Assembly: GCA_015231755.1 (NCBI GenBank)
Contig: JADGAZ010000010.1
Location: forward strand, 62,001 to 126,000
From: Magnetococcales bacterium
GTDB lineage: Bacteria > Pseudomonadota > Magnetococcia > Magnetococcales > Magnetaquicoccaceae
Reading direction: 5' to 3'
DNA length: 64,000 nucleotides
The notes below the pieces were generated by a model. That model had not been told where the DNA came from, searched no databases, and saw only the letters and a program-made list of their open reading frames with translations. The stretch's first letter is position 1; each line of letters opens with the position of its first letter. Made by a program: the position numbers and the translations under genes. Positions 1 through 64,000 of this stretch are shown in pieces.

Positions 1-396
1 ATCATGCCCATCGTCTCCGGCTGTACCGTGCGGATCGGCTATGCCTTTGCCGATCGGGGAGACGAAAACAATCCACAGGCAGGGTGTGGATCAATCGTGG
101 ATGGCTGAGTGACAAAATCTGCACAAAGGGGGGCATGTGGGGTTGGATTCAAGGCGTGGGCAAAGTTCTCCTCTGGAGTCCGATGTTTCATGCCCAGGAG
201 ATTTTGTTGGAAACCAGGAATCAAATCAATACAATCGATGCGTTATCCACAAAAAGGCGCTTCAACGTTTTCTTCTATCTTTATATTCTTTAAAAAAAGA
301 TGAAACCGCCATCAAAGCGGAATTTCATCCTGAAAGCGGGATATCGAAGAAAACCATGACGCAATCATTCACTCGGAAATCCTATGAGCAAAACCC
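1..396. other. Non-coding region upstream of hemE with DnaA-box-like sites; candidate replication origin
   Basis: No convincing gene lies here; the first 108 bases are open in frame 1 and could be the tail of a gene entering from the left. A perfect DnaA box TTATCCACA lies at 243-251. TGATCCACA, the Caulobacter G-box sequence, lies on the minus strand at 85-93, and CAATCCACA, a two-mismatch site, at 69-77. An AT-rich stretch at about 262-302 could be an unwinding element. GANTC sites (the CcrM target) lie at 146-150, 176-180 and 218-222. In Caulobacter and Rickettsia the chromosomal origin sits next to hemE, which is the next gene here. The boxes are seen; the origin assignment is inference. 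Confidence 0.5.
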
Positions 397-1464
397 ATGC
401 CTGAACCTCATCATCGTTTTTTGAGAGCCTGTCTCAGGCTGCCCACCGATCGGGTTCCAATCTGGATCATGCGTCAAGCCGGTCGTTATCTGCCGGAATA
501 CATGGAAGTGCGCAGACAGGCCGGTGATTTTTTGTCGTTGTGCAAGAATCCGGAATTGGCCACGCAGGTTACCTTGCAACCCGTGGACCGATTTGGATTG
601 GATGCGGCAATTTTGTTTTCCGACATTCTGGTAGTTCCCGAGGCCATGGGCATGGGGCTGCATTTTGGCTCCGGGGAAGGCCCGATCCTGGATCCGGCGA
701 TCAACGCCCCCGGCGATGTGGAAAAATTGCGGGTTTTTGACCCGGAACAGGAGCTGGATTATGTCATGAACACCATCCGGACCATCCGGAGAGAACTGGC
801 GGATCGGGTGCCCTTGATCGGTTTTTCCGGCAGTCCCTGGACTCTGGCCACCTACATGGTGGAGGGGGGATCGAGCAAGAATTTCTCACGCATCAAAGGG
901 ATGATGTATGACCGTCCGGAAGTGCTCCAGGCCCTGCTGGATCGGCTGGTGGATGCGGTGACCCGTTATTTGAATGCCCAGATTCGCCATGGGGTTCAGG
1001 CTGTTCAAATTTTTGACACCTGGGGCGGTGTGCTGGGACATGACGAATTTCTGGAATTTTCCCTGGAGAGCATGCGCCGCATCGTCGCCGGATTGGAGCG
1101 CACCGGTCCGGATGGAACGGTGGTGCCGGTGATTCTGTTCGCCAAGGGGTGCGGCAGTCACCTGGAACGGATGGCCGCCAGCGGTTGCGACGTGGTGGGG
1201 TTGGACTGGACCACGGATCTGGCTCAGGCCCGGTTGCGGGTCGAAGGCCGGGTGGCGTTGCAAGGCAACATGGATCCGGCGGTGCTGTCCGCCACGCCGG
1301 AACGGATCCGCCGCGAAGCCGAACGTACCTTGAAAGCCTACGGTCCCCATCCGGGACATGTGTTCAATCTCGGCCACGGCATCACCCCGGACTGCGCTCC
1401 CCGCAAGGTGACGGCGCTGGTGGAGGCTGTGCAAGGATTTTCTTTCGGGAGTGCCTCCTCATGA
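397..1464 (+). CDS. hemE: Uroporphyrinogen decarboxylase
   Basis: Cytosolic enzyme that decarboxylates the four acetate side chains of uroporphyrinogen III to give coproporphyrinogen III in heme synthesis. The protein is 355 aa, the usual length. The N-terminal signature [10 protein letters not shown] is at residues 26-35 and the second signature GFSGSPWT is near residue 140. It is the first gene of a heme operon: its TGA overlaps the ATG of hemN by four bases (ATGA at 1461). No strong Shine-Dalgarno sequence precedes the start, but family alignment supports the start just ahead of the RxP-x-WxMRQAGR block. Confidence 0.96.
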
Positions 1465-2870
1465 CCGGATCCCTCGTCTCCCAGGAGGTGCGTTTTGATC
1501 GCGCCCTGATCGAAAAATACGACCGGGCCGGACCCCGTTACACCTCCTATCCCACGGCTCCCCATTTTCACGAGGGGTTCGGACCCCGGGAGTTCCAGCA
1601 GGAGATCGCCCGCTCCAGCGCCGAACAGCCGGATCGGGCCCTTTCGTTGTATCTGCACATCCCGTTTTGCGACACGGTGTGTTACTACTGCGCCTGCAAC
1701 AAGATCATCACTCCGGACCGGGCACGGGCGGTTCCCTACCTGGAGGCCCTGATCCGGGAGATTTCCTTGATGGGTCGCCACTTCACTCCGGAGCGTCAGG
1801 TCACGCAGATCCACTTCGGGGGTGGCTCACCCTCCTACCTCACTTTGGACCAGACCCAGCGCCTCTGGGGGGTGCTGCGGGACCATTTCAACCTGGCGGA
1901 CCGGAGTCGCGGGGAGTTCGGCATCGAGGCCGATCCCAGAGAGTGTCCGGAAGGGACCATCGCCCGTCTGGCGGAAATCGGATTCAATCGGATTTCCTTC
2001 GGGGTGCAGGATCTGGAATACGCGGTGCAAAAGGCGGTCAACCGCATCCAGCCCGTGGAGCTGACCCAACGGTGTGTGGCCGAATCCCGTGCCCATGGTT
2101 TCCAGTCGGTCAATCTGGATCTGATCTACGGCTTGCCGTTGCAGACGGAAGCCTCCTTTTTGAAAACTTTGGAGGTGGTGATCCGGGATCTGGATCCGGA
2201 TCGGCTGGCGGTGTTCAATTATGCCCATTTGCCCCAATATTTCACCCCGCAACGGCGCATCGACGCCACGCAACTGCCGCCTCCCGAGGTCAAGCTGCGC
2301 ATTCTGGAACAGACCATCGCCCGGTTGCTGGAAGCCGGATATGTCTACGTGGGCATGGATCACTTCGCCAAGCCCGGCGACGAGCTGGCCACCGCCCAGC
2401 GGCAGGGGGGATTGCATCGCAATTTTCAGGGTTACACCACCCGGGCCGAATGCGATCTGGTGGGCTTGGGATTGACCTCCATCAGCCAGTTCGGTCACGC
2501 CTACGCCCAGAATTACAAAACCCTGCCCGAGTATTACGCCCGCATCGACGCCGGAGAGCTGGCGGTTTTCCGGGGATTGGCCCTCAATGCCGATGACCGG
2601 ATCCGTCGGGATGTGATCATGCGGCTGCTGTGTGACTTCCAGTTGGACCGGAGGGCCACGGGGCAACGATTGGGGATTGATTTCAACGCCTATTTCGCCG
2701 AAGAATCCCAGGAGATCGCCCGCATGGTCGAAGAGGGGCTTTTGGAAGACGATGGCAATCTCATGCGGGTGACCGCCGGTGGACGGTTGTTGATTCGCAA
2801 CGTCTGCATGGCGTTTGATTGGTATCTGGCCCACGGGCCGCAAACCAAGGCCTTTTCAAAGACGATATGA
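1461..2870 (+). CDS. hemN: Oxygen-independent coproporphyrinogen III oxidase (radical SAM)
   Basis: Oxidatively decarboxylates coproporphyrinogen III to protoporphyrinogen IX using S-adenosylmethionine and a [4Fe-4S] cluster, without O2. It has 469 aa. The radical-SAM cysteines are C70, C74 and C77 in [10 protein letters not shown], and C79 matches the extra HemN cysteine. [10 protein letters not shown], typical of the family, follows. An open frame extends upstream inside hemE, but the ATG at 1461 overlapping the hemE stop gives the expected N-terminus with the family's [16 protein letters not shown] motif. The next gene again starts at an ATGA overlap. Confidence 0.96.
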
Positions 2871-4285
2871 ATATGACCAAGAGTTCCGGCAGGATTTTGA
2901 TTCTGGGGGGAGGGATTTCCGGTCTTTCCCTCGCCTGGTTTTTGCATCGCCGCGGGGAGCGGGTCGGGGTATTGGAGGCCGGTGAACGGCCCGGAGGCAC
3001 GATCCGCACCGAACGCATGGATGGCTATCAGGTGGAATTGGGTCCCAATTCCACCTTGCAAAAACCTGGTGAACCCGAAGACGCCCTGGGACGGCTGGTG
3101 TCAGAACTGGAGCTGGACAGTCGTCTGATCGAAGCCGCTCCTGCGGCCTCCAGACGCTATGTGATGCGCCGTGGCCGATTGATCCCCTTGCCCGATTCTC
3201 CGCCGGCGTTTGTGCGTTCGCCGGTTTTTTCGCCTTTGGCCAAGCTGCGTTTGCTCAAGGAGCCGCTGGTGGGCTGGGTGGATCACGAAGAGAACATCGC
3301 ATCCTTCGTGCGGCGTCGGCTGGGTCGGGAATTTCTCGATTACGCCATTGAACCGTTCATCTCCGGGGTGTATGCCGGGGATCCCCGGAATCTGTCGGTG
3401 CGGGCGGCGGTGCCGAAAATTTACGATGTGGAACAACGGTTCGGCTCTTTGATTGTCGGCGGTTTCATGATCGGCAAAAAGAAAAAGACCATGGGCACCC
3501 CACGGGGCCGACTGGTCAGCTTCGATGCCGGAATGGAACTGCTGCCCGCCACGCTGGCGGCGCGTCTGCCCCCCGGAAGCGTGCGCTGCGGCATGGAGGT
3601 GGTGACCGTGAAACCGGTCGCTGCGGGAGGCTGGGAGGTGGAGTGGAAAAACCTCCAGGGGGAGCGGGGCGTGGAACAGGCCGAACGGGTGGTTTTGGCC
3701 ATGCCGGCCCATGCGGCGGCCAAAGTGCTGTTTTCTTCGTTGCCGAAGGCCAGTCGGTTTTTGTCGGGCATCGCCTATGCCCCGATCGTCTCCACCGCTC
3801 TGGGATACACCCGCAATCAGGTGGCCCATCCCCTGGATGGATTTGGCTTTTTGCTGCCCCGTCGGGAGCAGGTGCGGTTGTTGGGGGCGTTGTTCTCCTC
3901 GTCGTTGTTTCCGGGACGCGCCCCGGAAGGCAAAACCTTGTTGACCACCTTCATCGGTGGCGCCATGGATCCCGAAGCCCTGACCCTGCCGGATGGCCCC
4001 TTGGAATCGTGGGTACGCAAGGATCTGGCCGGCTGTCTGGGGATCAGCGGCGAACCGGAGTTCAGCCGTTTTACCCGGTATCAGGCGGCCATTCCCCAAT
4101 ACAATGTGGGTCATCTGGAACGGATCGAGGCCATCGACCAGGCGTTGGAGATTCATTCCGGTCTTTATACCCGCGCCAACTGGCGGGATGGCATTTCGGT
4201 CTCCGATTGCGTGTGGAACGCCGAACGCTTGGCGAGACGCCTGACCGGCGAAGAGGAGAAAAAAGAGGAGGAGAACCCGGAATGA
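2867..4285 (+). CDS. hemY: Protoporphyrinogen oxidase, FAD-dependent HemY type
   Basis: Oxidises protoporphyrinogen IX to protoporphyrin IX with FAD, the last step before iron insertion. The 472-aa protein starts with a Rossmann FAD-binding fold (ILGGGISGLSLAW, about residues 9-21) and an acidic residue at the end of the second strand (VLEAG). A C-terminal block with YTRANWRDGISVSDCV is typical of FAD amine-oxidase/PPOX proteins. ATG 2867 overlaps the hemN stop; ATG 2873 is an alternative. Some databases call this type HemG. Pairing with oxygen-independent HemN suggests the pathway works over a range of oxygen levels (inference). Confidence 0.9.
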   Translation: MNMTKSSGRILILGGGISGLSLAWFLHRRGERVGVLEAGERPGGTIRTERMDGYQVELGPNSTLQKPGEPEDALGRLVSELELDSRLIEAAPAASRRYVMRRGRLIPLPDSPPAFVRSPVFSPLAKLRLLKEPLVGWVDHEENIASFVRRRLGREFLDYAIEPFISGVYAGDPRNLSVRAAVPKIYDVEQRFGSLIVGGFMIGKKKKTMGTPRGRLVSFDAGMELLPATLAARLPPGSVRCGMEVVTVKPVAAGGWEVEWKNLQGERGVEQAERVVLAMPAHAAAKVLFSSLPKASRFLSGIAYAPIVSTALGYTRNQVAHPLDGFGFLLPRREQVRLLGALFSSSLFPGRAPEGKTLLTTFIGGAMDPEALTLPDGPLESWVRKDLAGCLGISGEPEFSRFTRYQAAIPQYNVGHLERIEAIDQALEIHSGLYTRANWRDGISVSDCVWNAERLARRLTGEEEKKEEENPE

Positions 4286-5019
4286 CCCGTCTGATCGCCC
4301 TGGACACGGAAACCACCGGACTCTCCCCGGCCAAGGGGGATCGCATCGTGGAACTGGGTTGCGTGGAACTGGTCCACATGCGCAAAGGCCAGAGCCGGCA
4401 ATGGTTCATCAATCCGGAACGGTCGATTCCCGCCGAGGCGACCCGCATTCACGGCATCACCGACGAACAGGTGGCCGGAGCGCCGATTTTCAAGGGGATT
4501 GCGGAGGAATTTCTGGCTTTTATCGGCCAGGATGGATTGGTGATTCACAATGCCGGCTTCGACATGGGATTTCTCAACGCCGAGCTGGCCCGGATCAAGC
4601 GTCCCCCTCTCGACACCGGGCGGGTGATCGATACCCTGGCCATATCGCGCCGTCGTTATCCCGGTGCCAAGTCGGATCTGGACTCCTTGTGCAAACGCCT
4701 CAAGATCGACAATACCCACCGGAAGTTTCATGGCGCGTTGCTGGACGCCGAACTTCTGGCCGATGTCTATGTGGCCTTGAACGGCGGTGCCCAGTTTGCC
4801 ATGGATCTGACCGCTTCGGCGGAGCCGTTGCCATCGTTGCCGGTGGCGGCGGGACAGGCCGGTCAGGAGGGGACAGCCTCAGCACCCCTGGCGGTGGTCA
4901 GACCGACGCGCCCATGGCCTTTGTCCCGGGAGGAGGAGTTGGCCCATGAGGCGTTTTTGGAATTCATGCAAAAAGAGCATCGGGCCTGTGTGTGGGCGGA
5001 GAGTGAATTCCATACCTAG
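4282..5019 (+). CDS. dnaQ: DNA polymerase III epsilon subunit, 3'-5' exonuclease
   Basis: Proofreading exonuclease of the replicase. The 245-aa protein shows the DEDDh motifs: ExoI DTETTGL (D8, E10), ExoII HNAGFDMGFLN, and ExoIII-epsilon HGALLDAELLADVY. The C-terminal third is a low-complexity Pro/Ala linker and tail, where the E. coli protein binds the polymerase subunit. AQFAMDL at about 170-176 resembles a weak clamp-binding motif. It overlaps the hemY stop by four bases, so it is probably the last cistron of the heme operon. Confidence 0.93.
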   Translation: MTRLIALDTETTGLSPAKGDRIVELGCVELVHMRKGQSRQWFINPERSIPAEATRIHGITDEQVAGAPIFKGIAEEFLAFIGQDGLVIHNAGFDMGFLNAELARIKRPPLDTGRVIDTLAISRRRYPGAKSDLDSLCKRLKIDNTHRKFHGALLDAELLADVYVALNGGAQFAMDLTASAEPLPSLPVAAGQAGQEGTASAPLAVVRPTRPWPLSREEELAHEAFLEFMQKEHRACVWAESEFHT

Positions 5020-5030
5020 ATTCAACCGGT

Positions 5031-5225
5031 TCATCTCCCCGCGCCGGATCCGGGAGGTTCGATGGGTCCCATCCACTGGCCTATGCACAATCCCAACTGT
5101 TTTCCCTCCACCACGCCCACCCGGTAGACGAATCCTTGTTTGATCAACACCGCTTCGGCATAGTTGGGGACCGGTTTCCACCAATACCACCCTTGTTCTC
5201 TGGGTTTTTCGCGTTTCCATTCCAT
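5031..5225 (-). CDS. Small hypothetical protein with a GWYWWKP motif
   Basis: A 64-aa reading frame starting at ATG 5225; an upstream in-frame ATG at 5270 would give 79 aa. It has GWYWWKPVPN near the N-terminus and GQWMGPIEPP near the end. This resembles small proteins built on a 'GWYW...GPIEPP' scaffold that occur in phages and bacteria (recalled resemblance, not checked). It lies convergent to dnaQ in an otherwise empty 400-bp gap. A perfect TTATCCACA lies at 5231-5239, just upstream of its start. No function can be given. Confidence 0.5.
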   Translation of the reverse strand: MEWKREKPREQGWYWWKPVPNYAEAVLIKQGFVYRVGVVEGKQLGLCIGQWMGPIEPPGSGAGR

Positions 5226-5330
5226 GCTGATTATCCACAATGTCTGTGATGTTATTGCCAAGCTTTCCATCTTGTCTTAACTTTCCCAAAAATGCCAGAA
5301 TCCGTGTGGAGAATTTTCCTTGGAAAGGAC

Positions 5331-5359
5331 TTGACTCTCTGCCGTCATTTTGAAATAGT
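5331..5359 (+). promoter_or_regulatory. Possible sigma-70 promoter for petABC
   Basis: TTGACT at 5331-5336 and AATAGT at 5354-5359, with a 17-base spacer, lie 64 bases upstream of petA. The match is 5 of 6 for -35 and 4 of 6 for -10. Its position ahead of the first gene of the operon supports it, but it was found only by eye. Confidence 0.4.
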
Positions 5360-5422
5360 GGCACGGCGTTTGGTATCCCCTGTCCGCATCACCCCTTTTT
5401 CGATATAAGGTCGAGACTTTAC

Positions 5423-5995
5423 ATGACTGCCACCGCACACTCCACTGCCCACTCCCATCCACCGGTCTCCGTCCAACCCGAGGAAGAAAGTCGTCGTGAT
5501 TTCCTGATCTTGGCCACAGGAGCCGTCAGCGCGGTCGGCGTTGCAGGCGCGGCCTGGCCATTCATTCAATCCTGGAGCCCATCGGCTGACGTGCTTTCCC
5601 AGGCCACCACCGAGGTGGATATCAGTGCGTTGGCCAAGGGTCAGATGATCACCGTCCCCTGGCAGGGCAAACCGGTTTTCATTCTTCACCGCACCGACGA
5701 GCAGATCGCGAGCGCCAAAAAAGGCGACGGGGAAAAACTCCCGGATCCCGCCAAGGATGCGGATCGGGCACAAAAGCCGGAATATCTCGTATTGCTGGCC
5801 ATTTGCACCCATCTGGGCTGTGTGCCCCAACCCGTCGGAACCGGCAATTATGGCGGTTTCCTGTGTCCTTGTCACGGCTCCCACTATGACACCTCGGGAC
5901 GCATTCGTCAGGGACCGGCTCCCAAGAACCTCGAAGTTCCCTACTATACCTTCAAGGATGAGAAAATCCTGGTGATCGGCAAGGCGGTCGGCTGA
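5423..5995 (+). CDS. petA: Ubiquinol-cytochrome c reductase, Rieske iron-sulfur subunit
   Basis: Carries the high-potential [2Fe-2S] cluster that takes electrons from ubiquinol in the bc1 complex. The 190-aa protein has a twin-arginine membrane anchor (SRRDFLILATG, residues about 23-33, followed by a hydrophobic helix). It has both cluster-binding boxes, CTHLGCVP and CPCHGSHYD. First gene of petA-petB-petC. Tat export with retention of the anchor is the known route for this family. Confidence 0.96.
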   Translation: MTATAHSTAHSHPPVSVQPEEESRRDFLILATGAVSAVGVAGAAWPFIQSWSPSADVLSQATTEVDISALAKGQMITVPWQGKPVFILHRTDEQIASAKKGDGEKLPDPAKDADRAQKPEYLVLLAICTHLGCVPQPVGTGNYGGFLCPCHGSHYDTSGRIRQGPAPKNLEVPYYTFKDEKILVIGKAVG

Positions 5996-6061
5996 TCCGG
6001 CGGTATGGAAGAGTCATGAAAAACAGCAATCACCAAAAAGAGATGCGTGCAAGGAGACCTC

Positions 6062-7279
6062 ATGGTGTTTAAATCGCTCATGGATTGGGTGGATGCCCGT
6101 CTGCCCGTCACGGCTCTGATCAAAAGTCAGGCCACCGAATACCCGACGCCCAAGAACCTCAACTATTGGTGGAACTTCGGCTCATTGGCTTTGTTTTGTC
6201 TCATCATCATGCTGCTGACCGGTCTGTTTCTGGCCATGCACTACAAGCCGGACGCCAATCTGGCTTTCGACGCTGTCGAACACATCATGCGTGATGTCAA
6301 CTACGGCTGGTTGTTGCGTTATCTGCATGCCAACGGCGCCACGTTCTTTTTCATGGTTGTTTATGTCCACATCCTGCGGGGCATGTATTACGGCTCTTAT
6401 CGCGCCCCCCGCGAAATCCTGTGGTGGGTTGGCGTGATCATCTTCTTCCTGCTGATGGCCACGGCTTTCATGGGTTATGTGCTTCCCTGGGGTCAGATGT
6501 CCTACTGGGGTGCGGCGGTCATCACCAATCTGATGAGTGCCATTCCGGTGGTGGGTCAGGAGCTGGTGATCTGGGTGTGGGGTGGATTCGCGGTTGGCGA
6601 TCCCACCTTGAATCGTTTCTTCGCGTTGCACTTCCTGCTGCCCTTTGTGATTTTCGGAGTGGTGATTGTCCATCTGTGGGCCTTGCATGCGGTCCACTCG
6701 AACAATCCGGACGGCATCGACGTGGATCATCACAAGGATTGCATTCCGTTTCATCCGTACTTCACCATCAAGGATCTGTACGGAGTCGGTGTTTTCCTGA
6801 TCGTTTATTGTGGTTTTGTTTTCTTCCAGCCCAATTTCTTCTTGGAGCCGGACAACTACATCCCGGCCAACCCCATGCAGACCCCGGCCCACATCGTGCC
6901 GGAATGGTACTTCCTGCCGTTTTATGCGGTGTTGCGTTCCATTGACTTCCTGGGTTCCTACAGCAAGTTGGCGGGTGTGATTTCCATGGGGGCCGCCATT
7001 GCCATCCTGTTCATTCTGCCTTTCCTGGATCGTTCGCCGGTGCGTTCGTTCCGGTATCGTCCGTTGAGCAAGCAGCTGTTTTGGATCTTTGTCATCGACT
7101 GTTTCATCCTGGGCTGGGTGGGGTACAATCCGGCCGATGCCACCCGTTTCAACGGTGCTTTGCCCCTGATTGTCGTGGGTCGCACCTGCACGGCCATCTA
7201 CTTCGGGTATTTCATCCTGTTGTGGATCATCACCGCATTTGACATCGAAAAACCCAAACCCGTGCCCAAAAGCCTGTAA
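6062..7279 (+). CDS. petB: Ubiquinol-cytochrome c reductase, cytochrome b subunit
   Basis: Integral membrane subunit holding hemes bL and bH and the Qo and Qi sites. From ATG 6062 it has 405 aa, with AAGGAG at 6051-6056 as a good Shine-Dalgarno sequence; an in-frame upstream start at 6047 lies before it and is rejected. About eight hydrophobic helices are visible. The paired heme histidines lie in the second and fourth helices ([12 protein letters not shown] and FALHFLLPF...VHLWALH). The Qo-site [14 protein letters not shown] motif is present. It lies between the Rieske and cytochrome c1 genes. Confidence 0.96.
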
Positions 7280-7297
7280 GAAGGGGAGCTAGCCAAC

Positions 7298-8131
7298 ATG
7301 GACTTCTTGAAATTCCTTAAAACCGTGGCCCTGGCGGCTGCGGTGGTTCTTCCCCAAACGGCCCTGGCCTCCGAGGGTCCCGCGTTGCCCAAGCAGTCAT
7401 GGGGATTTATCGGGGTTTTTGGTCAATTCGACCAGGCGGCTCTCAAACGGGGTGCGCGGGTGGCGGTGGAGGTCTGCATGGCCTGTCACTCCATCAAGTA
7501 CATCAAGTTTGACTCCTTGAAAAAGCTTGGTTTCACCGAGCCTGAAGTGATCGCTTTGGCGGAAGCCCAAAGCCACAACAAAAAAGACGCCATGATCAGC
7601 CCCATGGATCCCACCTCGGCCAAGGACAGTTTCGGAGTGGTTCCTCCGGATCTTTCTTTGATCACCAAGGCCCGCAAGGGGTATGAGGATTATGTCTATG
7701 CCATCCTGAACGGTTATGCCACCGATGCGGATCGTGCGTTGGTGCAAAAGGTGATGGAGGATGGCGCCCTGTCTGAAAAAGAGCTGATGGAGGTCACGTC
7801 GGCTTTGAATCTGAATGCGCACATGGCTCCTGAGAAGATCAAGGAGGTTTTGACCCGCATTCAGGCCAACGAGAATTTCAATCGTTATTTCCCGGGCAAC
7901 TTCTTCGCCATGCCTCAGCCTCTCAACGATGGGGCGGTGACGTATCCGGATGGTGTGCAGAATTCGTTGAAGCAGATGTCGCAGGATGTCACCACCTTTC
8001 TGGCCTGGGCTGCCGAGCCTTCGATGATGGATCGCAAGGCGTTGGGGTTGAAGGTGATGCTGTATCTGTTTGTTTTGACCATTATGTTCTTTGCGGTCAA
8101 GCGGCGCATCTGGGCCAAGATTCCCCATTGA
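7298..8131 (+). CDS. petC: Ubiquinol-cytochrome c reductase, cytochrome c1
   Basis: Membrane-anchored c-type cytochrome that passes electrons from the Rieske centre to a soluble cytochrome c. The 277-aa protein has an N-terminal signal peptide ending near ALAS, the heme site CMACH (C60, C63, H64), and a C-terminal anchor helix (VMLYLFVLTIMFFAV) followed by a basic tail. AAGGGGAG precedes the ATG. It is the last gene of the operon and is followed by a strong terminator. Confidence 0.95.
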   Translation: MDFLKFLKTVALAAAVVLPQTALASEGPALPKQSWGFIGVFGQFDQAALKRGARVAVEVCMACHSIKYIKFDSLKKLGFTEPEVIALAEAQSHNKKDAMISPMDPTSAKDSFGVVPPDLSLITKARKGYEDYVYAILNGYATDADRALVQKVMEDGALSEKELMEVTSALNLNAHMAPEKIKEVLTRIQANENFNRYFPGNFFAMPQPLNDGAVTYPDGVQNSLKQMSQDVTTFLAWAAEPSMMDRKALGLKVMLYLFVLTIMFFAVKRRIWAKIPH

Positions 8132-8151
8132 TTGGGTAATGTGGCGTGTAC

Positions 8152-8187
8152 AAAAAAAACCCCCGCATGGTCGGGGGTTTTTTTTTG
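8152..8187 (+). terminator. Intrinsic terminator of petABC
   Basis: CCCCCG and CGGGGG form a hairpin around the loop CATGGT, flanked by A8 and a run of T. It lies 20 bases after the petC stop. The A and T tracts let it work in both directions. Confidence 0.9.
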
Positions 8188-8227
8188 GAGAAGATGGAAG
8201 ATGGAAGGGGGATGGTTTTTGATTGTT

Positions 8228-8346
8228 GGAAACAAAGAAGGGGTCCGGGGGAAGAATTCCCCGGACCCCTTCTTTGTTTCCATGGATTTCAGAAGTCAAA
8301 ACCCTGGGGGAAGAATCCCCCAGACCCCCTCTTTTTTTTTCAATGG
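8228..8346. repeat. Nested inverted-repeat element, copy 1 (paired hairpins)
   Basis: The first unit, 8228-8281, is a perfect 23-base inverted repeat around the loop GAAGAATT, with outer arms starting GGAAACAAAGAAGGGG. The second unit, 8297-8346, is AAAACCCTGGGGG-AAGAAT-CCCCCAGACCCCCTC followed by T9 and CAATGG. The second unit matches the right half of copies at 12109, 14654, 17026, 34922 and 58552. It lies between the 3' ends of petC and the LysR gene. The first unit is a variant whose stem changes (GTCC/GGAC instead of GTCT/AGAC) are compensated. Confidence 0.85.
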
Positions 8347-8349
8347 ATT

Positions 8350-9273
8350 TCAGACAAGCGGCTTTTCCTTGATCTTGGTACACTCACCTTGAGCGTAAGC
8401 CAGGAATTCCTCAACCGCTTTGGAACGAAACTTCTGCTTTTGGTAAACAAAATTAAGCCGACGCTTCATGGTGCCTTCTTTCAAACGTCGGATCACCAGA
8501 GATTTCAAACTGACTTCCTTGCGCAAGGCAATCAACGAAACAATACTGAAACCAACACCACCTTCCACCGCCGCCTTGATCGATTCCGTGGAACCCATTT
8601 CAAGAATCAAATCCAATTGCTCATACTGCACACCAAATTTGCTCAATAAATCCGTGATCACCGCACGGGTTCCGGATCCCTCCTCCCGGGAGACAAAGGG
8701 ATACTCCTTGAGCATTTGCACCGGAATCTCGTCCAACTTGGCCAAAGGATGGTTGGGAGCCACAATCAAAACCAATTCATCTTCCATGCATGGAGAAACC
8801 ACAATGTTCTTGTTGTTCACCGGACCTTCAACCATGCCAATGTCAATGGTGGCATCCTCCAACTTGCGCACCACCATACGGGTGTTGTGTACCGTCAGAC
8901 GAACCTGAACACCCGGAAAACCATCATGATACCCACTTAAAATCCGAGGCAACAAATATTCACCCAAAGTGGTGGTGGCGCCCAGCTTGATCACACCACG
9001 GGTCACCCCCGTCATTTCGTTGATGGCCTTTTCCGTCTCCCGATACAACTCCAAAATCCGGTCCGCATAGTTGAATACCATCATCCCGGCTTCGGTCAGG
9101 GAAATGCGATTGTGATGACGATCAAACAGCCGGGTGTTGAAATGCTCCTCCAACTGCCGAATCTGAAAAGTGACCGCCGGCTGGGTAAGATAAAGCTCCT
9201 CCGCCGCCCGGGTGAAGGAAAGATGCTTGGCAACCGAGTAGAAAACACGCAGACGGGTATCGGAAAAGCTCAT
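8350..9273 (-). CDS. LysR-family transcriptional regulator
   Basis: A 307-aa DNA-binding regulator. The winged helix-turn-helix fills residues 1-60 (FTRAAEELYLTQPAVTFQIRQLEEHF), and a two-lobed co-inducer domain follows, with GSTESIKAAVEGGVGFSIVS near residue 230. That block occurs in the CysB/CbbR/YeiE side of the family, but the ligand cannot be told from sequence. It is divergent from the HAD phosphatase gene, with about 210 bases between the starts, so it may control itself and that gene (inference). Confidence 0.88.
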   Translation of the reverse strand: MSFSDTRLRVFYSVAKHLSFTRAAEELYLTQPAVTFQIRQLEEHFNTRLFDRHHNRISLTEAGMMVFNYADRILELYRETEKAINEMTGVTRGVIKLGATTTLGEYLLPRILSGYHDGFPGVQVRLTVHNTRMVVRKLEDATIDIGMVEGPVNNKNIVVSPCMEDELVLIVAPNHPLAKLDEIPVQMLKEYPFVSREEGSGTRAVITDLLSKFGVQYEQLDLILEMGSTESIKAAVEGGVGFSIVSLIALRKEVSLKSLVIRRLKEGTMKRRLNFVYQKQKFRSKAVEEFLAYAQGECTKIKEKPLV

Positions 9274-9482
9274 GGGATGAAGACCTTCTGGGAGGATGGA
9301 TGCATACGGGAACGCTCTTTATGCTAAAAAAAAATTTGATATATGTATAGGGAAAAATGGACGCAGATGAAAAATGCAACGGGTGCGCAAACGCGCCTTG
9401 GGAAACACGACTCAATGGGGGTATAGTCTTCAAGCTGGATGCATTCATCGTCAGACCCATTCAAACGAAAGTGATATTTTTT

Positions 9483-10442
9483 ATGAACAACAAACCGCGC
9501 ATCGACTCCCAGGAAGCCCTGACTCCTCGTTATGCCCAATATCGCCGCATGCTCTGCACCACCCATCCCGGTCTGGATCTCCGGTTGCGTCAGGGTCGCC
9601 TGATCCGGAGTACTCTGGTCGAACTGGCCAGCCGGTTTGACGTGATTCTTTTGGACGCCTTCGGCGTGTTGAATCTGGGAGAACAGGTCATTCCCGGCGC
9701 TCCCGAGGCGATTTCGGCCTTGCGCGCTCAAGGCAAAGCGGTGCGGGTGGTCTCCAACAACGCCTCCCAATCCCCGGCCAATATGGTCCGTCGGTTGAAG
9801 AAAATGGGCTTCGACCTGACCGTGGAGGAGATCATTTCGTCAGGCATGGCCGTGGCCCCATATATCGAAAATTCCATGCATCGGGACCGCCCTTACCTGC
9901 TGGTGGGCAGCGATGACAGTGCCAGCGTGTACGCCCCTTTTCCCGAATCCCTCATGGTCAACCGGTCCGGATCAACCCTGACGCTGGAAGAGGCGGAATC
10001 GATTCTGATTTGCAGCAATCGGGAGTATCACGGCGGCCAGCAGGAACAAGACGCCTTGCAACTTTTGACGCACAAAAAAGTTCCCCTGCTGCTCGCCAAT
10101 CCGGATCTGGCCACCCCCAAACCCGATGGTCGCCTGGAAGCCGTGGCGGGGTATGCGGCGTTCGATCTGGCCGAAACCTTCGGATTGACCATCGAAGGAA
10201 TCGGCAAACCGTTCCCCCCGATTTTTCAGGAGGTGATCCGTCGTTTTCCGGAAGTGCCACGGGAACGGTTTTTGATGGTGGGGGATACCTTGGATACCGA
10301 TGTGCTGGGCGCGGCGGCCATGGGATTTGCCAGTTGTCTGGCGCTGTCCGGGGCGTGCGCCGGATGGGGAGACTCCCTGGAAAGCTTGTGTGATGTGCGG
10401 GGCATCCGTCCCGATTTTGTGATCGCATCCCTGGGCGGTTGA
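9483..10442 (+). CDS. HAD-superfamily IIA hydrolase, NagD-like phosphatase
   Basis: A 319-aa cytosolic phosphatase of the HAD subclass IIA. The nucleophile motif is DAFGVLNLG (near residue 58; typically DxDGVL in NagD proteins), motif II is VVSNNASQ, and motif IV is MVGDTLDTDVLGA. The cap contains the family stretch IGKPFPPIF. An in-frame upstream start at 9357 adds 42 residues with no family look. The ATG at 9483 is chosen, although its Shine-Dalgarno is weak. Fumarase follows after 48 bases and may be co-transcribed. Substrate unknown. Confidence 0.82.
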   Translation: MNNKPRIDSQEALTPRYAQYRRMLCTTHPGLDLRLRQGRLIRSTLVELASRFDVILLDAFGVLNLGEQVIPGAPEAISALRAQGKAVRVVSNNASQSPANMVRRLKKMGFDLTVEEIISSGMAVAPYIENSMHRDRPYLLVGSDDSASVYAPFPESLMVNRSGSTLTLEEAESILICSNREYHGGQQEQDALQLLTHKKVPLLLANPDLATPKPDGRLEAVAGYAAFDLAETFGLTIEGIGKPFPPIFQEVIRRFPEVPRERFLMVGDTLDTDVLGAAAMGFASCLALSGACAGWGDSLESLCDVRGIRPDFVIASLGG

Positions 10443-10490
10443 CAGCGGGATTCGTGTTTCCATTTTGGATTGACAAGGAGAATGTTGACC

Positions 10491-12101
10491 ATGGCCGATT
10501 TTCGATATGGGGAGCTCTTCAATCTGGCCCATGACCAGACCCAATACCGTTTGCTGACCCAGGATCATGTGCGGGTCGATACCTTTGCGGGCGGGCGGAT
10601 GGTGATGGTGGATGGGGCGGGTTTGACCCTTTTGGCCAAAGAGGCCATGCGGGATGTGTCGTTTTTGTTGCGTACCAGCCATTTGCAGCAGTTGCGCGAC
10701 ATCCTCGACGATCCGGAGGCTTCGGGCAATGATCGTTATGTGGCTTTGGAACTGCTGAAAAATGCCAATATCGCCGCCGGTATGGTGCTGCCCAGTTGTC
10801 AGGATACGGGCACGGCCACGGTGGTGGGCAAGAAGGGAGGTCGGGTCTGGACCGGCGGTGGTGATCGCGAAGCCTTGTCCCGGGGGGTTTTCGAGGCGTA
10901 TGCGGGGAACAATCTGCGTTATTCCCAGGTTGCTCCCATCACTTTGTATGAAGAGAAGAATACCGGCAGCAATCTCCCGGCCCAGATCGACATCGAGGCT
11001 GTGGATGGGGAGGCGTACAAATTTTTGTTCATGGCCAAGGGTGGGGGATCGGCCAACAAGACGTTCTTGTTTCAGCAAAATAAATCTCTTTTGAATCCCG
11101 AGTCCCTGGCGGCCTTTGTGGCGTCCAAATTGAAGGATTTGGGGACTTCGGCGTGTCCGCCTTATCATTTGGCGTTGGTGATTGGCGGTTTGTCTCCGGA
11201 GATGACCTTGAAGACGGTCAAGCTTGCTTCGGCCCGTTATCTGGATACGTTGCCGGAACAAGGAGATGGGATCGGTGGGGCGTTCCGAGATCGGGCGTTT
11301 GAGGCCGAGGTGATGGAGATGGCCCAAAAGCTCGGGTTGGGGGCGCAGTTCGGAGGCAAATATTTCGCCCATGATGCGCGGGTGATCCGACTGCCGAGGC
11401 ATGGGGCTTCGTGTCCGGTGGGGTTGGGGGTATCGTGTTCGGCGGATCGGAACATTTTGGCCCGTATCGATGCGGAGGGGATTTGGTTGGAGGCTTTGGA
11501 GCGGGATCCGGCCCGTTTTCTGCCGGAGGTGGAGATGCCGGCCGGTGAGGCGGTGCGGGTGGATTTGAATCAGCCCATGGCGGCCATTCGTGCCGAGTTG
11601 AGTCGTTATCCGATCAAGACCCGGTTGTCGTTGACCGGGCCTATCGTGGTGGCTCGGGATATTGCTCATGCCCGGATTCAGGAGCGGTTGGATCGGGGTG
11701 AGGGGATGCCGGAGTATTTCAAGAATCATATCGTTTATTATGCCGGTCCGGCCAAGAAGCCGGAGGGTTTGCCTTCGGGTTCGTTTGGTCCGACCACGGC
11801 GGGGCGGATGGACAGTTATGTGGGGCGTTTTCAGAAGGAGGGGGGATCGTTGGTGATGTTGGCCAAGGGCAACCGGGGTCGTCAGGTGACCGAGGCGTGC
11901 AAGGCCAACGGGGGATTTTATTTGGGTTCCATTGGTGGAGCGGCGGCTTCGTTGGCGCAGCAGAGCATCAAGAAGGTTGAGGTGATCGATTTTCCGGAGT
12001 TGGGTATGGAGGCGGTTCATCGCATCGAGGTGGAGAATTTCCCGGCTTTCATCGTGGTGGATGACAAGGGGGGAGATTTCTTCGCGGCGTTGGGTTTGTA
12101 G
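10491..12101 (+). CDS. Fumarate hydratase, class I (iron-sulfur)
   Basis: Interconverts fumarate and malate with an oxygen-sensitive [4Fe-4S] cluster. The 536-aa length is that of the fused FumA/FumB form: an N-terminal alpha domain ([17 protein letters not shown], with a cluster cysteine) and a C-terminal beta domain ([27 protein letters not shown]). [11 protein letters not shown] holds further conserved cysteines. AAGGAG at 10474-10479 supports the ATG at 10491; a TTG at 10470 and an ATG at 10482 are too close to or ahead of that site. Confidence 0.94.
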
Positions 12102-12108
12102 AAAACTG

Positions 12109-12294
12109 TTGAAAAAAAAGCGGGGGTCTGGGGGATTCTTCCCCCAGGGTTTTGCTTTTTTTGCCTTTGCTTTTTTGTCTTTTGCGAAAAACGCTTTCGT
12201 AAAAGCGCGCACAAGTCAAAAGAACAAGTCAAAAGATTAAAAGATTAAAACCCTGGGAGAGGAATCTCCCAGACCCTCTCTTTTTTTTCAATGG
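12109..12294. repeat. Nested inverted-repeat element, copy 2
   Basis: The left unit TTGAAAAAAAAGCGGGGGTC is followed by the small hairpin CTGGGGGATTCTTCCCCCAG. The right unit has CTGGGAGAGGAATCTCCCAG, then ACCCTCTC, T8 and CAATGG. Between them lies a spacer rich in CTTTTG/CAAAAG words that can itself fold back. It fills the gap between the convergent fumarase and SDR genes. Confidence 0.85.
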
Positions 12295-13128
12295 TCACAG
12301 CCATGCTTTGGCCAGAATGGCATCCATGAGACGATTTGGCAGAATACGCCGCAACAGAGCAAACAAATGCGTCGGTATCGTGACTCCATAACGCACCCTG
12401 GGACGTGAACTTTCAAGCGCGTGAACCACCTTGTCAAAAACCGCCTCGGGAGGCATCGAAAACATTCCCCCACCTCTCTGGGCCTTCTGACGAAAATGAT
12501 CCTCCATGAAACGATATCGCTCCAGATGCCTGCTCGCCGCCGCATCCACATGACGCCTGAAAGCCATCGTGGCGTTTTTTCTGAACAAGGTGGTGATGGG
12601 ACCAGGCTCGATCAGAATGAAATGAATCCCACTGCCACGCCACTCCAACCGCAAAGTGTCGGTCATCCCTTCCAACGCAAACTTGCTCGCCACATACGCC
12701 CCGCGATACGGTAACGCCACAAAACCCAATACCGAACTGTTCTGAATCACCCTCCCATGCCCCTGCCGATGCATCACCGGCAAAACCAATCGGGTCAACT
12801 CGTGAGTGCCGAAAACATTGGTCTCGAATTGCTCCCGCAACGCGCGACGGTCCAAATCCTCCAAAGCCCCCGGCTGACCATAGGCCCCATTGTTGAACAA
12901 CGCATCCAACGTGCCCCCGGTCTGCCGCAACACCCACTCCACCGCCTCCCGGATCGACTCCGAATCCACCAAGTCCAACCGGTGGGCGGTCAATCCCATC
13001 TGCTGCAATTTCTCGACATCCTCCACCTTGCGCGCCGTGGCGAAAACCCGATGCCCCCGCTCCCGCAATCCCTGGGCGACACACAAGCCAATACCGCTGG
13101 AACAGCCGGTGATCAGGATGGTTTTCAT
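12295..13128 (-). CDS. Short-chain dehydrogenase/reductase
   Basis: NAD(P)-dependent oxidoreductase of the classical SDR type, 277 aa from the ATG at 13128. It has the Rossmann motif TGCSSGIG (about residues 7-14), NNGAYG, the catalytic serine in NSSVLG, and YVASK as YxxxK. In-frame ATGs at 13140 and 13152 would add four or eight residues; no start has a clear Shine-Dalgarno. It ends at the edge of a repeat element. Substrate unknown. Confidence 0.85.
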   Translation of the reverse strand: MKTILITGCSSGIGLCVAQGLRERGHRVFATARKVEDVEKLQQMGLTAHRLDLVDSESIREAVEWVLRQTGGTLDALFNNGAYGQPGALEDLDRRALREQFETNVFGTHELTRLVLPVMHRQGHGRVIQNSSVLGFVALPYRGAYVASKFALEGMTDTLRLEWRGSGIHFILIEPGPITTLFRKNATMAFRRHVDAAASRHLERYRFMEDHFRQKAQRGGGMFSMPPEAVFDKVVHALESSRPRVRYGVTIPTHLFALLRRILPNRLMDAILAKAWL

Positions 13129-13172
13129 GGTTTCAGCCATTGATCCATGCATGGTTCACCCGTTTGTCGAAT

Positions 13173-14105
13173 TCACGTCCAACCCATCCCCACCTTCACC
13201 GCGTGACCCCTCAGCCATTCGGCGGCGGACATGCGGCGTTTGCCGGGAATCTGCACCTCGGTGACGATCAACGAGCCTTCCTGACAGGCGATTTCCGGGC
13301 CGTCGTCGTGAAGGGCGATGATGGTGCCGGGGGAACCGGAACCGTGTTCCACACGGGCGCGCAGGATTTTGACCGGTTGTCCCTCCAACAGGGCGGTGGC
13401 TCCCGGCCAAGGGTTGAGGGCCAGAATATGACGTTGTACCCGTCCGGCCTTTTCCTGAAAGGAGATTTTTTCATCCGCCCGGGTGAGTTTCGGAGCGTGG
13501 AGGATGCCCTCATCGGGCTGGGGTCTGGGATGGATGGTGCCCGCTTTCATGCCGGCGATGGTTTGGATCAGCAGACGCGCTCCCAGTTGGGCCAGAGCAT
13601 CGTGCAGACCGCCTCCGGTCATGGTGGCAGGCAGGGGCAGGGGGGCCATGGAGAGGATGGGGCCGGTATCCAGTCCCTTGTCCATGCGCATGATGGTAAT
13701 GCCCGAGTCCGCATCTCCGGCCAGCAACGCCCTTTGGATCGGCGCCGCTCCCCGCCAGCGGGGCAACAGCGAAGCGTGTACGTTGATGCATCCTTGCGGA
13801 GGCAGGGAAAGCAGGGTTTCCGACAGGATCTGACCATAGGCCGCCACCACGATCAGATCGGGTTGAAGCGCCGCGCAATCGGCGATGGCGGCAGGATCTT
13901 TCAATTTTTCCGGCTGAAAGATCGGAATGCCTCGTCCGGCTGCCACCTCCTTGACCGGCGAAGGACGTAGATTCATGCCGCGTCCCGTGGGGCGGTCGGG
14001 TTGGGTGAAAATGCCCACCACCGGATCGGTGCTGTCGAGCAGGGCTTGCAGGGAGGGGACCGCGAAATCCGGTGTTCCCATGAAGACGATGCGCCAGCTT
14101 TGCAT
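13173..14105 (-). CDS. fmt: Methionyl-tRNA formyltransferase
   Basis: Formylates the initiator Met-tRNA using 10-formyl-tetrahydrofolate. The 310-aa protein begins RIVFMGTPDFAVPSLQAL. It has the folate-site motif INVHASLLPRWRGAAPIQ, with the catalytic N-H-D residues, and a C-terminal tRNA-binding domain. GAGGAG precedes the ATG. It follows def by six bases in one operon, the usual def-fmt pair. Confidence 0.96.
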   Translation of the reverse strand: MQSWRIVFMGTPDFAVPSLQALLDSTDPVVGIFTQPDRPTGRGMNLRPSPVKEVAAGRGIPIFQPEKLKDPAAIADCAALQPDLIVVAAYGQILSETLLSLPPQGCINVHASLLPRWRGAAPIQRALLAGDADSGITIMRMDKGLDTGPILSMAPLPLPATMTGGGLHDALAQLGARLLIQTIAGMKAGTIHPRPQPDEGILHAPKLTRADEKISFQEKAGRVQRHILALNPWPGATALLEGQPVKILRARVEHGSGSPGTIIALHDDGPEIACQEGSLIVTEVQIPGKRRMSAAEWLRGHAVKVGMGWT

Positions 14106-14111
14106 GGGGGG

Positions 14112-14627
14112 TCACTCCTCGTTTTGTTTTTTCTTTTTGAGTTTTTGCAAGATGATGGAGCGTTTCAGGCGCGAAATGTGGTCGATGAACAAAATGCCGT
14201 CCAGGTGGTCGATTTCGTGCTGAAAACAGACCGCCAGCACATCATCCGCGTCGATGATCACCTCCTGGCCGTGTTGATTCAGCCCCTTGACCTGAATCTG
14301 GGCCGAACGGGTCACATCGGAAGTGTGTTCCGGGACCGACAGACACCCTTCGTTCCAGACGATTTCTCCGTCCTGACGGATGATTTCCGGATTGGCCAGA
14401 AAGATGGGACTGCGTTTGCCATCTTTTTTGGCATATTCCACATCCACCACGATGACCCGTTGGGTGACGCCGACCTGGGTTGCGGCCAGACCGATTCCCT
14501 GGGCGTAGTACATGGTTTCGGCCATGTTTTCCATGAGGCGGCGCACGGCGTCGGTGACCGCCGGAACGGGCAGGGCTTTGCGTTTGAGACGGCTGTCGGG
14601 GGCGGTGAGTATGGTGAGTCGCGTCAT
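14112..14627 (-). CDS. def: Peptide deformylase
   Basis: Metalloenzyme that removes the N-formyl group from new proteins. The 171-aa protein shows all three motifs: GIGLAATQVG, EGCLSVP (metal cysteine) and QHEIDHLDG (metal histidines and catalytic Glu). The C-terminus is a very lysine-rich tail (KLKKKKQ). It is upstream of fmt and separated from priA by a repeat element. Confidence 0.96.
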   Translation of the reverse strand: MTRLTILTAPDSRLKRKALPVPAVTDAVRRLMENMAETMYYAQGIGLAATQVGVTQRVIVVDVEYAKKDGKRSPIFLANPEIIRQDGEIVWNEGCLSVPEHTSDVTRSAQIQVKGLNQHGQEVIIDADDVLAVCFQHEIDHLDGILFIDHISRLKRSIILQKLKKKKQNEE

Positions 14628-14653
14628 GGTGGATCCGTGAAAAATAGTGTTGC

Positions 14654-14800
14654 AACTATTGAAAAAAAAGAGGGGTCTGGGGATTCATCCCCAGTAATTT
14701 GACTTTATTATTTTTTTAAAAAGTTTTTCAAATTATTTAATTTTAGAGTCAAAACCCTGGGGGATGAATCCCCCAGACCCCCTCTTTTTTTTCAATAGTT
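14654..14800. repeat. Nested inverted-repeat element, copy 3
   Basis: The ends AACTATTGAAAAAAAAG and CTTTTTTTTCAATAGTT are complementary, and each arm contains its own CTGGGG...CCCCAG hairpin. The centre (14697-14750) is AT-rich, with TTGACTTTATTA against TTTTAGAGTCAA. It lies after the priA stop and before the def start, both on the minus strand. Confidence 0.85.
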
Positions 14801-14816
14801 TATCCGGTTTGGTCTT

Positions 14817-17018
14817 TCAAAGGAAGAGTTGGGGATCCACATCGATTTCCAGGCGAATCCGCGTGCCTGCCATTTTTTCGGCCAGGGTCATGACGCCGGG
14901 CAGTGCCCGATGCAATCGACCGTCTTGTCGTTCCTTGATCAGCATTTGCCAGCGATACCGGTTGCGCAATTTGAACAGCGGCGCCGGGGCGGGCCCCAGG
15001 AATTCCACATCGGCATTCGGAGGCAAGGCGGCTTTGAACATTTGACAAAAAAGATCCCCTTCCGGTTTCATGCTGGCGTTGAATCGCATCATGGCCAGCC
15101 GTCGGAAGGGGGGGTAACCGGCCTGGCGTCGGAAGTCCATCTCTTTTTGGATGAAATTCTGATCGTTTCCCAGGGCGGCGGCTATGGCGTAGTGGTTGGG
15201 ATCCAGGGTTTGGATGATGGCTCGTCCCGCATGGTCTTCCCGTCCGGCCCGTCCGGCCACCTGGGTGAGAATCTGAAAGGTGCGTTCCGAGGCGCGGAAA
15301 TCGGGTTGGCACAGCGTGGTTTCCGCCTGCACCACTCCCACCAGGGACAACCCGGGAAAGTGATGTCCTTTGGCGGTCATCTGGGTGCCCACGAGAATAT
15401 CGATGCGGCGGGCGTGGAAGGCTTCCAGGGTCTCTTCCAGGGTGTGGGAGTCGGAAGCCACGGCATCCCGATCCAGTCGGGCGATGGTGGCTTGGGGAAA
15501 GAGGGTACGGGTTTCTTCTTCCAGGCGTTGGGTGCCGGGTCCGAAGTGGTAGAGGCTCAATTGGCCGCAGCTTGGGCAGATATCCAGAGGATCCCGGTTG
15601 AAATCGCAATAGTGGCACAGCAGACGGGAGCGGTTTTTGTGCAGGGTGAGGGTGACCGAGCAGTGGGGGCATTGGATCGCCTGTCCGCAGCGATAGCAGA
15701 GCAGTGACGGAGCGAATCCGCGTCGGTTGAGAAACAGCAGCACCTGTCGTCCCGCTTCCAGGGTTTCGGTCATGGCCTGGCGCAGTCTGGGGGAGATCAG
15801 GCCATCTTTTCCCATGAGGCGTCGCAGTTCCGGGTCTCCCAGTTGGACCGCTTCCACTGTGGGAGGCAGGCCACCTCCGGCCCGTTGGGTCAGGCGCAGA
15901 TGGCCATAGCGGCCTCGTTGGACATTGGCCAGGGATTCCATCGACGGGGTGGCGCTGCCGAGAATCAGCACGGCGGCGCATTTCTGGGCGCGCACGGCGG
16001 CCATGTCCCGGGCCTGATAGGGAACGTTGCCTTCTTGTTTGTAGGAAGGGTCATGTTCTTCGTCCACGATCACCAGTCCCAGGTTGGCGAACGGCGCAAA
16101 CAGGGCGCTGCGGGCGCCAACGGCCACCTGGGCTTCTCCTTTATGGATGCGCCACCACTCTTTGGGGCGTTGGGCGCGGGTCAATCCGGAGTGCAGCACG
16201 GCCAGGGTGGTGGGAAAGCGGGCGCGCAGTCGTGTGATCATTTGGGAGGTGAGGGCAATTTCCGGCACCAGCACCAGGGCTTGTCTTCCGGAGGTGAGGC
16301 AGCGTTCGATGGCGCGCAGGTAGACTTCGGTTTTGCCGCTACCGGTGATGCCTTCCAGGAGAAACGGTTTGAAGGTATGGCTGTTCAGGGCCTGGCAGAG
16401 TTGTTCGACGCATTGGGATTGTTCGTCGGTGAGGGTGGGGGGTGTGATGGGCGGTTGGGGGAGTTCGGTTGGATTGGATTCTTCGGGGATGCGGGTTGTC
16501 CAGGTGGTTTCCAGGCGGATGGCTCCGAGTTTTTCGAGGGTATGCAGGTGTTCGATGAGTCCTTTTTTGCCGAAGTGGGTGATCAGGGTTTCTTCGGAGA
16601 GGCCATCTTTGCGGTTTTGGATGCGGGTGACCAGGGGGATGAGGGAGGGTGGAATGATTTGTGGATCGGTTTCGGGTTGCCAGATTGCCCGTCGTTTGCG
16701 TTGGAAGGTGATTTCGCTGGGCAGGGCCGCCGCCGCCACGGAGCCGATGGAGCACAGGTAATAGCGGGAGAGCCAATTCAGGAGGTGGAGCAGGTCTGCG
16801 CCGAGCAGGGGTTGAGTGCCGAGGGTGGCGGCGATTTCCAGGATTTTTCCTTCTTTCCAGACGGCTTCTTGGGTGATTTCCCAGACGATGCCGGTTTGTC
16901 GGCTGCGTCCGAGGGGTACCAGCACCAGTGAGCCTGCGGTGACCGGCATGGAGTCCGGGATGGCGTAGGTCAGGAGGGGGCGTTTGGGGATGGGGAGGGC
17001 GACCTGGGCAAAGCGCAT
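14817..17018 (-). CDS. priA: Primosomal protein N', replication-restart helicase
   Basis: Superfamily 2 DNA helicase that reloads the replisome at stalled forks. The 733-aa protein has an N-terminal DNA-binding domain, Walker A ITGSGKTEVYLRAI, Walker B DEEHD, and a zinc-binding cysteine insertion (CYRCG, CPHC, CHYC, CPSCG). The conserved helicase motif QVAGRAGRE follows. Repeat elements flank the gene on both sides. Confidence 0.96.
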   Translation of the reverse strand: MRFAQVALPIPKRPLLTYAIPDSMPVTAGSLVLVPLGRSRQTGIVWEITQEAVWKEGKILEIAATLGTQPLLGADLLHLLNWLSRYYLCSIGSVAAAALPSEITFQRKRRAIWQPETDPQIIPPSLIPLVTRIQNRKDGLSEETLITHFGKKGLIEHLHTLEKLGAIRLETTWTTRIPEESNPTELPQPPITPPTLTDEQSQCVEQLCQALNSHTFKPFLLEGITGSGKTEVYLRAIERCLTSGRQALVLVPEIALTSQMITRLRARFPTTLAVLHSGLTRAQRPKEWWRIHKGEAQVAVGARSALFAPFANLGLVIVDEEHDPSYKQEGNVPYQARDMAAVRAQKCAAVLILGSATPSMESLANVQRGRYGHLRLTQRAGGGLPPTVEAVQLGDPELRRLMGKDGLISPRLRQAMTETLEAGRQVLLFLNRRGFAPSLLCYRCGQAIQCPHCSVTLTLHKNRSRLLCHYCDFNRDPLDICPSCGQLSLYHFGPGTQRLEEETRTLFPQATIARLDRDAVASDSHTLEETLEAFHARRIDILVGTQMTAKGHHFPGLSLVGVVQAETTLCQPDFRASERTFQILTQVAGRAGREDHAGRAIIQTLDPNHYAIAAALGNDQNFIQKEMDFRRQAGYPPFRRLAMMRFNASMKPEGDLFCQMFKAALPPNADVEFLGPAPAPLFKLRNRYRWQMLIKERQDGRLHRALPGVMTLAEKMAGTRIRLEIDVDPQLFL

Positions 17019-17025
17019 GGTTTGA

Positions 17026-17407
17026 AACTATTAAAAAAAAAGAGAGGGTCTGGGAGATTCATCTCCCAGGGTTTTGATTTTGCCTTTAATCTTTTGCCTT
17101 TGGCGCGCTTTTCAAAGAAGCTTTTTTCGCGCCTTTTGCGAAAAAAAGCGCAAGCGCGCTGCTTTTGACTTTTTCTTTTTGCCTTTGGCTCGCTTTTCAA
17201 AGTGTTGCGAAAATTTTCAAGACCAATCCGGTTCTGATCAGGGCGAGTTCACTCAGGAAGGACGGAGCGCGCGCTGCGCTTTTTTCGCAAAAGGCGCGAA
17301 AAAAGCTTTTGTAAAAGCGCGCCAAAGGCAAAAAAGATTGAAAGTCAAAAGATCAAAGTCAAAACCCTGGGGGAAGAATCCCCCAGACCCTCTCTTTTTT
17401 TTCAATG
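17026..17407. repeat. Nested inverted-repeat element, copy 4 (largest, about 380 bases)
   Basis: The outer ends are AAACTATTAAAAAAAAAGAG on the left and CTCTCTTTTTTTTCAATGG on the right, each with its CTGGG...CCCAG hairpin. Inside lie a second pair of imperfect arms of about 65 bases, 17096-17160 and 17263-17329. These carry the words GCGCGCTTTT, AAGCTTTTTTCGCG and TTTTGCGAAAAAA against their complements. It fills the gap between the small ORF at 17435 and priA. No gene is supported in this stretch. Confidence 0.8.
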
Positions 17408-17434
17408 GGTTCGATGATTTTTTGGCCGGGAAAT

Positions 17435-17659
17435 CTATTCGCTTCGTTTCAGATATTTACGGATCATCGCCACATGACAGCAACAATGAGCATCATCCAC
17501 AGGCGGAAGCCCCTCGTTTTCCATGCGACAAAAATCCGTGTGATCGCCGCGCCCGTGAGGGATACAGCGCAACACCTGACGCAAATTCTCCAACTCACCT
17601 TCAGCCCGGGCAACCCGACGACGGGCTTCGGCCAGTTCGACCTCCGGATCCAGAATCAC
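17435..17659 (-). CDS. Small hypothetical protein, cysteine-rich C-terminus
   Basis: A 74-aa frame with a GTG start lying directly after the aminotransferase stop (TGA then GGTG), so translation is probably coupled. The first 30 residues form a charged helix (EARRRVARAEGELENLRQ). The second half has three adjacent cysteines (DAHCCCHVAMI) plus C32 and C44, which could bind a metal. The protein is not recognised. Its position suggests a job linked to the sugar aminotransferase, but that is inference. Confidence 0.5.
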   Translation of the reverse strand: MILDPEVELAEARRRVARAEGELENLRQVLRCIPHGRGDHTDFCRMENEGLPPVDDAHCCCHVAMIRKYLKRSE

Positions 17660-17660
17660 C

Positions 17661-18764
17661 TCACCCCACCGCCCGCACCAAAGCCTGACAGACCAAATCC
17701 TGCTGCTCGGCAGTCAGATAAGGATGCATGGGTAACGAAATCACTTCGCTCGCCGCCTGCGTCGCGTTGGGAAACTCTCCCCTGTCATGACCCAACGCCG
17801 CAAATACCGCCTGATGATGCAAAGGAATCGGATAATGCACCGCCGTCGGAATTCCCGCCTGGGCCATCTCCCCCCGTACCCGCTCCCGATCCGCAACCCG
17901 TACCGTGTATTGAGCAAAAACACTCAGATTTTCCGTGCGAATCTCCGGAATGCGCACCTTGCCACTCAAACGCTCGGCATAACGGGCCGCCACTTCCTGA
18001 CGCGCCTGAATTTCCCCTTCAAAAAATGGCAATTTGGCCAACAAAATCGCAGCCTGCAAGGTGTCCAAACGCCCGTTGATGCCCAAAAGCGCATGACGAT
18101 ACTGGGCGATTTGACCGTGTTCCCGAATCACCTTGATCTTTTGAGCCAACTCTTCATCTTCGGTGAACGCCATCCCCCCATCCCCGTACCCCCCCAACGG
18201 CTTGGCCGGGAAAAATGAAGTGGCCGCCGCCGTGGTCATGCCACAAGAACGCCGCCCCTTGTTGGCCGCTCCAAAAGATTGACAGGCATCCTCCAAAACC
18301 CAAAGCCCATGGGCCTTGGCGATATCGTTGATGGCATCCAGATCCGCACATTGCCCAAAAATGCTCACCGGCATGATGGCGCGAGTCCGGGGCGTGATGG
18401 CCGCGGCAATCAAACCCGGATCGATGTTGAGGGTGTCCGGCTCCACATCCACAAAAACCGGTTTGGCCCCGGTCAGGGCAATGGTCTCGGCTGTGGCGAT
18501 GAAGGTGAAAGGCGTGGTGATCACCTCGTCACCCGGCCCAATCCCCCAGGCCATCAGAATGGCCAACAACGCATCGGTACCCGATGAAAGCCCCACCGCA
18601 TGCCCACATCCGACAAATTCCGCCAACGCCCCTTCCAGCTCCTTGACCTGGGGACCGTTGATGTAACGGGAGGTGTCCAGCACCTCCTGGATGGCCCGGT
18701 TGACCGGATCGCGCATGAGACGGTACTGGGATTGCAGATCGATGAATTCCATGACATTTGACAC
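17661..18764 (-). CDS. DegT/DnrJ/EryC1-family sugar-nucleotide aminotransferase
   Basis: PLP-dependent aminotransferase that converts a keto-sugar nucleotide to an amino sugar, 367 aa. The fold-type I pattern is clear: SSGTDALLAILMAWGIGPGD, VLEDACQSFGA, and the PLP lysine in FFPAKPLGGYGDGG. This last block resembles WbpE-like enzymes that aminate UDP-3-keto-GlcNAcA. The start is GTG with GAGGGG nine bases upstream; an in-frame ATG lies at 18752. It follows lysA by 13 bases. Likely use is O-antigen or another surface glycan. Confidence 0.88.
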   Translation of the reverse strand: MSNVMEFIDLQSQYRLMRDPVNRAIQEVLDTSRYINGPQVKELEGALAEFVGCGHAVGLSSGTDALLAILMAWGIGPGDEVITTPFTFIATAETIALTGAKPVFVDVEPDTLNIDPGLIAAAITPRTRAIMPVSIFGQCADLDAINDIAKAHGLWVLEDACQSFGAANKGRRSCGMTTAAATSFFPAKPLGGYGDGGMAFTEDEELAQKIKVIREHGQIAQYRHALLGINGRLDTLQAAILLAKLPFFEGEIQARQEVAARYAERLSGKVRIPEIRTENLSVFAQYTVRVADRERVRGEMAQAGIPTAVHYPIPLHHQAVFAALGHDRGEFPNATQAASEVISLPMHPYLTAEQQDLVCQALVRAVG

Positions 18765-18777
18765 TGGTGTGGTCCCC

Positions 18778-20031
18778 TCAGATGAACAGGATTTCGTGTT
18801 CCATCAATTGATGGATGGTTTCCCGTGGCCGCACCACGGCGAAGCGGTCCTGACACACCATCACCTCGGCGGCGCGGGGTCGGGTATTGTAGTTGCTGCT
18901 CATGGAGAAGCCATAAGCCCCGGCGGAACGAACTGCCAGCAGCTCTCCGGCATGAAACTCCGGCAGCATGCGATCCTTGGCCAAAAAATCACCGGATTCA
19001 CAAATCGGACCCACCACGTCGGCCAGAATTTCTTCCCGGTCGAAACGACGCACCACCGGCAAAATGGTGTGATGGGCGTCGTAAAGCGCAGGACGTAGCA
19101 GATCGTTCATGCCCGCATCGGTGATGATGAAGCGTTTTTCTTCCCCTTCTTTGACGTACTCCACCCCCGCCACCAGCACCCCCGCATTGCCCACGATCAC
19201 CCGACCCGGTTCCAGGATCAAGGTGATCTCCAGACCGTTCAACTCCTGGAGCAGGGCCGCGGCGTAACGCTCCGGATGCGGGGGAATCTGCTGGGCGTCA
19301 TACGGAATGCCTAGACCCCCGCCTAAATCCAGATAACGCAACGGGATTCCGGCGCGACGCAGCTCGATCAACAGTTGCTTGACCCGCTTGAGGGCATCGA
19401 CAAAAGGCTCCAGAGTGGTCAACTGCGAGCCGATGTGACAATCCAATCCCACCGGAGTGACATGTTCGAGACTGGCAGCCAGCCGGTAAAGCTCCATGGC
19501 CTGGGGATGGGGAATGCCGAACTTGTTGCGCCGCAATCCGGTGGAAATGTAAGGATGCGTCGCCGGATCCACATCCGGGTTGATGCGCAAGGCGATGGGG
19601 GCCTTTTTGCCCATGCGTCCGGCCAGGGTGTTGATGCGCAACAACTCCCCGTGACTTTCCACGTTGAACAGCAGGATGTCATGTTCCAAGGCGGCCTGGA
19701 TCTCGGCGCCGCTTTTGCCCACGCCGGAAAAAACCACCCGACTCCCGGGACATCCCACCCGCTTGACCCGTTCCAACTCCCCCCCGGAAACGATGTCGAA
19801 TCCCGAACCGCGTCTGGCCAGGATGTCGAGGATCGCCAGGGAACTGTTGGCCTTCACCGAATAACAGATCAGATGGTCCACCGCGGCGAAGGCATGGCTG
19901 AAGACATCGAAATGACGCTCCAAAGTGCCCTGGGAGTAACAGTAGAAGGGAGTTCCGACGCTGGCGGCGATCTGGTCGAGGGGAACCTGTTCGCAGTGCA
20001 GGCGGTTGTCCAGGTAGCGGAAATAGTCCAT
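18778..20031 (-). CDS. lysA: Diaminopimelate decarboxylase
   Basis: PLP enzyme making L-lysine from meso-diaminopimelate. The 417-aa protein has the PLP lysine in YSVKANSSLAIL, HIGSQ, the glycine-rich phosphate loop DLGGGLGIPY, EPGRVIVGNAG and the dimer-interface motif GPICESGDFLA. It lies 17 bases after an LptM-type lipoprotein gene, a common arrangement in proteobacteria. Confidence 0.96.
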   Translation of the reverse strand: MDYFRYLDNRLHCEQVPLDQIAASVGTPFYCYSQGTLERHFDVFSHAFAAVDHLICYSVKANSSLAILDILARRGSGFDIVSGGELERVKRVGCPGSRVVFSGVGKSGAEIQAALEHDILLFNVESHGELLRINTLAGRMGKKAPIALRINPDVDPATHPYISTGLRRNKFGIPHPQAMELYRLAASLEHVTPVGLDCHIGSQLTTLEPFVDALKRVKQLLIELRRAGIPLRYLDLGGGLGIPYDAQQIPPHPERYAAALLQELNGLEITLILEPGRVIVGNAGVLVAGVEYVKEGEEKRFIITDAGMNDLLRPALYDAHHTILPVVRRFDREEILADVVGPICESGDFLAKDRMLPEFHAGELLAVRSAGAYGFSMSSNYNTRPRAAEVMVCQDRFAVVRPRETIHQLMEHEILFI

Positions 20032-20048
20032 GATCCGATTCGATTTCT

Positions 20049-20192
20049 TCAGGGGGCGAGACGTTGGGTGGTTTGACCTTTTTCATCCTTGCCAGGCAGA
20101 TAAAGCTCTCCTTTGTGGCCACAGCCCGCGATCAGCAGGCCAAGTGCCGCCACCAAAGCAGGTAGGATCGCGTGTGTTTGGAACCGTTTCAT
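20049..20192 (-). CDS. lptM: LptM/YifL-type small lipoprotein
   Basis: A 47-aa lipoprotein found by translating the gap before lysA. The signal peptide runs MKRFQTHAILPALVAALG to the lipobox LIAGC, followed by GHKGELYLPGK, the CGxKGxLYLP pattern of LptM. LptM helps assemble the LptD/LptE lipopolysaccharide translocon in the outer membrane. AGGAGAT lies upstream of the ATG. The lptM-lysA order is conserved widely and supports the call. Confidence 0.85.
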   Translation of the reverse strand: MKRFQTHAILPALVAALGLLIAGCGHKGELYLPGKDEKGQTTQRLAP

Positions 20193-20303
20193 CCCGATGA
20201 TCTCCTGTTGGGCATGGATTTTTTTCATTGTGCCATGGTTTCGTTACAGATTTCAACGGTACCCGGGAAATTCCTTTCCGAAATGGGTTCCAGCTTTAAG
20301 GCC

Positions 20304-20345
20304 AAAAAAAAACGGTGGACCATTTGGTGAAGGTCCACCGTTTTT
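20304..20345 (-). terminator. Intrinsic terminator after the cytochrome c gene
   Basis: CGGTGGACC (20313-20321) pairs with GGTCCACCG (20332-20340), with A9 on one side and T5 on the other. Read on the minus strand it ends in nine T, 22 bases after the cytochrome c stop. Confidence 0.9.
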
Positions 20346-20366
20346 CAAGCATCAACCGGGGGAGAA

Positions 20367-20729
20367 TTACTTCACGCCCAGGAATTCAAACAGGTCGGCC
20401 CGCTCGGTGGCGTCCTTGAGACCGGGGAAGGTCATTTTGGTCTTGGCGAACATCGCTTTGGGATTTTCGATGAACTTGTTCAGGTTGGCGGCATCCCAGC
20501 TCACACCGGTGAAGCCGTCGGAATACTTGAAGCCCTCCTGGGTGCCGGCGGCACGGCCAGCCAGACCGGAGAGGTTGGGACCGATCTTCTTTTCGCCGGG
20601 CTTGTTGGAGTGGCAGACAGCGCAGTTCTTTTTGAAGACGGCCTCGCCTTTGGCCACATCGGCAGAGGCGGAATTGGCAGCCATGAGAGCGACGATACCC
20701 AGGCTGGCGACGAGGAGTTGGTGTTTCAT
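20367..20729 (-). CDS. Periplasmic class I cytochrome c
   Basis: A 120-aa soluble electron carrier, likely taking electrons from the bc1 complex to a terminal oxidase. The signal peptide ends near SASA. The heme site is CAVCH (C36, C39, H40), GPNLSGLAGR follows, and the methionine ligand is probably in KMTFPG. The size and the KIGPNL...GLAGR pattern fit the cytochrome c2 family. The frame is open upstream to 20807, but the ATG at 20729 begins the signal peptide. It has its own terminator. Confidence 0.93.
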   Translation of the reverse strand: MKHQLLVASLGIVALMAANSASADVAKGEAVFKKNCAVCHSNKPGEKKIGPNLSGLAGRAAGTQEGFKYSDGFTGVSWDAANLNKFIENPKAMFAKTKMTFPGLKDATERADLFEFLGVK

Positions 20730-20937
20730 GTGTTTTACCTTTAGTTTTGGGGTGATTTTTGGTCTGTTCGTGTTTGCTTGTTGCTTAAAAAAAATTGATC
20801 CCATCATTTGGAGCGTGGGGATCTTAGTCCCGCCCGGTCAGGGAGTCAAGGTTTAAATACAGGGACTTGCCGGCTCCCGTCACGAAACGGACACACCATT
20901 GATCCGGGTCAATTTCCACTGTTTTTCACGGGTCGTG

Positions 20938-22364
20938 TCAGCTTCCCGGCGGGGATTTGGTCGGGGTCTTGGCGGATTCGGAACTGCCATCCAGCCGTTT
21001 CCGGGCGGTCTCGATGGCGGTGCGCACCGTGGAAAAGGCGGTTCCACCGGCGACCTTGCGGGCATTGACCGAAGCGGTCACCGCCAGCACCTCCACCACC
21101 TCCGGACCGATGCGGGGATCCGCCGATTGCATTTCGGCCAAGGAGAGCTGTTCCAGGGTGCGACCGCTCTCCACGCACAGGCGTACCAGCCGACCCGAAA
21201 CCTCGTGGGCCTTGCGGAACGGAATCCCCTGACGGGCCAGATAGTCCGCCAGATCCGTGGCCGTGGTGAACCCCACCTTGGCGGCGGAAGCCATGGCGGA
21301 CCGATGGATGCGGATTTCCGCCAGCATGCCCGCGAACACCTTCAGACAGCCCCGCACGGTCTCGATGATGTCGAAGATCGCCTCTTTGTCTTCTTGCATG
21401 TCCCGGTTGTAGGAGAGGGGCAGACCCTTCATCAAGGTGAGCAGACCCATCAGATGTCCCGTGACCCGACCGCTTTTGCCCCGCACCAGTTCCGGGGCGT
21501 CGGGATTTTTCTTCTGGGGCATGATGCTCGAACCCGTGGCGAAGGCGTCCGAAAGCTCCACGAAGCCGAACGCCTGGGAAGACCACAGAATCAACTCTTC
21601 GGAAAAACGCGACAGATGGGTCATGACCAGCGCGCAGGCCGCCGCGGTCTCGATGACGAAATCCCGATCCGAAACCGCGTCCAGGGAGTTGCGACAGATG
21701 CCGTCGAAGTTCAACTCCTTGGCCACCCACTCCCGGTCGATGGGGTAGGGGGTTCCCGCCAGGGCCGCGGCCCCCAGGGGAAGTTGATTGATCCGCTTGC
21801 GCGCCTCGGCGAACCGTTGCCGATCCCGGTCGAGCATCTCGAAGTAGGCCATGAGATGGTGACCGAAGGTGATGGGCTGGGCGTTTTGCAGATGGGTGAA
21901 ACCCGGCATGATGGTTTCGATGTGGGCTTCCGCCAGGGTCAGCAGGATGCGCTGCAAGGTGAGAATGGCATCCCGGATGGCATCCACCTCCTCCCGCAGC
22001 CACAGACGCAGATCCGTGGCCACCTGATCGTTGCGGGAACGGGCGGTGTGCAGTTTGCCCGCTACCGGCCCCACCAGCTCCCTCAGACGGTTTTCCACAT
22101 GCATGTGGATGTCTTCCTGGTCGTCCCGGAAGGGCAGACGTCCCTCTTCGATCTCCACCTTGACCCGCGCCAGACCACTGACGATCAGGTCGGCTTCGGC
22201 CTCGGCGATGATCCCCTGACGCGCCAGCATGCGGCAGTGGGCCATGGATCCCTGGATGTCCTGTCGATACAGCCGCGAATCGTAGTGAATCGAGGCGGAA
22301 AAGGACTCCATGAAGGCATCGGTGGGCTGGGAGAATCGTCCGCCCCAGGGTTTGTTGGGTTTGC

Positions 22365-22368
<4 letters not shown>
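20938..22368 (-). CDS. argH: Argininosuccinate lyase
   Basis: Splits argininosuccinate into arginine and fumarate. The 476-aa protein has the superfamily signature [12 protein letters not shown], plus [12 protein letters not shown] and [16 protein letters not shown]. The start overlaps the argG stop by four bases. The tail after the catalytic domain is Ser/Pro/Lys-rich. It is the last gene of the argD-F-G-H run. Confidence 0.97.
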
Positions 22369-23585
<1,217 letters not shown>

Positions 23586-23615
23586 GAATCGATTCCCTTG
23601 TGATGCCGTTGAATG

Positions 23616-24563
23616 TCAGATCGCCACGCCCATCAGCCATTCGAGAATGGCTTTTTGGACATGCAGACGGTTTTCCGCCTCGTCCCAGACCACCGACTGG
23701 GGACCGTCGAGCACTTCGTCCGTGACCTCCTCGCCCCGGTGGGCGGGCAGGCAGTGCATGAACAAAGCTTCGGGCCGGGCCGCGTACATCAGAGCCTGAT
23801 CCACGCAATAGTCGGCGAAGGCGCGCTGGCGGCGCAGTTGTTCGGACTCCTGACCCATGGAGGTCCAGGTGTCGGTGCAGATCAGGTCGGCGTCGATGGC
23901 GGCGTCGATCGGGGCGCGTACCACCTGGATGGAGCCGCCGGTGGTGATGGCCTCCTGCTGGGCACGGGCCAGCAGGGCGTCGTTTGGCTCGTAGTGGATC
24001 GGGCAGGCCAAAACCAGATGGAAACCCAGTTTGGCCGCCGCCTGGATCCAGGAGTTGGCCATGTTGTTGCCGTCGCCGATCCAGGCCACTCTTTTGCCGT
24101 CCAGTGGCCCCCGGTGCTCTTCGAAGGTGAACAGATCCGCCAGCACCTGACAGGGATGAAAATCGTCGGACAGGCCGTTGATCACCGGCACCGTGGCGTA
24201 TTGGGCCATGGTGGTAACCTTGTCGTGACCGAAGGTGCGCACCATGATGCCGTCCACATACCGCGACAGCACCCGGGCCGAGTCCGAAAGGGTCTCCCCC
24301 CGTCCCAGTTGGATCTCCTGGCTGGAAAGGAACAGCGCCTGTCCCCCCAACTGGAACATGCCGGTCTCGAAGGAGACCCGGGTGCGGGTGGAGGGTTTTT
24401 CAAAGATCATCCCCAGGGTGCGGCCCTGGAGGGTGGGTTCGTTCCGACCCGCGTTGCGCGCCTTTTTCAGCAGGGCGGTGCGTTGGAACAGACGACGGAT
24501 CTCCTGGGCGGAGAGGTCGTCGAAGGTGAGCAGATCCCGTTTGGTGGAGTGTGTGGTGGTCAT
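23616..24563 (-). CDS. argF: Ornithine carbamoyltransferase
   Basis: Makes citrulline from ornithine and carbamoyl phosphate. The 315-aa protein has the carbamoyl-phosphate motif EKPSTRTRVSFE, FHPCQVLADL, and the ornithine-site block HCLPAHRGEEVTDEV. It is 10 bases from the argD stop. Confidence 0.97.
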   Translation of the reverse strand: MTTTHSTKRDLLTFDDLSAQEIRRLFQRTALLKKARNAGRNEPTLQGRTLGMIFEKPSTRTRVSFETGMFQLGGQALFLSSQEIQLGRGETLSDSARVLSRYVDGIMVRTFGHDKVTTMAQYATVPVINGLSDDFHPCQVLADLFTFEEHRGPLDGKRVAWIGDGNNMANSWIQAAAKLGFHLVLACPIHYEPNDALLARAQQEAITTGGSIQVVRAPIDAAIDADLICTDTWTSMGQESEQLRRQRAFADYCVDQALMYAARPEALFMHCLPAHRGEEVTDEVLDGPQSVVWDEAENRLHVQKAILEWLMGVAI

Positions 24564-24573
24564 TGTGTTGCCG

Positions 24574-25746
24574 TCAAAAAAGGTCGCTCATCACGCCGTC
24601 GAGAATGGCCACGCCCTGATCGATCTCCTCTGGGGAGATGGTCAGGGGAGGCAACATGCGCAAGGTGGTGCCCATCTGGGAACTGAGGAGCAGACCCCGG
24701 TTCAGACACAGACCCGCGACCTCCTCGGTGGCACCGTTGAGTTCCACGGCGGCCATCAGGCCCCGACCACGGGTGGTCTTGACCATGGTATGGTTGGCGG
24801 CCATCTCCCGCAGCCGTTGATGCAGATGGTCGCCCAGGGCGGTGACGTTGGCCAGGATACCATCGTCCAGCAGGGTTTCCAGGGTGGCGAGGGCGGCGGC
24901 GCAGGCCAGCGGATTGCCCCCGAAGGTGGAGGCGTGGGTGCCGGGCGTGAAGGAGGCGGCCACCTTGGCCGAGGCCAGACAGGCTCCCATGGGCACCCCG
25001 GAGGCCAATCCCTTGGCCACGGTGATGATGTCCGGAATGGCCTGGCTCCATTGATGGCCCCAGAACTTGCCGGTACGGCCCATGCCGGTCTGGACTTCAT
25101 CCAGGATCAGCAGCAGTCCATGCCGGTCGGCGATGGCCCGCAGGGCCTCCAGATAGCCGTCATCCGGCAGGCGCACGCCGGATTCCCCCTGGATCGGCTC
25201 CACGAAGATGCCGGCGGTATAAGGACTGATGGCCTTTTCCACGGCGCCGGGATCGTTGAAGGGCACATAACGGAAGCCGGGCATGAGGGGTTCAAAGCCC
25301 CGTTGGACTTTTTCCTGGGCCGTGGCCGACAGGGTGGCCAGGGTACGACCGTGGAAGCCGTTGATGGCGGTGATGATCTCGAAGCGTCCCGGATGGCCGT
25401 GATCCCGCATGTATTTGCGGGTCAGCTTGATGGCCGCCTCGTTGGCTTCGGCGCCGCTGTTGCAAAAGAAGGCTTGATCGGCAAAACAGGTATCGGTCAG
25501 ACGACGGGCCAGTTTTTCCTGCAACGGGATCCGGTAAAGGTTCGAGGTGTGGATGAGTTCCCCGGCCTGTTTGGCGATGGCCGCGGTCACCTTGGGCGGG
25601 CAGTGGCCCAGATTGTTCACCCCGATGCCGGACAGAAAGTCGAGATATTCCCGGCCTTCGGTGTCCCAGAGCCGTGTTCCGGCGCCCCGGACAAAGCCCA
25701 CGGGATTCCGTCCATAGGTGGACATGATGCACTGGATGTCGTTCAT
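24574..25746 (-). CDS. argD: Acetylornithine aminotransferase
   Basis: PLP enzyme of arginine synthesis, which often also serves as succinyldiaminopimelate aminotransferase. It has 390 aa from ATG 25746, which has GGAGG seven bases upstream; an in-frame extension to 25818 lacks this. It shows NSGAEANEAAIKLTRKY, the aspartate block LILDEVQTGMGRTG, and the PLP lysine in ITVAKGLASG. First gene of the arg cluster. Confidence 0.95.
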   Translation of the reverse strand: MNDIQCIMSTYGRNPVGFVRGAGTRLWDTEGREYLDFLSGIGVNNLGHCPPKVTAAIAKQAGELIHTSNLYRIPLQEKLARRLTDTCFADQAFFCNSGAEANEAAIKLTRKYMRDHGHPGRFEIITAINGFHGRTLATLSATAQEKVQRGFEPLMPGFRYVPFNDPGAVEKAISPYTAGIFVEPIQGESGVRLPDDGYLEALRAIADRHGLLLILDEVQTGMGRTGKFWGHQWSQAIPDIITVAKGLASGVPMGACLASAKVAASFTPGTHASTFGGNPLACAAALATLETLLDDGILANVTALGDHLHQRLREMAANHTMVKTTRGRGLMAAVELNGATEEVAGLCLNRGLLLSSQMGTTLRMLPPLTISPEEIDQGVAILDGVMSDLF

Positions 25747-25866
25747 GATGCCTCCGTACTGATTTGAAACGTTTTTTATAGCGGTTAGCGGCAGATCCCG
25801 CAACGGTTCATCATGCACGGCGAGGCGATTTTGTCAATTCGGAGGGAAATCAAGGATCGCATGTCC

Positions 25867-25918
25867 CCCGGAAGGGGTGGAAAGCCCAAGGAATCAGACT
25901 TTTCACCTCTTCCGGGAT
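25867..25918 (-). terminator. Possible hairpin after dsrE2
   Basis: CCCGGAAGGGGTGGAAAG can pair imperfectly with CTTTTCACCTCTTCCGGG 20 bases beyond the dsrE2 stop. There is no clear T run, so this could be a rho-dependent end or an unrelated fold. Confidence 0.35.
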
Positions 25919-25938
25919 GCGGATTGCCGAGGCGGGGA

Positions 25939-26406
25939 TCAGATGAAGAGGGTAATGTCCGCTTCCTGGGCCACTTCAAAGAAGCGGGCGGCTCCGGCAT
26001 ATTCCAGGCCGTCCATCAGTTCTTCGTGTTTGAAGTCGAACAGATCGACAGTCATTTGACAGGCGATCATCTTGACTTCAGACTCGATGGCCATATCCAT
26101 CAATTCGTCGATGGAGGCCACCCCTTTGCTGACCATTTTTTGTTTCATCATGATGGTGGCCATGCTTTCCATGCCGGGCAGGGCTTGCACCAGCACGGGC
26201 ATGGGAATCGGCATCGGCATGGCCGGATTGCCGAGGGGCGAAATTTTCAGGCTGCGGTTTTTTTTCAGAACCTGCAAGCCGTAAAAGGTCCAGAAGATGG
26301 TGACTTCGTAATCCAGCGCCGCCGCCGTGGTGGCCAGAATCAGCGGAGGATAGGCGAAGTCCAGAGTGCCTTTGGTGGCGATGATCGCCAGTTTTTTCTG
26401 CGCCAT
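25939..26406 (-). CDS. DsrE2-like sulfur-relay protein
   Basis: A 155-aa DsrE/F-type protein. It begins KKLAIIATKGTLDFAYPPLILATTAAALDYEV cut into a Rossmann-like fold, and has a hydrophobic PMPIPMPVLVQALPG segment. The probable sulfur-binding C116 lies in KMIACQMTVD. AAGGAG precedes the ATG. It directly follows tusA. In sulfur oxidisers, tusA and dsrE2 act together in handing persulfide sulfur to cytoplasmic oxidation systems. No dsr or hdr genes are in the window, so that role is inferred from the pair. Confidence 0.8.
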   Translation of the reverse strand: MAQKKLAIIATKGTLDFAYPPLILATTAAALDYEVTIFWTFYGLQVLKKNRSLKISPLGNPAMPMPIPMPVLVQALPGMESMATIMMKQKMVSKGVASIDELMDMAIESEVKMIACQMTVDLFDFKHEELMDGLEYAGAARFFEVAQEADITLFI

Positions 26407-26428
26407 GGTGAGGGTTCTCCTTGCCCGG

Positions 26429-26653
26429 TCAGGGCTTGCGGATTTCGTAGTAGAAGACGCCGCCCGCTTCCGAGGCCTTGATCAGCTCGTTTCCGGTCTG
26501 GGTGCAAAACGATTCAAAATCCTTGGCAGAGCCTGGATCCGTGGCCTCGATGGCGAGGACTTGTCCGGATGCCATCTCTTTGAGGGCCTTTTTGGCGCGC
26601 AGGATGGGCAGTGGGCAGTTCAGCCCTTTGGCGTCGAGGGTCGTGTCAGCCAT
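26429..26653 (-). CDS. tusA: TusA-family sulfurtransferase
   Basis: A 74-aa sulfur carrier with the persulfide cysteine C13 in GLNCPLPILRAKKAL, the family's CPxP motif. GGAGG precedes the ATG. It can serve tRNA 2-thiolation or sulfur oxidation; the next gene is dsrE2, which favours the latter. Confidence 0.9.
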   Translation of the reverse strand: MADTTLDAKGLNCPLPILRAKKALKEMASGQVLAIEATDPGSAKDFESFCTQTGNELIKASEAGGVFYYEIRKP

Positions 26654-26843
26654 GATGTGTTTCCTCCGGGTTGGATGTCGCTGGTGCGATGTGAAAAGGC
26701 AATTATTAGAAAAACAGCAAACTCTGTAATAGTGAATCGCATCCGCTCGGGTTGCAAATTTTTTTTCTCTGGATTTACGGTAAAACTGGCACGCGCCATG
26801 AAACCGTACCCAGTGTCATCCCTCCTGCTTTTGACGGATTGCC

Positions 26844-27419
26844 ATGGAATACCCTTTGCCCACTGTTTTTTTGGTTTTGATTGGTCTGGTGATGCTCTTC
26901 TGGACGCTGCTCAGGCTGCGGGTCATGCGGGAATCGACCATCAAGGATGAATTGCCCGCCGACAAGCTCACCGTGCTGTTGGGGTTGTTTTATGTTTTGA
27001 GCCGTGCCTGTCTCAACTACTACCGGGACCGCAACGCCTATCCCCCCGTGGTGGTCGGTGCCCCGGAAGGGTTGACGGAGTTGGGATATCTGAAAGGGGA
27101 GCGCATGGCCGAACTGACCGGCTCCTTGAAACTGTTTTCCATCGTGGTCACGGACAAGGCGGGCTGCGGAATTTGTCTGGCCCACATCAAGGCTTCGGTG
27201 GCCATGGAGATGGTCCGTCGGGTGGCCGAGACCAATACCACCATCCAGTTCCAGGACTATCGGGGCGGGCAGTATAAACCCTTGACCAGTACCGGCGATA
27301 CGTTGGTCAACCTGACTTTGCCTCTGCCGGTGCGACCCGTGGGTTCCAAGGCGCCCTCACCCATACCCGACGACTCTTCCGTCGCCGCCACCCTGTCGTC
27401 CTCCAGAGACGACGACTAG
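26844..27419 (+). CDS. Hypothetical membrane-anchored protein
   Basis: A 191-aa protein with one N-terminal transmembrane helix (VFLVLIGLVMLFWTLL, about residues 9-24), then a soluble domain. The soluble part contains DKAGCGICLAHIKASVAMEMV with a CxxC pair and ends in a disordered Ser/Asp-rich tail. It is not recognised. It is divergent from tusA-dsrE2, with a 190-base gap that must hold both promoters. The CxxC suggests redox or metal work, but this is only a hint. Confidence 0.65.
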   Translation: MEYPLPTVFLVLIGLVMLFWTLLRLRVMRESTIKDELPADKLTVLLGLFYVLSRACLNYYRDRNAYPPVVVGAPEGLTELGYLKGERMAELTGSLKLFSIVVTDKAGCGICLAHIKASVAMEMVRRVAETNTTIQFQDYRGGQYKPLTSTGDTLVNLTLPLPVRPVGSKAPSPIPDDSSVAATLSSSRDDD

Positions 27420-27471
27420 GGGGGACTGGCGACCCGAAAAGCGACGGAATGGATTTCTTGTTTCCTGGGAA

Positions 27472-28029
27472 TCAATGGGCGGGACGGGCATCCTGGGATT
27501 TCTTGCGGATGGCTTTTTCGATCTGTCGGGCGGTTTCCCCATCCGAAGGTGCGTCCTGCCAGTTTCCCTCTCCACGGAGATTTTGCTTGAGCACCACCAC
27601 TTTCACATCCCCATAGGGCGCTTGGCCGGAAAGACGGATGTTCACCCGGTAACGGGTTTTGGCGTCGTTGGGATCGATCTTCCAATCCGTGGAGATGAAT
27701 CCCCCTTCCCGGTTGGCCACCTGCACCGGCAGTTCCATCACCACGTCCATGGCTCCGGCGTACAGCTTGTTCAGCCGGACCTGCTCCTGGGTCAACTTGC
27801 TGCCCCCCCCGCTGTTGCTGCCGATATTCAGAATGCTCTCCTGACCGAGCAGTTCCGAGGAGCTGTTGTCCCCAATGCCCTCCTGTGCGTCTTCCCGGGC
27901 CTTTTTCTGGCCAAACTTGGCCAGCTTTTGATCTTCCAGGGTGTTCGGGCTGTTCCAGATCGAACCGGAACATCCGCCGGCCCCAAAGGCCAGCGCGGTC
28001 AATGCCACGGCTATCAATTTGATTTTCAT
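27472..28029 (-). CDS. DUF3576 lipoprotein
   Basis: A 185-aa lipoprotein. The signal peptide ends at a lipobox-like AGGC (C20). The C-terminal half has ISTDWKIDPNDAKTRYRVN and GNWQDAPSDGETARQIEKAI, the pattern I recognise as DUF3576, common in Alphaproteobacteria. AAGGAAAG lies before ATG 28029, so the longer frame to 28086 is rejected. Function unknown; presumably at the outer membrane. Confidence 0.78.
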   Translation of the reverse strand: MKIKLIAVALTALAFGAGGCSGSIWNSPNTLEDQKLAKFGQKKAREDAQEGIGDNSSSELLGQESILNIGSNSGGGSKLTQEQVRLNKLYAGAMDVVMELPVQVANREGGFISTDWKIDPNDAKTRYRVNIRLSGQAPYGDVKVVVLKQNLRGEGNWQDAPSDGETARQIEKAIRKKSQDARPAH

Positions 28030-28085
28030 GGATGCGTCTTTCCTTAGCGTGCTTTCCGGGGATGAATGCGGATCAAACCGCTCCA

Positions 28086-29105
28086 TTATGAAGCAAAAAC
28101 CTCCTCCAGGGAATGCATGTCAATGACGTTTTCCATCCAGTTTTCGATGGTGGTCACGTCTGCGGTGTTGACCCGCGCCGTCACCCAGTCCGGAATCGGA
28201 CCAAATTTGCGGCGCAGCAGTCTGCACAAGCTGTTCAGAGCCTCGTCCCGGCGACCCTGCTTGATGCCCTGCTCGATGCCCTGCTCGATGCCTTGCTCGA
28301 TGCCTTTCGTGAGTCCCTGCTCAATCCACTGTTTGACCCATTCGTCCACGGTATCGGCCAACATGGCATGTACCTCCTTCAATTCGTTGATCTCTGAAAT
28401 GGCTTCCGGATGGATGTGGTAGTGCTTGGACAGCCTGGGCGCCAGGATGCGGTTGAGCCAATTGGCAAAGGTGTGACGCAAGGCCTCTTGCTCGGGCTGT
28501 TGCAGCCATCCGTCCAGATCCCGGATCACCTGCCGCACGTCCTCCAGTGATTGACTTTTTTCCAGCCGGAACAAGGCCGCCACCACGTTTGGCATGGCGC
28601 GCAGATCGTTGTCCTGGTAGTGGTTTTTGTCCACCAGCAGATAGCGGGTATGGGGCCGGTAGGGTTCCAGACCGGGGGGAGACTCCTCGATCAGGTCCGC
28701 GACATCCCGCACCGCGTTCCAACGTTGTTTGCCATTGTACAGCACGATGGGAAGCGCGGGGGGAAATTTTTGGCCGGCGGGAATTTTTCCGCAAGCGTGC
28801 AGATCCTGGTAGAGCAGTTTCAAATAGAGGTCACAGCGCAGCGCCATGATTTCCACCACTGTGGATTGGGCTTCCAGCAGGAGATAGAGGTACAACCACC
28901 GTTCTGGATCTTTCCAGCGGATTTTCCAGATCAGATCGTCGGTCCGTTTGCGGAAGTCGTCGGTGACATGGACCGGATTCACCTTTTCCAGGGTGGAGAA
29001 ATCCAGTCCCGTGACCCACGTTTCGTGAATGAAGCCGGTGATGAGATCCTCCATCATCCGGGGATGGGAAAAGAGCTTGGCATAGCCGAGATCGTGTTCG
29101 TGCAT
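28086..29105 (-). CDS. Rpn/YhgA-family putative nuclease
   Basis: About 339 aa of the Rpn (recombination-promoting nuclease) / transposase_31 family, PD-(D/E)XK-like. The N-terminus HEHDLGYAKLFSHPRMMEDLI and the block LYLLLEAQSTVV fit this family. Near residue 265 a 12-base tandem repeat encodes four GIEQ/GIKQ units (DNA 28262-28310). The start is uncertain: ATG 29105 matches the family, but the frame is open to a GTG at 29138. Known members cut DNA and promote RecA-independent recombination in E. coli. Confidence 0.8.
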   Translation of the reverse strand: MHEHDLGYAKLFSHPRMMEDLITGFIHETWVTGLDFSTLEKVNPVHVTDDFRKRTDDLIWKIRWKDPERWLYLYLLLEAQSTVVEIMALRCDLYLKLLYQDLHACGKIPAGQKFPPALPIVLYNGKQRWNAVRDVADLIEESPPGLEPYRPHTRYLLVDKNHYQDNDLRAMPNVVAALFRLEKSQSLEDVRQVIRDLDGWLQQPEQEALRHTFANWLNRILAPRLSKHYHIHPEAISEINELKEVHAMLADTVDEWVKQWIEQGLTKGIEQGIEQGIEQGIKQGRRDEALNSLCRLLRRKFGPIPDWVTARVNTADVTTIENWMENVIDMHSLEEVFAS

Positions 29106-29138
29106 GGCGCCATGACGCATGGAATAAGGATGCACCAA

Positions 29139-29172
29139 AGAAAAAGGGGAGCGGAATAATCCGCCCCCCTTG
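29139..29172 (-). terminator. Intrinsic terminator of the porin gene
   Basis: On the minus strand AAGGGGGGCGGA pairs with TCCGCTCCCCTT and is followed by TTTTCTTT. It lies about 30 bases after the porin stop. Confidence 0.8.
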
Positions 29173-29203
29173 GGTCAAGCAGTCCAGCTTTTTGAAGAGA
29201 AAC

Positions 29204-30547
29204 TTAGAAGTCCATCTTCACAGAAGCTTGGAGGTAGTGCAGGGTGTCTTCCGTGGTGCCGGCGACCAAGTTGCTGGAGTTGGGGTCAACCCAGCTGCCA
29301 GACAGGTCGAGGGTGGTGCCCTCCTGGATCTTGGTCGAGAAGGCCAGCGTTCCGCCCCAGGCACTGTCATATTTGACAAACACGGGACCGACAAGGGTAT
29401 TGCTGGAGACACGCTCTTCAACAATTTGAGCATAGTCCAGGCTCGGTTTGATGGTCCAAGCGCCGGCATTGATGCTCAGGCCAGCACCGAGGCCCCAGAT
29501 GTTGGACTGGCTGGTGGCCACGCTGTTGTTGTTGACACCGGTCAGAGCGGACTTCATCAGGTCCACGGAACCCGGTCCACCCATGTCCCAGGTCGGGGAC
29601 CAGAAGGTCATGTCGCCACCGGGAACAACCGCGGTGAAGTCTTCGCTGCCGTACATGGCATAGGCATTCCATCCACCGAAGCCGGTTTTGCCTTTGGCAC
29701 GCACACCGAACATGAAGCCATCATTTTCCAACTGGCTGCCGGCGGTAACGTTGTCCATACCGGTTTCATAGATCGCGGTACCGGTCACGTCGATGCCTTG
29801 GATGTTGGTACCCAGGGTCAGGGCCAACCAACCGTCGCTGACGTTGTCGCCACCATTCAGCTTGAGGCCGGTACCATTGCCCACAATACCATAGATCGGA
29901 GCAGCGCCAGCACCCACAAAACCGCTCTCTTCGTTCATGAAGGCGCCGGTGACTTGATAGTCAACCGTGTTGAACTTGCCCAGAGCGGACAGAACCCACA
30001 GGTCCACGTCCTTGTGATTGCCGCCGGCAGGACCCACGGTCATGGTGGGATCGCCTTCGTTCACTTTCACATTGGCACCCACCACGGTCACGCCGCCGAA
30101 ATTCTTCGACAACAGGATCGAACCATAGGAGGTGACATCATGATTGACCAGGATGCCATCGTTGAGGGCGATCGGCATGCTACCGACTTTCAGGCCCACA
30201 CCCCAGGCTTCGGTCTCCAACCACATCTGACGGATGACCCATTCCGCTTGAGCATCGGCGGCGGTGACGGTGGAATCGGCGCCGTCAACATGGCTGCTGT
30301 CCAGAGCGCGGACGATGGCATGAGCGTGGGACTTGTCGCTGGCTTTCATGTCCAGGTTGAGTTGCAGACGCTGGGCCCAGTAATTGGCGGTCTCTTCGCC
30401 GATCGCATCGGAGGGGGTGTTGTCCATGGAAGCGGCGCGGAACTGATAGTAACCACCGATTTTCAGCTCGCCGGCATCAGCAGCTTGGGGAGCGGAGAGG
30501 GCAATGGCGGCCAGGGCAGCGGCACCCAACAGGATAGATTTTTTCAT
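29204..30547 (-). CDS. Outer-membrane porin
   Basis: A 447-aa beta-barrel protein. The signal peptide is MKKSILLGAAALAAIALS and ends at ADA. The mature part starts GELKIGGYYQFRA and alternates polar and hydrophobic strands with Gly/Asn-rich turns. It ends in LHYLQASVKMDF, with the C-terminal Phe used for BAM assembly. GGAGAAAAAG lies before ATG 30547; the longer frame to 30682 is 5' untranslated. Codon use is smooth, consistent with high expression. It has its own terminator. Substrate cannot be told. Confidence 0.88.
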   Translation of the reverse strand: MKKSILLGAAALAAIALSAPQAADAGELKIGGYYQFRAASMDNTPSDAIGEETANYWAQRLQLNLDMKASDKSHAHAIVRALDSSHVDGADSTVTAADAQAEWVIRQMWLETEAWGVGLKVGSMPIALNDGILVNHDVTSYGSILLSKNFGGVTVVGANVKVNEGDPTMTVGPAGGNHKDVDLWVLSALGKFNTVDYQVTGAFMNEESGFVGAGAAPIYGIVGNGTGLKLNGGDNVSDGWLALTLGTNIQGIDVTGTAIYETGMDNVTAGSQLENDGFMFGVRAKGKTGFGGWNAYAMYGSEDFTAVVPGGDMTFWSPTWDMGGPGSVDLMKSALTGVNNNSVATSQSNIWGLGAGLSINAGAWTIKPSLDYAQIVEERVSSNTLVGPVFVKYDSAWGGTLAFSTKIQEGTTLDLSGSWVDPNSSNLVAGTTEDTLHYLQASVKMDF

Positions 30548-31141
30548 TTCTTTTTCTCCAAAGTTCGTTGCTAGTTTTGTCCCCGGCCTACCCGGGAATC
30601 TTTCGTTTTTGCTCTTTTGCAACACCCTGTTGCGAAAGTGCCACATCGATCGGATGTATTGGCTTATATCGGAACCATCCATCCACTGTCAAGAAAAAAA
30701 TCAACATCCCTTCATTTTTGTTCATCTGTCTGGGTTCGCTCGGGTCAAGGTCTTCATTTTTCAGTCCTTGTCCGTTGTTTTCCGTAGACGGGATTCACTA
30801 TTGCAACAGCGGGGCCAATTTTTCAAACCGGTTGAAAAGCCCCATTTTGCGCCATTTTTGCCACGACAGGTGTGTTGCAATCCGGTCGTGTGCTTCGGAT
30901 CACACTGTCATGATTTTGCCACAGTGGGGTGGAATCGGGTGTCGGTGTCGGAATTTGCCCATATGGAAACCTTTGCCATCCCTTCCCGATGGCGGGCTGG
31001 ATGGTGTATAGATTTTGGTATTCCGAAATCTCGGACTCCGATTTCGGAATACCGAAAAAAACACCAAGTCCAGACCGCTGTTGCCATCGTGTCTTCATCC
31101 ATCTTCGTTTCTTCTATAGAGGGGGGAGCCGTCCGATTCTC
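30548..31141. promoter_or_regulatory. Intergenic region between porin and pyrR with two palindromes
   Basis: No gene is convincing. GCAACA-CCC-TGTTGC at 30619-30633 lies in the porin upstream region and looks like an operator. A perfect 14-base inverted repeat GGTATTCCGAAATC...GATTTCGGAATACC at 31017-31053, with a 9-base loop, lies 89 bases before pyrR. It is followed by CGAAAAAAAC, not a T run, so it is not an ordinary terminator. Confidence 0.5.
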
Positions 31142-31702
31142 ATGTCCGCCATACCCGCACGCGACGCACGTGAAGAGATCCTGCTTTCGGCCTCGGAGAC
31201 CCGGGCCCTGATCCAGCAGATGGCCGATCGCATTCTGCCGGACCTCGCCCGACCGGAAAATCTGGTGGTGGTGGGAATCCGACGGGGTGGGGCGGTGGTG
31301 GCCGGGTTGTTGCGGGATCGACTTCAGGCAGCCCTGGGACGTCAGATCCCCATGGGCTTTCTCGACATCACCTTTTATCGGGACGACTTGCGCACCATCG
31401 CTCCCAATCCGGTGGTGGGCGCTACGGATTTGACCATGACCATCGATGGCCGACGCATTCTGTTGGTGGACGATGTGCTGTTCACGGGTCGCACCATCCG
31501 GGCCGCGCTGAACGCCTTGTTTGATTATGGCCGTCCGGAGTGTGTCGAACTGGCGGTATTGGTGGATCGCGGGGGGCGTCAATTGCCCATTCAGCCCGAT
31601 TGCGCCGGTCGGGTGATCGAGGCCGGAACCCGGGAGACCATTAAACTGGCGGAGCGGGAAAAAGGCGAGTGGACCGTGGTGTGCCGTCGTCCGGAAGCGT
31701 GA
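31142..31702 (+). CDS. pyrR: PyrR bifunctional pyr regulator / uracil phosphoribosyltransferase
   Basis: A 186-aa PRTase-fold protein. The PRPP loop is VDDVLFTGRTIRAAL near residue 115, and the flanking ELAVLVDRGGRQLPIQPD is typical of PyrR. In Bacillus it binds pyr mRNA and attenuates transcription. It heads pyrR-pyrB-pyrC-pyrK here, so autoregulation is plausible. The frame is open upstream to 30929, but ATG 31142 gives the family N-terminus. Confidence 0.92.
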   Translation: MSAIPARDAREEILLSASETRALIQQMADRILPDLARPENLVVVGIRRGGAVVAGLLRDRLQAALGRQIPMGFLDITFYRDDLRTIAPNPVVGATDLTMTIDGRRILLVDDVLFTGRTIRAALNALFDYGRPECVELAVLVDRGGRQLPIQPDCAGRVIEAGTRETIKLAEREKGEWTVVCRRPEA

Positions 31703-31796
31703 CGGCTTTGGCGCGAGGGGCGCCGGGTTGGGGTGGGGGAAAGAGGGGCGCGGAAGTTTTCGGGCATTCAACGGGCGCTTGAAGACGGGGCATTGC

Positions 31797-32756
31797 ATGG
31801 GAAGTCATTTGTGGAATCGTAAACATCTCCTCGGGATGGCGGACCTCTCCCGGGAGGAGATCCAATCCATTCTCGACGCGGCCGCCTCGTTGCGCGAGGT
31901 CAACCGTCGGGAGATCAAGAAAGTCCCCACCTTGCGGGGCAAAACGGTCATCAATCTGTTTTTTGAAAACTCCACCCGCACCCGCACCTCCTTTGAACTG
32001 GCGGGCAAGCGCATGTCGGCGGATGTCATCAACATGTCGGTGGCCTCCAGTTCCGTCAAAAAGGGGGAGACCCTCATCGATACCCTGGCCACGTTGCAGG
32101 CCATGAATCCCGATGTGGTGGTGATCCGCCATCCCGAATCCGGCGCCCAGGAGTTTCTGGCCCGTCATCTGGATACGGCCATCGTCAATGCCGGGGATGG
32201 TCGCCATGAACATCCCACCCAGGCCCTGCTGGATCTGCTGACCATTCACGATCATCTGCCTTTGCTGGATCGTTCCGGATTCGAGGGGCTGGTGGTGGCG
32301 GTGTGTGGGGATTCGTTGCACTCCCGGGTGGCCCGTTCCATTGCCTTGGGGTTGCGGGCCATGGGAGGGGAGGTCCGGTTTGTGGGACCCCCGGGACTGA
32401 TTCCCCCCAAAGCCGAAGAGGCCTTCGGGGCGCGGGTCTATCATGACATGGAGGAGGGGTTGGACGGCGCTCATGTGGTGATGGCCTTGCGGCTGCAACT
32501 GGAACGTATGACCGTGGGATTCATTCCGAGCGTGCGTGAATATTTCGCCTTCTGGGGATTGACCCGCGCCCGATTGGCGCGTGCGGCCCCCGGGGCTTTT
32601 GTCATGCATCCCGGACCCATCAACCGTGGGGTGGAGATCTCTTCCGAGGTGGCGGATGACCGGGAGCGGTCGGTGATCCTGGAACAGGTGGCCAACGGGT
32701 TGGCGGTGCGCATGGCGGTGCTTTATCGGTTGTGTGGCGTGGGAGGCGGGCGATGA
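31797..32756 (+). CDS. pyrB: Aspartate carbamoyltransferase catalytic subunit
   Basis: First committed step of pyrimidine synthesis, 319 aa. Carbamoyl-phosphate motif FFENSTRTRTSFE, DGRHEHPTQALLD, and MHPGPINRG. A TTG-initiated extension to 31728 is not credible. The stop overlaps the pyrC start (ATGA at 32753). No pyrI is beside it, as usual with PyrR/PyrC-linked PyrB. Confidence 0.96.
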   Translation: MGSHLWNRKHLLGMADLSREEIQSILDAAASLREVNRREIKKVPTLRGKTVINLFFENSTRTRTSFELAGKRMSADVINMSVASSSVKKGETLIDTLATLQAMNPDVVVIRHPESGAQEFLARHLDTAIVNAGDGRHEHPTQALLDLLTIHDHLPLLDRSGFEGLVVAVCGDSLHSRVARSIALGLRAMGGEVRFVGPPGLIPPKAEEAFGARVYHDMEEGLDGAHVVMALRLQLERMTVGFIPSVREYFAFWGLTRARLARAAPGAFVMHPGPINRGVEISSEVADDRERSVILEQVANGLAVRMAVLYRLCGVGGGR

Positions 32757-34042
32757 GTGGATTTGTGTTGATCCGGGGCGGACGGGTGATCGATCCGGCG
32801 AACGGAATGGATGCCACGGGGGATGTGCTGCTGGAAGATGGCATCATTCGCGCCGTGGGTCGGCCCGATGTGCCTAGCGGGGCGAAGGTGCTGGAGGCGG
32901 ATGGCTTGGTGGTGGCTCCGGGTCTGGTGGATATGCATGTGCATCTGCGGGAGCCGGGTTTCGAGTACAAGGAGACCATCGCCGGAGGCACCCTGGCCGC
33001 TGCCGCCGGTGGCGTGACCACGGTGGCCTGCATGCCCAACACCCGGCCGGTCAACGACGATCCGAGCATCACCGGATACATTCTGCAAAAGGCGTTGCTG
33101 GAAGGGATCGTCAACGTGGCTCCGATCGGCGCGGTGACCAAGGGGCTGGAAGGGCGGGAATTGACCGAGATGGGCTTGTTGATGCGGGCCGGATGTGTGG
33201 CGTTTTCCGATGATGGGCGCCCGGTGGCCGACAGTGGCTTGATGCGGCGGGCGTTGGATTATTCCCGCGCCTTTGGTGCGTTGATCATTCAGCACGCCGA
33301 GGAGCCTTCGTTGTCGGCGGGGGGGTGCATGCACGAAGGGGTGGTTTCCAGCCGGTTGGGATTGCCGGGACTGCCTGCGGCGGCGGAATCGGTGATGGTG
33401 GATCGGGATATCCGTTTGGTGGAGCTGACCGGGGGTCGTTATCACGTGGCCCATATTTCCGTGGCCGGAGCGGTGGAGGCGGTGGCCCGGGCGCGGGCGC
33501 GGGGATTGCCGGTGAGCTGCGAAGTGGCGCCGCATCACTTCTCCTTGACCGACGAAGCGGTGGTCGGTTACGACACCGATGCCAAAATGTCGCCGCCGTT
33601 GCGCAGCGTGGAGGATCGCAACGCCCTGCTGGAGGGGTTGGCCCGTGGGGTGATCACGGTGATTGCCACGGATCACGCGCCTCACGATTCGGACAGCAAG
33701 CGGGTGGAATTTTGTCACGCCTCCAACGGGGTGGTGGGACTGGAGACGATGTTGCCGGTCAGTCTCGAACTGGTGCGGGACGGGGTGATGACCTGGATGG
33801 ATTGTCTGCGGGCCATGACCGTGGCTCCGGCCCGGCTGTTGGGGCTGGATCGGGGGCGGGGCACGTTGTCACCCGGTTCGGTGGCGGATCTGGTGCTGTT
33901 CGATCCCGAGGCGGTCTGGGTGGTGGATGCGGCCCGGTTGCATGGCACCTCGAAGAATACCTGTTTCCACGGTCGCCGGGTGCGGGGACGGGTGAAAAAG
34001 ACATTGGTTGCCGGACGGATCGTGTTCGATGACGACCTCTGA
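32753..34042 (+). CDS. pyrC: Dihydroorotase, class I type
   Basis: Closes carbamoyl-aspartate to dihydroorotate. The 429-aa amidohydrolase has the metal motif DMHVHLREPG, HAEEPSL, CEVAPHHFSL and the catalytic aspartate in ATDHAPH. These ligands are all present, so it should be active and not one of the inactive PyrC' partners. It overlaps pyrB by 4 bases and pyrK by 14. Confidence 0.95.
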   Translation: MSGFVLIRGGRVIDPANGMDATGDVLLEDGIIRAVGRPDVPSGAKVLEADGLVVAPGLVDMHVHLREPGFEYKETIAGGTLAAAAGGVTTVACMPNTRPVNDDPSITGYILQKALLEGIVNVAPIGAVTKGLEGRELTEMGLLMRAGCVAFSDDGRPVADSGLMRRALDYSRAFGALIIQHAEEPSLSAGGCMHEGVVSSRLGLPGLPAAAESVMVDRDIRLVELTGGRYHVAHISVAGAVEAVARARARGLPVSCEVAPHHFSLTDEAVVGYDTDAKMSPPLRSVEDRNALLEGLARGVITVIATDHAPHDSDSKRVEFCHASNGVVGLETMLPVSLELVRDGVMTWMDCLRAMTVAPARLLGLDRGRGTLSPGSVADLVLFDPEAVWVVDAARLHGTSKNTCFHGRRVRGRVKKTLVAGRIVFDDDL

Positions 34043-34928
34043 TCACTGCGCGTTGCGTGGCAAGGCCCATCCGGTAGTGGCTCAGGTGGTATTCAACCGG
34101 TCGTTGCCGGGGGATCATGGCCTGTTGCGTTTGCGGGTGGGCAAGCTGGCCAGACAGGTGTTGCCGGGTCATTTCGCGCAATTGATCTGTGATCCCGGTC
34201 TGACCCTGCCCAGACCCTTTTCCCTGATGGACGCCGATCCCGCCCAGGGCACGGTGGATATTTTCTATCGGGTGGTGGGGGTGGGCACCGGAATCATGGC
34301 CCAGTGGCAGGGGGGGGAGTCGGTGCGGGTTTTGATGCCTCTGGGACGGCCTTTCGCGTGGCCCGAGGCCCGGGTCAATCCTTTGTTGATCGCCGGCGGC
34401 GCGGGTTTGGCGCCGGTTCATTTTTTGGCCAAACGGTTGGTGGAACGGGGATATGCCCCGGTGCTGGCCTGGGGAATCGAAACCGAAGCCCCGTTGATGA
34501 CCATCGATGCCCGGATGGATGGCTTTCCGTTGGATGTGGCGTTCGTGGAGTCACCGGAAGCGTTGGCCGCGTTGGATGCGGTGGGGGTGTCGAGCCGACT
34601 GGCTTCGATGGTGGCGACGCCGGGTCGTTTTCATGGGTATGTGACCGATCTGGCGGAGCAGTATCTGTCGCACTCTCCTGAGACTGTGCGCAGTCGGACC
34701 GTGTTGTTCGCCTGTGGACCGACGCCGATGTTGCAGGCGGTGCATCGGTTGGCGGAACGTTTTGGGGTGTCGGGTCAGGTGTCGCTGGAAGAGCGCATGG
34801 CGTGTGGATTCGGCGTCTGCGCCGCTTGCGTCGCCCCGGTCCGCACGGCGGAGGGCTGGACCTACCGCAAAATCTGCACCGAAGGCCCGGTCTTCCCCAT
34901 CTCCGATATCTCCTGGGAAAACTATTGA
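34029..34928 (+). CDS. pyrK: Dihydroorotate dehydrogenase electron-transfer subunit
   Basis: FAD/[2Fe-2S] reductase subunit of class 1B dihydroorotate dehydrogenase. The 299-aa protein has the FAD motif RPFSLMD, the NAD site IAGGAGLAPVHFLA, and C-terminal cluster cysteines CGFGVCAAC plus a later C. The start at ATG 34029 overlaps pyrC. Its catalytic partner pyrD is not adjacent. The stop codon TGA lies within the first bases of the repeat element that follows. Confidence 0.87.
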   Translation: MTTSDHCALRGKAHPVVAQVVFNRSLPGDHGLLRLRVGKLARQVLPGHFAQLICDPGLTLPRPFSLMDADPAQGTVDIFYRVVGVGTGIMAQWQGGESVRVLMPLGRPFAWPEARVNPLLIAGGAGLAPVHFLAKRLVERGYAPVLAWGIETEAPLMTIDARMDGFPLDVAFVESPEALAALDAVGVSSRLASMVATPGRFHGYVTDLAEQYLSHSPETVRSRTVLFACGPTPMLQAVHRLAERFGVSGQVSLEERMACGFGVCAACVAPVRTAEGWTYRKICTEGPVFPISDISWENY

Positions 34929-35059
34929 AAAAAAAGAAGGGGTCTGGGGGATTCTTCCCCCAGGACTTTGACTTTATGATTTTAAAAATAATAAATTTAA
35001 TTTTGAAAGTCAAAACCCTGGGAGATGAATCTCCCAGACCCTCTCTTTTTTTTCAATGG
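34922..35059. repeat. Nested inverted-repeat element, copy 5
   Basis: Left CTATTGAAAAAAAAGAAGG with CTGGGGGATTCTTCCCCCAG, an AT-rich middle with TTTGACTTT against AAAGTCAAA, right CTGGGAGATGAATCTCCCAG then ACCCTCTC, T8 and CAATGG. It sits between the convergent pyrK and merR genes and begins inside the pyrK stop. Confidence 0.85.
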
Positions 35060-35060
35060 T

Positions 35061-35486
35061 CTATCCGACTTCGTTTCTGTGGCAGGGGCATTGGCGCATC
35101 TGGTTGAGGGATTGCAGGATGCCGCACTCCCGGTTGGTCTGGCGGTGTTCGCACTCCTTTCTCAAAGATTGCAACTGCGCCTTGAGCAGACCCATGGCGG
35201 TGATTTGTTCTTCGACGCGGGCGATCTGAATGTCCAACAAGGCGTTGACCCCGGAACAATCCTCCTCCGGACGACAACGGAAATTCAATAATTGCTTGAT
35301 TTCCGCCAGCTTGATTCCCAACGAGCGACAGTGACGGATGAATTGCAAAGTTTCCAGATCCGCAGCGCCGTAATCCCGATAGCCGGAACTTTCCCGGTTG
35401 GGTTTGGCCAGCAGTCCCTCTTTTTCGTAATAACGCACGGTTTCCACATCGCAGCCCACCCGCTTGGCCAGTTCGCCGATACGCAT
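35061..35486 (-). CDS. CadR/PbrR-like MerR-family metal regulator
   Basis: A 141-aa MerR-family activator. HTH at residues 1-70 (MRIGELAKRVGCDVETVRYYEKEGLL). The CadR/PbrR metal cysteines are present as C77 (EEDCSGVN) and C112, with C121 near the third. A CPCH tail follows. CAGGAGG precedes the ATG. It is divergent from a heavy-metal P-type ATPase, and the intergenic space holds a textbook MerR promoter. Likely responds to Cd(II), Pb(II) or Zn(II). Confidence 0.9.
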   Translation of the reverse strand: MRIGELAKRVGCDVETVRYYEKEGLLAKPNRESSGYRDYGAADLETLQFIRHCRSLGIKLAEIKQLLNFRCRPEEDCSGVNALLDIQIARVEEQITAMGLLKAQLQSLRKECEHRQTNRECGILQSLNQMRQCPCHRNEVG

Positions 35487-35510
35487 GATTCCCTCCTGGT
35501 AAAAAAAGAC

Positions 35511-35541
35511 TTGACCCTGTAGTTGCTACAGGGTGTGCAAT
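35511..35541 (+). promoter_or_regulatory. MerR-type operator-promoter for the metal ATPase
   Basis: TTGACC (35511-35516) and TGCAAT (35536-35541) are separated by an overlong 19-base spacer. The spacer holds the perfect dyad ACCCTGTAG-TTG-CTACAGGGT at 35514-35534. This is the arrangement MerR regulators activate by twisting the DNA. Confidence 0.88.
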
Positions 35542-35580
35542 GATCACACGGTTTTCCAGAACTTTCCACCGGAGATGATC

Positions 35581-37794
35581 ATGTCCACTCAAGAGGCTTC
35601 TTCCTGCTGTGCTTCCGGCTGTTGCGCCGCTGATCCTGTGTCCGAGATATCGCCTGCGCCGCTTCAGACCCTGGAGGGGGAACGGATGGTGTTGCGGGTC
35701 TCTCAGTTGTGCTGCCCGACGGAAGGGGAGTTGATCCGCAAAGCCCTGACCGGCATGAGGGGAATTTTGCACATGGATTTTGATTTCATGCGTCGGGAGC
35801 TGGTGTTGACCCATCGCGGCGTGGAGCGGGAGACGGTGATTCGGGCGTTGCGCGCTGTGGATATGGAACCGGATCCGATGGCGGAGCGTTCCGACACGGA
35901 GCGTTTCCGTTCTCTGCCGGCGCAGCCTGTGGTGTCGTTGCGGGAGTGGGGGGTGACCGCCGTGGCGGGTGTGACTGCCAGCGTGGCGGAAATTTTGGTC
36001 TGGAGCGGCGTGGAGGAGACCTCCCCCCTGATTGGTGCGCTGGTGGTGATTTCGATTCTGGTGGGGGGGCGGGAGACCTTGAAACGGGGATGGATCTCAT
36101 TGCGTCATCTTTCTCTCAACATCAATTTTTTGATGAGTCTCGCGGTGTTGGGCGCCCTGATCATCGGTCAGTGGCCCGAGGCGGCCATGGTGATTTTTTT
36201 GTTCGGTCTGGCGGAGCGCATCGAGGCCCTTTCCATGGATCGGGCGCGCAACGCGGTGCGGGAGTTGATGTCTTTGGCGCCGGAAACCGTCTCTGTCCGG
36301 AGTGATGACGGGACGTGGGAGAGCGTGAACGCCTCCGAAGTGGCGGTGGGTCGGGTGGCGCGGGTCAAGCCCGGCGAGCGGATCGCCCTGGATGGAGTGG
36401 TGGTGTCGGGACGTTCCGGGGTCAATCAGGCGCCCATCACCGGTGAAAGCGTGCCGGTCACCAAGGAAAAAGGCCATCCGGTGTACGCGGGTTCGATCAA
36501 CGGTTCCGGGGTGTTGGAATACCAGATCACCGCCGATTTCAAGCACTCCACCTTGGCGCGCATCATCGAGACGGTCCAGGAGGCCCAGGCCAAACGGGCG
36601 CCCATGCAGCGTTTCGTGGAGCGTTTCGCGCAGTATTACACCCCCGCCGTGGTGATCATCGCCGGATTGATCGCTTTGGTGCCCCCTGTGTTGTTTCATG
36701 AACCTTTCTCCGGGTGGTTTTACAAGGCGTTGGTGATGCTGGTGGTGGCGTGTCCCTGCGCGCTGGTGATCTCCACGCCGGTGACGGTGGTGAGCGGTCT
36801 GGCCGCCGGGGCGCGGCGGGGCATTCTGATCAAGGGCGGGCTTTATCTGGAGCAGGCCAACGATTTGCGGGCCATCGCCCTGGACAAGACCGGCACCTTG
36901 ACCCATGGCCGGTTGGAGATGAGCGATTGTGTCGTGCTGGGGGGAGCCAACCGGGATGCGGTGTTGCGGCTGGCCGCCAGTCTGGAGAGTCATTCCGAAC
37001 ATCCGGTGGCTGCGGCCATTCTGGGAGCCTGGGGTCAGGGGCGTCCTTTGCTGCATGTGCGTCATTTCGAGGCGTTGGCCGGGCGGGGAGCGCGGGGAAC
37101 CATTGGCGGGGAGGTGTATCACATCGGCAATCATCGTTTGTTGGAGGAGCTGGGTTTGTGTCGTCCGGAGGTGGAAGCGATTCTTTTGCCTTGGGAGCAG
37201 GACGAAAAGACGGTGGTGGTCTTGGCCTCTTCCCGAGAGCCTTTGGCGGTGATCGGGGTATCCGACCGCATGCGGGAGAGCGCGCCGGAGGCGGTGCGTG
37301 CCCTGCGGGAGTTGGGCATCATGGTGACCATGTTGACCGGGGACAATGCCGCCACGGCCCAGGCCATTGCCCGGCATGCGGGAATCGAGGAGGTGCGGGC
37401 CGAGTTGCTGCCGGAAGAAAAATTGTCGGCCATCGAGTCGTTGACGGACCGTTATGGTGTGGTGGGCATGGTGGGAGATGGGATCAACGACGCGCCGGCC
37501 TTGGCGCGGGCGGCCATCGGCATGGCCATGGGCAGCACCGGGACCGATACCGCCTTGGAAACGGCGGATGTGGCCATCATGAACGACGATCTGCGTAAGA
37601 TCGCGGAGTTTGTGCGTCTTGGGCGGGCCACCCGGCGCATCCTGTGGGAAAATATTTTGCTGGCCATCGGCATCAAAGGTTTTTTCCTGGTCTTGGCGGG
37701 TTTGGGACTGGCCACGTTGTGGATGGCGGTGTTGGCGGATATGGGAGCCAGTCTGTTGGTGATTTTCAATGGGCGGCGTTTGTTGCGATTTTGA
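35581..37794 (+). CDS. Heavy-metal P1B-type ATPase (ZntA/CadA-like)
   Basis: Inner-membrane exporter of Zn, Cd or Pb, 737 aa. The N-terminus is cysteine-rich (SSCCASGCCA), then an HMA-like domain with QLCCPTEG. It has about eight transmembrane helices, the ion site CPCAL, phosphorylation motif DKTGTLTHG, the HP motif (SEHPVAAA), TGDN and GDGINDAPAL. GGAG precedes ATG 35581; the frame is open back to 35533, inside the promoter. Under control of the divergent MerR regulator. Confidence 0.93.
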   Translation: MSTQEASSCCASGCCAADPVSEISPAPLQTLEGERMVLRVSQLCCPTEGELIRKALTGMRGILHMDFDFMRRELVLTHRGVERETVIRALRAVDMEPDPMAERSDTERFRSLPAQPVVSLREWGVTAVAGVTASVAEILVWSGVEETSPLIGALVVISILVGGRETLKRGWISLRHLSLNINFLMSLAVLGALIIGQWPEAAMVIFLFGLAERIEALSMDRARNAVRELMSLAPETVSVRSDDGTWESVNASEVAVGRVARVKPGERIALDGVVVSGRSGVNQAPITGESVPVTKEKGHPVYAGSINGSGVLEYQITADFKHSTLARIIETVQEAQAKRAPMQRFVERFAQYYTPAVVIIAGLIALVPPVLFHEPFSGWFYKALVMLVVACPCALVISTPVTVVSGLAAGARRGILIKGGLYLEQANDLRAIALDKTGTLTHGRLEMSDCVVLGGANRDAVLRLAASLESHSEHPVAAAILGAWGQGRPLLHVRHFEALAGRGARGTIGGEVYHIGNHRLLEELGLCRPEVEAILLPWEQDEKTVVVLASSREPLAVIGVSDRMRESAPEAVRALRELGIMVTMLTGDNAATAQAIARHAGIEEVRAELLPEEKLSAIESLTDRYGVVGMVGDGINDAPALARAAIGMAMGSTGTDTALETADVAIMNDDLRKIAEFVRLGRATRRILWENILLAIGIKGFFLVLAGLGLATLWMAVLADMGASLLVIFNGRRLLRF

Positions 37795-37933
37795 GGGCAT
37801 GGGGTCGCGGTATCGAAATTGAGGCTGGATCCTGGACGGGATGGGGCGTATTTTGTGATGTATTGATGTTTTGATCCTGTTGGGGGTTACGGATCAGACC
37901 GCTATACCACATTTGAAAATTGAGGAATCTTCC

Positions 37934-40021
37934 ATGCCCATCGTTCCGGAAATCAGTCAGTTGCGCAACATCGCCTTGATCGCCCATGGTGGCGGGGGCA
38001 AGACCACGTTGGCGGAGTCGTTGTTGTTCAACGGGGAGGCGATTGCGCGGCGTGGGGATGTGGACAAGGGAACCACGGTGATGAGCAGCGAGCCCGAGGA
38101 GATCGAGCGGCGTGTCACCATCACGCCGCATGTCGGGCATTGTGTGTGGCGGGATCGCTGGTTCAACTTGGTGGATACCCCTGGTTACATTGATTTTCTG
38201 GAATCGACCCGCAGTGTGTTGGATGTGGTGGGCGGGGCGGTGATGATTTTTTCCGGGGAGGTTGGGGTCAAGTCGGAGAGCGAGCGGCTTTGGGCCATGG
38301 CCGAGGAGGCGATGGTGCCGGTGATTGGATTCATCAACAAGCTGGACCGGCCTCGTGCGGATTTCATTCGTGCGTTGGGGGTGATCGAGTCCCGGTTGCG
38401 GGTGACGGCCTTGCCGTTGACCATTCCCATCGGGGTGGGGGAGCATTTCGGGGGTATTGTGGATTTGATTCCCATGACCGCCTGGTCGGCCCGTGACGGG
38501 GTATTTTGTCAGATCGATTTGCCCGAGAGCGCCCGGGCGGATGCCGAATATTATCGGACCCAGTTGGTGGAAAAGATCGTGGAGGGGGATGACGTGTTGT
38601 TGGAGCGTTATCTGGCCGACGGCACGGAGCCTTCTTTGGAGGTGTTGCATCGGGGGTTGCGGGAGGCGGTGATCACCCGGCGTTTGCTGGTGTTGTATTG
38701 CGGATCCGGGGCGGCCAATATTGGTGTGCGTTCTTTGGCCAATGGCATTGCCGAGTATCTGCCCAGTCCGTTGGACAAGGCGATGATCAAGCCTTTGAAG
38801 GGGGTGGATCCGGAGCATCCCGGTCGGGTGGTGGTGCGTGTTCCGGCGGTTACGGAGCCATTTTCCGCGGTGGTTTTCAAGACGGTGATGGATCCGTTCG
38901 CCGGCAAGTTGACGGTGATCCGGGTTTTTTCCGGGGTATTGGAACTGGAACAGCCTTTCCTGAACGGCACCCGCAATGTCAAGGAAAAAGGGGGGCGATT
39001 GTTTCGGTTGCAGGGTCGGGAGATGATTCCGGTGAATCGGTTGGGTGTGGGGGAGATGGGGGCCATTGCCAAGTTGGAGGGGGTGCATACCGGGGATACC
39101 TTGTGTGCGGTGGATCATCCGATTCGTTATGAGCGGGTGGTTTTTCAGGATCCGACCCATACGTTTGCCGTGGAGACCGATGCCAAGACCGAGGAAAAGG
39201 TGGCGATGGGATTGGAGAAACTGGTGGAGGAGGATCCCACTTTGCGGTTGCGGCGGGATCCGGTGACCCATGAGTTGATTCTATCGGGTATGGGGCAGAC
39301 CCATTTGCGGGTGGTTTTGGATCGGCTCAAGCGCAAGTACGGGGCGTGTGCCACGTTGAAGATGGCGCGGCCACCGTTTCGCGAGACCATCACCAAAAAG
39401 GCGCGGGTGCAGGGGAGGCTCAAGAAGCAGACCGGCGGTCGGGGGCAATTTGCCGATTGTTGGTTGGAGATCGAGCCATTGCCGAGGGATGGGGGATATG
39501 AGTTCGAGAATCGCATTGTGGGGGGTGTGATTCCCCGTCAGTTTGTGCCGTCGGTGGAGAAGGGGGTTGTCGAGGCTTTGGAGCAGGGGGTGATTGGCGG
39601 TTATCCGGTGGTGGATGTGCGGGTGGCGTTGGTGGATGGCAGTCATCATTCGGTGGATTCCTCGGATCATGCGTTCAAGAGTGCCGGGGCCATGGCGTTG
39701 CGCAAGGGATTGGCGGAGGCGGGATCGGTATTGTTGGAGCCGGTGATGACCATGGAGGTGACGGTTCCGGAGGATGTGTTGGGGGATGTGATTGGGGATT
39801 TGAACAGTCGGCGTGGTCGGGTATTGGGGGTGATGCCCAAGGGGGGTGGTGGTCAGATCGTTTCCGCTGAGGCGCCGATGGTGGAGGTTTTGGATTATGG
39901 GAATGTGTTGAACGGGCTGACTTCGGGGCGGGGGCTTTATACCATGCGGCTTGCGGCGTATCATGTGGCGCCGAATCATATTGCGCGGGTGATTCTGGAG
40001 CAGGATAAAAAAGCCTCCTGA
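37934..40021 (+). CDS. Elongation factor G-like GTPase (FusA2 type)
   Basis: A 695-aa translational GTPase. G1 AHGGGGKTTL, G3 DTPGY and G4 NKLD are present, then domains II-V. G1 lacks the usual GHIDHGKTT form, and the EF-G switch I RGITI is replaced by ERRVTIT, as in EF-G paralogues such as mycobacterial FusA2. It is therefore probably not the main elongation factor. The start at ATG 37934 is preferred to 37871. The codon bias is strongly G-rich. Confidence 0.85.
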   Translation: MPIVPEISQLRNIALIAHGGGGKTTLAESLLFNGEAIARRGDVDKGTTVMSSEPEEIERRVTITPHVGHCVWRDRWFNLVDTPGYIDFLESTRSVLDVVGGAVMIFSGEVGVKSESERLWAMAEEAMVPVIGFINKLDRPRADFIRALGVIESRLRVTALPLTIPIGVGEHFGGIVDLIPMTAWSARDGVFCQIDLPESARADAEYYRTQLVEKIVEGDDVLLERYLADGTEPSLEVLHRGLREAVITRRLLVLYCGSGAANIGVRSLANGIAEYLPSPLDKAMIKPLKGVDPEHPGRVVVRVPAVTEPFSAVVFKTVMDPFAGKLTVIRVFSGVLELEQPFLNGTRNVKEKGGRLFRLQGREMIPVNRLGVGEMGAIAKLEGVHTGDTLCAVDHPIRYERVVFQDPTHTFAVETDAKTEEKVAMGLEKLVEEDPTLRLRRDPVTHELILSGMGQTHLRVVLDRLKRKYGACATLKMARPPFRETITKKARVQGRLKKQTGGRGQFADCWLEIEPLPRDGGYEFENRIVGGVIPRQFVPSVEKGVVEALEQGVIGGYPVVDVRVALVDGSHHSVDSSDHAFKSAGAMALRKGLAEAGSVLLEPVMTMEVTVPEDVLGDVIGDLNSRRGRVLGVMPKGGGGQIVSAEAPMVEVLDYGNVLNGLTSGRGLYTMRLAAYHVAPNHIARVILEQDKKAS

Positions 40022-40054
40022 CGAAGGGAAGGCCCGATCCGATTCGATCCGATA

Positions 40055-40116
40055 CCATTGAAAAAAAGCGGGGGTCTGGGGGATTCGTCCCCCAGACCCC
40101 CGCTTTTTTTCAATGG
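40055..40116. repeat. Nested inverted-repeat element, copy 6 (minimal single palindrome)
   Basis: A perfect palindrome with 29-base arms and loop TTCG. The arm runs CCATTGAAAAAAAGCGGGGG then TCTGGGGGA. On the plus strand it ends C-rich stem then T7, 34 bases after the EF-G-like stop, so it can serve as that gene's terminator in either direction. Confidence 0.9.
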
Positions 40117-40267
40117 CGCGTTTTTTTTCGCCAGCCCGCCTTTTTTCGCCATCTTGAAAAGAAATCCTTGCCCACGTAAAAAAGAGTCAAGAAATCCTCT
40201 CGATTGGACGATCCAATAGTTAACAACAACGTATGGAGACTCACTCGGATTACACAACGAGGGCAAA

Positions 40268-40474
40268 ATGATCAGCGTATCCCATCCAGTCTTGTTGCAA
40301 CTCTACCGTCGGGTGGATCGCGCCCGCTCGGTCAGACAGGTGGTGGAACCCGGAACCGGGGTGCAGGCGCGGATCTCCACTTCCAATCAATCCTATTCCT
40401 CGGGTCGCGCCTCCGAAGGCGAAGGGAACGATTTCCAGTCCGTGTTCCTCAAAGCCTTGGAAAAACGGGAATAA
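40268..40474 (+). CDS. Small hypothetical protein
   Basis: A 68-aa frame with CGAGGG before the ATG, ending 10 bases before the lipase-like gene, so probably in its operon. It is polar, Ser/Arg/Gln-rich (RASEGEGNDFQSVFLKALEKRE at the end in pieces), without signal peptide or membrane helix. Not recognised. A palindrome ATTGGA-CGA-TCCAAT at 40203-40217 lies upstream. Confidence 0.5.
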   Translation: MISVSHPVLLQLYRRVDRARSVRQVVEPGTGVQARISTSNQSYSSGRASEGEGNDFQSVFLKALEKRE

Positions 40475-40484
40475 ACAGGCGATC

Positions 40485-41300
40485 ATGAAACCCTGGCACG
40501 CATGGGGCGCAACCCTGGTCTCGCTCCTGCTCTCCGGAGCCGCCGGACCTGCGCGGGCCGATGTGGCCATTTTTGTCCATGGATATTTAAGCGGGGATGA
40601 CGCCTGGGAACAAAGCGGCGTCACCCCCGCTCTTAAAACCAAAGGCTGGGAGTCCGGCGGCAGCGTGACCGCAATGGCCCAGGGCGGATTGCAGTTCCGA
40701 AATACCCCGCCCAAAGGTGCCCACGCCTTTTTTCTGGCCGACTTGCCCTCCGAAGCCCCATTGCTGACTCAAGCAAACGCCCTGAAGGAAATCCTGCTTG
40801 CCATCCGCGCACAACGCGGCACCGAACGCACCTTCCTGATCGGCCATTCCGCCGGTGGCGTGGTGGCCCGATTGCTCATGGTGCGTGAACCCGGCTTGTC
40901 GATTCATACCCTGATCACCATCGCCAGCCCCCATCTCGGTACGGACAAAGCCGAAGTGGCCGGACTCATCGCCAGTACCCCCCTCTCCATGATGGCCCCG
41001 ATGATGGGCATGGATACCCTCAACCGCTCCAAATCCCTCTATGAAGACCTCGCACGGGAACGCCCCGGCACTTTTCTCCACTGGCTCAACCATCAACCCC
41101 ATCCCAAAGCCCGCTACCTCTCCATCGTCCGCCGCGACACACCCAGCTTGCTCGGCGACAACCTGGTGCCGGTCTGGAGCCAGGACATGGCCCAAGTGAC
41201 CGCCCTGCGTACACTGACCCCGGAAACCATCACCCAAGGTCAAGACCATACCCTCACCCCCCAGGACGGGGCGGAAGTGGCGCGGATTCTGGCACCGTAA
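40485..41300 (+). CDS. Exported alpha/beta-hydrolase, lipase-like
   Basis: A 271-aa hydrolase. The signal peptide (MKPWHAWGATLVSLLLSG) ends at ARA. Oxyanion motif FVHGY, nucleophile elbow GHSAGG, and ITIASPHLGTDKAE are typical of PGAP1/triacylglycerol-lipase-like enzymes; the catalytic His is probably in QDHTLT. It should act in the periplasm or outside the cell. Substrate unknown. Confidence 0.82.
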   Translation: MKPWHAWGATLVSLLLSGAAGPARADVAIFVHGYLSGDDAWEQSGVTPALKTKGWESGGSVTAMAQGGLQFRNTPPKGAHAFFLADLPSEAPLLTQANALKEILLAIRAQRGTERTFLIGHSAGGVVARLLMVREPGLSIHTLITIASPHLGTDKAEVAGLIASTPLSMMAPMMGMDTLNRSKSLYEDLARERPGTFLHWLNHQPHPKARYLSIVRRDTPSLLGDNLVPVWSQDMAQVTALRTLTPETITQGQDHTLTPQDGAEVARILAP

Positions 41301-41509
41301 CGAAAGAATGAAAAACGGGTTGCCAAAAGGCGATCCGCCACCTTTTCGAATCAGGATGGAATCGATAGAGTCCATTTGGATTCCAATGCCGGACGCAATT
41401 TTTCATGGCATGTCACCCGTAATGGCTTTACCCTTCCACACAAGGTCGCTTCACAAGGTGGCAACCGGGATGAACCGGGTGGTATTCCCTCATTGATTTA
41501 GGAGATTCG

Positions 41510-42220
41510 ATGGATGCCGTAGCTTCCTCGGAAACCTATTCGTCATCCGTGGCCGAGGCGGATGTCTACGCACGCTGGATTCTGGCCCACTTCGCCCCCT
41601 ATCTGATGGCCCCCATCGTGGAGGTGGGGTTGGGACATGGGGGATTCGTCGGGCAATTGCTGCCGCTTGGATCCTATGCGGGACTGGATATCGATCCGGA
41701 ATCGGTCTCCCAGGCCCAGGCCAAATATCCGGATGCGCGCCTGATCACGGCGGATATCACCCGTCTGGAACAGTTGACCCCCATCGGTCTGGGACAGGCG
41801 CGCACGGTTTTGTGCTGCAATGTCTTGGAACACGTCCAAGACGACCGGCAGGGGGTGAGCAATCTGCTGGCTTTGCTCGCGCCGGGGGGACATCTGCTGA
41901 TGCAGGTGCCGGCCCATCCCCTTTTGTATAACGATCTGGATCGGCTGGCCCATCATCACCTGCGTTATGGACGCCAAAGACTTCTGCAACCCTTCGCAGG
42001 CCAGCCGGCGGAGGTGCTGTCGGTGGAATTTTTCAATCCCATCGGCTTTTTTGGCTGGCTGGCGAATCGCTTCGTCTCCCATCAAAGCCTCAACGGGGCG
42101 TCGGTCAGTTTTCAGACCCGCCTGTTCGTGAACCATCTCCTGCCCCTGTCGCGCCTGCTGACTCCCCTGACGCGCCATTTTTTTGGGCAATCACTCATGC
42201 TGGTGGCGAAAAAAATATGA
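41510..42220 (+). CDS. SAM-dependent methyltransferase
   Basis: A 236-aa class I methyltransferase. Motif I is IVEVGLGHGGFVGQL (about residues 35-49), GLDIDPESV is the acidic strand end, and CCNVLEHVQDD is the family's VLEHV motif. AGGAGATTCG precedes the ATG. The stop overlaps the glycosyltransferase start (ATGA 42217), so the two are translated together. A role in methylating a glycan or lipid-linked sugar is inferred. Confidence 0.85.
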   Translation: MDAVASSETYSSSVAEADVYARWILAHFAPYLMAPIVEVGLGHGGFVGQLLPLGSYAGLDIDPESVSQAQAKYPDARLITADITRLEQLTPIGLGQARTVLCCNVLEHVQDDRQGVSNLLALLAPGGHLLMQVPAHPLLYNDLDRLAHHHLRYGRQRLLQPFAGQPAEVLSVEFFNPIGFFGWLANRFVSHQSLNGASVSFQTRLFVNHLLPLSRLLTPLTRHFFGQSLMLVAKKI

Positions 42221-43074
42221 TCAGCTTTATCATTCCCGCCCTCAACGAAGGGTCGGCCATTGCCGCAACCGTGGATCAGTGTCTGGACGTGGCCCGCAAA
42301 CACGGCCTGGAACCGGCGGAAGTGGTGGTGGTGGATGACGGCTCCAACGATGGCACCGGCGAAATGGCCGCCCGCCAGGGGGCGCGGGTGATCCGCCATC
42401 CCGTTCCGGGAGGCTATGGCAATGCCTTGAAAAAAGGTATCCTGGCCGCCAGCTACGATACCATCGTGATTCTGGATGCCGATGGCACCTATCCGGTGGA
42501 ACGGGTGCCGGAAATGCTGCAACGCTACTCTTTGGGATTCGACATGGTGGTGGGACAGCGTACCGGTCCCCACTATCGGGAGTCCGCCTTCAAGTCTCCC
42601 ATGCGGGCCGTGCTGCGCATGCTGGTGGAGTTCACCACCGGACAATCCATCCCGGATGTCAATTCCGGACTGCGGATTTTTTCCAAAGAGACCGTGCTGT
42701 CCTATCTGCCCCGGCTGTGCAATACGTTCAGCTTTACCACCTCGTTGACCCTGGCTTATTACATGACGGGCCGGTTCGTGGATTATTTGCCCATCGATTA
42801 CCACTCCCGCCTCGGACAGAGCAAGGTGCGCCTGCTGCGGGACTCTTTGCGCACGCTTCAGTACATCATCGAAGCGGTTTTGTATTACAATCCCATGAAA
42901 ATTTTTATCCTGATGAGTGGGTTCTGTCTGCTGTTGTCGCTGTTTTTCATCGTGGGTGCCCTGTTCACCAAGATGCTGAGTTTTTTTATTCTGGGGTTGG
43001 GTAACATTTTCATGGCGATGCTGATTTTTTGCATCGGGCTTTTGGCGGTGCAACTCAAGGAGCTGATGCGGTGA
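42217..43074 (+). CDS. Glycosyltransferase family 2, polyprenyl-phosphate type
   Basis: A 285-aa GT-A enzyme. It opens ISFIIPALNEGSAIAATV, has VVDDGSNDGT and the DXD-like LDADGTYP, then two C-terminal membrane helices (FILMSGFCLLLSLFFIV and AMLIFCIGLLAVQL). This layout is like dolichol/undecaprenyl-phosphate mannosyl- or glucosyltransferases (DPM1/GtrB). It likely charges a lipid carrier for surface-glycan decoration. Confidence 0.87.
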   Translation: MISFIIPALNEGSAIAATVDQCLDVARKHGLEPAEVVVVDDGSNDGTGEMAARQGARVIRHPVPGGYGNALKKGILAASYDTIVILDADGTYPVERVPEMLQRYSLGFDMVVGQRTGPHYRESAFKSPMRAVLRMLVEFTTGQSIPDVNSGLRIFSKETVLSYLPRLCNTFSFTTSLTLAYYMTGRFVDYLPIDYHSRLGQSKVRLLRDSLRTLQYIIEAVLYYNPMKIFILMSGFCLLLSLFFIVGALFTKMLSFFILGLGNIFMAMLIFCIGLLAVQLKELMR

Positions 43075-43104
43075 GCGGCAACCGCCAGAGGTTCGGCTGA
43101 TCCC

Positions 43105-45021
43105 ATGTGCGGTATCGTCGGTCTGTTCTCCCCTGGAGACCCCCAGCGGGTGTGGGATCAGGAAAAATTGCGCGCCATGCTCGCGGCGCTGAGCCATCGG
43201 GGTCCGGATGGCCAGGGCATGCATGTCGAACCGGGGGTGTTTCTGGGACATACCCGTCTGGCGGTGCTGGATCTGTCGGCGGCGGGCAAGCAGCCCATGT
43301 TTTCCCGGGATTATCGTTACATTATAAGTTTTAATGGTGAAATTTATAATTTTCAATTGTTGCGCCAGGAGCTGACCCGGCGGGGTCACGACTTTTTGAC
43401 CCAGACCGATACCGAAGTGCTGTTGGCCGCCTGGGTAGAGTGGGGAGCCGCCTGTTTGGGCAGGCTGGATGGCATTTTCGCTTTCGCCGTGTTCGATCGA
43501 AAGGAGCGGACCCTGTTTTTGGTACGGGATCATCTGGGGGTCAAGCCGCTTTTTTACTGGAAAAGTTCACAACTGCTGGCTTTTGCCTCCGAGCCGCTGG
43601 CGATGTTCGGGCCGGTGATCCCGTTGCCGGAAGTGAATGCCGGAGATCTGGATGGCTATTTCACCTACAATTATTTGCCGGGGCCGGGTTCCGGACTGAA
43701 AAATTTGCGGCAACTGCCTCCGGGACATCTGCTGAAAATTTCTCCGCAGGGAGAGCGGTTGACCCGATATTGGCAACTCGCCTGCCCCGCGACGCCGTTG
43801 CCCTGGAACCGGGAGCTGGTGGAGCGGTTCGGGGAACTGGTGCAACGCTCTGTCACCGGACAATTGGTTTCCGACGCTCCCCTGGGACTGTTCTTGTCCG
43901 GAGGTCTGGATTCCACCACCGTGGCCTTGGCCGCGTGGCAGTCTGGTCGGCATCCGGTGGCCTATTGTTTGGGGTTCGAGCAGACGGGTTTCGACGAAAC
44001 GCCGGCGGCCTCCGCTTTTGCCTCTCATTTGGGATTGGCGTTGCAGGGGGAGGTTTTTTTCTGGTCGGAGTCGGAGATCCGCACCACCCTGGAAGCGATG
44101 CGGGAATTGCACGCGGACGCTTCCTGTTTTCCGACCTTTCAGTTGTCCCGGCGGGCGCAGCGGGATTGTACGGTGATTTTGGCCGGCGACGGCGGGGATG
44201 AACTGCTGGCGGGATACGATACCTACAAGGCCGGAGAGCTGACTCCGTGGATTCGCAGGATTCCGGAAATTTTGCGCAAGACCGCTTTGGCCATGACCCC
44301 CTTGTTGCCGGCGGATCGACAGCGCTACAGTCCGCGTATGGTGCTGGAGCGGCTGTTGGCTTCGGCGGATGCCGGACCGCGACGGGATCACGCTTCGTTT
44401 CGGCGCATTTTTTCCGATGCCCTCAAGCAACGGCTCTACCAGCCGGACTTCTGGCAGGCGGTGCGTGGCAAGGATCCGGTGGGGGATTATGTGGCCAAAA
44501 TGGACGAAGTGCCGGCGGAACGCTCCTACCTGACCGCCCGCCAGTATGCGGATCTGCACCATTTTCTTCCCGCCGTGCTGGCCAAGGTGGATCGCATGAG
44601 CATGGCCAATGGCCTGGAGGTGCGGGTTCCTTTGTTGAGCCGGGAGCTGGTGGAGTTCTGTTTTCAACTGCCCGACGAGGCCAAGCGGCAGGGGGGCAAG
44701 GGCAAACGGATCATGCGGGATTTGCTGGTCAATCGGGTTCCCCCCGGTCATCTGCAACGTCCCAAGGCGGGTTTTTTGCCTCCGGTGGATGGGTGGTTCC
44801 GGCATCCCGGGCCGATGTTCGGGGTGTTCCGGGAACATCTGGAGTGGGCGCGGAATCATGGGGTGGGCTGGCTGCGTTGGCACGAGGTGGAACAGGTCTG
44901 GGAGGAGCATCAGCAGGGGCGGTTGAACGCGGGATTCGTCCTGTTGGGGATTTTGCAGTTCATCAACTGGTCCGGTCATGCCCGTGGGTGTGGTCTGAAA
45001 CAAAACGGGAATTTTTGCTGA
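43105..45021 (+). CDS. asnB: Asparagine synthase, glutamine-hydrolysing
   Basis: A 638-aa amidotransferase. N-terminal nucleophile MCGIVG, with SHRGPDGQ and FNGEIYN of the class II glutaminase domain. The synthetase domain has the PPi loop LSGGLDSTTVAL and GDGGDELLAGYD. Such proteins in sugar clusters often amidate uronic acids and not aspartate, so in this setting it could act on a glycan. It lies 30 bases after the glycosyltransferase. Confidence 0.88.
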   Translation: MCGIVGLFSPGDPQRVWDQEKLRAMLAALSHRGPDGQGMHVEPGVFLGHTRLAVLDLSAAGKQPMFSRDYRYIISFNGEIYNFQLLRQELTRRGHDFLTQTDTEVLLAAWVEWGAACLGRLDGIFAFAVFDRKERTLFLVRDHLGVKPLFYWKSSQLLAFASEPLAMFGPVIPLPEVNAGDLDGYFTYNYLPGPGSGLKNLRQLPPGHLLKISPQGERLTRYWQLACPATPLPWNRELVERFGELVQRSVTGQLVSDAPLGLFLSGGLDSTTVALAAWQSGRHPVAYCLGFEQTGFDETPAASAFASHLGLALQGEVFFWSESEIRTTLEAMRELHADASCFPTFQLSRRAQRDCTVILAGDGGDELLAGYDTYKAGELTPWIRRIPEILRKTALAMTPLLPADRQRYSPRMVLERLLASADAGPRRDHASFRRIFSDALKQRLYQPDFWQAVRGKDPVGDYVAKMDEVPAERSYLTARQYADLHHFLPAVLAKVDRMSMANGLEVRVPLLSRELVEFCFQLPDEAKRQGGKGKRIMRDLLVNRVPPGHLQRPKAGFLPPVDGWFRHPGPMFGVFREHLEWARNHGVGWLRWHEVEQVWEEHQQGRLNAGFVLLGILQFINWSGHARGCGLKQNGNFC

Positions 45022-45029
45022 TGGGATCC

Positions 45030-45117
45030 AGGGGCGCCAGGAAAGGCGTGTGTATTCAGCGGGTGTAAATCCCGCCCGTGCGCTGGTAGCGACAGGGTAC
45101 GGGACCGAGTCTTTGGG
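45030..45117 (+). other. Possible 5' fragment of a group II intron
   Basis: GGCGCCAGGAAAGGCG and TTCAGCGGGTGTAAATCCCG followed by GGTAGCGACAGGGTAC resemble the start and domain I of bacterial group II introns, from memory. It stops where the IS66 remnant begins. No reverse-transcriptase gene is present. Confidence 0.2.
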
Positions 45118-45335
45118 GTAACCGTTCAGCCCAGTAAAATGCTTCAGGCGGCATGAAGCATCAAAACAGTCTACCTGGGAAAGAGCGAAGGGGTGGGCTT
45201 GTCTCGCAAATCCGCATCGATTGCTTGTATCAAGAATTCAAGGACGTTGCGTTTTTGTTGGCGAGAAGTAGCAGCCACACTCATGATCGCGTTCCGCGAA
45301 ATGACCCCCTGCTGCTTACTGGGCTGAACGGTTAC
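45118..45335 (-). mobile_element. IS66-family remnant 1 (MITE-like, 218 bases)
   Basis: It begins GTAACCGTTCAGCCCAGTAA and ends with the exact reverse complement. The GTAA tip is typical of IS66 ends. Inside, on the minus strand (to 45171), lies the C-terminus of an IS66 TnpC: SRQQKRNVLEFLIQAID...KPTPSLFPR. The rest of the transposase is missing. Flanking octamers (TCTTTGGG, CAAGATTA) do not match, so no target duplication is left. It is about 85% alike to the second remnant at 48365 over the shared part. Confidence 0.8.
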
Positions 45336-45343
45336 CAAGATTA

Positions 45344-48274
45344 TTATACTCCGATTTTGCTTCTCAGGTATGCACACTCCAAAGCCAGCGCTTCTTCATA
45401 CCTGATTCCATACCTGTTTCCTTTTTTGGTTACAAGTTGCTGTTCGCCAGTATCAAACATTTCAACGTTCTCATTTCCGTTTTCGTCAACAACCAATCTG
45501 CGTTCCATGACCGGCTTGAATTCATCTTCCCACTCATCGTAACACAACAACCCATAATCGAAAGCGTTCAAGCCTTCAGATTCAAAGGCCTCTTTCACCG
45601 TCTGGGCAATCAGACCGAAATGCCAACGTGCGCCGTCGCCCTTCTTTTCAACCGCGCTGTTGAATTTGAATTGCCCGTAATTCACCTTTCCCCAAGCACG
45701 CAGCACGGCATCGTCGATCGGCTTGAATTGTTGCTTTTCGCGCAGGTCTGAAGTGTTGATCGTCCCGGTTCCGGCATAGACGACAGCCCACCGCTTGGCA
45801 GCAGTGCCCAGATTGTCGGTGTTGTCACGATTGGAACGGGTACTTCCTGCCGTTTTATCAACCATGAAAAGAACAGTTCCGGCGACATTTCCAACGATAA
45901 AATCACCATTCCCATAAAACTCCGTGGTTCCAGCCAAACCACTTCCACGCGCCGAACCGCTCAAATACATTGACGCAGCAGATAATGATTTGCTTGACGA
46001 CATCATAAGATACGAAGTGTCGTTATCTCCAGTAATTCCTCCTGTAGAACCGGAAGTGAAAATAACCTTGCCGGAAAATTTGCCAGCAGAATTTGGGATG
46101 CTGAACGGGTCAACATTGAATGACCATTTGTTGCCAGGCGTATGCCCGGTTGTTGCTATAAAATCAATCACCACCCCTTCAGAAATGGTTTGAGGTGATC
46201 CGGTGATCGAAACTCCGGTCGCGTTCCACACCAAACCGCCGCTATCGCTCCATTTAAAAGTATTTGGTGATGTATCCCCATCAATCTCAAACACGAACTC
46301 CCTGAAGAGCGATCCGGTGAACAGGGTGGTTTGATCAACGATCATGTCATTCAAGCCGGACCCGGTGAACGTGACATTCTCAACAACAGGAGATGTGATC
46401 ACATTCTTGGTCAATCCACCATTGATTCCGTTGTAAAATACCTGCCGTGCATTCAGCTTTGATTCTGTGCATGAGCTTCTGATGATGAGGTTGTGACTGA
46501 GCAATGAGATCTCAGATTTGTTGATTTTGAAGAAGCTGGATGGATGTTCCAGTGCTGTTCCAAAGATCTGCGCACCATCAAGAGTTACATTGTCATCAGT
46601 GTATACATAATAAGCTGTACTGGTTACTTGACCAATCTTGCAGTTGACAATTCTCAATCCTTTGAGAGCATACGTACCAGAAGTGCTGATGTGAAATACA
46701 TTCACAGGAGGCGTGCCCGCCGTACTTGCTTCACACCCGACATCCTCAAATGTGATGTCACCGGCAGTGCCAACCGTGCTGCTTGGATCTCCAGACATGT
46801 GAATGTGAATATGGTCGCTGTTGGCACCGGAAGTCATCCCGGTAAATCCTCCCTTGAAAGCCCATCCCCCACACCCAAGGGTCCAATCCATGTAAATGGC
46901 AGCGCTATTGGCAGTTTGAGCTTGATGAACAAAGCGGAATCCGTAAAGTTGGTTGGAATAATTGGAACCGGATACCAAACTGTCAACGGAGAGATCGTCA
47001 TTTTTTGAAGAATAAAAGCAATATTTTGCACCGCCGCCAACGATCAGCGCATGAAGCCTGACACAGGTAACCTCTTCGGAAGCGATACTGTAAATGGCCG
47101 CCTCGGTGAAATACCCGGCAACGGTCACCTGTTCAAAATAATGCATTCCAGATGAAGATTCGCTTGACCTGCCAAGGCAAAGGCCAGTTTTGGGCGTGGT
47201 GGTGGTGTCTCCATAGAGGCAAATATTTTGAATCGAGTCCTGGCTTGCCCCTTTGCAACTCACCACCGCTGCGCCGGTGTGCTTCCCGATGATGCACGTC
47301 CCCTCAATATTGGTCAGGCCTGCGCCACGAAGCGGTCCGGGCCGGTCTCCTTCGCCTCTGAAGGTGATGTTTTCCGGCATATAGATCGTTGACGTTGTGA
47401 GATAATTCCCCTGCGGGAAATAAAGCAATCCGCCCCCGTTCGGTCCAATGCTTTGGACTGCCGCGATGGCATCATTGATGGCATCCGTGTCGTCCGTCGC
47501 CCCGTCACCTGCCGCGCCGAAATCCTTGACATTGATCACACAGCATTCGGTGACCGTCTCCCAGGTGCTGCCGGTATAGACCTTCATCCGGTCTCTGGTG
47601 GTGTTGAAATAGAGATCGCCATTCTGCAATGATGATGTGTTATTGCGGGTAGCGGGGTCAGAAGTTTTCGGGCCAAGGTACACATCAGAAAAATTCGTCA
47701 CGTCGGCCACGTTGTCGGCCACGGTGGTGATGTTTGCGGCGATTCCGGCCACGATGTCGATATCGGCGATGACGTCCACCACCGATTCCACCGAGGCGAT
47801 TTCAGGGCCGGCAATCGGTAATCCATCCTCATCGAACGCCAGCACCACCCCGGCCCGGGAAGCGGCCACCGGGAGTACCATCGCAGGTGATCCCGCATCC
47901 ACATCCGGAGCCATCAAGGTGCGGTCCACCCTGTCCTTGAGCCTCTGGGTAATCATGGTGAGCCGGTCAAGGGACTGCTCATGAGTGCCTGCTGGGACAG
48001 GGTCGTTGGCGACATAATCGATTTCCTGCGTCAAAGCAGGGTCGCGAAAGATGATCACCTCCAGCGCGGACGCCGGAGCGGTCAGGAAGGTTACCGTGCC
48101 CCCGGTATCAACCCCGGTCCCCGATACCGTGTAATGGGTGGTGATCGTCTGGAGAACCCCGCCTTTGTAAACCTTCAGATCCTCGCTGGCGAGAAAATAA
48201 AAAGGAACCGTGAATGCCGTTGTGGAACCGTCACCGGCATATTCAACCCTGCTCGTAGTCACCGAAACCGTCAT
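45344..48274 (-). CDS. Phage-type tailspike with pectate-lyase-like and S74 chaperone domains
   Basis: 976 aa. Residues 1-125 (SRVEYAGDGSTTAFTVPFYF; EQSLDRLTMITQRLKDRVDR) resemble the T7 tail-fibre adaptor. A hydrophobic helical stretch with VVDVIADIDIVAGIAANI follows. Near residue 250 FGAAGDGATDDTDAINDAI starts a right-handed beta-helix of the pectate-lyase superfamily. The last 110 residues (TSDLREKQQF; ARWHFGLIAQTVKEAF) match the peptidase S74 intramolecular chaperone, which cleaves itself off after trimerisation. It is visibly less GC-rich than neighbours, with no other phage gene nearby, and is bracketed by two IS66 remnants. It should bind or degrade a polysaccharide. Confidence 0.88.
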   Translation of the reverse strand: MTVSVTTSRVEYAGDGSTTAFTVPFYFLASEDLKVYKGGVLQTITTHYTVSGTGVDTGGTVTFLTAPASALEVIIFRDPALTQEIDYVANDPVPAGTHEQSLDRLTMITQRLKDRVDRTLMAPDVDAGSPAMVLPVAASRAGVVLAFDEDGLPIAGPEIASVESVVDVIADIDIVAGIAANITTVADNVADVTNFSDVYLGPKTSDPATRNNTSSLQNGDLYFNTTRDRMKVYTGSTWETVTECCVINVKDFGAAGDGATDDTDAINDAIAAVQSIGPNGGGLLYFPQGNYLTTSTIYMPENITFRGEGDRPGPLRGAGLTNIEGTCIIGKHTGAAVVSCKGASQDSIQNICLYGDTTTTPKTGLCLGRSSESSSGMHYFEQVTVAGYFTEAAIYSIASEEVTCVRLHALIVGGGAKYCFYSSKNDDLSVDSLVSGSNYSNQLYGFRFVHQAQTANSAAIYMDWTLGCGGWAFKGGFTGMTSGANSDHIHIHMSGDPSSTVGTAGDITFEDVGCEASTAGTPPVNVFHISTSGTYALKGLRIVNCKIGQVTSTAYYVYTDDNVTLDGAQIFGTALEHPSSFFKINKSEISLLSHNLIIRSSCTESKLNARQVFYNGINGGLTKNVITSPVVENVTFTGSGLNDMIVDQTTLFTGSLFREFVFEIDGDTSPNTFKWSDSGGLVWNATGVSITGSPQTISEGVVIDFIATTGHTPGNKWSFNVDPFSIPNSAGKFSGKVIFTSGSTGGITGDNDTSYLMMSSSKSLSAASMYLSGSARGSGLAGTTEFYGNGDFIVGNVAGTVLFMVDKTAGSTRSNRDNTDNLGTAAKRWAVVYAGTGTINTSDLREKQQFKPIDDAVLRAWGKVNYGQFKFNSAVEKKGDGARWHFGLIAQTVKEAFESEGLNAFDYGLLCYDEWEDEFKPVMERRLVVDENGNENVEMFDTGEQQLVTKKGNRYGIRYEEALALECAYLRSKIGV

Positions 48275-48364
48275 TTTTGGATTCCTTTGATATTTGTCAT
48301 GGTTGAAGCGAGGGCTTGTTTAAACGCCTGTCCAGGCCCCCACCAATAGGAAGTCCCATGTTTC

Positions 48365-48861
48365 GCAACCGTTCAGCCCAGTAAAATATTGCAGGCGGCA
48401 TGAAGCATCAAAACAGTCTACCTGGGAAGGCGCGAAGGAGTGGGCTTGTCTCGCAAATCCGCATCGATTGTCTGTATTAAGAACTCAAGGACGTTGCGTT
48501 TCTGTTGGCGACAAGTAGCAGCCACAGTCAGTTTCCGCTTCACGGACGGAGGATCTCGCGACGGAGGCTTGGATGAAATGCTGGAGTTCTTCCGTCATCA
48601 CTCCTCCAGCATTTCCACCTTCCGCATCAATTCCGCAATCTGCTTTTGCTGTCGGGCAACCCGTGCCCGCAGTTCCTGGTTTTTTTTCCGCAGACGCTGA
48701 TTTTCATCACGAGAGGCACCGGTTCCCCTCCTGGAGGTGCCTGTTCTCATCGATCAAAAACCGAATGTTCAACTCCATGATGTCGTCCATGGATGAGAAT
48801 CTAACCGTTGATAATCATATTGTCAAGGCTTGGTGACTTCTTTTCTGATCTAAACGGTTAC
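48365..48861 (-). mobile_element. IS66-family remnant 2 (internally deleted element, 497 bases)
   Basis: One end is GCAACCGTTCAGCCCAGTAA; the other reads CTGATCTAAACGGTTAC, a 14-of-17 match to the first inverted. Between them only the two tips of a transposase survive. Orientation is the same as remnant 1. Flanks CATGTTTC and TAAAGATC show no target duplication. Its right end touches the stop codon of the ThDP enzyme. Confidence 0.82.
48418..48785 (-). pseudogene. tnpC: IS66 transposase TnpC, broken remnant
   Basis: Read leftwards, MDDIMELNIRFLIDENRHLQ begins the N-terminal coiled coil. A frameshift leads to DENQRLRKKNQELRARVAR, then a stop, then RKNSSISSKPPSRDPPSVKR, the NSSxSSKPPSSD signature of IS66 TnpC. 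The catalytic centre is deleted and the frame joins TVAATCRQQKRNVLEFL and the C-terminus PTPSRLPR. It cannot make an active transposase. Confidence 0.8.
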
Positions 48862-50687
48862 TAAAGATCTTGAGACTTGGCATGTAGAGGAATCAACATA
48901 TTTTTTTTCAATTCATCTCGGGATAGGAGAGGAGAAAGGTCTTCCAGGGGGGGGGAAACGATTTTTCCGGTTTTGTCGATGGCCAGAGACAATTTCGGAT
49001 AGAAATATTGTTCCGGATCCATGAAAATATCACAGATGATGGGTCCATCTGCATTCTGGATTGGATCAATGGTGCTGTTAAACTCATTCCAGTTGCGGAT
49101 AGAAAAATAGGGGATGCCGAAGGCGTGGGCGATTTTCTTGAAATCCGGGCAGGTGACGCCGGTGTCGGCATTGACGGCGGTATACTGTCCTTTGAATAGA
49201 TTTTTCTGGGTGTGCTTGATCATCAGGTAGCCATCATTATTGAAAATAAATAATTTTATCGGCAGGCGGTGATGGGCGATAGTCTGTAGTTCCTGAAAAT
49301 TCATCATCATGCCACCATCGCAGTTGAGGCAAAGGATCTCACCTTTATTCAGGGCAAAGGAGGCGCCGATGGCAGAGGGTAGGCCATAGCCCATCTCTCC
49401 CAGTCCGGTTGATGTCATGAGGCGTTGTCCTTGTTTGATGCGGATGGCCTCGTGACCGGAGAGTAGCGCGGTGCCCATGTCGGTGGTGATGACCTGATCT
49501 GCCTTGAAGTGGTCGCAGAGCTTGTCTATGACTTGATAGGAGTTCAGAAAGCCGTTGCTTTCCTGATGTTCCGGGCCGACCAACGGATAGCGGGTTCGGC
49601 ACTCCACGCAGTGTCGGGTCCAGTCATTGACTGGATTCGGATTCAGAGGGTTGGCCGCAAAGCGGTGGATGAGGGCTTCCAGGAATTGGCCCGCATCGGC
49701 CAGGATGCCGACATCGGCCAAGTCAGCGGTTTTGGTCAGTTCGGTGGCGTCGATATCGACTTGGATGATTTTGCCTTCGCGGGCAAACTCCGAATGTTCG
49801 TAGCCGATCATGGGAATGGCCATGCGGTTGCCGATGGCGATCACCAGATCGGCATTTTGTACCACGAAGTTGGCGGCACGATTGCCATAGACCCCTGCGC
49901 GACCAAAATTGAGGGGATGGGCATCATCGAGCATATCGATTCCCGCCCAGGTCACCAGGGTGGGAATTGGGCAGAGTTCGAGCAGGTATGTAATGCGATC
50001 AGTGGCGCCGGCCAAGCGGATGCCGTGTCCGAGCCAGAAGACCGGTCGTTTGGCGGCGCGTATGAGTGTTTCGACTTCATCCATCTGGTTTGGCGTGGGG
50101 GTGGGTAGTGCGGTGGGAGTGCTTTCGGGCACGAAATGGTTGAACTGTTTGGCAGGCAGGAAGGCCCCCTGGATATCCATTGGGTAGTCGATCCAAACTG
50201 GTCCCGGTCGACCGCTTCCGGCGATGTGGTATCCTTTTTCCAGTTCGAAGATTGCCTGTTTGGGATCCATGATCCGTGCGGCATATTTGGTGATGGTTCG
50301 CACCATTTCAGTGCTGTCGTATCCCTGTATCCCCCACATGCGCATGCCCTGCATGGAGTTGATAAATCGAGTATTCTCCTGTCCGGAAATCACGATTCCC
50401 GGTAAGGAATCGGCCCAAGCGCTCATGACTCCAGTGATGGCGTTTGAACTCCCCCCTCCGGCGGTGACCAGGGCGGCGGTGATTTTGCCGCAGACCCGAT
50501 AGTAGGTCTGCATGGCCATGGTGGCGGCCTGTTCGTGGTGGACGCAGATGATTTCGGTGTAGCCTAGATTGTTGATTGAATCGAATATGTGGGAGTTTGC
50601 TGAACCAATGATCCCGAAAACATGACGAATTTCATTTGTTTTTAAAAATTGTGCGATGGCGTCGCTTACTTTAATGTTGTCTGACAT
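48861..50687 (-). CDS. ThDP-dependent enzyme, acetolactate-synthase-like
   Basis: A 608-aa protein with the three-domain layout of acetolactate synthase/pyruvate oxidase. The catalytic glutamate is in VHHEQAATMAM (about residue 52), VTAGGGSSNAITGV follows, and the ThDP/Mg motif is CDGGMMMNFQELQT...NNDGY with Cys for the first Gly of GDG. It lacks a neighbouring small subunit, and such stand-alone homologues occur in surface-sugar clusters. The last base of its stop codon is the terminal base of the IS66 remnant, so the C-terminus may have been altered. Confidence 0.83.
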   Translation of the reverse strand: MSDNIKVSDAIAQFLKTNEIRHVFGIIGSANSHIFDSINNLGYTEIICVHHEQAATMAMQTYYRVCGKITAALVTAGGGSSNAITGVMSAWADSLPGIVISGQENTRFINSMQGMRMWGIQGYDSTEMVRTITKYAARIMDPKQAIFELEKGYHIAGSGRPGPVWIDYPMDIQGAFLPAKQFNHFVPESTPTALPTPTPNQMDEVETLIRAAKRPVFWLGHGIRLAGATDRITYLLELCPIPTLVTWAGIDMLDDAHPLNFGRAGVYGNRAANFVVQNADLVIAIGNRMAIPMIGYEHSEFAREGKIIQVDIDATELTKTADLADVGILADAGQFLEALIHRFAANPLNPNPVNDWTRHCVECRTRYPLVGPEHQESNGFLNSYQVIDKLCDHFKADQVITTDMGTALLSGHEAIRIKQGQRLMTSTGLGEMGYGLPSAIGASFALNKGEILCLNCDGGMMMNFQELQTIAHHRLPIKLFIFNNDGYLMIKHTQKNLFKGQYTAVNADTGVTCPDFKKIAHAFGIPYFSIRNWNEFNSTIDPIQNADGPIICDIFMDPEQYFYPKLSLAIDKTGKIVSPPLEDLSPLLSRDELKKNMLIPLHAKSQDL

Positions 50688-51054
50688 GGGAATCCGTTAT
50701 TTTTAAGTGGTTGGAAGTGGTTGTAAATTATGTCTTAATGGTTTTTGAAATGCCAATAATTGAACGATAATACGCAGGATGGCTACATATCGTCAAGAAT
50801 AATTTGTTCCGAGTTACAGCGGGATTGGGCTTTTTGGGAGCAGGGGAAAAGTCGGCTTTGATACGTGCGCGGAAGGGCGAATGCCGTGTCCACAAAGAGT
50901 AAGAGGTGAAATTTCAGGAAGGATTTTCAGGTGATCATCTATTTTTCATTGGTGGAGAGCGGGTGGGAGCTGGGGGATGTTGGAAATCTGTTGGCGCTCG
51001 GCCCCGGTTTCATGCATCCTTGCATAAAAACCGGGGCCGAGCGTTAAACGGGGA
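50688..51054. other. Intergenic region with a long hairpin after phaC
   Basis: No gene is supported. CGCTCGGCCCCGGTTT (50995-51010) and its exact complement (51028-51043) form a 16-base-pair stem, with ATGCA/TGCAT able to pair in the loop. It lies 11 bases beyond the phaC stop and probably protects or ends that transcript, although there is no T run. The left part is AT-rich and holds the upstream region of the ThDP gene. Confidence 0.6.
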
Positions 51055-52119
51055 TTAACCCCGTTCCTTCAACCAGTTGGCGATGGCCGGCGGGATCTCT
51101 TTTTGGGAGCGTCCGCTGACGTACACGCCGATGTGGCCGCCATTGAAGGCCACTTCCTGGTAATCGGAGCTGCCCACATACTGCTTGAGGGCCTTGGAGG
51201 CGTCTGGGGGGACCAAGTGATCCTTGGTCGCGTAGACGTTGAGCACCGGCATGGTGATGTTGGCCAGATCCACGCGCCGTTCACCGATTTTGATATTGCC
51301 TTTGATCAGTCCATTTTTCTGGAAGAAATCCTTGATGAATTGACGGAACGCCTCACCCGCCTGATCCGGCGAATCGAAGATCCATTTTTCCATGCGCAGG
51401 AAGTTCTTCAATTTCACCTTGTCATCCAGAAGATCCACCATATCCAGATATTTCTGGCCGGTGAGACGGTAGGGATTCATGGACAAGAAGGTGACATTCA
51501 GCAGATCACCCGGGATGTTGCCCATGGTATCCACCAGCAGATCGATATCCAGATTGCGCACCCATTGGCTCAACAGGTTGTCCGGGGTGTGGAAGTCCAC
51601 CGGGGTGACCATGGTGACCAGATTGCGCACCCGGTCGGGATGCAGCGCGCTGAAGCACAGGCTGAAGGCTCCGCCCTGACAGATGCCCAGGACGTTGACC
51701 CGATAGATGTCGTGGCGATCCCGGATGAAATCCACGCACCGCTTGATGTACCCGTTGATGTAGTCATCCAGGTTCAAGAAGCGATCCGAGGCGTCCGGAT
51801 AGCCCCAGTCGATCAGGTAGACATCCATGCCTTCGTCCAGCAGACCCCGGATCATGGAGCGGTCTTCTTGCAGATCGGTCATGTAGGGGCGGTTGACCAG
51901 GGCGTACACCACCAGAATCGGCACCCGATGGGGATTTTCCACCCGGGGGACATAGTGGTACAACGTCACCTTGTCGTCGCGAAAAACCGCTTCCTTGGGG
52001 CTGATGCCAGACTCGATCTGACCCACTTCGGTGAAGGTTTTGACTCCGGCAGCGAGTTTCTGGTTGAATCGGGCCAGCTCCTCAACCGCCTTTTCCGGAT
52101 TGATGGCGAACGGGAACAT
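51055..52119 (-). CDS. phaC: Class III polyhydroxyalkanoate synthase, PhaC subunit
   Basis: Polymerises 3-hydroxyacyl-CoA into PHA granules. The 354-aa length and start match class III (Allochromatium) PhaC. The lipase-like box GICQGG carries C147; D300 (YATKDHLVPP) and H329 (NGGHIGV) complete the triad. GAAAGGAG precedes the ATG. It follows phaE by 3 bases, its required partner. Confidence 0.95.
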   Translation of the reverse strand: MFPFAINPEKAVEELARFNQKLAAGVKTFTEVGQIESGISPKEAVFRDDKVTLYHYVPRVENPHRVPILVVYALVNRPYMTDLQEDRSMIRGLLDEGMDVYLIDWGYPDASDRFLNLDDYINGYIKRCVDFIRDRHDIYRVNVLGICQGGAFSLCFSALHPDRVRNLVTMVTPVDFHTPDNLLSQWVRNLDIDLLVDTMGNIPGDLLNVTFLSMNPYRLTGQKYLDMVDLLDDKVKLKNFLRMEKWIFDSPDQAGEAFRQFIKDFFQKNGLIKGNIKIGERRVDLANITMPVLNVYATKDHLVPPDASKALKQYVGSSDYQEVAFNGGHIGVYVSGRSQKEIPPAIANWLKERG

Positions 52120-52122
52120 GGA

Positions 52123-53367
52123 TTATTCTCCTTTCTGGGCGGGCGCGGTGGGGGCCGGAGCCGTTTGGGGCTTGGCGTTGCCAATGCGCACTGTCTTCTT
52201 GATGGCCAATTTGTCCGCCGATTCGGCGCCGTTGTCCGCGGGAGCGGTGAGAGCCTCTTCGACTTGCAGCTTCAAAGCGGTCAGCTCTTCCCGCAAGCGG
52301 CGCACGCCGAGTTTTTCCATGTCGTCACGCAGGGTATTGATTTCTGCGCTGGCATCCTTGCTTTGCAATTCGTGGAGGGTATCCTCCAGGTTTCCGACTC
52401 GGCGGCGCAGCGTGCTGATTTGACGATGGGCACTGTCCAGTTCGCGACGGGTCGGCAGATTCACCGCGGCCAGGGAGTTGTCCATCGTCTCGGCCATGTT
52501 GCGGCGGACCCGCATCATGGCGTTCATCATCCGTGAATTGATTTCGTTGAATTCTTTACTGGTTACGGTGGCGGCGTTGGCCTCTTCGTTGCAGTCCACC
52601 CACAGCACGTAAAGATCCCGCATGGTCTGCATCGACTTGCCTTCGGCTCCCATTTCCAGGAGTTTGCGATGCAGCAGATCCAAAGCCCGTTTGGAGGAGT
52701 CGTTCATGAGTTTCTGGAACTCTTCAAACGCCTTGCGATACTCCAGGGACAGACGCATCCCTTCTTGGACTTTTTCTTGTTTTTCCCGGTTCAGGCCCAG
52801 ACCCGGCATGGACAGAAAGCGCGACAGCGCCTCTTCGGTGGCCTGTCCGCCGGCGAGCAGCGCCCGCATGGTATCGTTGGAGAAGGCTGGATTGGAGCCG
52901 AGAAATTCGGTCCAGGCTTTCATCGGACGGCTCATGAAGGCGGTCATCTCCTCCATGTTGCCCATCTTGCCCATGCCGCCCAGATTGCCGAACATGGATT
53001 GGGTGCCCTGGGCGAACATCGCTTTGGCCTGTTGAATCGCCTTGTCGAGTTGGCTGGTCCACTCCTGGGTGACATTGCCGCTGTCCGACAGACCCTGAAA
53101 GACCTTGAAAACCTCACGACCCATCCGCATGAACTCTTCCATGGAACCCATGGCATGACGCATGGCCATGGCTTCGGGGGTCTGGGTGGGGGCGGCGAAT
53201 GGATTGGGCCAGCGGTTCATCCCATCGCGGAAAAAGCTCATCGGGCTTTCGGTCTGCCAGGCATTGGTCCAGTTGCTTTGGGTCGTATTCGACCAATCTT
53301 CCCACATTTTGCGTTGCAGGGTGTTCCACCCGGTCATCCAGTCAGCGGAAAACGGATTGTTGTCCAT
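52123..53367 (-). CDS. phaE: Class III PHA synthase, PhaE subunit
   Basis: A 414-aa partner of PhaC. The N-terminal half is helical and rich in Met/Trp (WMTGWNTLQRKMWEDWSN), with the FLSMPGLGLNREKQEK block typical of PhaE. The C-terminal part from about residue 300 is a coiled coil (HRQISTLRRRVGNLEDTL) and ends in an Ala/Pro tail. ATG 53367 has GGAG nine bases upstream; a TTG two codons earlier is less likely. Confidence 0.9.
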   Translation of the reverse strand: MDNNPFSADWMTGWNTLQRKMWEDWSNTTQSNWTNAWQTESPMSFFRDGMNRWPNPFAAPTQTPEAMAMRHAMGSMEEFMRMGREVFKVFQGLSDSGNVTQEWTSQLDKAIQQAKAMFAQGTQSMFGNLGGMGKMGNMEEMTAFMSRPMKAWTEFLGSNPAFSNDTMRALLAGGQATEEALSRFLSMPGLGLNREKQEKVQEGMRLSLEYRKAFEEFQKLMNDSSKRALDLLHRKLLEMGAEGKSMQTMRDLYVLWVDCNEEANAATVTSKEFNEINSRMMNAMMRVRRNMAETMDNSLAAVNLPTRRELDSAHRQISTLRRRVGNLEDTLHELQSKDASAEINTLRDDMEKLGVRRLREELTALKLQVEEALTAPADNGAESADKLAIKKTVRIGNAKPQTAPAPTAPAQKGE

Positions 53368-53592
53368 GCTCAACTCCTTAATGAGGATTTATCAAAAAAA
53401 GGATATCACCAGTTGGTTTTATCGATATTCTCAGACGCGATTTTGACAAACCCAATGATATAAAGCGTATTTGTGGCTCTGTTTGTACACACGAGAATAG
53501 GTGGCGCGTCCCTGCGCCGTTACAGCCGGGCCGAAGTTCCGCCTTGCGCCAAAGACGCAGGTCGTCGCAACGCCGATTTGGAATAAAACGAC

Positions 53593-53952
53593 TTATTCCA
53601 GACCCGCTTTGGCCTCTTCCACCAGCTTGGTGATGTTCTTTTCGATCAGATCCTTCAGCTCGTTCTGGCCCTGGGTCAGGACATCCATGGTCCGTTTGGC
53701 ATTGTCCACCATCATTTTGCCCAGGTTGGTGGCGATGTCCGCCTGGGTGGAGACCGCTTCCTGGATGGTTTTGGCGGAGCTCAGATCCTTGAGCTGTCTG
53801 GCACCGGCGGTGATGAAGCCTTCCGCCGCTTCGAGTTGCTGTTTGGTCAGTTCCTGCACAGTGCGGTCGTTGATGCGTTGCAAATCAGAGATGGAATCCA
53901 TCATCTTTTTGGTCAATTCCGTCATGCGCTCGGCAACCTTGTTATTGTCCAT
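53593..53952 (-). CDS. Phasin-family PHA granule protein
   Basis: A 119-aa all-helical protein (EGFITAGARQLKDLSSAKTI, VDNAKRTMDVLTQGQNELKD) of the phasin type that coats PHA granules. AAAGGA precedes ATG 53952. It lies within the pha cluster between phaR and phaE; a 225-base gap separates it from phaE. Confidence 0.85.
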   Translation of the reverse strand: MDNNKVAERMTELTKKMMDSISDLQRINDRTVQELTKQQLEAAEGFITAGARQLKDLSSAKTIQEAVSTQADIATNLGKMMVDNAKRTMDVLTQGQNELKDLIEKNITKLVEEAKAGLE

Positions 53953-54084
53953 GGCTTGAGTCCTTTGTCGATTGAGTTCACATGTCGTTGCAGAATTGCT
54001 GCAATGCAACAATGGTGCGATGCAGCATAAAGGAACGATGGGGCAGTGTCAAAGATTTTTTTTGGGGGTGATGCGATTTTTGTC

Positions 54085-54561
54085 TCATCCCCGTTCTGGA
54101 GGGGTATCCTCTTTTTTCTTGACGGCGCCGCCAAGCGTCAGCGAGAAGATCCCCCCTTGCAGCGAGTGCCACATCTCCAGGTTGCGCCGTCCCATCTCAT
54201 TGATCAGGCTCAAAGGATCCGGCGCGGATTGGAAGAAGGTTTTTTGATCCATGAAGGCGTCCAGGCTCTGTTTCATCCATTCCCCCAACGCTTCTTGCAA
54301 CGTGTCTCCGTAGAAACGGATGATCAGTTGCAAGGCGTCGGAGTCGAAGACCGGACGACCCTTGTCTTCCTGTTCGCTGATGATCTGCAACAGGATCAAC
54401 CGGGTCAGGTCTGCTCCGGTGCGGTTGTCCACCACCTGGAACGGGATGCGGTTCATGACCAGATCCCGCACCCCGTCCAGTGTGATGTAGGCCGACTGCT
54501 CGGTATCGTACAGGCGTCGATTGGCGTATTTTTTTATGATGCGAACCGGTGTCTCATCCAT
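54085..54561 (-). CDS. phaR: PHA synthesis repressor PhaR
   Basis: A 158-aa regulator. The N-terminal DNA-binding domain is clear: RIIKKYANRRLYDTEQSAYI and LDGVRDLVMNRIPFQVVD. PhaR binds both DNA and PHA and represses phasin and pha genes until granules form. The start is uncertain between ATG 54561 and ATG 54582. Confidence 0.9.
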   Translation of the reverse strand: MDETPVRIIKKYANRRLYDTEQSAYITLDGVRDLVMNRIPFQVVDNRTGADLTRLILLQIISEQEDKGRPVFDSDALQLIIRFYGDTLQEALGEWMKQSLDAFMDQKTFFQSAPDPLSLINEMGRRNLEMWHSLQGGIFSLTLGGAVKKKEDTPPERG

Positions 54562-54605
54562 AATAAAAAGGTTGCCCCCCATGGTCGCCTGTGAATGGAT
54601 ACCGA

Positions 54606-55352
54606 TCAGTGGATGAACTGACCGCCGTTGATGTCGATGTTGGCGCCGGTGATGAATCCGGACTTCTCGGAAGACAGGAACGCCACCACCCGTGCGATTT
54701 CCCAAGGTTCGGCGAGACGGCCGGCGGGAATCTGGGCGATGATGGCTTGCAGCACGTCCTCACGGATTTTTTTGACCATTTCCGTGGCCACGTAGCCGGG
54801 GCTGATGGTGTTGCAGGTGACGTTCTTGCGGATGCCTTCCTGGGCCACGGCCATGGTGAAGCCGTGCATGCCGGCTTTGGCCGCCGAATAGTTGGCCTGA
54901 CCGAACTGACCCTTGCGGCCATTGATGGAGGCGATGTTGACGATCCGTCCGAAGCCCCGATCCAGCATGCCCGGGAAGACCTGACGGGTGATGTTGAACA
55001 CGCTGTCCAGATTGACGCCGATCACCTGATTCCATTGATCCGCGGTCATTTTTTTCAAAACGCTGTCGCGGGTGATACCGGCGCAGTTGACCAGGACTTC
55101 CACGGGGCCCACTTCGGCCTCGATTTTTTCCACCGCTTGTTTGCAGGATTCGAAGTCCGCCACATCGGCTTCGTAAACGCCGACATCCAGTCCTTCGTCC
55201 CGCATGGCCTGTTTCCAGGCATCCAGGTTGGGGCACTCGAAGACCGGAGCACAGGTGGTTACCACCCGAAAGCCTTCTTTGCTCAAGGTTCTGCAAATTT
55301 CCGTGCCGATACCGCCAGCGCCACCCGTCACCAATGCCACTTTTCCGCTCAT
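54606..55352 (-). CDS. phaB: Acetoacetyl-CoA reductase
   Basis: SDR enzyme making (R)-3-hydroxybutyryl-CoA from acetoacetyl-CoA with NADPH. The 248-aa protein begins GKVALVTGGAGGIGTEI, has NCAGITRDSVLKKMT, and the catalytic S/Y/K in IASINGRKGQFGQANYSAAK. The C-terminus GANIDINGGQFIH is the PhaB ending. GAGGAG precedes ATG 55352. First gene of the pha cluster; no phaA thiolase is in the window. Confidence 0.93.
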   Translation of the reverse strand: MSGKVALVTGGAGGIGTEICRTLSKEGFRVVTTCAPVFECPNLDAWKQAMRDEGLDVGVYEADVADFESCKQAVEKIEAEVGPVEVLVNCAGITRDSVLKKMTADQWNQVIGVNLDSVFNITRQVFPGMLDRGFGRIVNIASINGRKGQFGQANYSAAKAGMHGFTMAVAQEGIRKNVTCNTISPGYVATEMVKKIREDVLQAIIAQIPAGRLAEPWEIARVVAFLSSEKSGFITGANIDINGGQFIH

Positions 55353-55684
55353 GATTCCGTTCTCCTCAAGTTGCCGGTTGTCCCTTTGATTGAAATTACC
55401 TCGGATTGTTCCCGATTGGCGCGGAAAGCCCCGCACCTGCGCGGCTCGGGTCACGCCCCTTGATCTGTGTTGCCGACCTTGCCGGCTTTTCGGTGGACTG
55501 AAAAGCCGATTTTCATGCCTGACAGTCTGATCTATGGGTAAGTTATGTTAATTACCTCTTTTTCGACCGTTTGAAAAGGGAACGTTTATCGCTCCGCTTG
55601 TTTTGTTGGGGTGGGGCGTGTCATAGTGGGAATCTGGGGGGAGTGGATCAGGCCTGGGCGGTGGGGTCAGGAGGACAAAGGGAC
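55353..55684. promoter_or_regulatory. Divergent intergenic region between phaB and the hybrid kinase
   Basis: It must hold both promoters, though no clear pair is seen. CGGCTTTTC (55483-55491) and GAAAAGCCG (55500-55508) form a hairpin of unknown role. AT-rich GTTATGTTAATTACC at about 55541 could be part of a promoter. Confidence 0.35.
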
Positions 55685-57955
55685 ATGCTCTTCGCGCGGA
55701 TTTGGCAGCGGTTGCGTCTGGATGTCAAGCTGATCGGCTCGACGCTGGTGCTCTTGGCCATTCCGATGGTGCTTTTGGGCTGGAATACCATCGTCGCCGA
55801 ACAGCGGGCGCTGCGGGAACGGATTCAAAGTCAGGGCGCCTCGTTGGCCGAGGCCGCGGCGATTTTTTCCATCGAGCCGCTGCTCACCCTGGACGATGCC
55901 ATTCTGGCCGGTTACGTCAAGCGTCTCACCCGCACCCAATACGACGTGGGCTTTGTGCGCATCCTCGACGCCAATGGCCGGGTGATCGCCCAATCCCCGG
56001 ATCCCCACGCCCCCGAAACCCATTTCCTCCCCGATGCCGGTGAAATGCGTCTGTTCCGGGTCGATGTTCTGGTGGAACCCGAAGATACCGAACCCCTCGG
56101 CGTGGTGGAGATCGGTCTTTCCACCCGCCACGCGGATCAGGCCGCCTCTTCCCGGATGCGGGATTGGCTGACCGCGTTTATCGGCATTTTTGTCATTCTT
56201 GGATTTTCCCTCTCTTTGCTGTTGAAAAAAATCGTCACCGATCCGGTGCGCCGTCTGGACCGTTATGCCAAGGCCCTGGGACAAGGAGACATGGAGTCGG
56301 TCATCGTGCTTCCCGGCGAAGACGAAATGAGCCGTCTGGCCGCAGCCCTGGACGCCATGCGTCGCGACATCCGGGATTCCCACGCCGCGGTCCGGCGTCA
56401 GGAGGAGTATGTCGCCAGTCTGGTGGACAGCGCCTTGGACATGATCCTCTCCGTGGATCCGGAACAGCGCATCGTGGTGTTCAATCCGGCGGCGGAAAAG
56501 ATTTACGGCTATGCGGCGGCGGAGGTCCGGGGGCAACCGTCATCTTTGCTGTGCGCGGGGCCGGAAGAGTCGGAACGGCTTTATGCCGCCATCCGCGCCA
56601 CTGGAAAGTTCATGGGGGAGTTGATCGGACGTCGCAAGGACGGTTCCCGTTTTCCGGTGTTCATGTCCGCGTCGCTGCTCAAGGATCGCAAGGGACAGGT
56701 GATGGGGGTGCTGGGCAGCGCCCGGGATCTCACCGAACAGAAACGGGTGGCGGAACTGGATCGGGCCAGAAAGTCCGCCGAGGCGGCCAATCAGGCCAAA
56801 AGCGCGTTTCTGGCGGTCATGAGCCATGAAATCCGCAGCCCCATGAATGGGGTGATCGGCATGGCGGATCTGTTGGCCTCCACGGAGCTTTCCCCGGATC
56901 AGCGTCAGTATGTGGAGATCATTTTGCGTTCCAGCCATTCGTTGCTGGCGCTTCTGAACGACATTCTCGACTTTTCCAAGGTGGAGGCCGGCGCCCTGAA
57001 ACTGGAATTCACCGAGTTCAATCCCCGGGAGGTGGTGGGGATGACCTGTGAACTCCTGGAGGCCACCGCCCGCAACAAGGGCATCGGGCTGTATCACGAG
57101 GTGGATCCGGCGGTTCCGGAGTGTGTGCGGGGGGATGCGTTGCGGCTGCGACAGATCCTGATCAACCTGGTGGGCAACGCCATCAAGTTCACCCCTTCCG
57201 GGGAGGCCCGGGTGCGGGTCTCTTGGGTCGCGGGAGAGTCGGACGACATGTGGCCCATTGCGTTGCATTTCACGGTGGCCGATACCGGCGTGGGGGTGCC
57301 GGCGGACAAGCAGGAGGTGATCTTCGACCGTTTCAGTCAGGCGGATCTTTCCACCACCCGTCGTTTTGGCGGCGTGGGACTGGGTTTGACCATCTCCCGG
57401 CAACTGGTGGCGTTGATGCAGGGTCGCATGTGGTTGGAAAGCCCCGGGGAAGGGTTGGGGAGCACGTTTCATTTCATGGTGCGTTTTCAGGCCTGTTGTG
57501 GCGTCGAACGGGTGGTGGCGGCTCCGGAGTCCGCTTTGGTTCCGGTGTTGGGGGAGGGGAATCGTTCCTGGCGGGTGTTGGTGGTGGATGATGGTCTGGA
57601 CAATCGGGTATTGGCCGAACACATTTTGGGTCGCATGGGGCATGCGGTGGAGCTGGCGGTGGATGGCCGGGATGCGTTGGAGCAGTTGCGGCGGCAGCCT
57701 TTCGACATCGTGTTGATGGATGTGCAGATGCCCGAAATGGATGGCATCGTGGCCACCCGGCTGATTCGCGCCGGGACGCTGGGGGCGGAGGTGGCTCGGG
57801 TTCCCATTCTGGGGGTGAGCGCCGGAGCCTTGCAAGAAGAGATGGAACGGGGGTTGGCCGCGGGCATGGATGAATTCTTGACCAAGCCGTATCGGGCGCG
57901 GGTGTTGCTGGAGGCGGTGGGGCGTCTGGCGGGGCGTGTCGGGGAGCAGGGGTGA
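55685..57955 (+). CDS. Hybrid sensor histidine kinase with PAS and receiver domains
   Basis: A 756-aa membrane sensor. Order: transmembrane helix (about 14-36), periplasmic sensor with [18 protein letters not shown], second helix (about 163-183), HAMP, PAS (about 250-360), HisKA with phospho-His in [14 protein letters not shown], HATPase ([23 protein letters not shown]) and a C-terminal receiver ([14 protein letters not shown]). CAGGAGG precedes ATG 55685, so the longer frame is rejected. It has no partner regulator beside it. The ATPase gene overlaps its stop. Confidence 0.9.
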
Positions 57956-58602
57956 TGGAGGAATCCCCCTTGATGGTGTTGAGTCGGGTTGTGGTTCCCC
58001 CTTGGCCGGTGGTGGATCTGGAAATTTTTTTCGGGGATTTTGTGGCTTTTTTGGCCGGGGAGTCGGCGGGCAAGAGTCGTCTGGCCCGGGTGATGGCCGG
58101 TTTGGCCTCTCCGGAGTCGGGTCGGGTGGTGTGGCACGGGGAGCCGGGTGGCATCGGCATGGTGTTCCGGGTGCCGGATTTGCGTTTTTTGTGCGCCACG
58201 CCTCGGGAAGAGGTGGCGTTGACCCCGGCGGCCCGGGGGGTGCAGGGGGAGGCCTTGCGGGAAAGGATCGAAGAGTCCTTGGCGTTGGCCGGGGTGGATG
58301 GGGCGTTGCTGGATCGGGAGTGGATCGGGTTGTCGGCTTCGGAGCGTTACCGGGTGGCGTTGGCGTCGGTCTTTGCGGCCCGCCCTGGCTTGATGATTCT
58401 GGATGAGCCGGGCAACATGTTGTCGGATGCCGGGGAGGAGGCGTTGGCCGACAGTCTGCGCCAGTTCTCCCGGATCCACGGCACGGCGATGGTTTTTTTT
58501 ACCAGCCGCGCCCCGCGGGCGGAACGCTTCGCGTCGCGCATTGTGTCCACAATTATTGAAAAAAAAGAAGGGGTCTGGGGAATTCATTCCCCAGGACTTT
58601 GA
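57955..58602 (+). CDS. Degenerate ABC-type ATPase, CbiO-like
   Basis: 215 aa. Walker A AGESAGKS and Walker B LMILDEPG are intact, with RVMAGLASPESG as in ABC ATPases. But the Q-loop Gln is replaced (VFRVPD for VFQxPD), the signature LSGGQ reads LSASE, and the switch His is absent (FFTSR). No permease is adjacent. The last residues IEKKEGVWGIHSPGL are encoded by the repeat element that follows, so the original C-terminus was lost or extended. GTG 57952 is an alternative start. Function unclear. Confidence 0.7.
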   Translation: MEESPLMVLSRVVVPPWPVVDLEIFFGDFVAFLAGESAGKSRLARVMAGLASPESGRVVWHGEPGGIGMVFRVPDLRFLCATPREEVALTPAARGVQGEALRERIEESLALAGVDGALLDREWIGLSASERYRVALASVFAARPGLMILDEPGNMLSDAGEEALADSLRQFSRIHGTAMVFFTSRAPRAERFASRIVSTIIEKKEGVWGIHSPGL

Positions 58603-58705
58603 TTTTAAAAATAAAAAATTTTATTTTATTATTTTAAAAGAAATAAACAAAAAAATCAAAACCCTGGGGAATGAATTCCCCAGACCCCTTCTTTTCTTTT
58701 AATGG
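58552..58705. repeat. Nested inverted-repeat element, copy 7
   Basis: Left TTATTGAAAAAAAAGAAGG with CTGGGGAATTCATTCCCCAG, AT-rich centre, right CTGGGGAATGAATTCCCCAG then ACCCCTTCTTTTCTTTTAATGG. It overlaps the last 51 bases of the ABC-type ATPase gene and lies before the M16 peptidase gene. Confidence 0.85.
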
Positions 58706-58728
58706 TTTGACTCAATTTCTCCAGCAGG

Positions 58729-60048
58729 ATGAACTTCATGTATGAATCCATTCCGGATCCGCTCCACCACATCCACCGTCTCGACAACGGCCTGATCGTC
58801 GGCGTGTTTCCCATGCCCTGGCTCCACGAGGTGGGGGCGACCCTGATGGTGCGGGCCGGCAGTCGCTTCGAGGAACCCCGACAGGCGGGCATCGCCCATT
58901 TTCTGGAACACATGCTGTTCAAAGGCACCGTGTCCATTCCGGATCCCACCGGATTCCATACCCATCTGGAATCCATGGCCGCCGACATGAACGCCGCCAC
59001 AGGCCAGGAGACCAATGCCTATTGGATCACCCTGCCCCCGGAATGGCTCAAGGAGGGATTCACCGCTTTTTGCGAGATGTTCACCCAACCGGCTCTTTCG
59101 GATATCGAAACCGAACGCCGGGTGATCCTGGAAGAGATGCGGGAGGACGAAAACGATCAAGGGGAGTTGGCAGTGCCGTCGGTTCTCGGGGGCATGGCCT
59201 TGTGGCCGGGCCATCCGTTGGCCCGTTCGGTGCTGGGTACCCGGGAAACCGTGGGATCGATCCAGACGCCCGCCCTGCGGGAGTACTTGGCGCGCCACTA
59301 CCGGGGGGGAACCATGGCGGTGGCGTTTTGTGGTCCCATCGAGTCGCAACAGGCCCTGGAACTGGCCAATGCCACCCTGGGTCGCCTTCCCCCCGGCCAG
59401 GGAGCGAGCAGTCAGCCTCCGGTCAATCTCCCCGCCGGACCCCACTGGGTGGCGGTGGATGATCAAACCTCCCAGTTTTCTCTCTCCCTTTATTTTCGGA
59501 CCCAGGGATTCCGGGACGCGGGCTATTATCAGGCCGCCGCCCTGCGTCGCCTGCTGGATGATGGTTTCTCGTCCCGATTGCAAGCCGTGGTGCGGGAACG
59601 ACATGGATTGGCCTACGATGTCTGGTCCGCCTTCACCACCCATTCGGATGCCGGATTCCTGGAGGTGGGGGCTTCCCTCTCTCCGGATCACCTGGACGAG
59701 GCGTTTCAGGTGCTGTTCGCGCAACTGGACTCCCTCATCCAGGCTCCTCCCGCTCCGGAGGAGTGGCAACGGCTGATGGTCCGTTGGCGCTCCGGTCTGC
59801 TGGTCACCCTCGATCGGCCTGCCGAATTGATCGAACGCTATCTGGGAGATCTGCTGTTCGACTCCGCCGAATCCCTGGATTATTCCTGGCAACAGGCCCG
59901 CGCCATCGATCCGGCCCGACTGCCCGACTTCGCGGCCCGACTGCTGCGTCCGGAAAACCTCGCGGTGGTCCTCATCGGCCCGGAGGCCCGCAAGGTTCTG
60001 CCCAGACTCAAGAACGCCTTCACCCGGTTCACGAGGCGGATGGGGTGA
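58729..60048 (+). CDS. M16-family zinc peptidase
   Basis: A 439-aa peptidase of the mitochondrial-processing-peptidase/pitrilysin type. The inverted zinc motif HFLEHMLFKG holds H57, E60 and H61, and the distal Glu is in the ETERRVILEEM block about 76 residues on. It has the usual two-domain C-terminus with GLAYDVWSAF. A second ATG at 58738 has a better placed AGGAT and may be the true start. No signal peptide is seen. Confidence 0.9.
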   Translation: MNFMYESIPDPLHHIHRLDNGLIVGVFPMPWLHEVGATLMVRAGSRFEEPRQAGIAHFLEHMLFKGTVSIPDPTGFHTHLESMAADMNAATGQETNAYWITLPPEWLKEGFTAFCEMFTQPALSDIETERRVILEEMREDENDQGELAVPSVLGGMALWPGHPLARSVLGTRETVGSIQTPALREYLARHYRGGTMAVAFCGPIESQQALELANATLGRLPPGQGASSQPPVNLPAGPHWVAVDDQTSQFSLSLYFRTQGFRDAGYYQAAALRRLLDDGFSSRLQAVVRERHGLAYDVWSAFTTHSDAGFLEVGASLSPDHLDEAFQVLFAQLDSLIQAPPAPEEWQRLMVRWRSGLLVTLDRPAELIERYLGDLLFDSAESLDYSWQQARAIDPARLPDFAARLLRPENLAVVLIGPEARKVLPRLKNAFTRFTRRMG

Positions 60049-60111
60049 AAAGGGTCGTGAAATTTTTTTTGAGCGGTCGTGCCTGTCATCGACGCGTGGA
60101 GTGACCAATCC

Positions 60112-61308
60112 ATGGAAATGTACGAGTGGGAAGCCCTCTCCAAAAACGGAGAGAAACGCAAAGGAGAGATGGAGGGGAAGGATCCGGGGGCGGTGATGGC
60201 GCAACTGCGTCGTCAGGGGTTGAAAAATCCCACGGTGCGGAAAAAATCCGCCAAGTCCCTCAAAGGGGGCAAGATCACCGAAATGGAGATCGTGGTCTTC
60301 ACCCGGCAATTGGCCACCATGGTAGGGGCCGGTCTGCCCCTGGTTTCGTGTTTCGATCTGGCGGCCAAGGGGGCGGAAAACCGTACGCTCCAGGAGGTGA
60401 CCCTGCGGGTCAAGGCCGATATCGAGGCGGGTACCACCCTGACCGACGCCATGACCAAAGAACCCGCCATGTTCGATGACCTGTTCATCAACCTGGTGCA
60501 AGCCGGAGAGCAGTCCGGCATCCTGGAGGCGGTGTTGAACCGCCTCGCCATCTACAAGGAAAAATCCGCCGCCTTGAAGGCCAAGGTCAAGTCCGCCATG
60601 ACCTATCCGGTCGCGGTGCTGGTGATCGCGTTCATCATCACCGGGGTGTTGATGATCTTCGTGGTACCCACTTTCGCCGATCTGTTCAAAAGTTTCGGCG
60701 CCGAACTGCCCATGCCGACGCGCATCGTGATCGGGATTTCCAATTGGGTCCAGGCCAGTTGGTGGATGGTGCTGGTGGTGATGGGGGGAGCCGGCTGGTC
60801 GTTTGCCAACGCCTATCGGAAAAATCGGCTGTTTCACTACCAGATTGACAAACTGCTCCTGAAACTGCCCATTTTCGGCATCATCTTGCGCAAGGCCGCC
60901 GTGGCCCGGTTTGCCCGCACCTTCGGCACCATGATCGCCGCCGGCACACCGATTCTCGACTGCCTGGAAAATGTCGCCAAAACCGCCGGCAACCTGGTGG
61001 TGGAAGAGGCGGTGATGAATGCCCGTGCTTCCATCTCCGAGGGGCGTACCCTCACCGAACCCCTGGCGGTTTCCGGAATTTTTCCCCCCATGGTCACCCA
61101 GATGATCGGCATCGGCGAATCCACCGGCAATCTGGAGGTGATGCTCGCCAAGGTCGCCGACTTCTACGAAGCCGAGGTGGATCGCGCCGTGGACAGCCTC
61201 ACCGCCCTGCTGGAACCGTTGATCCTGGTGATTCTCGGGGTGCTGATCGGCGGTCTGGTGGTGGCCATGTACATGCCCATCTTCCAGATGGGATCGGTGG
61301 TGGGTTAG
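60112..61308 (+). CDS. pilC: Type IV pilus inner-membrane platform protein PilC
   Basis: A 398-aa GspF/PilC-family protein. The start MEMYEWEALSKNGEK is typical, then two T2SSF domains (FTRQLATMVGAGLPLV; FARTFGTMIAAGTPIL) and three membrane helices, the last LILVILGVLIGGLVVAMYMP. It anchors the pilus machine and works with the PilB/PilT ATPases. It is followed directly by pilS-pilR. Confidence 0.94.
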   Translation: MEMYEWEALSKNGEKRKGEMEGKDPGAVMAQLRRQGLKNPTVRKKSAKSLKGGKITEMEIVVFTRQLATMVGAGLPLVSCFDLAAKGAENRTLQEVTLRVKADIEAGTTLTDAMTKEPAMFDDLFINLVQAGEQSGILEAVLNRLAIYKEKSAALKAKVKSAMTYPVAVLVIAFIITGVLMIFVVPTFADLFKSFGAELPMPTRIVIGISNWVQASWWMVLVVMGGAGWSFANAYRKNRLFHYQIDKLLLKLPIFGIILRKAAVARFARTFGTMIAAGTPILDCLENVAKTAGNLVVEEAVMNARASISEGRTLTEPLAVSGIFPPMVTQMIGIGESTGNLEVMLAKVADFYEAEVDRAVDSLTALLEPLILVILGVLIGGLVVAMYMPIFQMGSVVG

Positions 61309-62913
61309 TTGATTCCCCTGCCGCCCCTCTCCTCCCGTTCGCGGCGGCTGGTGCGGCTGCTGTTGCCCCGGCTGGCCATCGGTTTCGGATTGCTTTTGTT
61401 CATCACCGTGGCCCCGCCCCTGGAAGAGGGATGGTCCGATGACCGGGTGTTGCTACGCCTGTTCGTGGTGGTGATGTTTTTGATGGTCATCGGTTATCTG
61501 TGGTGGCTGCGGGCCGGTCGCGATCCCGAATGGCTGGTGCGCGCCCAATGCGTGGTCGATCCTTGGCTGGTGGTGGTGCTGGTGCTGCTGACCGGAGGAT
61601 TTCACAGTCCGTTTTTGTTTCTCAATGGACTGGTCACCCTGAACGCCGCGTTTTTGCTGGGGCGTCGGGGGGCCATGTTGACGGCGGGTCTGATTCTGCT
61701 GCTCACCGCCGCCGCCCTCTCCTTGACCACTCTGCTGTTGGGAACCCCTGTGGAACCGGCTCCGGTGCTGCTCGGCGGGCTGGTGTTGCATGGCGCGGTC
61801 TATTTTCTCACCGCGTTTTTGGGGGGAACCCTGGCCCAGCGGGCGGCAGGGTTGCAGTCGGCGTTCGAGCGTCAGACCGACAGCTTGGCGGATCTGGCCG
61901 CCTTGCACGAACAGATTGTGGCCGCCGTGCCCTATGGTCTGATTCTGGTGAACAATCAAGGATGGGTGCGGGCGGCCAATCCCGGCGCCAGCGAGTTCGC
62001 CCCCGGGGAGATGAGTCGGGGATTGATGGGCTGGGCGCTGCGGCGGATCGATCCGGCTTTGGCCTGGGCGGTGGAGTGGGCCGCGGGGGAGACCGTCTAT
62101 GTGGAGGTGCCGACCCGGGGGCGTATTCTGGGGTTGAATGTGTCGTTTTTGCGGGATCGGCTCGGGGAGCGGATCGGGGCGTTGCTGGTGATCCGGGATT
62201 TGACCCCCATGAAAACCCTGGAACGGGAACTGGCGGAACGGGAACGGTTGGCCTGGATCGGTCGCATGTCGGCGGGCATGGCCCACGAAATTCGCAATCC
62301 CCTGGCCTCGATTTTGACGGCGGCCTACATGCTCGCGCCGGCGGATGCCCGGGAACAGCGTATGCTGGGGATCATTCGCGAAGAGGTGGCGCGAGTCAAG
62401 CAGTTGACCGGGGATTTTCTGCTGTTTGCCCGGGGGGCGCGTCCCCGACGCCAACCGGTGAACATGGCGGAATTTTTGGCCGACATGGAGGAGCGGGCGC
62501 GGCGGGATCCCCGCTGGGGCGGGCGGAACATGGTGATGGAACTGTCGGATCCGGGGGTGATGATCGGGTTTGATCCGGATCATCTGCGTCAGATTTTCTG
62601 GAACCTGTTGCTCAACGCCGCCCAGGCCGCGCCGGAGGGAAAACGGGTGGTGGTGCGGGTCGCGCCTTTGGAGAGCGGACGGGTGGAAGTGGTGGTGCAT
62701 GACGACGGACCCGGGGTGGATCCGGGAATTCTGCCCCGATTGATGGAGCCGTTTTTCACCACCCGGCCCAACGGATCGGGTTTGGGATTGGCGGTGGTGT
62801 ATCATCTGGTGGTGTTGAACGGGGCTTCGTTGCGACTGGAAAACGGTGCGGCGGGGGGATTGCGGGTGGTGATGCAGGTCGAGGGGGCTTATGGCGGAGA
62901 TTCTGGTTTGTGA
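61309..62913 (+). CDS. pilS: Sensor histidine kinase PilS
   Basis: A 534-aa kinase with a TTG start immediately after the pilC stop. Several N-terminal membrane helices fill residues about 20-175. A PAS-like region follows, then HisKA with AHEIRNPLASILTA and HATPase (NLLLNAAQAAPEG, GSGLGLAVVYHLV). Its place next to pilC and the sigma-54 regulator supports PilS, which senses pilin in the membrane. Confidence 0.9.
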   Translation: MIPLPPLSSRSRRLVRLLLPRLAIGFGLLLFITVAPPLEEGWSDDRVLLRLFVVVMFLMVIGYLWWLRAGRDPEWLVRAQCVVDPWLVVVLVLLTGGFHSPFLFLNGLVTLNAAFLLGRRGAMLTAGLILLLTAAALSLTTLLLGTPVEPAPVLLGGLVLHGAVYFLTAFLGGTLAQRAAGLQSAFERQTDSLADLAALHEQIVAAVPYGLILVNNQGWVRAANPGASEFAPGEMSRGLMGWALRRIDPALAWAVEWAAGETVYVEVPTRGRILGLNVSFLRDRLGERIGALLVIRDLTPMKTLERELAERERLAWIGRMSAGMAHEIRNPLASILTAAYMLAPADAREQRMLGIIREEVARVKQLTGDFLLFARGARPRRQPVNMAEFLADMEERARRDPRWGGRNMVMELSDPGVMIGFDPDHLRQIFWNLLLNAAQAAPEGKRVVVRVAPLESGRVEVVVHDDGPGVDPGILPRLMEPFFTTRPNGSGLGLAVVYHLVVLNGASLRLENGAAGGLRVVMQVEGAYGGDSGL

Positions 62914-64000
62914 CGACGAGACCAATTTGCGGGAGCTGTTGTGTCTGGCCTTGGAGGGCAATGGTCACCGCACTCTGACGGCGGCCACCGGGGCCGAGGC
63001 GTTGCGGCTGCTGGAGCAGGCCCCCTGGGAGTTGTTGCTCACCGATTTGCGACTGCCGGATGTGAGCGGTCTGGAGGTGTTGCGCCGCGCCAAGGAGCTG
63101 GCCCCGGAGCGGCCCGCGTTGTTGATGACTGCCTTCGCTTCGGCGGCCACCGCCGTGACCGCCATGAAGGAGGGAGCGTTCGATTATCTGGAAAAACCCT
63201 TCGACATGGAAGAGTTGCATCTGGCGGTGGCCCGCGCCCTGGAGCAGGGGGCGTTGAAGCGGGAGAACGTGCGGTTGCGACAGGCCGTCGGGGAGCGGGA
63301 TGCGGGAGAGGAGATCGTCGGGGTTTCGTTGGTGATGCGTCGGGTGTTGGAGCTGGCGCGACGGGCGGCGCGCACCGATGCGTCGGTGTTGATCACCGGG
63401 GAGTCGGGGACCGGCAAGGAGCTGGTGGCCCGTTTCATTCACGGGTGCAGCGGTCGGGCGAAAGGACCGTTCGTGGCGGTGAACTGCGCGGCGGTGCCTG
63501 AAGGATTGATCGAAAGCGAACTGTTCGGACATGCCAAGGGGGCTTTTACCGGAGCGGTGGCCCATCGTCCGGGTCTGTTCGTGGAAGCCGATCACGGAAC
63601 CTTGTTTCTCGACGAGATCGGCGAAACCCCTTTGGCGTTGCAGGCCAAGCTGCTGCGGGTGGTGCAGGAGCGTTTGGTGCGTCCGGTGGGGGGGGTGGGG
63701 GAGCGGTCCGTGGATGTGCGCCTGTTGGCCGCGACCAATCGGGATCTGATGGAGTTCACCGCTGCCGGACGGTTTCGGGAGGATCTGCTGTATCGGATCA
63801 ATGTGGTGAATTTGAGACTGCCCCCTCTGCGGGAGCGCCGGGAGGATATTCCGTTGCTCGCGGCCCGTTTCGTGGAAAAACATGCCCGGAAATATGGCCT
63901 GACCATTCACGGTCTCTCCCCGGAGGTGATGGATTGTTTGATGCGTCACCACTATCCGGGCAACGTGCGGGAGCTGGAGAATCTGGTGGAAGGGGCGGTG
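62891..64000 (+). CDS. pilR: Sigma-54-dependent response regulator PilR (partial, cut at window end)
   Basis: 370 codons are visible without a stop. Receiver domain with phospho-acceptor D52 (LLTDLRLPD), then the AAA+ activator domain: GESGTGKE Walker A, GAFTGA sigma-54 contact loop, FLDEIGE Walker B and NVRELENL. The start overlaps pilS by 23 bases. PilR activates the pilin gene with sigma-54. The DNA-binding C-terminus lies beyond the window. Confidence 0.93.
   Translation, partial: MAEILVCDDETNLRELLCLALEGNGHRTLTAATGAEALRLLEQAPWELLLTDLRLPDVSGLEVLRRAKELAPERPALLMTAFASAATAVTAMKEGAFDYLEKPFDMEELHLAVARALEQGALKRENVRLRQAVGERDAGEEIVGVSLVMRRVLELARRAARTDASVLITGESGTGKELVARFIHGCSGRAKGPFVAVNCAAVPEGLIESELFGHAKGAFTGAVAHRPGLFVEADHGTLFLDEIGETPLALQAKLLRVVQERLVRPVGGVGERSVDVRLLAATNRDLMEFTAAGRFREDLLYRINVVNLRLPPLRERREDIPLLAARFVEKHARKYGLTIHGLSPEVMDCLMRHHYPGNVRELENLVEGAV

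Follow-up and report, generated by a model that had tools for sequence, protein, structure and literature searches.

An intact podovirus-type tailspike gene bordered by IS66-family remnants in a Magnetococcales genome

The DNA analysed here (the window, a stretch of 64,000 nucleotides in contig C10 of G000, the 3.84-Mb, 44-contig Magnetococcales MAG of a magnetotactic-type coccus) contains an intact gene for a podovirus-type tailspike. This gene was probably acquired horizontally and stranded, free of any prophage, in a roughly 6-kb accessory segment, the edges of which were trimmed or joined by IS66. Our comparisons show the foreign origin of the gene, the absence of a prophage, the occurrence of the gene at two sites and its IS66 borders; the trimming itself would have proceeded by IS66 insertion, by adjacent deletion or by recombination between IS copies. 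A first-pass annotation of this DNA had likened the gene to the cargo of a composite transposon. The cargo was indeed found to be foreign, and its homology to a second copy of the gene extends just to the IS66 borders. However, a strict composite transposon is not supported, since the remnant ends carry no octamer duplication, the assembly contains no full DDE domain and the left remnant is a hybrid; moreover, the unit is present in one copy and the empty site in a sister species is larger than the unit.

The tailspike gene and its neighbourhood

As judged from its profile matches, the product of the uninterrupted ORF is a podovirus-type tailspike (Table 1). Residues 1-112, which match PHROG tail families (1640: 4e-33), correspond to the virion-anchor domain of T7-like tail fibres; the match of the same residues to Pfam Phage_T7_tail (9e-5) was slightly below the family cut-off. 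Residues 247-367, a candidate part of the right-handed beta-helix body typical of such tailspikes, match Pect-lyase_RHGA_epim, of the pectate-lyase/rhamnogalacturonase family (7e-17); an AlphaFold single-sequence model had a mean pLDDT of 36, too low to be of use. The Peptidase_S74 chaperone was recognised by PF13884 (1e-14), and SDxxxK, the catalytic motif of this chaperone (PMC10769870), is kept as SDLREK at residue 842. No signal peptide was recognisable on inspection, made by eye and with no dedicated predictor, the maximum hydropathy over 15 residues being 0.87 within the first 45 residues. The GC content of the gene is 51% and its GC3 56%, as compared to about 56-62% and 63-77%, respectively, in the neighbouring host genes. 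Within the right IS66 remnant a sigma-70-like promoter, matched by consensus only, points toward the gene, and it could allow expression of the tailspike.

GenBank phages have only the ends of the protein in common with it: the anchor is shared with Pelagibacter podoviruses (for residues 1-238, 47% to HTVC034P in the matched pieces) and the S74 part with many phages, and no close relative was found for the central receptor region (about residues 370-780). A relative matching both ends is present on an IMG/VR contig (L068), in what resembles the late operon of a podovirus, where the order of genes is internal virion protein, tailspike, further tail genes and holin. A closer phage source was found neither in IMG/VR nor in GTDB contigs or GenBank phages, and the donor sequence was not found. 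The full gene is present in 2 of the 48 genomes of the class.

Profile searches of the neighbouring genes revealed EF-G, an esterase, a methyltransferase, a glycosyltransferase and an asparagine synthase (asnB) on one side, and a TPP-dependent enzyme, phaC, phaE, a phasin and a sensor kinase on the other. All neighbours tested were host genes, with no capsid, portal, terminase or integrase among them, which agrees with the first-pass annotation (no capsid, portal or integrase nearby). In profile searches, the podovirus portal PF12236 was absent throughout G000 and also from its congener G010; it was present in two other genomes (G019 and G025), whose fibres match the N-terminus of the tailspike only. 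A prophage or prophage remnant at the locus was rejected because of the lack of further phage genes there and of PF12236 in the genome, and a source prophage elsewhere in G000 was rejected on the negative portal search. Nor was a complete prophage with the tailspike seen at the same locus in relatives, an observation that had been named beforehand as one that would contradict the transposon-like reading. G000 has a single copy of the tailspike gene and a single IS66-tailspike-IS66 unit.

An Rfam search of window positions 36000-56000 gave no structured-RNA match. This region includes the roughly 95 bp that separate asnB from the left remnant (45022-45117); they are G+C-rich and structured-looking (GCGGGTGTAAATCCCGCC...), differ from the sister species and had no Rfam match. 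We also observed a roughly 50-bp interspersed repeat, which lies in either orientation in the window (at about 8293, 12110, 12237, 14741, 17355, 34926, 35002, 40061, 40076, 58557 and 58652) and recurs on the asnB-bearing contigs of G005, G006 and G010; it represents a REP-like family of the genus.

Table 1. Features of the tailspike locus (window coordinates)
Feature	Position	Strand	Remarks
Accessory segment	44994..50990	.	Missing in collinear sister species G006, which has 221 bp of unrelated intergenic DNA instead
Left IS66-family remnant	45118..45335	+	183 bp of left end fused to inverted copy of left terminus
Tailspike gene	45344..48274	-	976 aa; uninterrupted, intact ORF
Peptidase_S74 intramolecular chaperone (residues 842-901)	45572..45751	-	Profile match; motif SDLREK at 842
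Pectate-lyase-like region (residues 247-367)	47174..47536	-	Profile match
N-terminal phage tail-fibre anchor domain (residues 1-112)	47939..48274	-	Profile and PHROG matches
Tailspike leader	48275..48364	-	Shine-Dalgarno-like AAAGGA; common to G010 copy up to about 48363
Right IS66-family remnant	48365..48861	+	Left end, internal deletion, transposase start (frameshifted), normal right end
Sigma-70-like promoter match	48798..48826	-	TTGACA-17-TAGATT, inside right remnant, toward tailspike; consensus match only
TPP-dependent (acetolactate-synthase-like) enzyme	48861..50687	-	Complete C-terminus; stop codon abutted by right remnant

IS66-family remnants and the empty site in a sister species

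The two remnants bracket the tailspike gene within 8 and 90 bp, and the 8 bases between the tailspike stop codon and the left remnant (45336-45343) are as the first-pass annotation had given them. The remnants align over 164 bp at 92% in direct orientation, far above chance, and only their left ends match. Their assignment to IS66 follows from a related copy in the sister genome G006, which has the same ends and codes for an IS66 transposase (NF033517, E=2e-40). Comparison with other copies indicated that the right end of the right remnant is normal for this IS, whereas the left remnant has, at its right terminus, its own left end once more, repeated exactly in inverted orientation, giving a 21-bp perfect inverted repeat. 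The left remnant is a left-end/left-end hybrid and not a simple internal deletion. Both elements had earlier been described as internally deleted with matching ends; this holds for the deletion in the right remnant and for the similarity of the left ends, but not for the left remnant as a whole.

The outer terminal ends of both remnants are present. The target duplication of IS66 is reported to be 8 bp, and intact IS66 copies in Agrobacterium carry such duplications (PMC6778807). The octamers at the four remnant ends are TCTTTGGG, CAAGATTA, CATGTTTC and TAAAGATC, and no pairing of them matches (best 5/8), with both orientations and shifted outer octamers tried. The outer pair, TCTTTGGG and TAAAGATC, at which the first-pass annotation had suggested looking for a duplication, is identical at 1/8 positions. 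A profile search of the G000 assembly found no full DDE_Tnp_IS66 domain. G000 contains several copies of this IS end, and since several IS copies are cut by contig ends, active ones may simply be unassembled. In the sister genome, a 9238-bp contig (G006:C98, L109) has right ends of this IS66 at both contig ends, with a tandem doubled end at the left, and represents an IS-bounded segment of 9 kb.

Contig C57 of G006 follows the window collinearly, at about 93%, over 41404-44993 and again over 50991-57681; the window DNA between these two blocks covers the tailspike, both remnants and the neighbouring TPP-enzyme gene. As the sister species is devoid of this whole stretch, the accessory segment, located between asnB and phaC/phaE, exceeds the IS66 frame. 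The picture of a lone tailspike between two same-oriented IS66 remnants was thus borne out with respect to the gene, both remnants and their orientation, but the accessory DNA reaches about position 50990. Likewise, the empty site sought in relatives was found, but it is larger than the IS66 frame and includes the TPP gene. Shortening of the TPP gene by the IS was ruled out, because homologues can be aligned with it right up to the C-terminal end. The best homologue in the class is at about 38-40%, and there is no close relative in the genus. In two loci that we inspected, the neighbours of TPP homologues are neuB-like and nucleotide-sugar epimerase-like genes, which suggests a role in surface-glycan synthesis.

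The second copy of the tailspike gene

The tailspike gene is present at two different chromosomal sites, each of them empty in relatives. The second copy is located on a 4275-bp contig (JADGBU010000255.1, C24, referred to as L010) binned to the congener G010; this contig shares window 45342-48363 at 98%, a block that corresponds almost exactly to the DNA lying between the remnants. No IS66 was found beside this other known copy, and it does not represent a tailspike in the same IS66 frame elsewhere, for which the first-pass annotation had suggested looking. The L010 site has a 55-bp motif on one side and a DUF1640 gene, truncated there beside a degenerate transposase, on the other; in both G000 (contig C1) and G006 (contig C114) the insertion interval is uninterrupted. 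The joined L010 flanks were rejected as an exact empty site, since only L010 itself matches them. The similarity of the two copies ends almost precisely at the junctions with IS66; these matching borders need no special mobile unit, as the window copy is cut by the IS66 ends and L010 runs into other DNA.

The two tailspike genes differ at 56 positions (1.9%), with 21 amino-acid changes. The corresponding rates (dN 0.009, dS 0.053, dN/dS 0.18) show constraint somewhere in the history of the copies, possibly while in a phage. There are no differences over 709 bp (window 45967-46675, gene positions 1600-2308), with a probability of 2e-5 under uniform change, and this identical stretch likely reflects exchange between alleles. 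The flanks of L010 are closer to G000 and G006 (55 bp at 98-100%) than the 69%-identical asnB of G010 predicts. The contig may therefore be misbinned, which makes the species carrying the second copy uncertain and leaves the finding of two sites unaffected.

Directly after the tailspike stop codon, L010 has a 127-bp element that forms a strong hairpin (3967-4094; z -5.6 as compared to shuffles) and is 75% related to an element located close to a phage-type tail operon in G002 (L079 6519-6658). An 11-bp direct repeat, CCGCACATGAT, encloses the hairpin together with the tailspike; it is the sole repeat of at least 10 bp common to both flanks and could be either an insertion footprint or a chance occurrence. 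Rfam gave no match in the L010 flanks. An integron cassette was rejected on inspection, since the downstream hairpin is devoid of the GTTRRRY/RYYYAAC core.

Origin of the locus and comparison with known systems

In the reading that we regard as probable, the tailspike gene would have entered the chromosome on a piece of phage or island DNA, and insertions of IS66 on both sides of it would then have followed. Adjacent deletion and/or homologous recombination between these copies would have removed the original flanks and, in the same events, joined the tailspike piece to the TPP-enzyme and asnB sides, with later decay of the elements; IS66-mediated deletion via homologous recombination has been documented in Agrobacterium (PMC6778807). 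Such trimming agrees with both the lack of matching octamers and the hybrid nature of the left remnant. It is weakened by the lack of a donor sequence, by the constraint indicated by dN/dS at some time (possibly in a phage), by the uncertain carrier species of the possibly misbinned second copy, and by the fact that matching IS66 ends at both borders would also follow from composite transposition with one target repeat lost. A true IS66 composite transposon, which brought the tailspike as a unit and had one outer octamer lost later via a small deletion or recombination, is doubtful. It would explain the closely bracketing, direct remnants with similar left ends, the end of homology to the second copy at the IS66 borders and the several copies of this IS end in G000, but not the absence of a target duplication in any pairing, the single unit in the genome, the left remnant finishing in an inverted left end in place of a right end, the oversized empty site of the sister species, or the tailspike copy without IS66. 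Alternatively, the tailspike itself could be a small mobile or repeatedly inserted unit (the gene with its leader and possibly the downstream hairpin), to which the IS66 remnants are secondary. This is unlikely, even though two different sites are each empty in relatives and the L010 copy, with a stably folding hairpin related to one near a tail operon, is bracketed by a direct repeat. No recombinase, terminal inverted repeats or known attC/Rfam motif was found, the window copy is without the hairpin, the 11-bp repeat may have arisen by chance, no more than two copies are known, and the IS66 cut in G000 simply explains the coinciding borders.

The phage virion anchor together with the lack of a recognisable secretion signal indicates that the tailspike is most likely a recent passenger and not a working host surface protein. 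Domestication, with the host keeping the tailspike as a glycan depolymerase, an adhesin or a decoy competing with the fibres of infecting podoviruses, is quite unlikely. The frame is intact and constrained in both copies, the chaperone motif is kept, a promoter-like site in the IS66 remnant is directed at the gene, homologues of the adjacent TPP enzyme lie beside surface-glycan genes in the two inspected loci, and bacterial S74 fibres exist in Bdellovibrio (PMC10769870). However, the N-terminus is a phage anchor that is not hydrophobic and includes no signal peptide, the gene is sparse in the class, the constraint may date from phage life and the identical stretch suggests exchange between alleles. 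Least likely of all would be a single-gene mobile tailspike of Magnetococcales, phage-free, inserted at varying chromosomal positions and with its anchor kept, that acts against infecting podoviruses, e.g. by replacing or competing with fibres on new virions.

Lone tail-fibre genes outside prophages are usually written off as debris. Here the same gene, constrained and phage-free, is present at two sites, each empty in relatives, so that the choice between a passenger and a retained tool becomes testable. The locus also indicates that a composite transposon can be mimicked by IS remnants whose ends abut neatly, even though the outer octamers and the empty site misfit.

Among known systems, the fibre and tailspike genes of podoviruses (T7-like) with S74, such as K1F-type endosialidases and the fibres of Pelagibacter HTVC phages, resemble the present gene in the anchor, the pectate-lyase-like region and the SDxxxK motif of S74. 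In contrast to them, it is located outside any phage genome with no phage genes alongside, and its central region is without a close relative. IS66-flanked composites and IS66-mediated deletions of Agrobacterium pAt (PMC6778807) are alike in having two direct IS66-family copies and in the use of IS66 as a substrate for rearrangement; here, however, there are short remnants, one of them a left-end/left-end hybrid, with no 8-bp duplications, and the cargo is one phage gene. The mosaic adhesive trimeric (MAT) fibres of Bdellovibrio (PMC10769870) are likewise cell-encoded S74 fibres with the SDxxxK catalytic motif. In MATs, a signal peptide is followed by a conserved 130-aa domain (PMC10769870), whereas the tailspike described here has no signal peptide and begins with a phage virion anchor.
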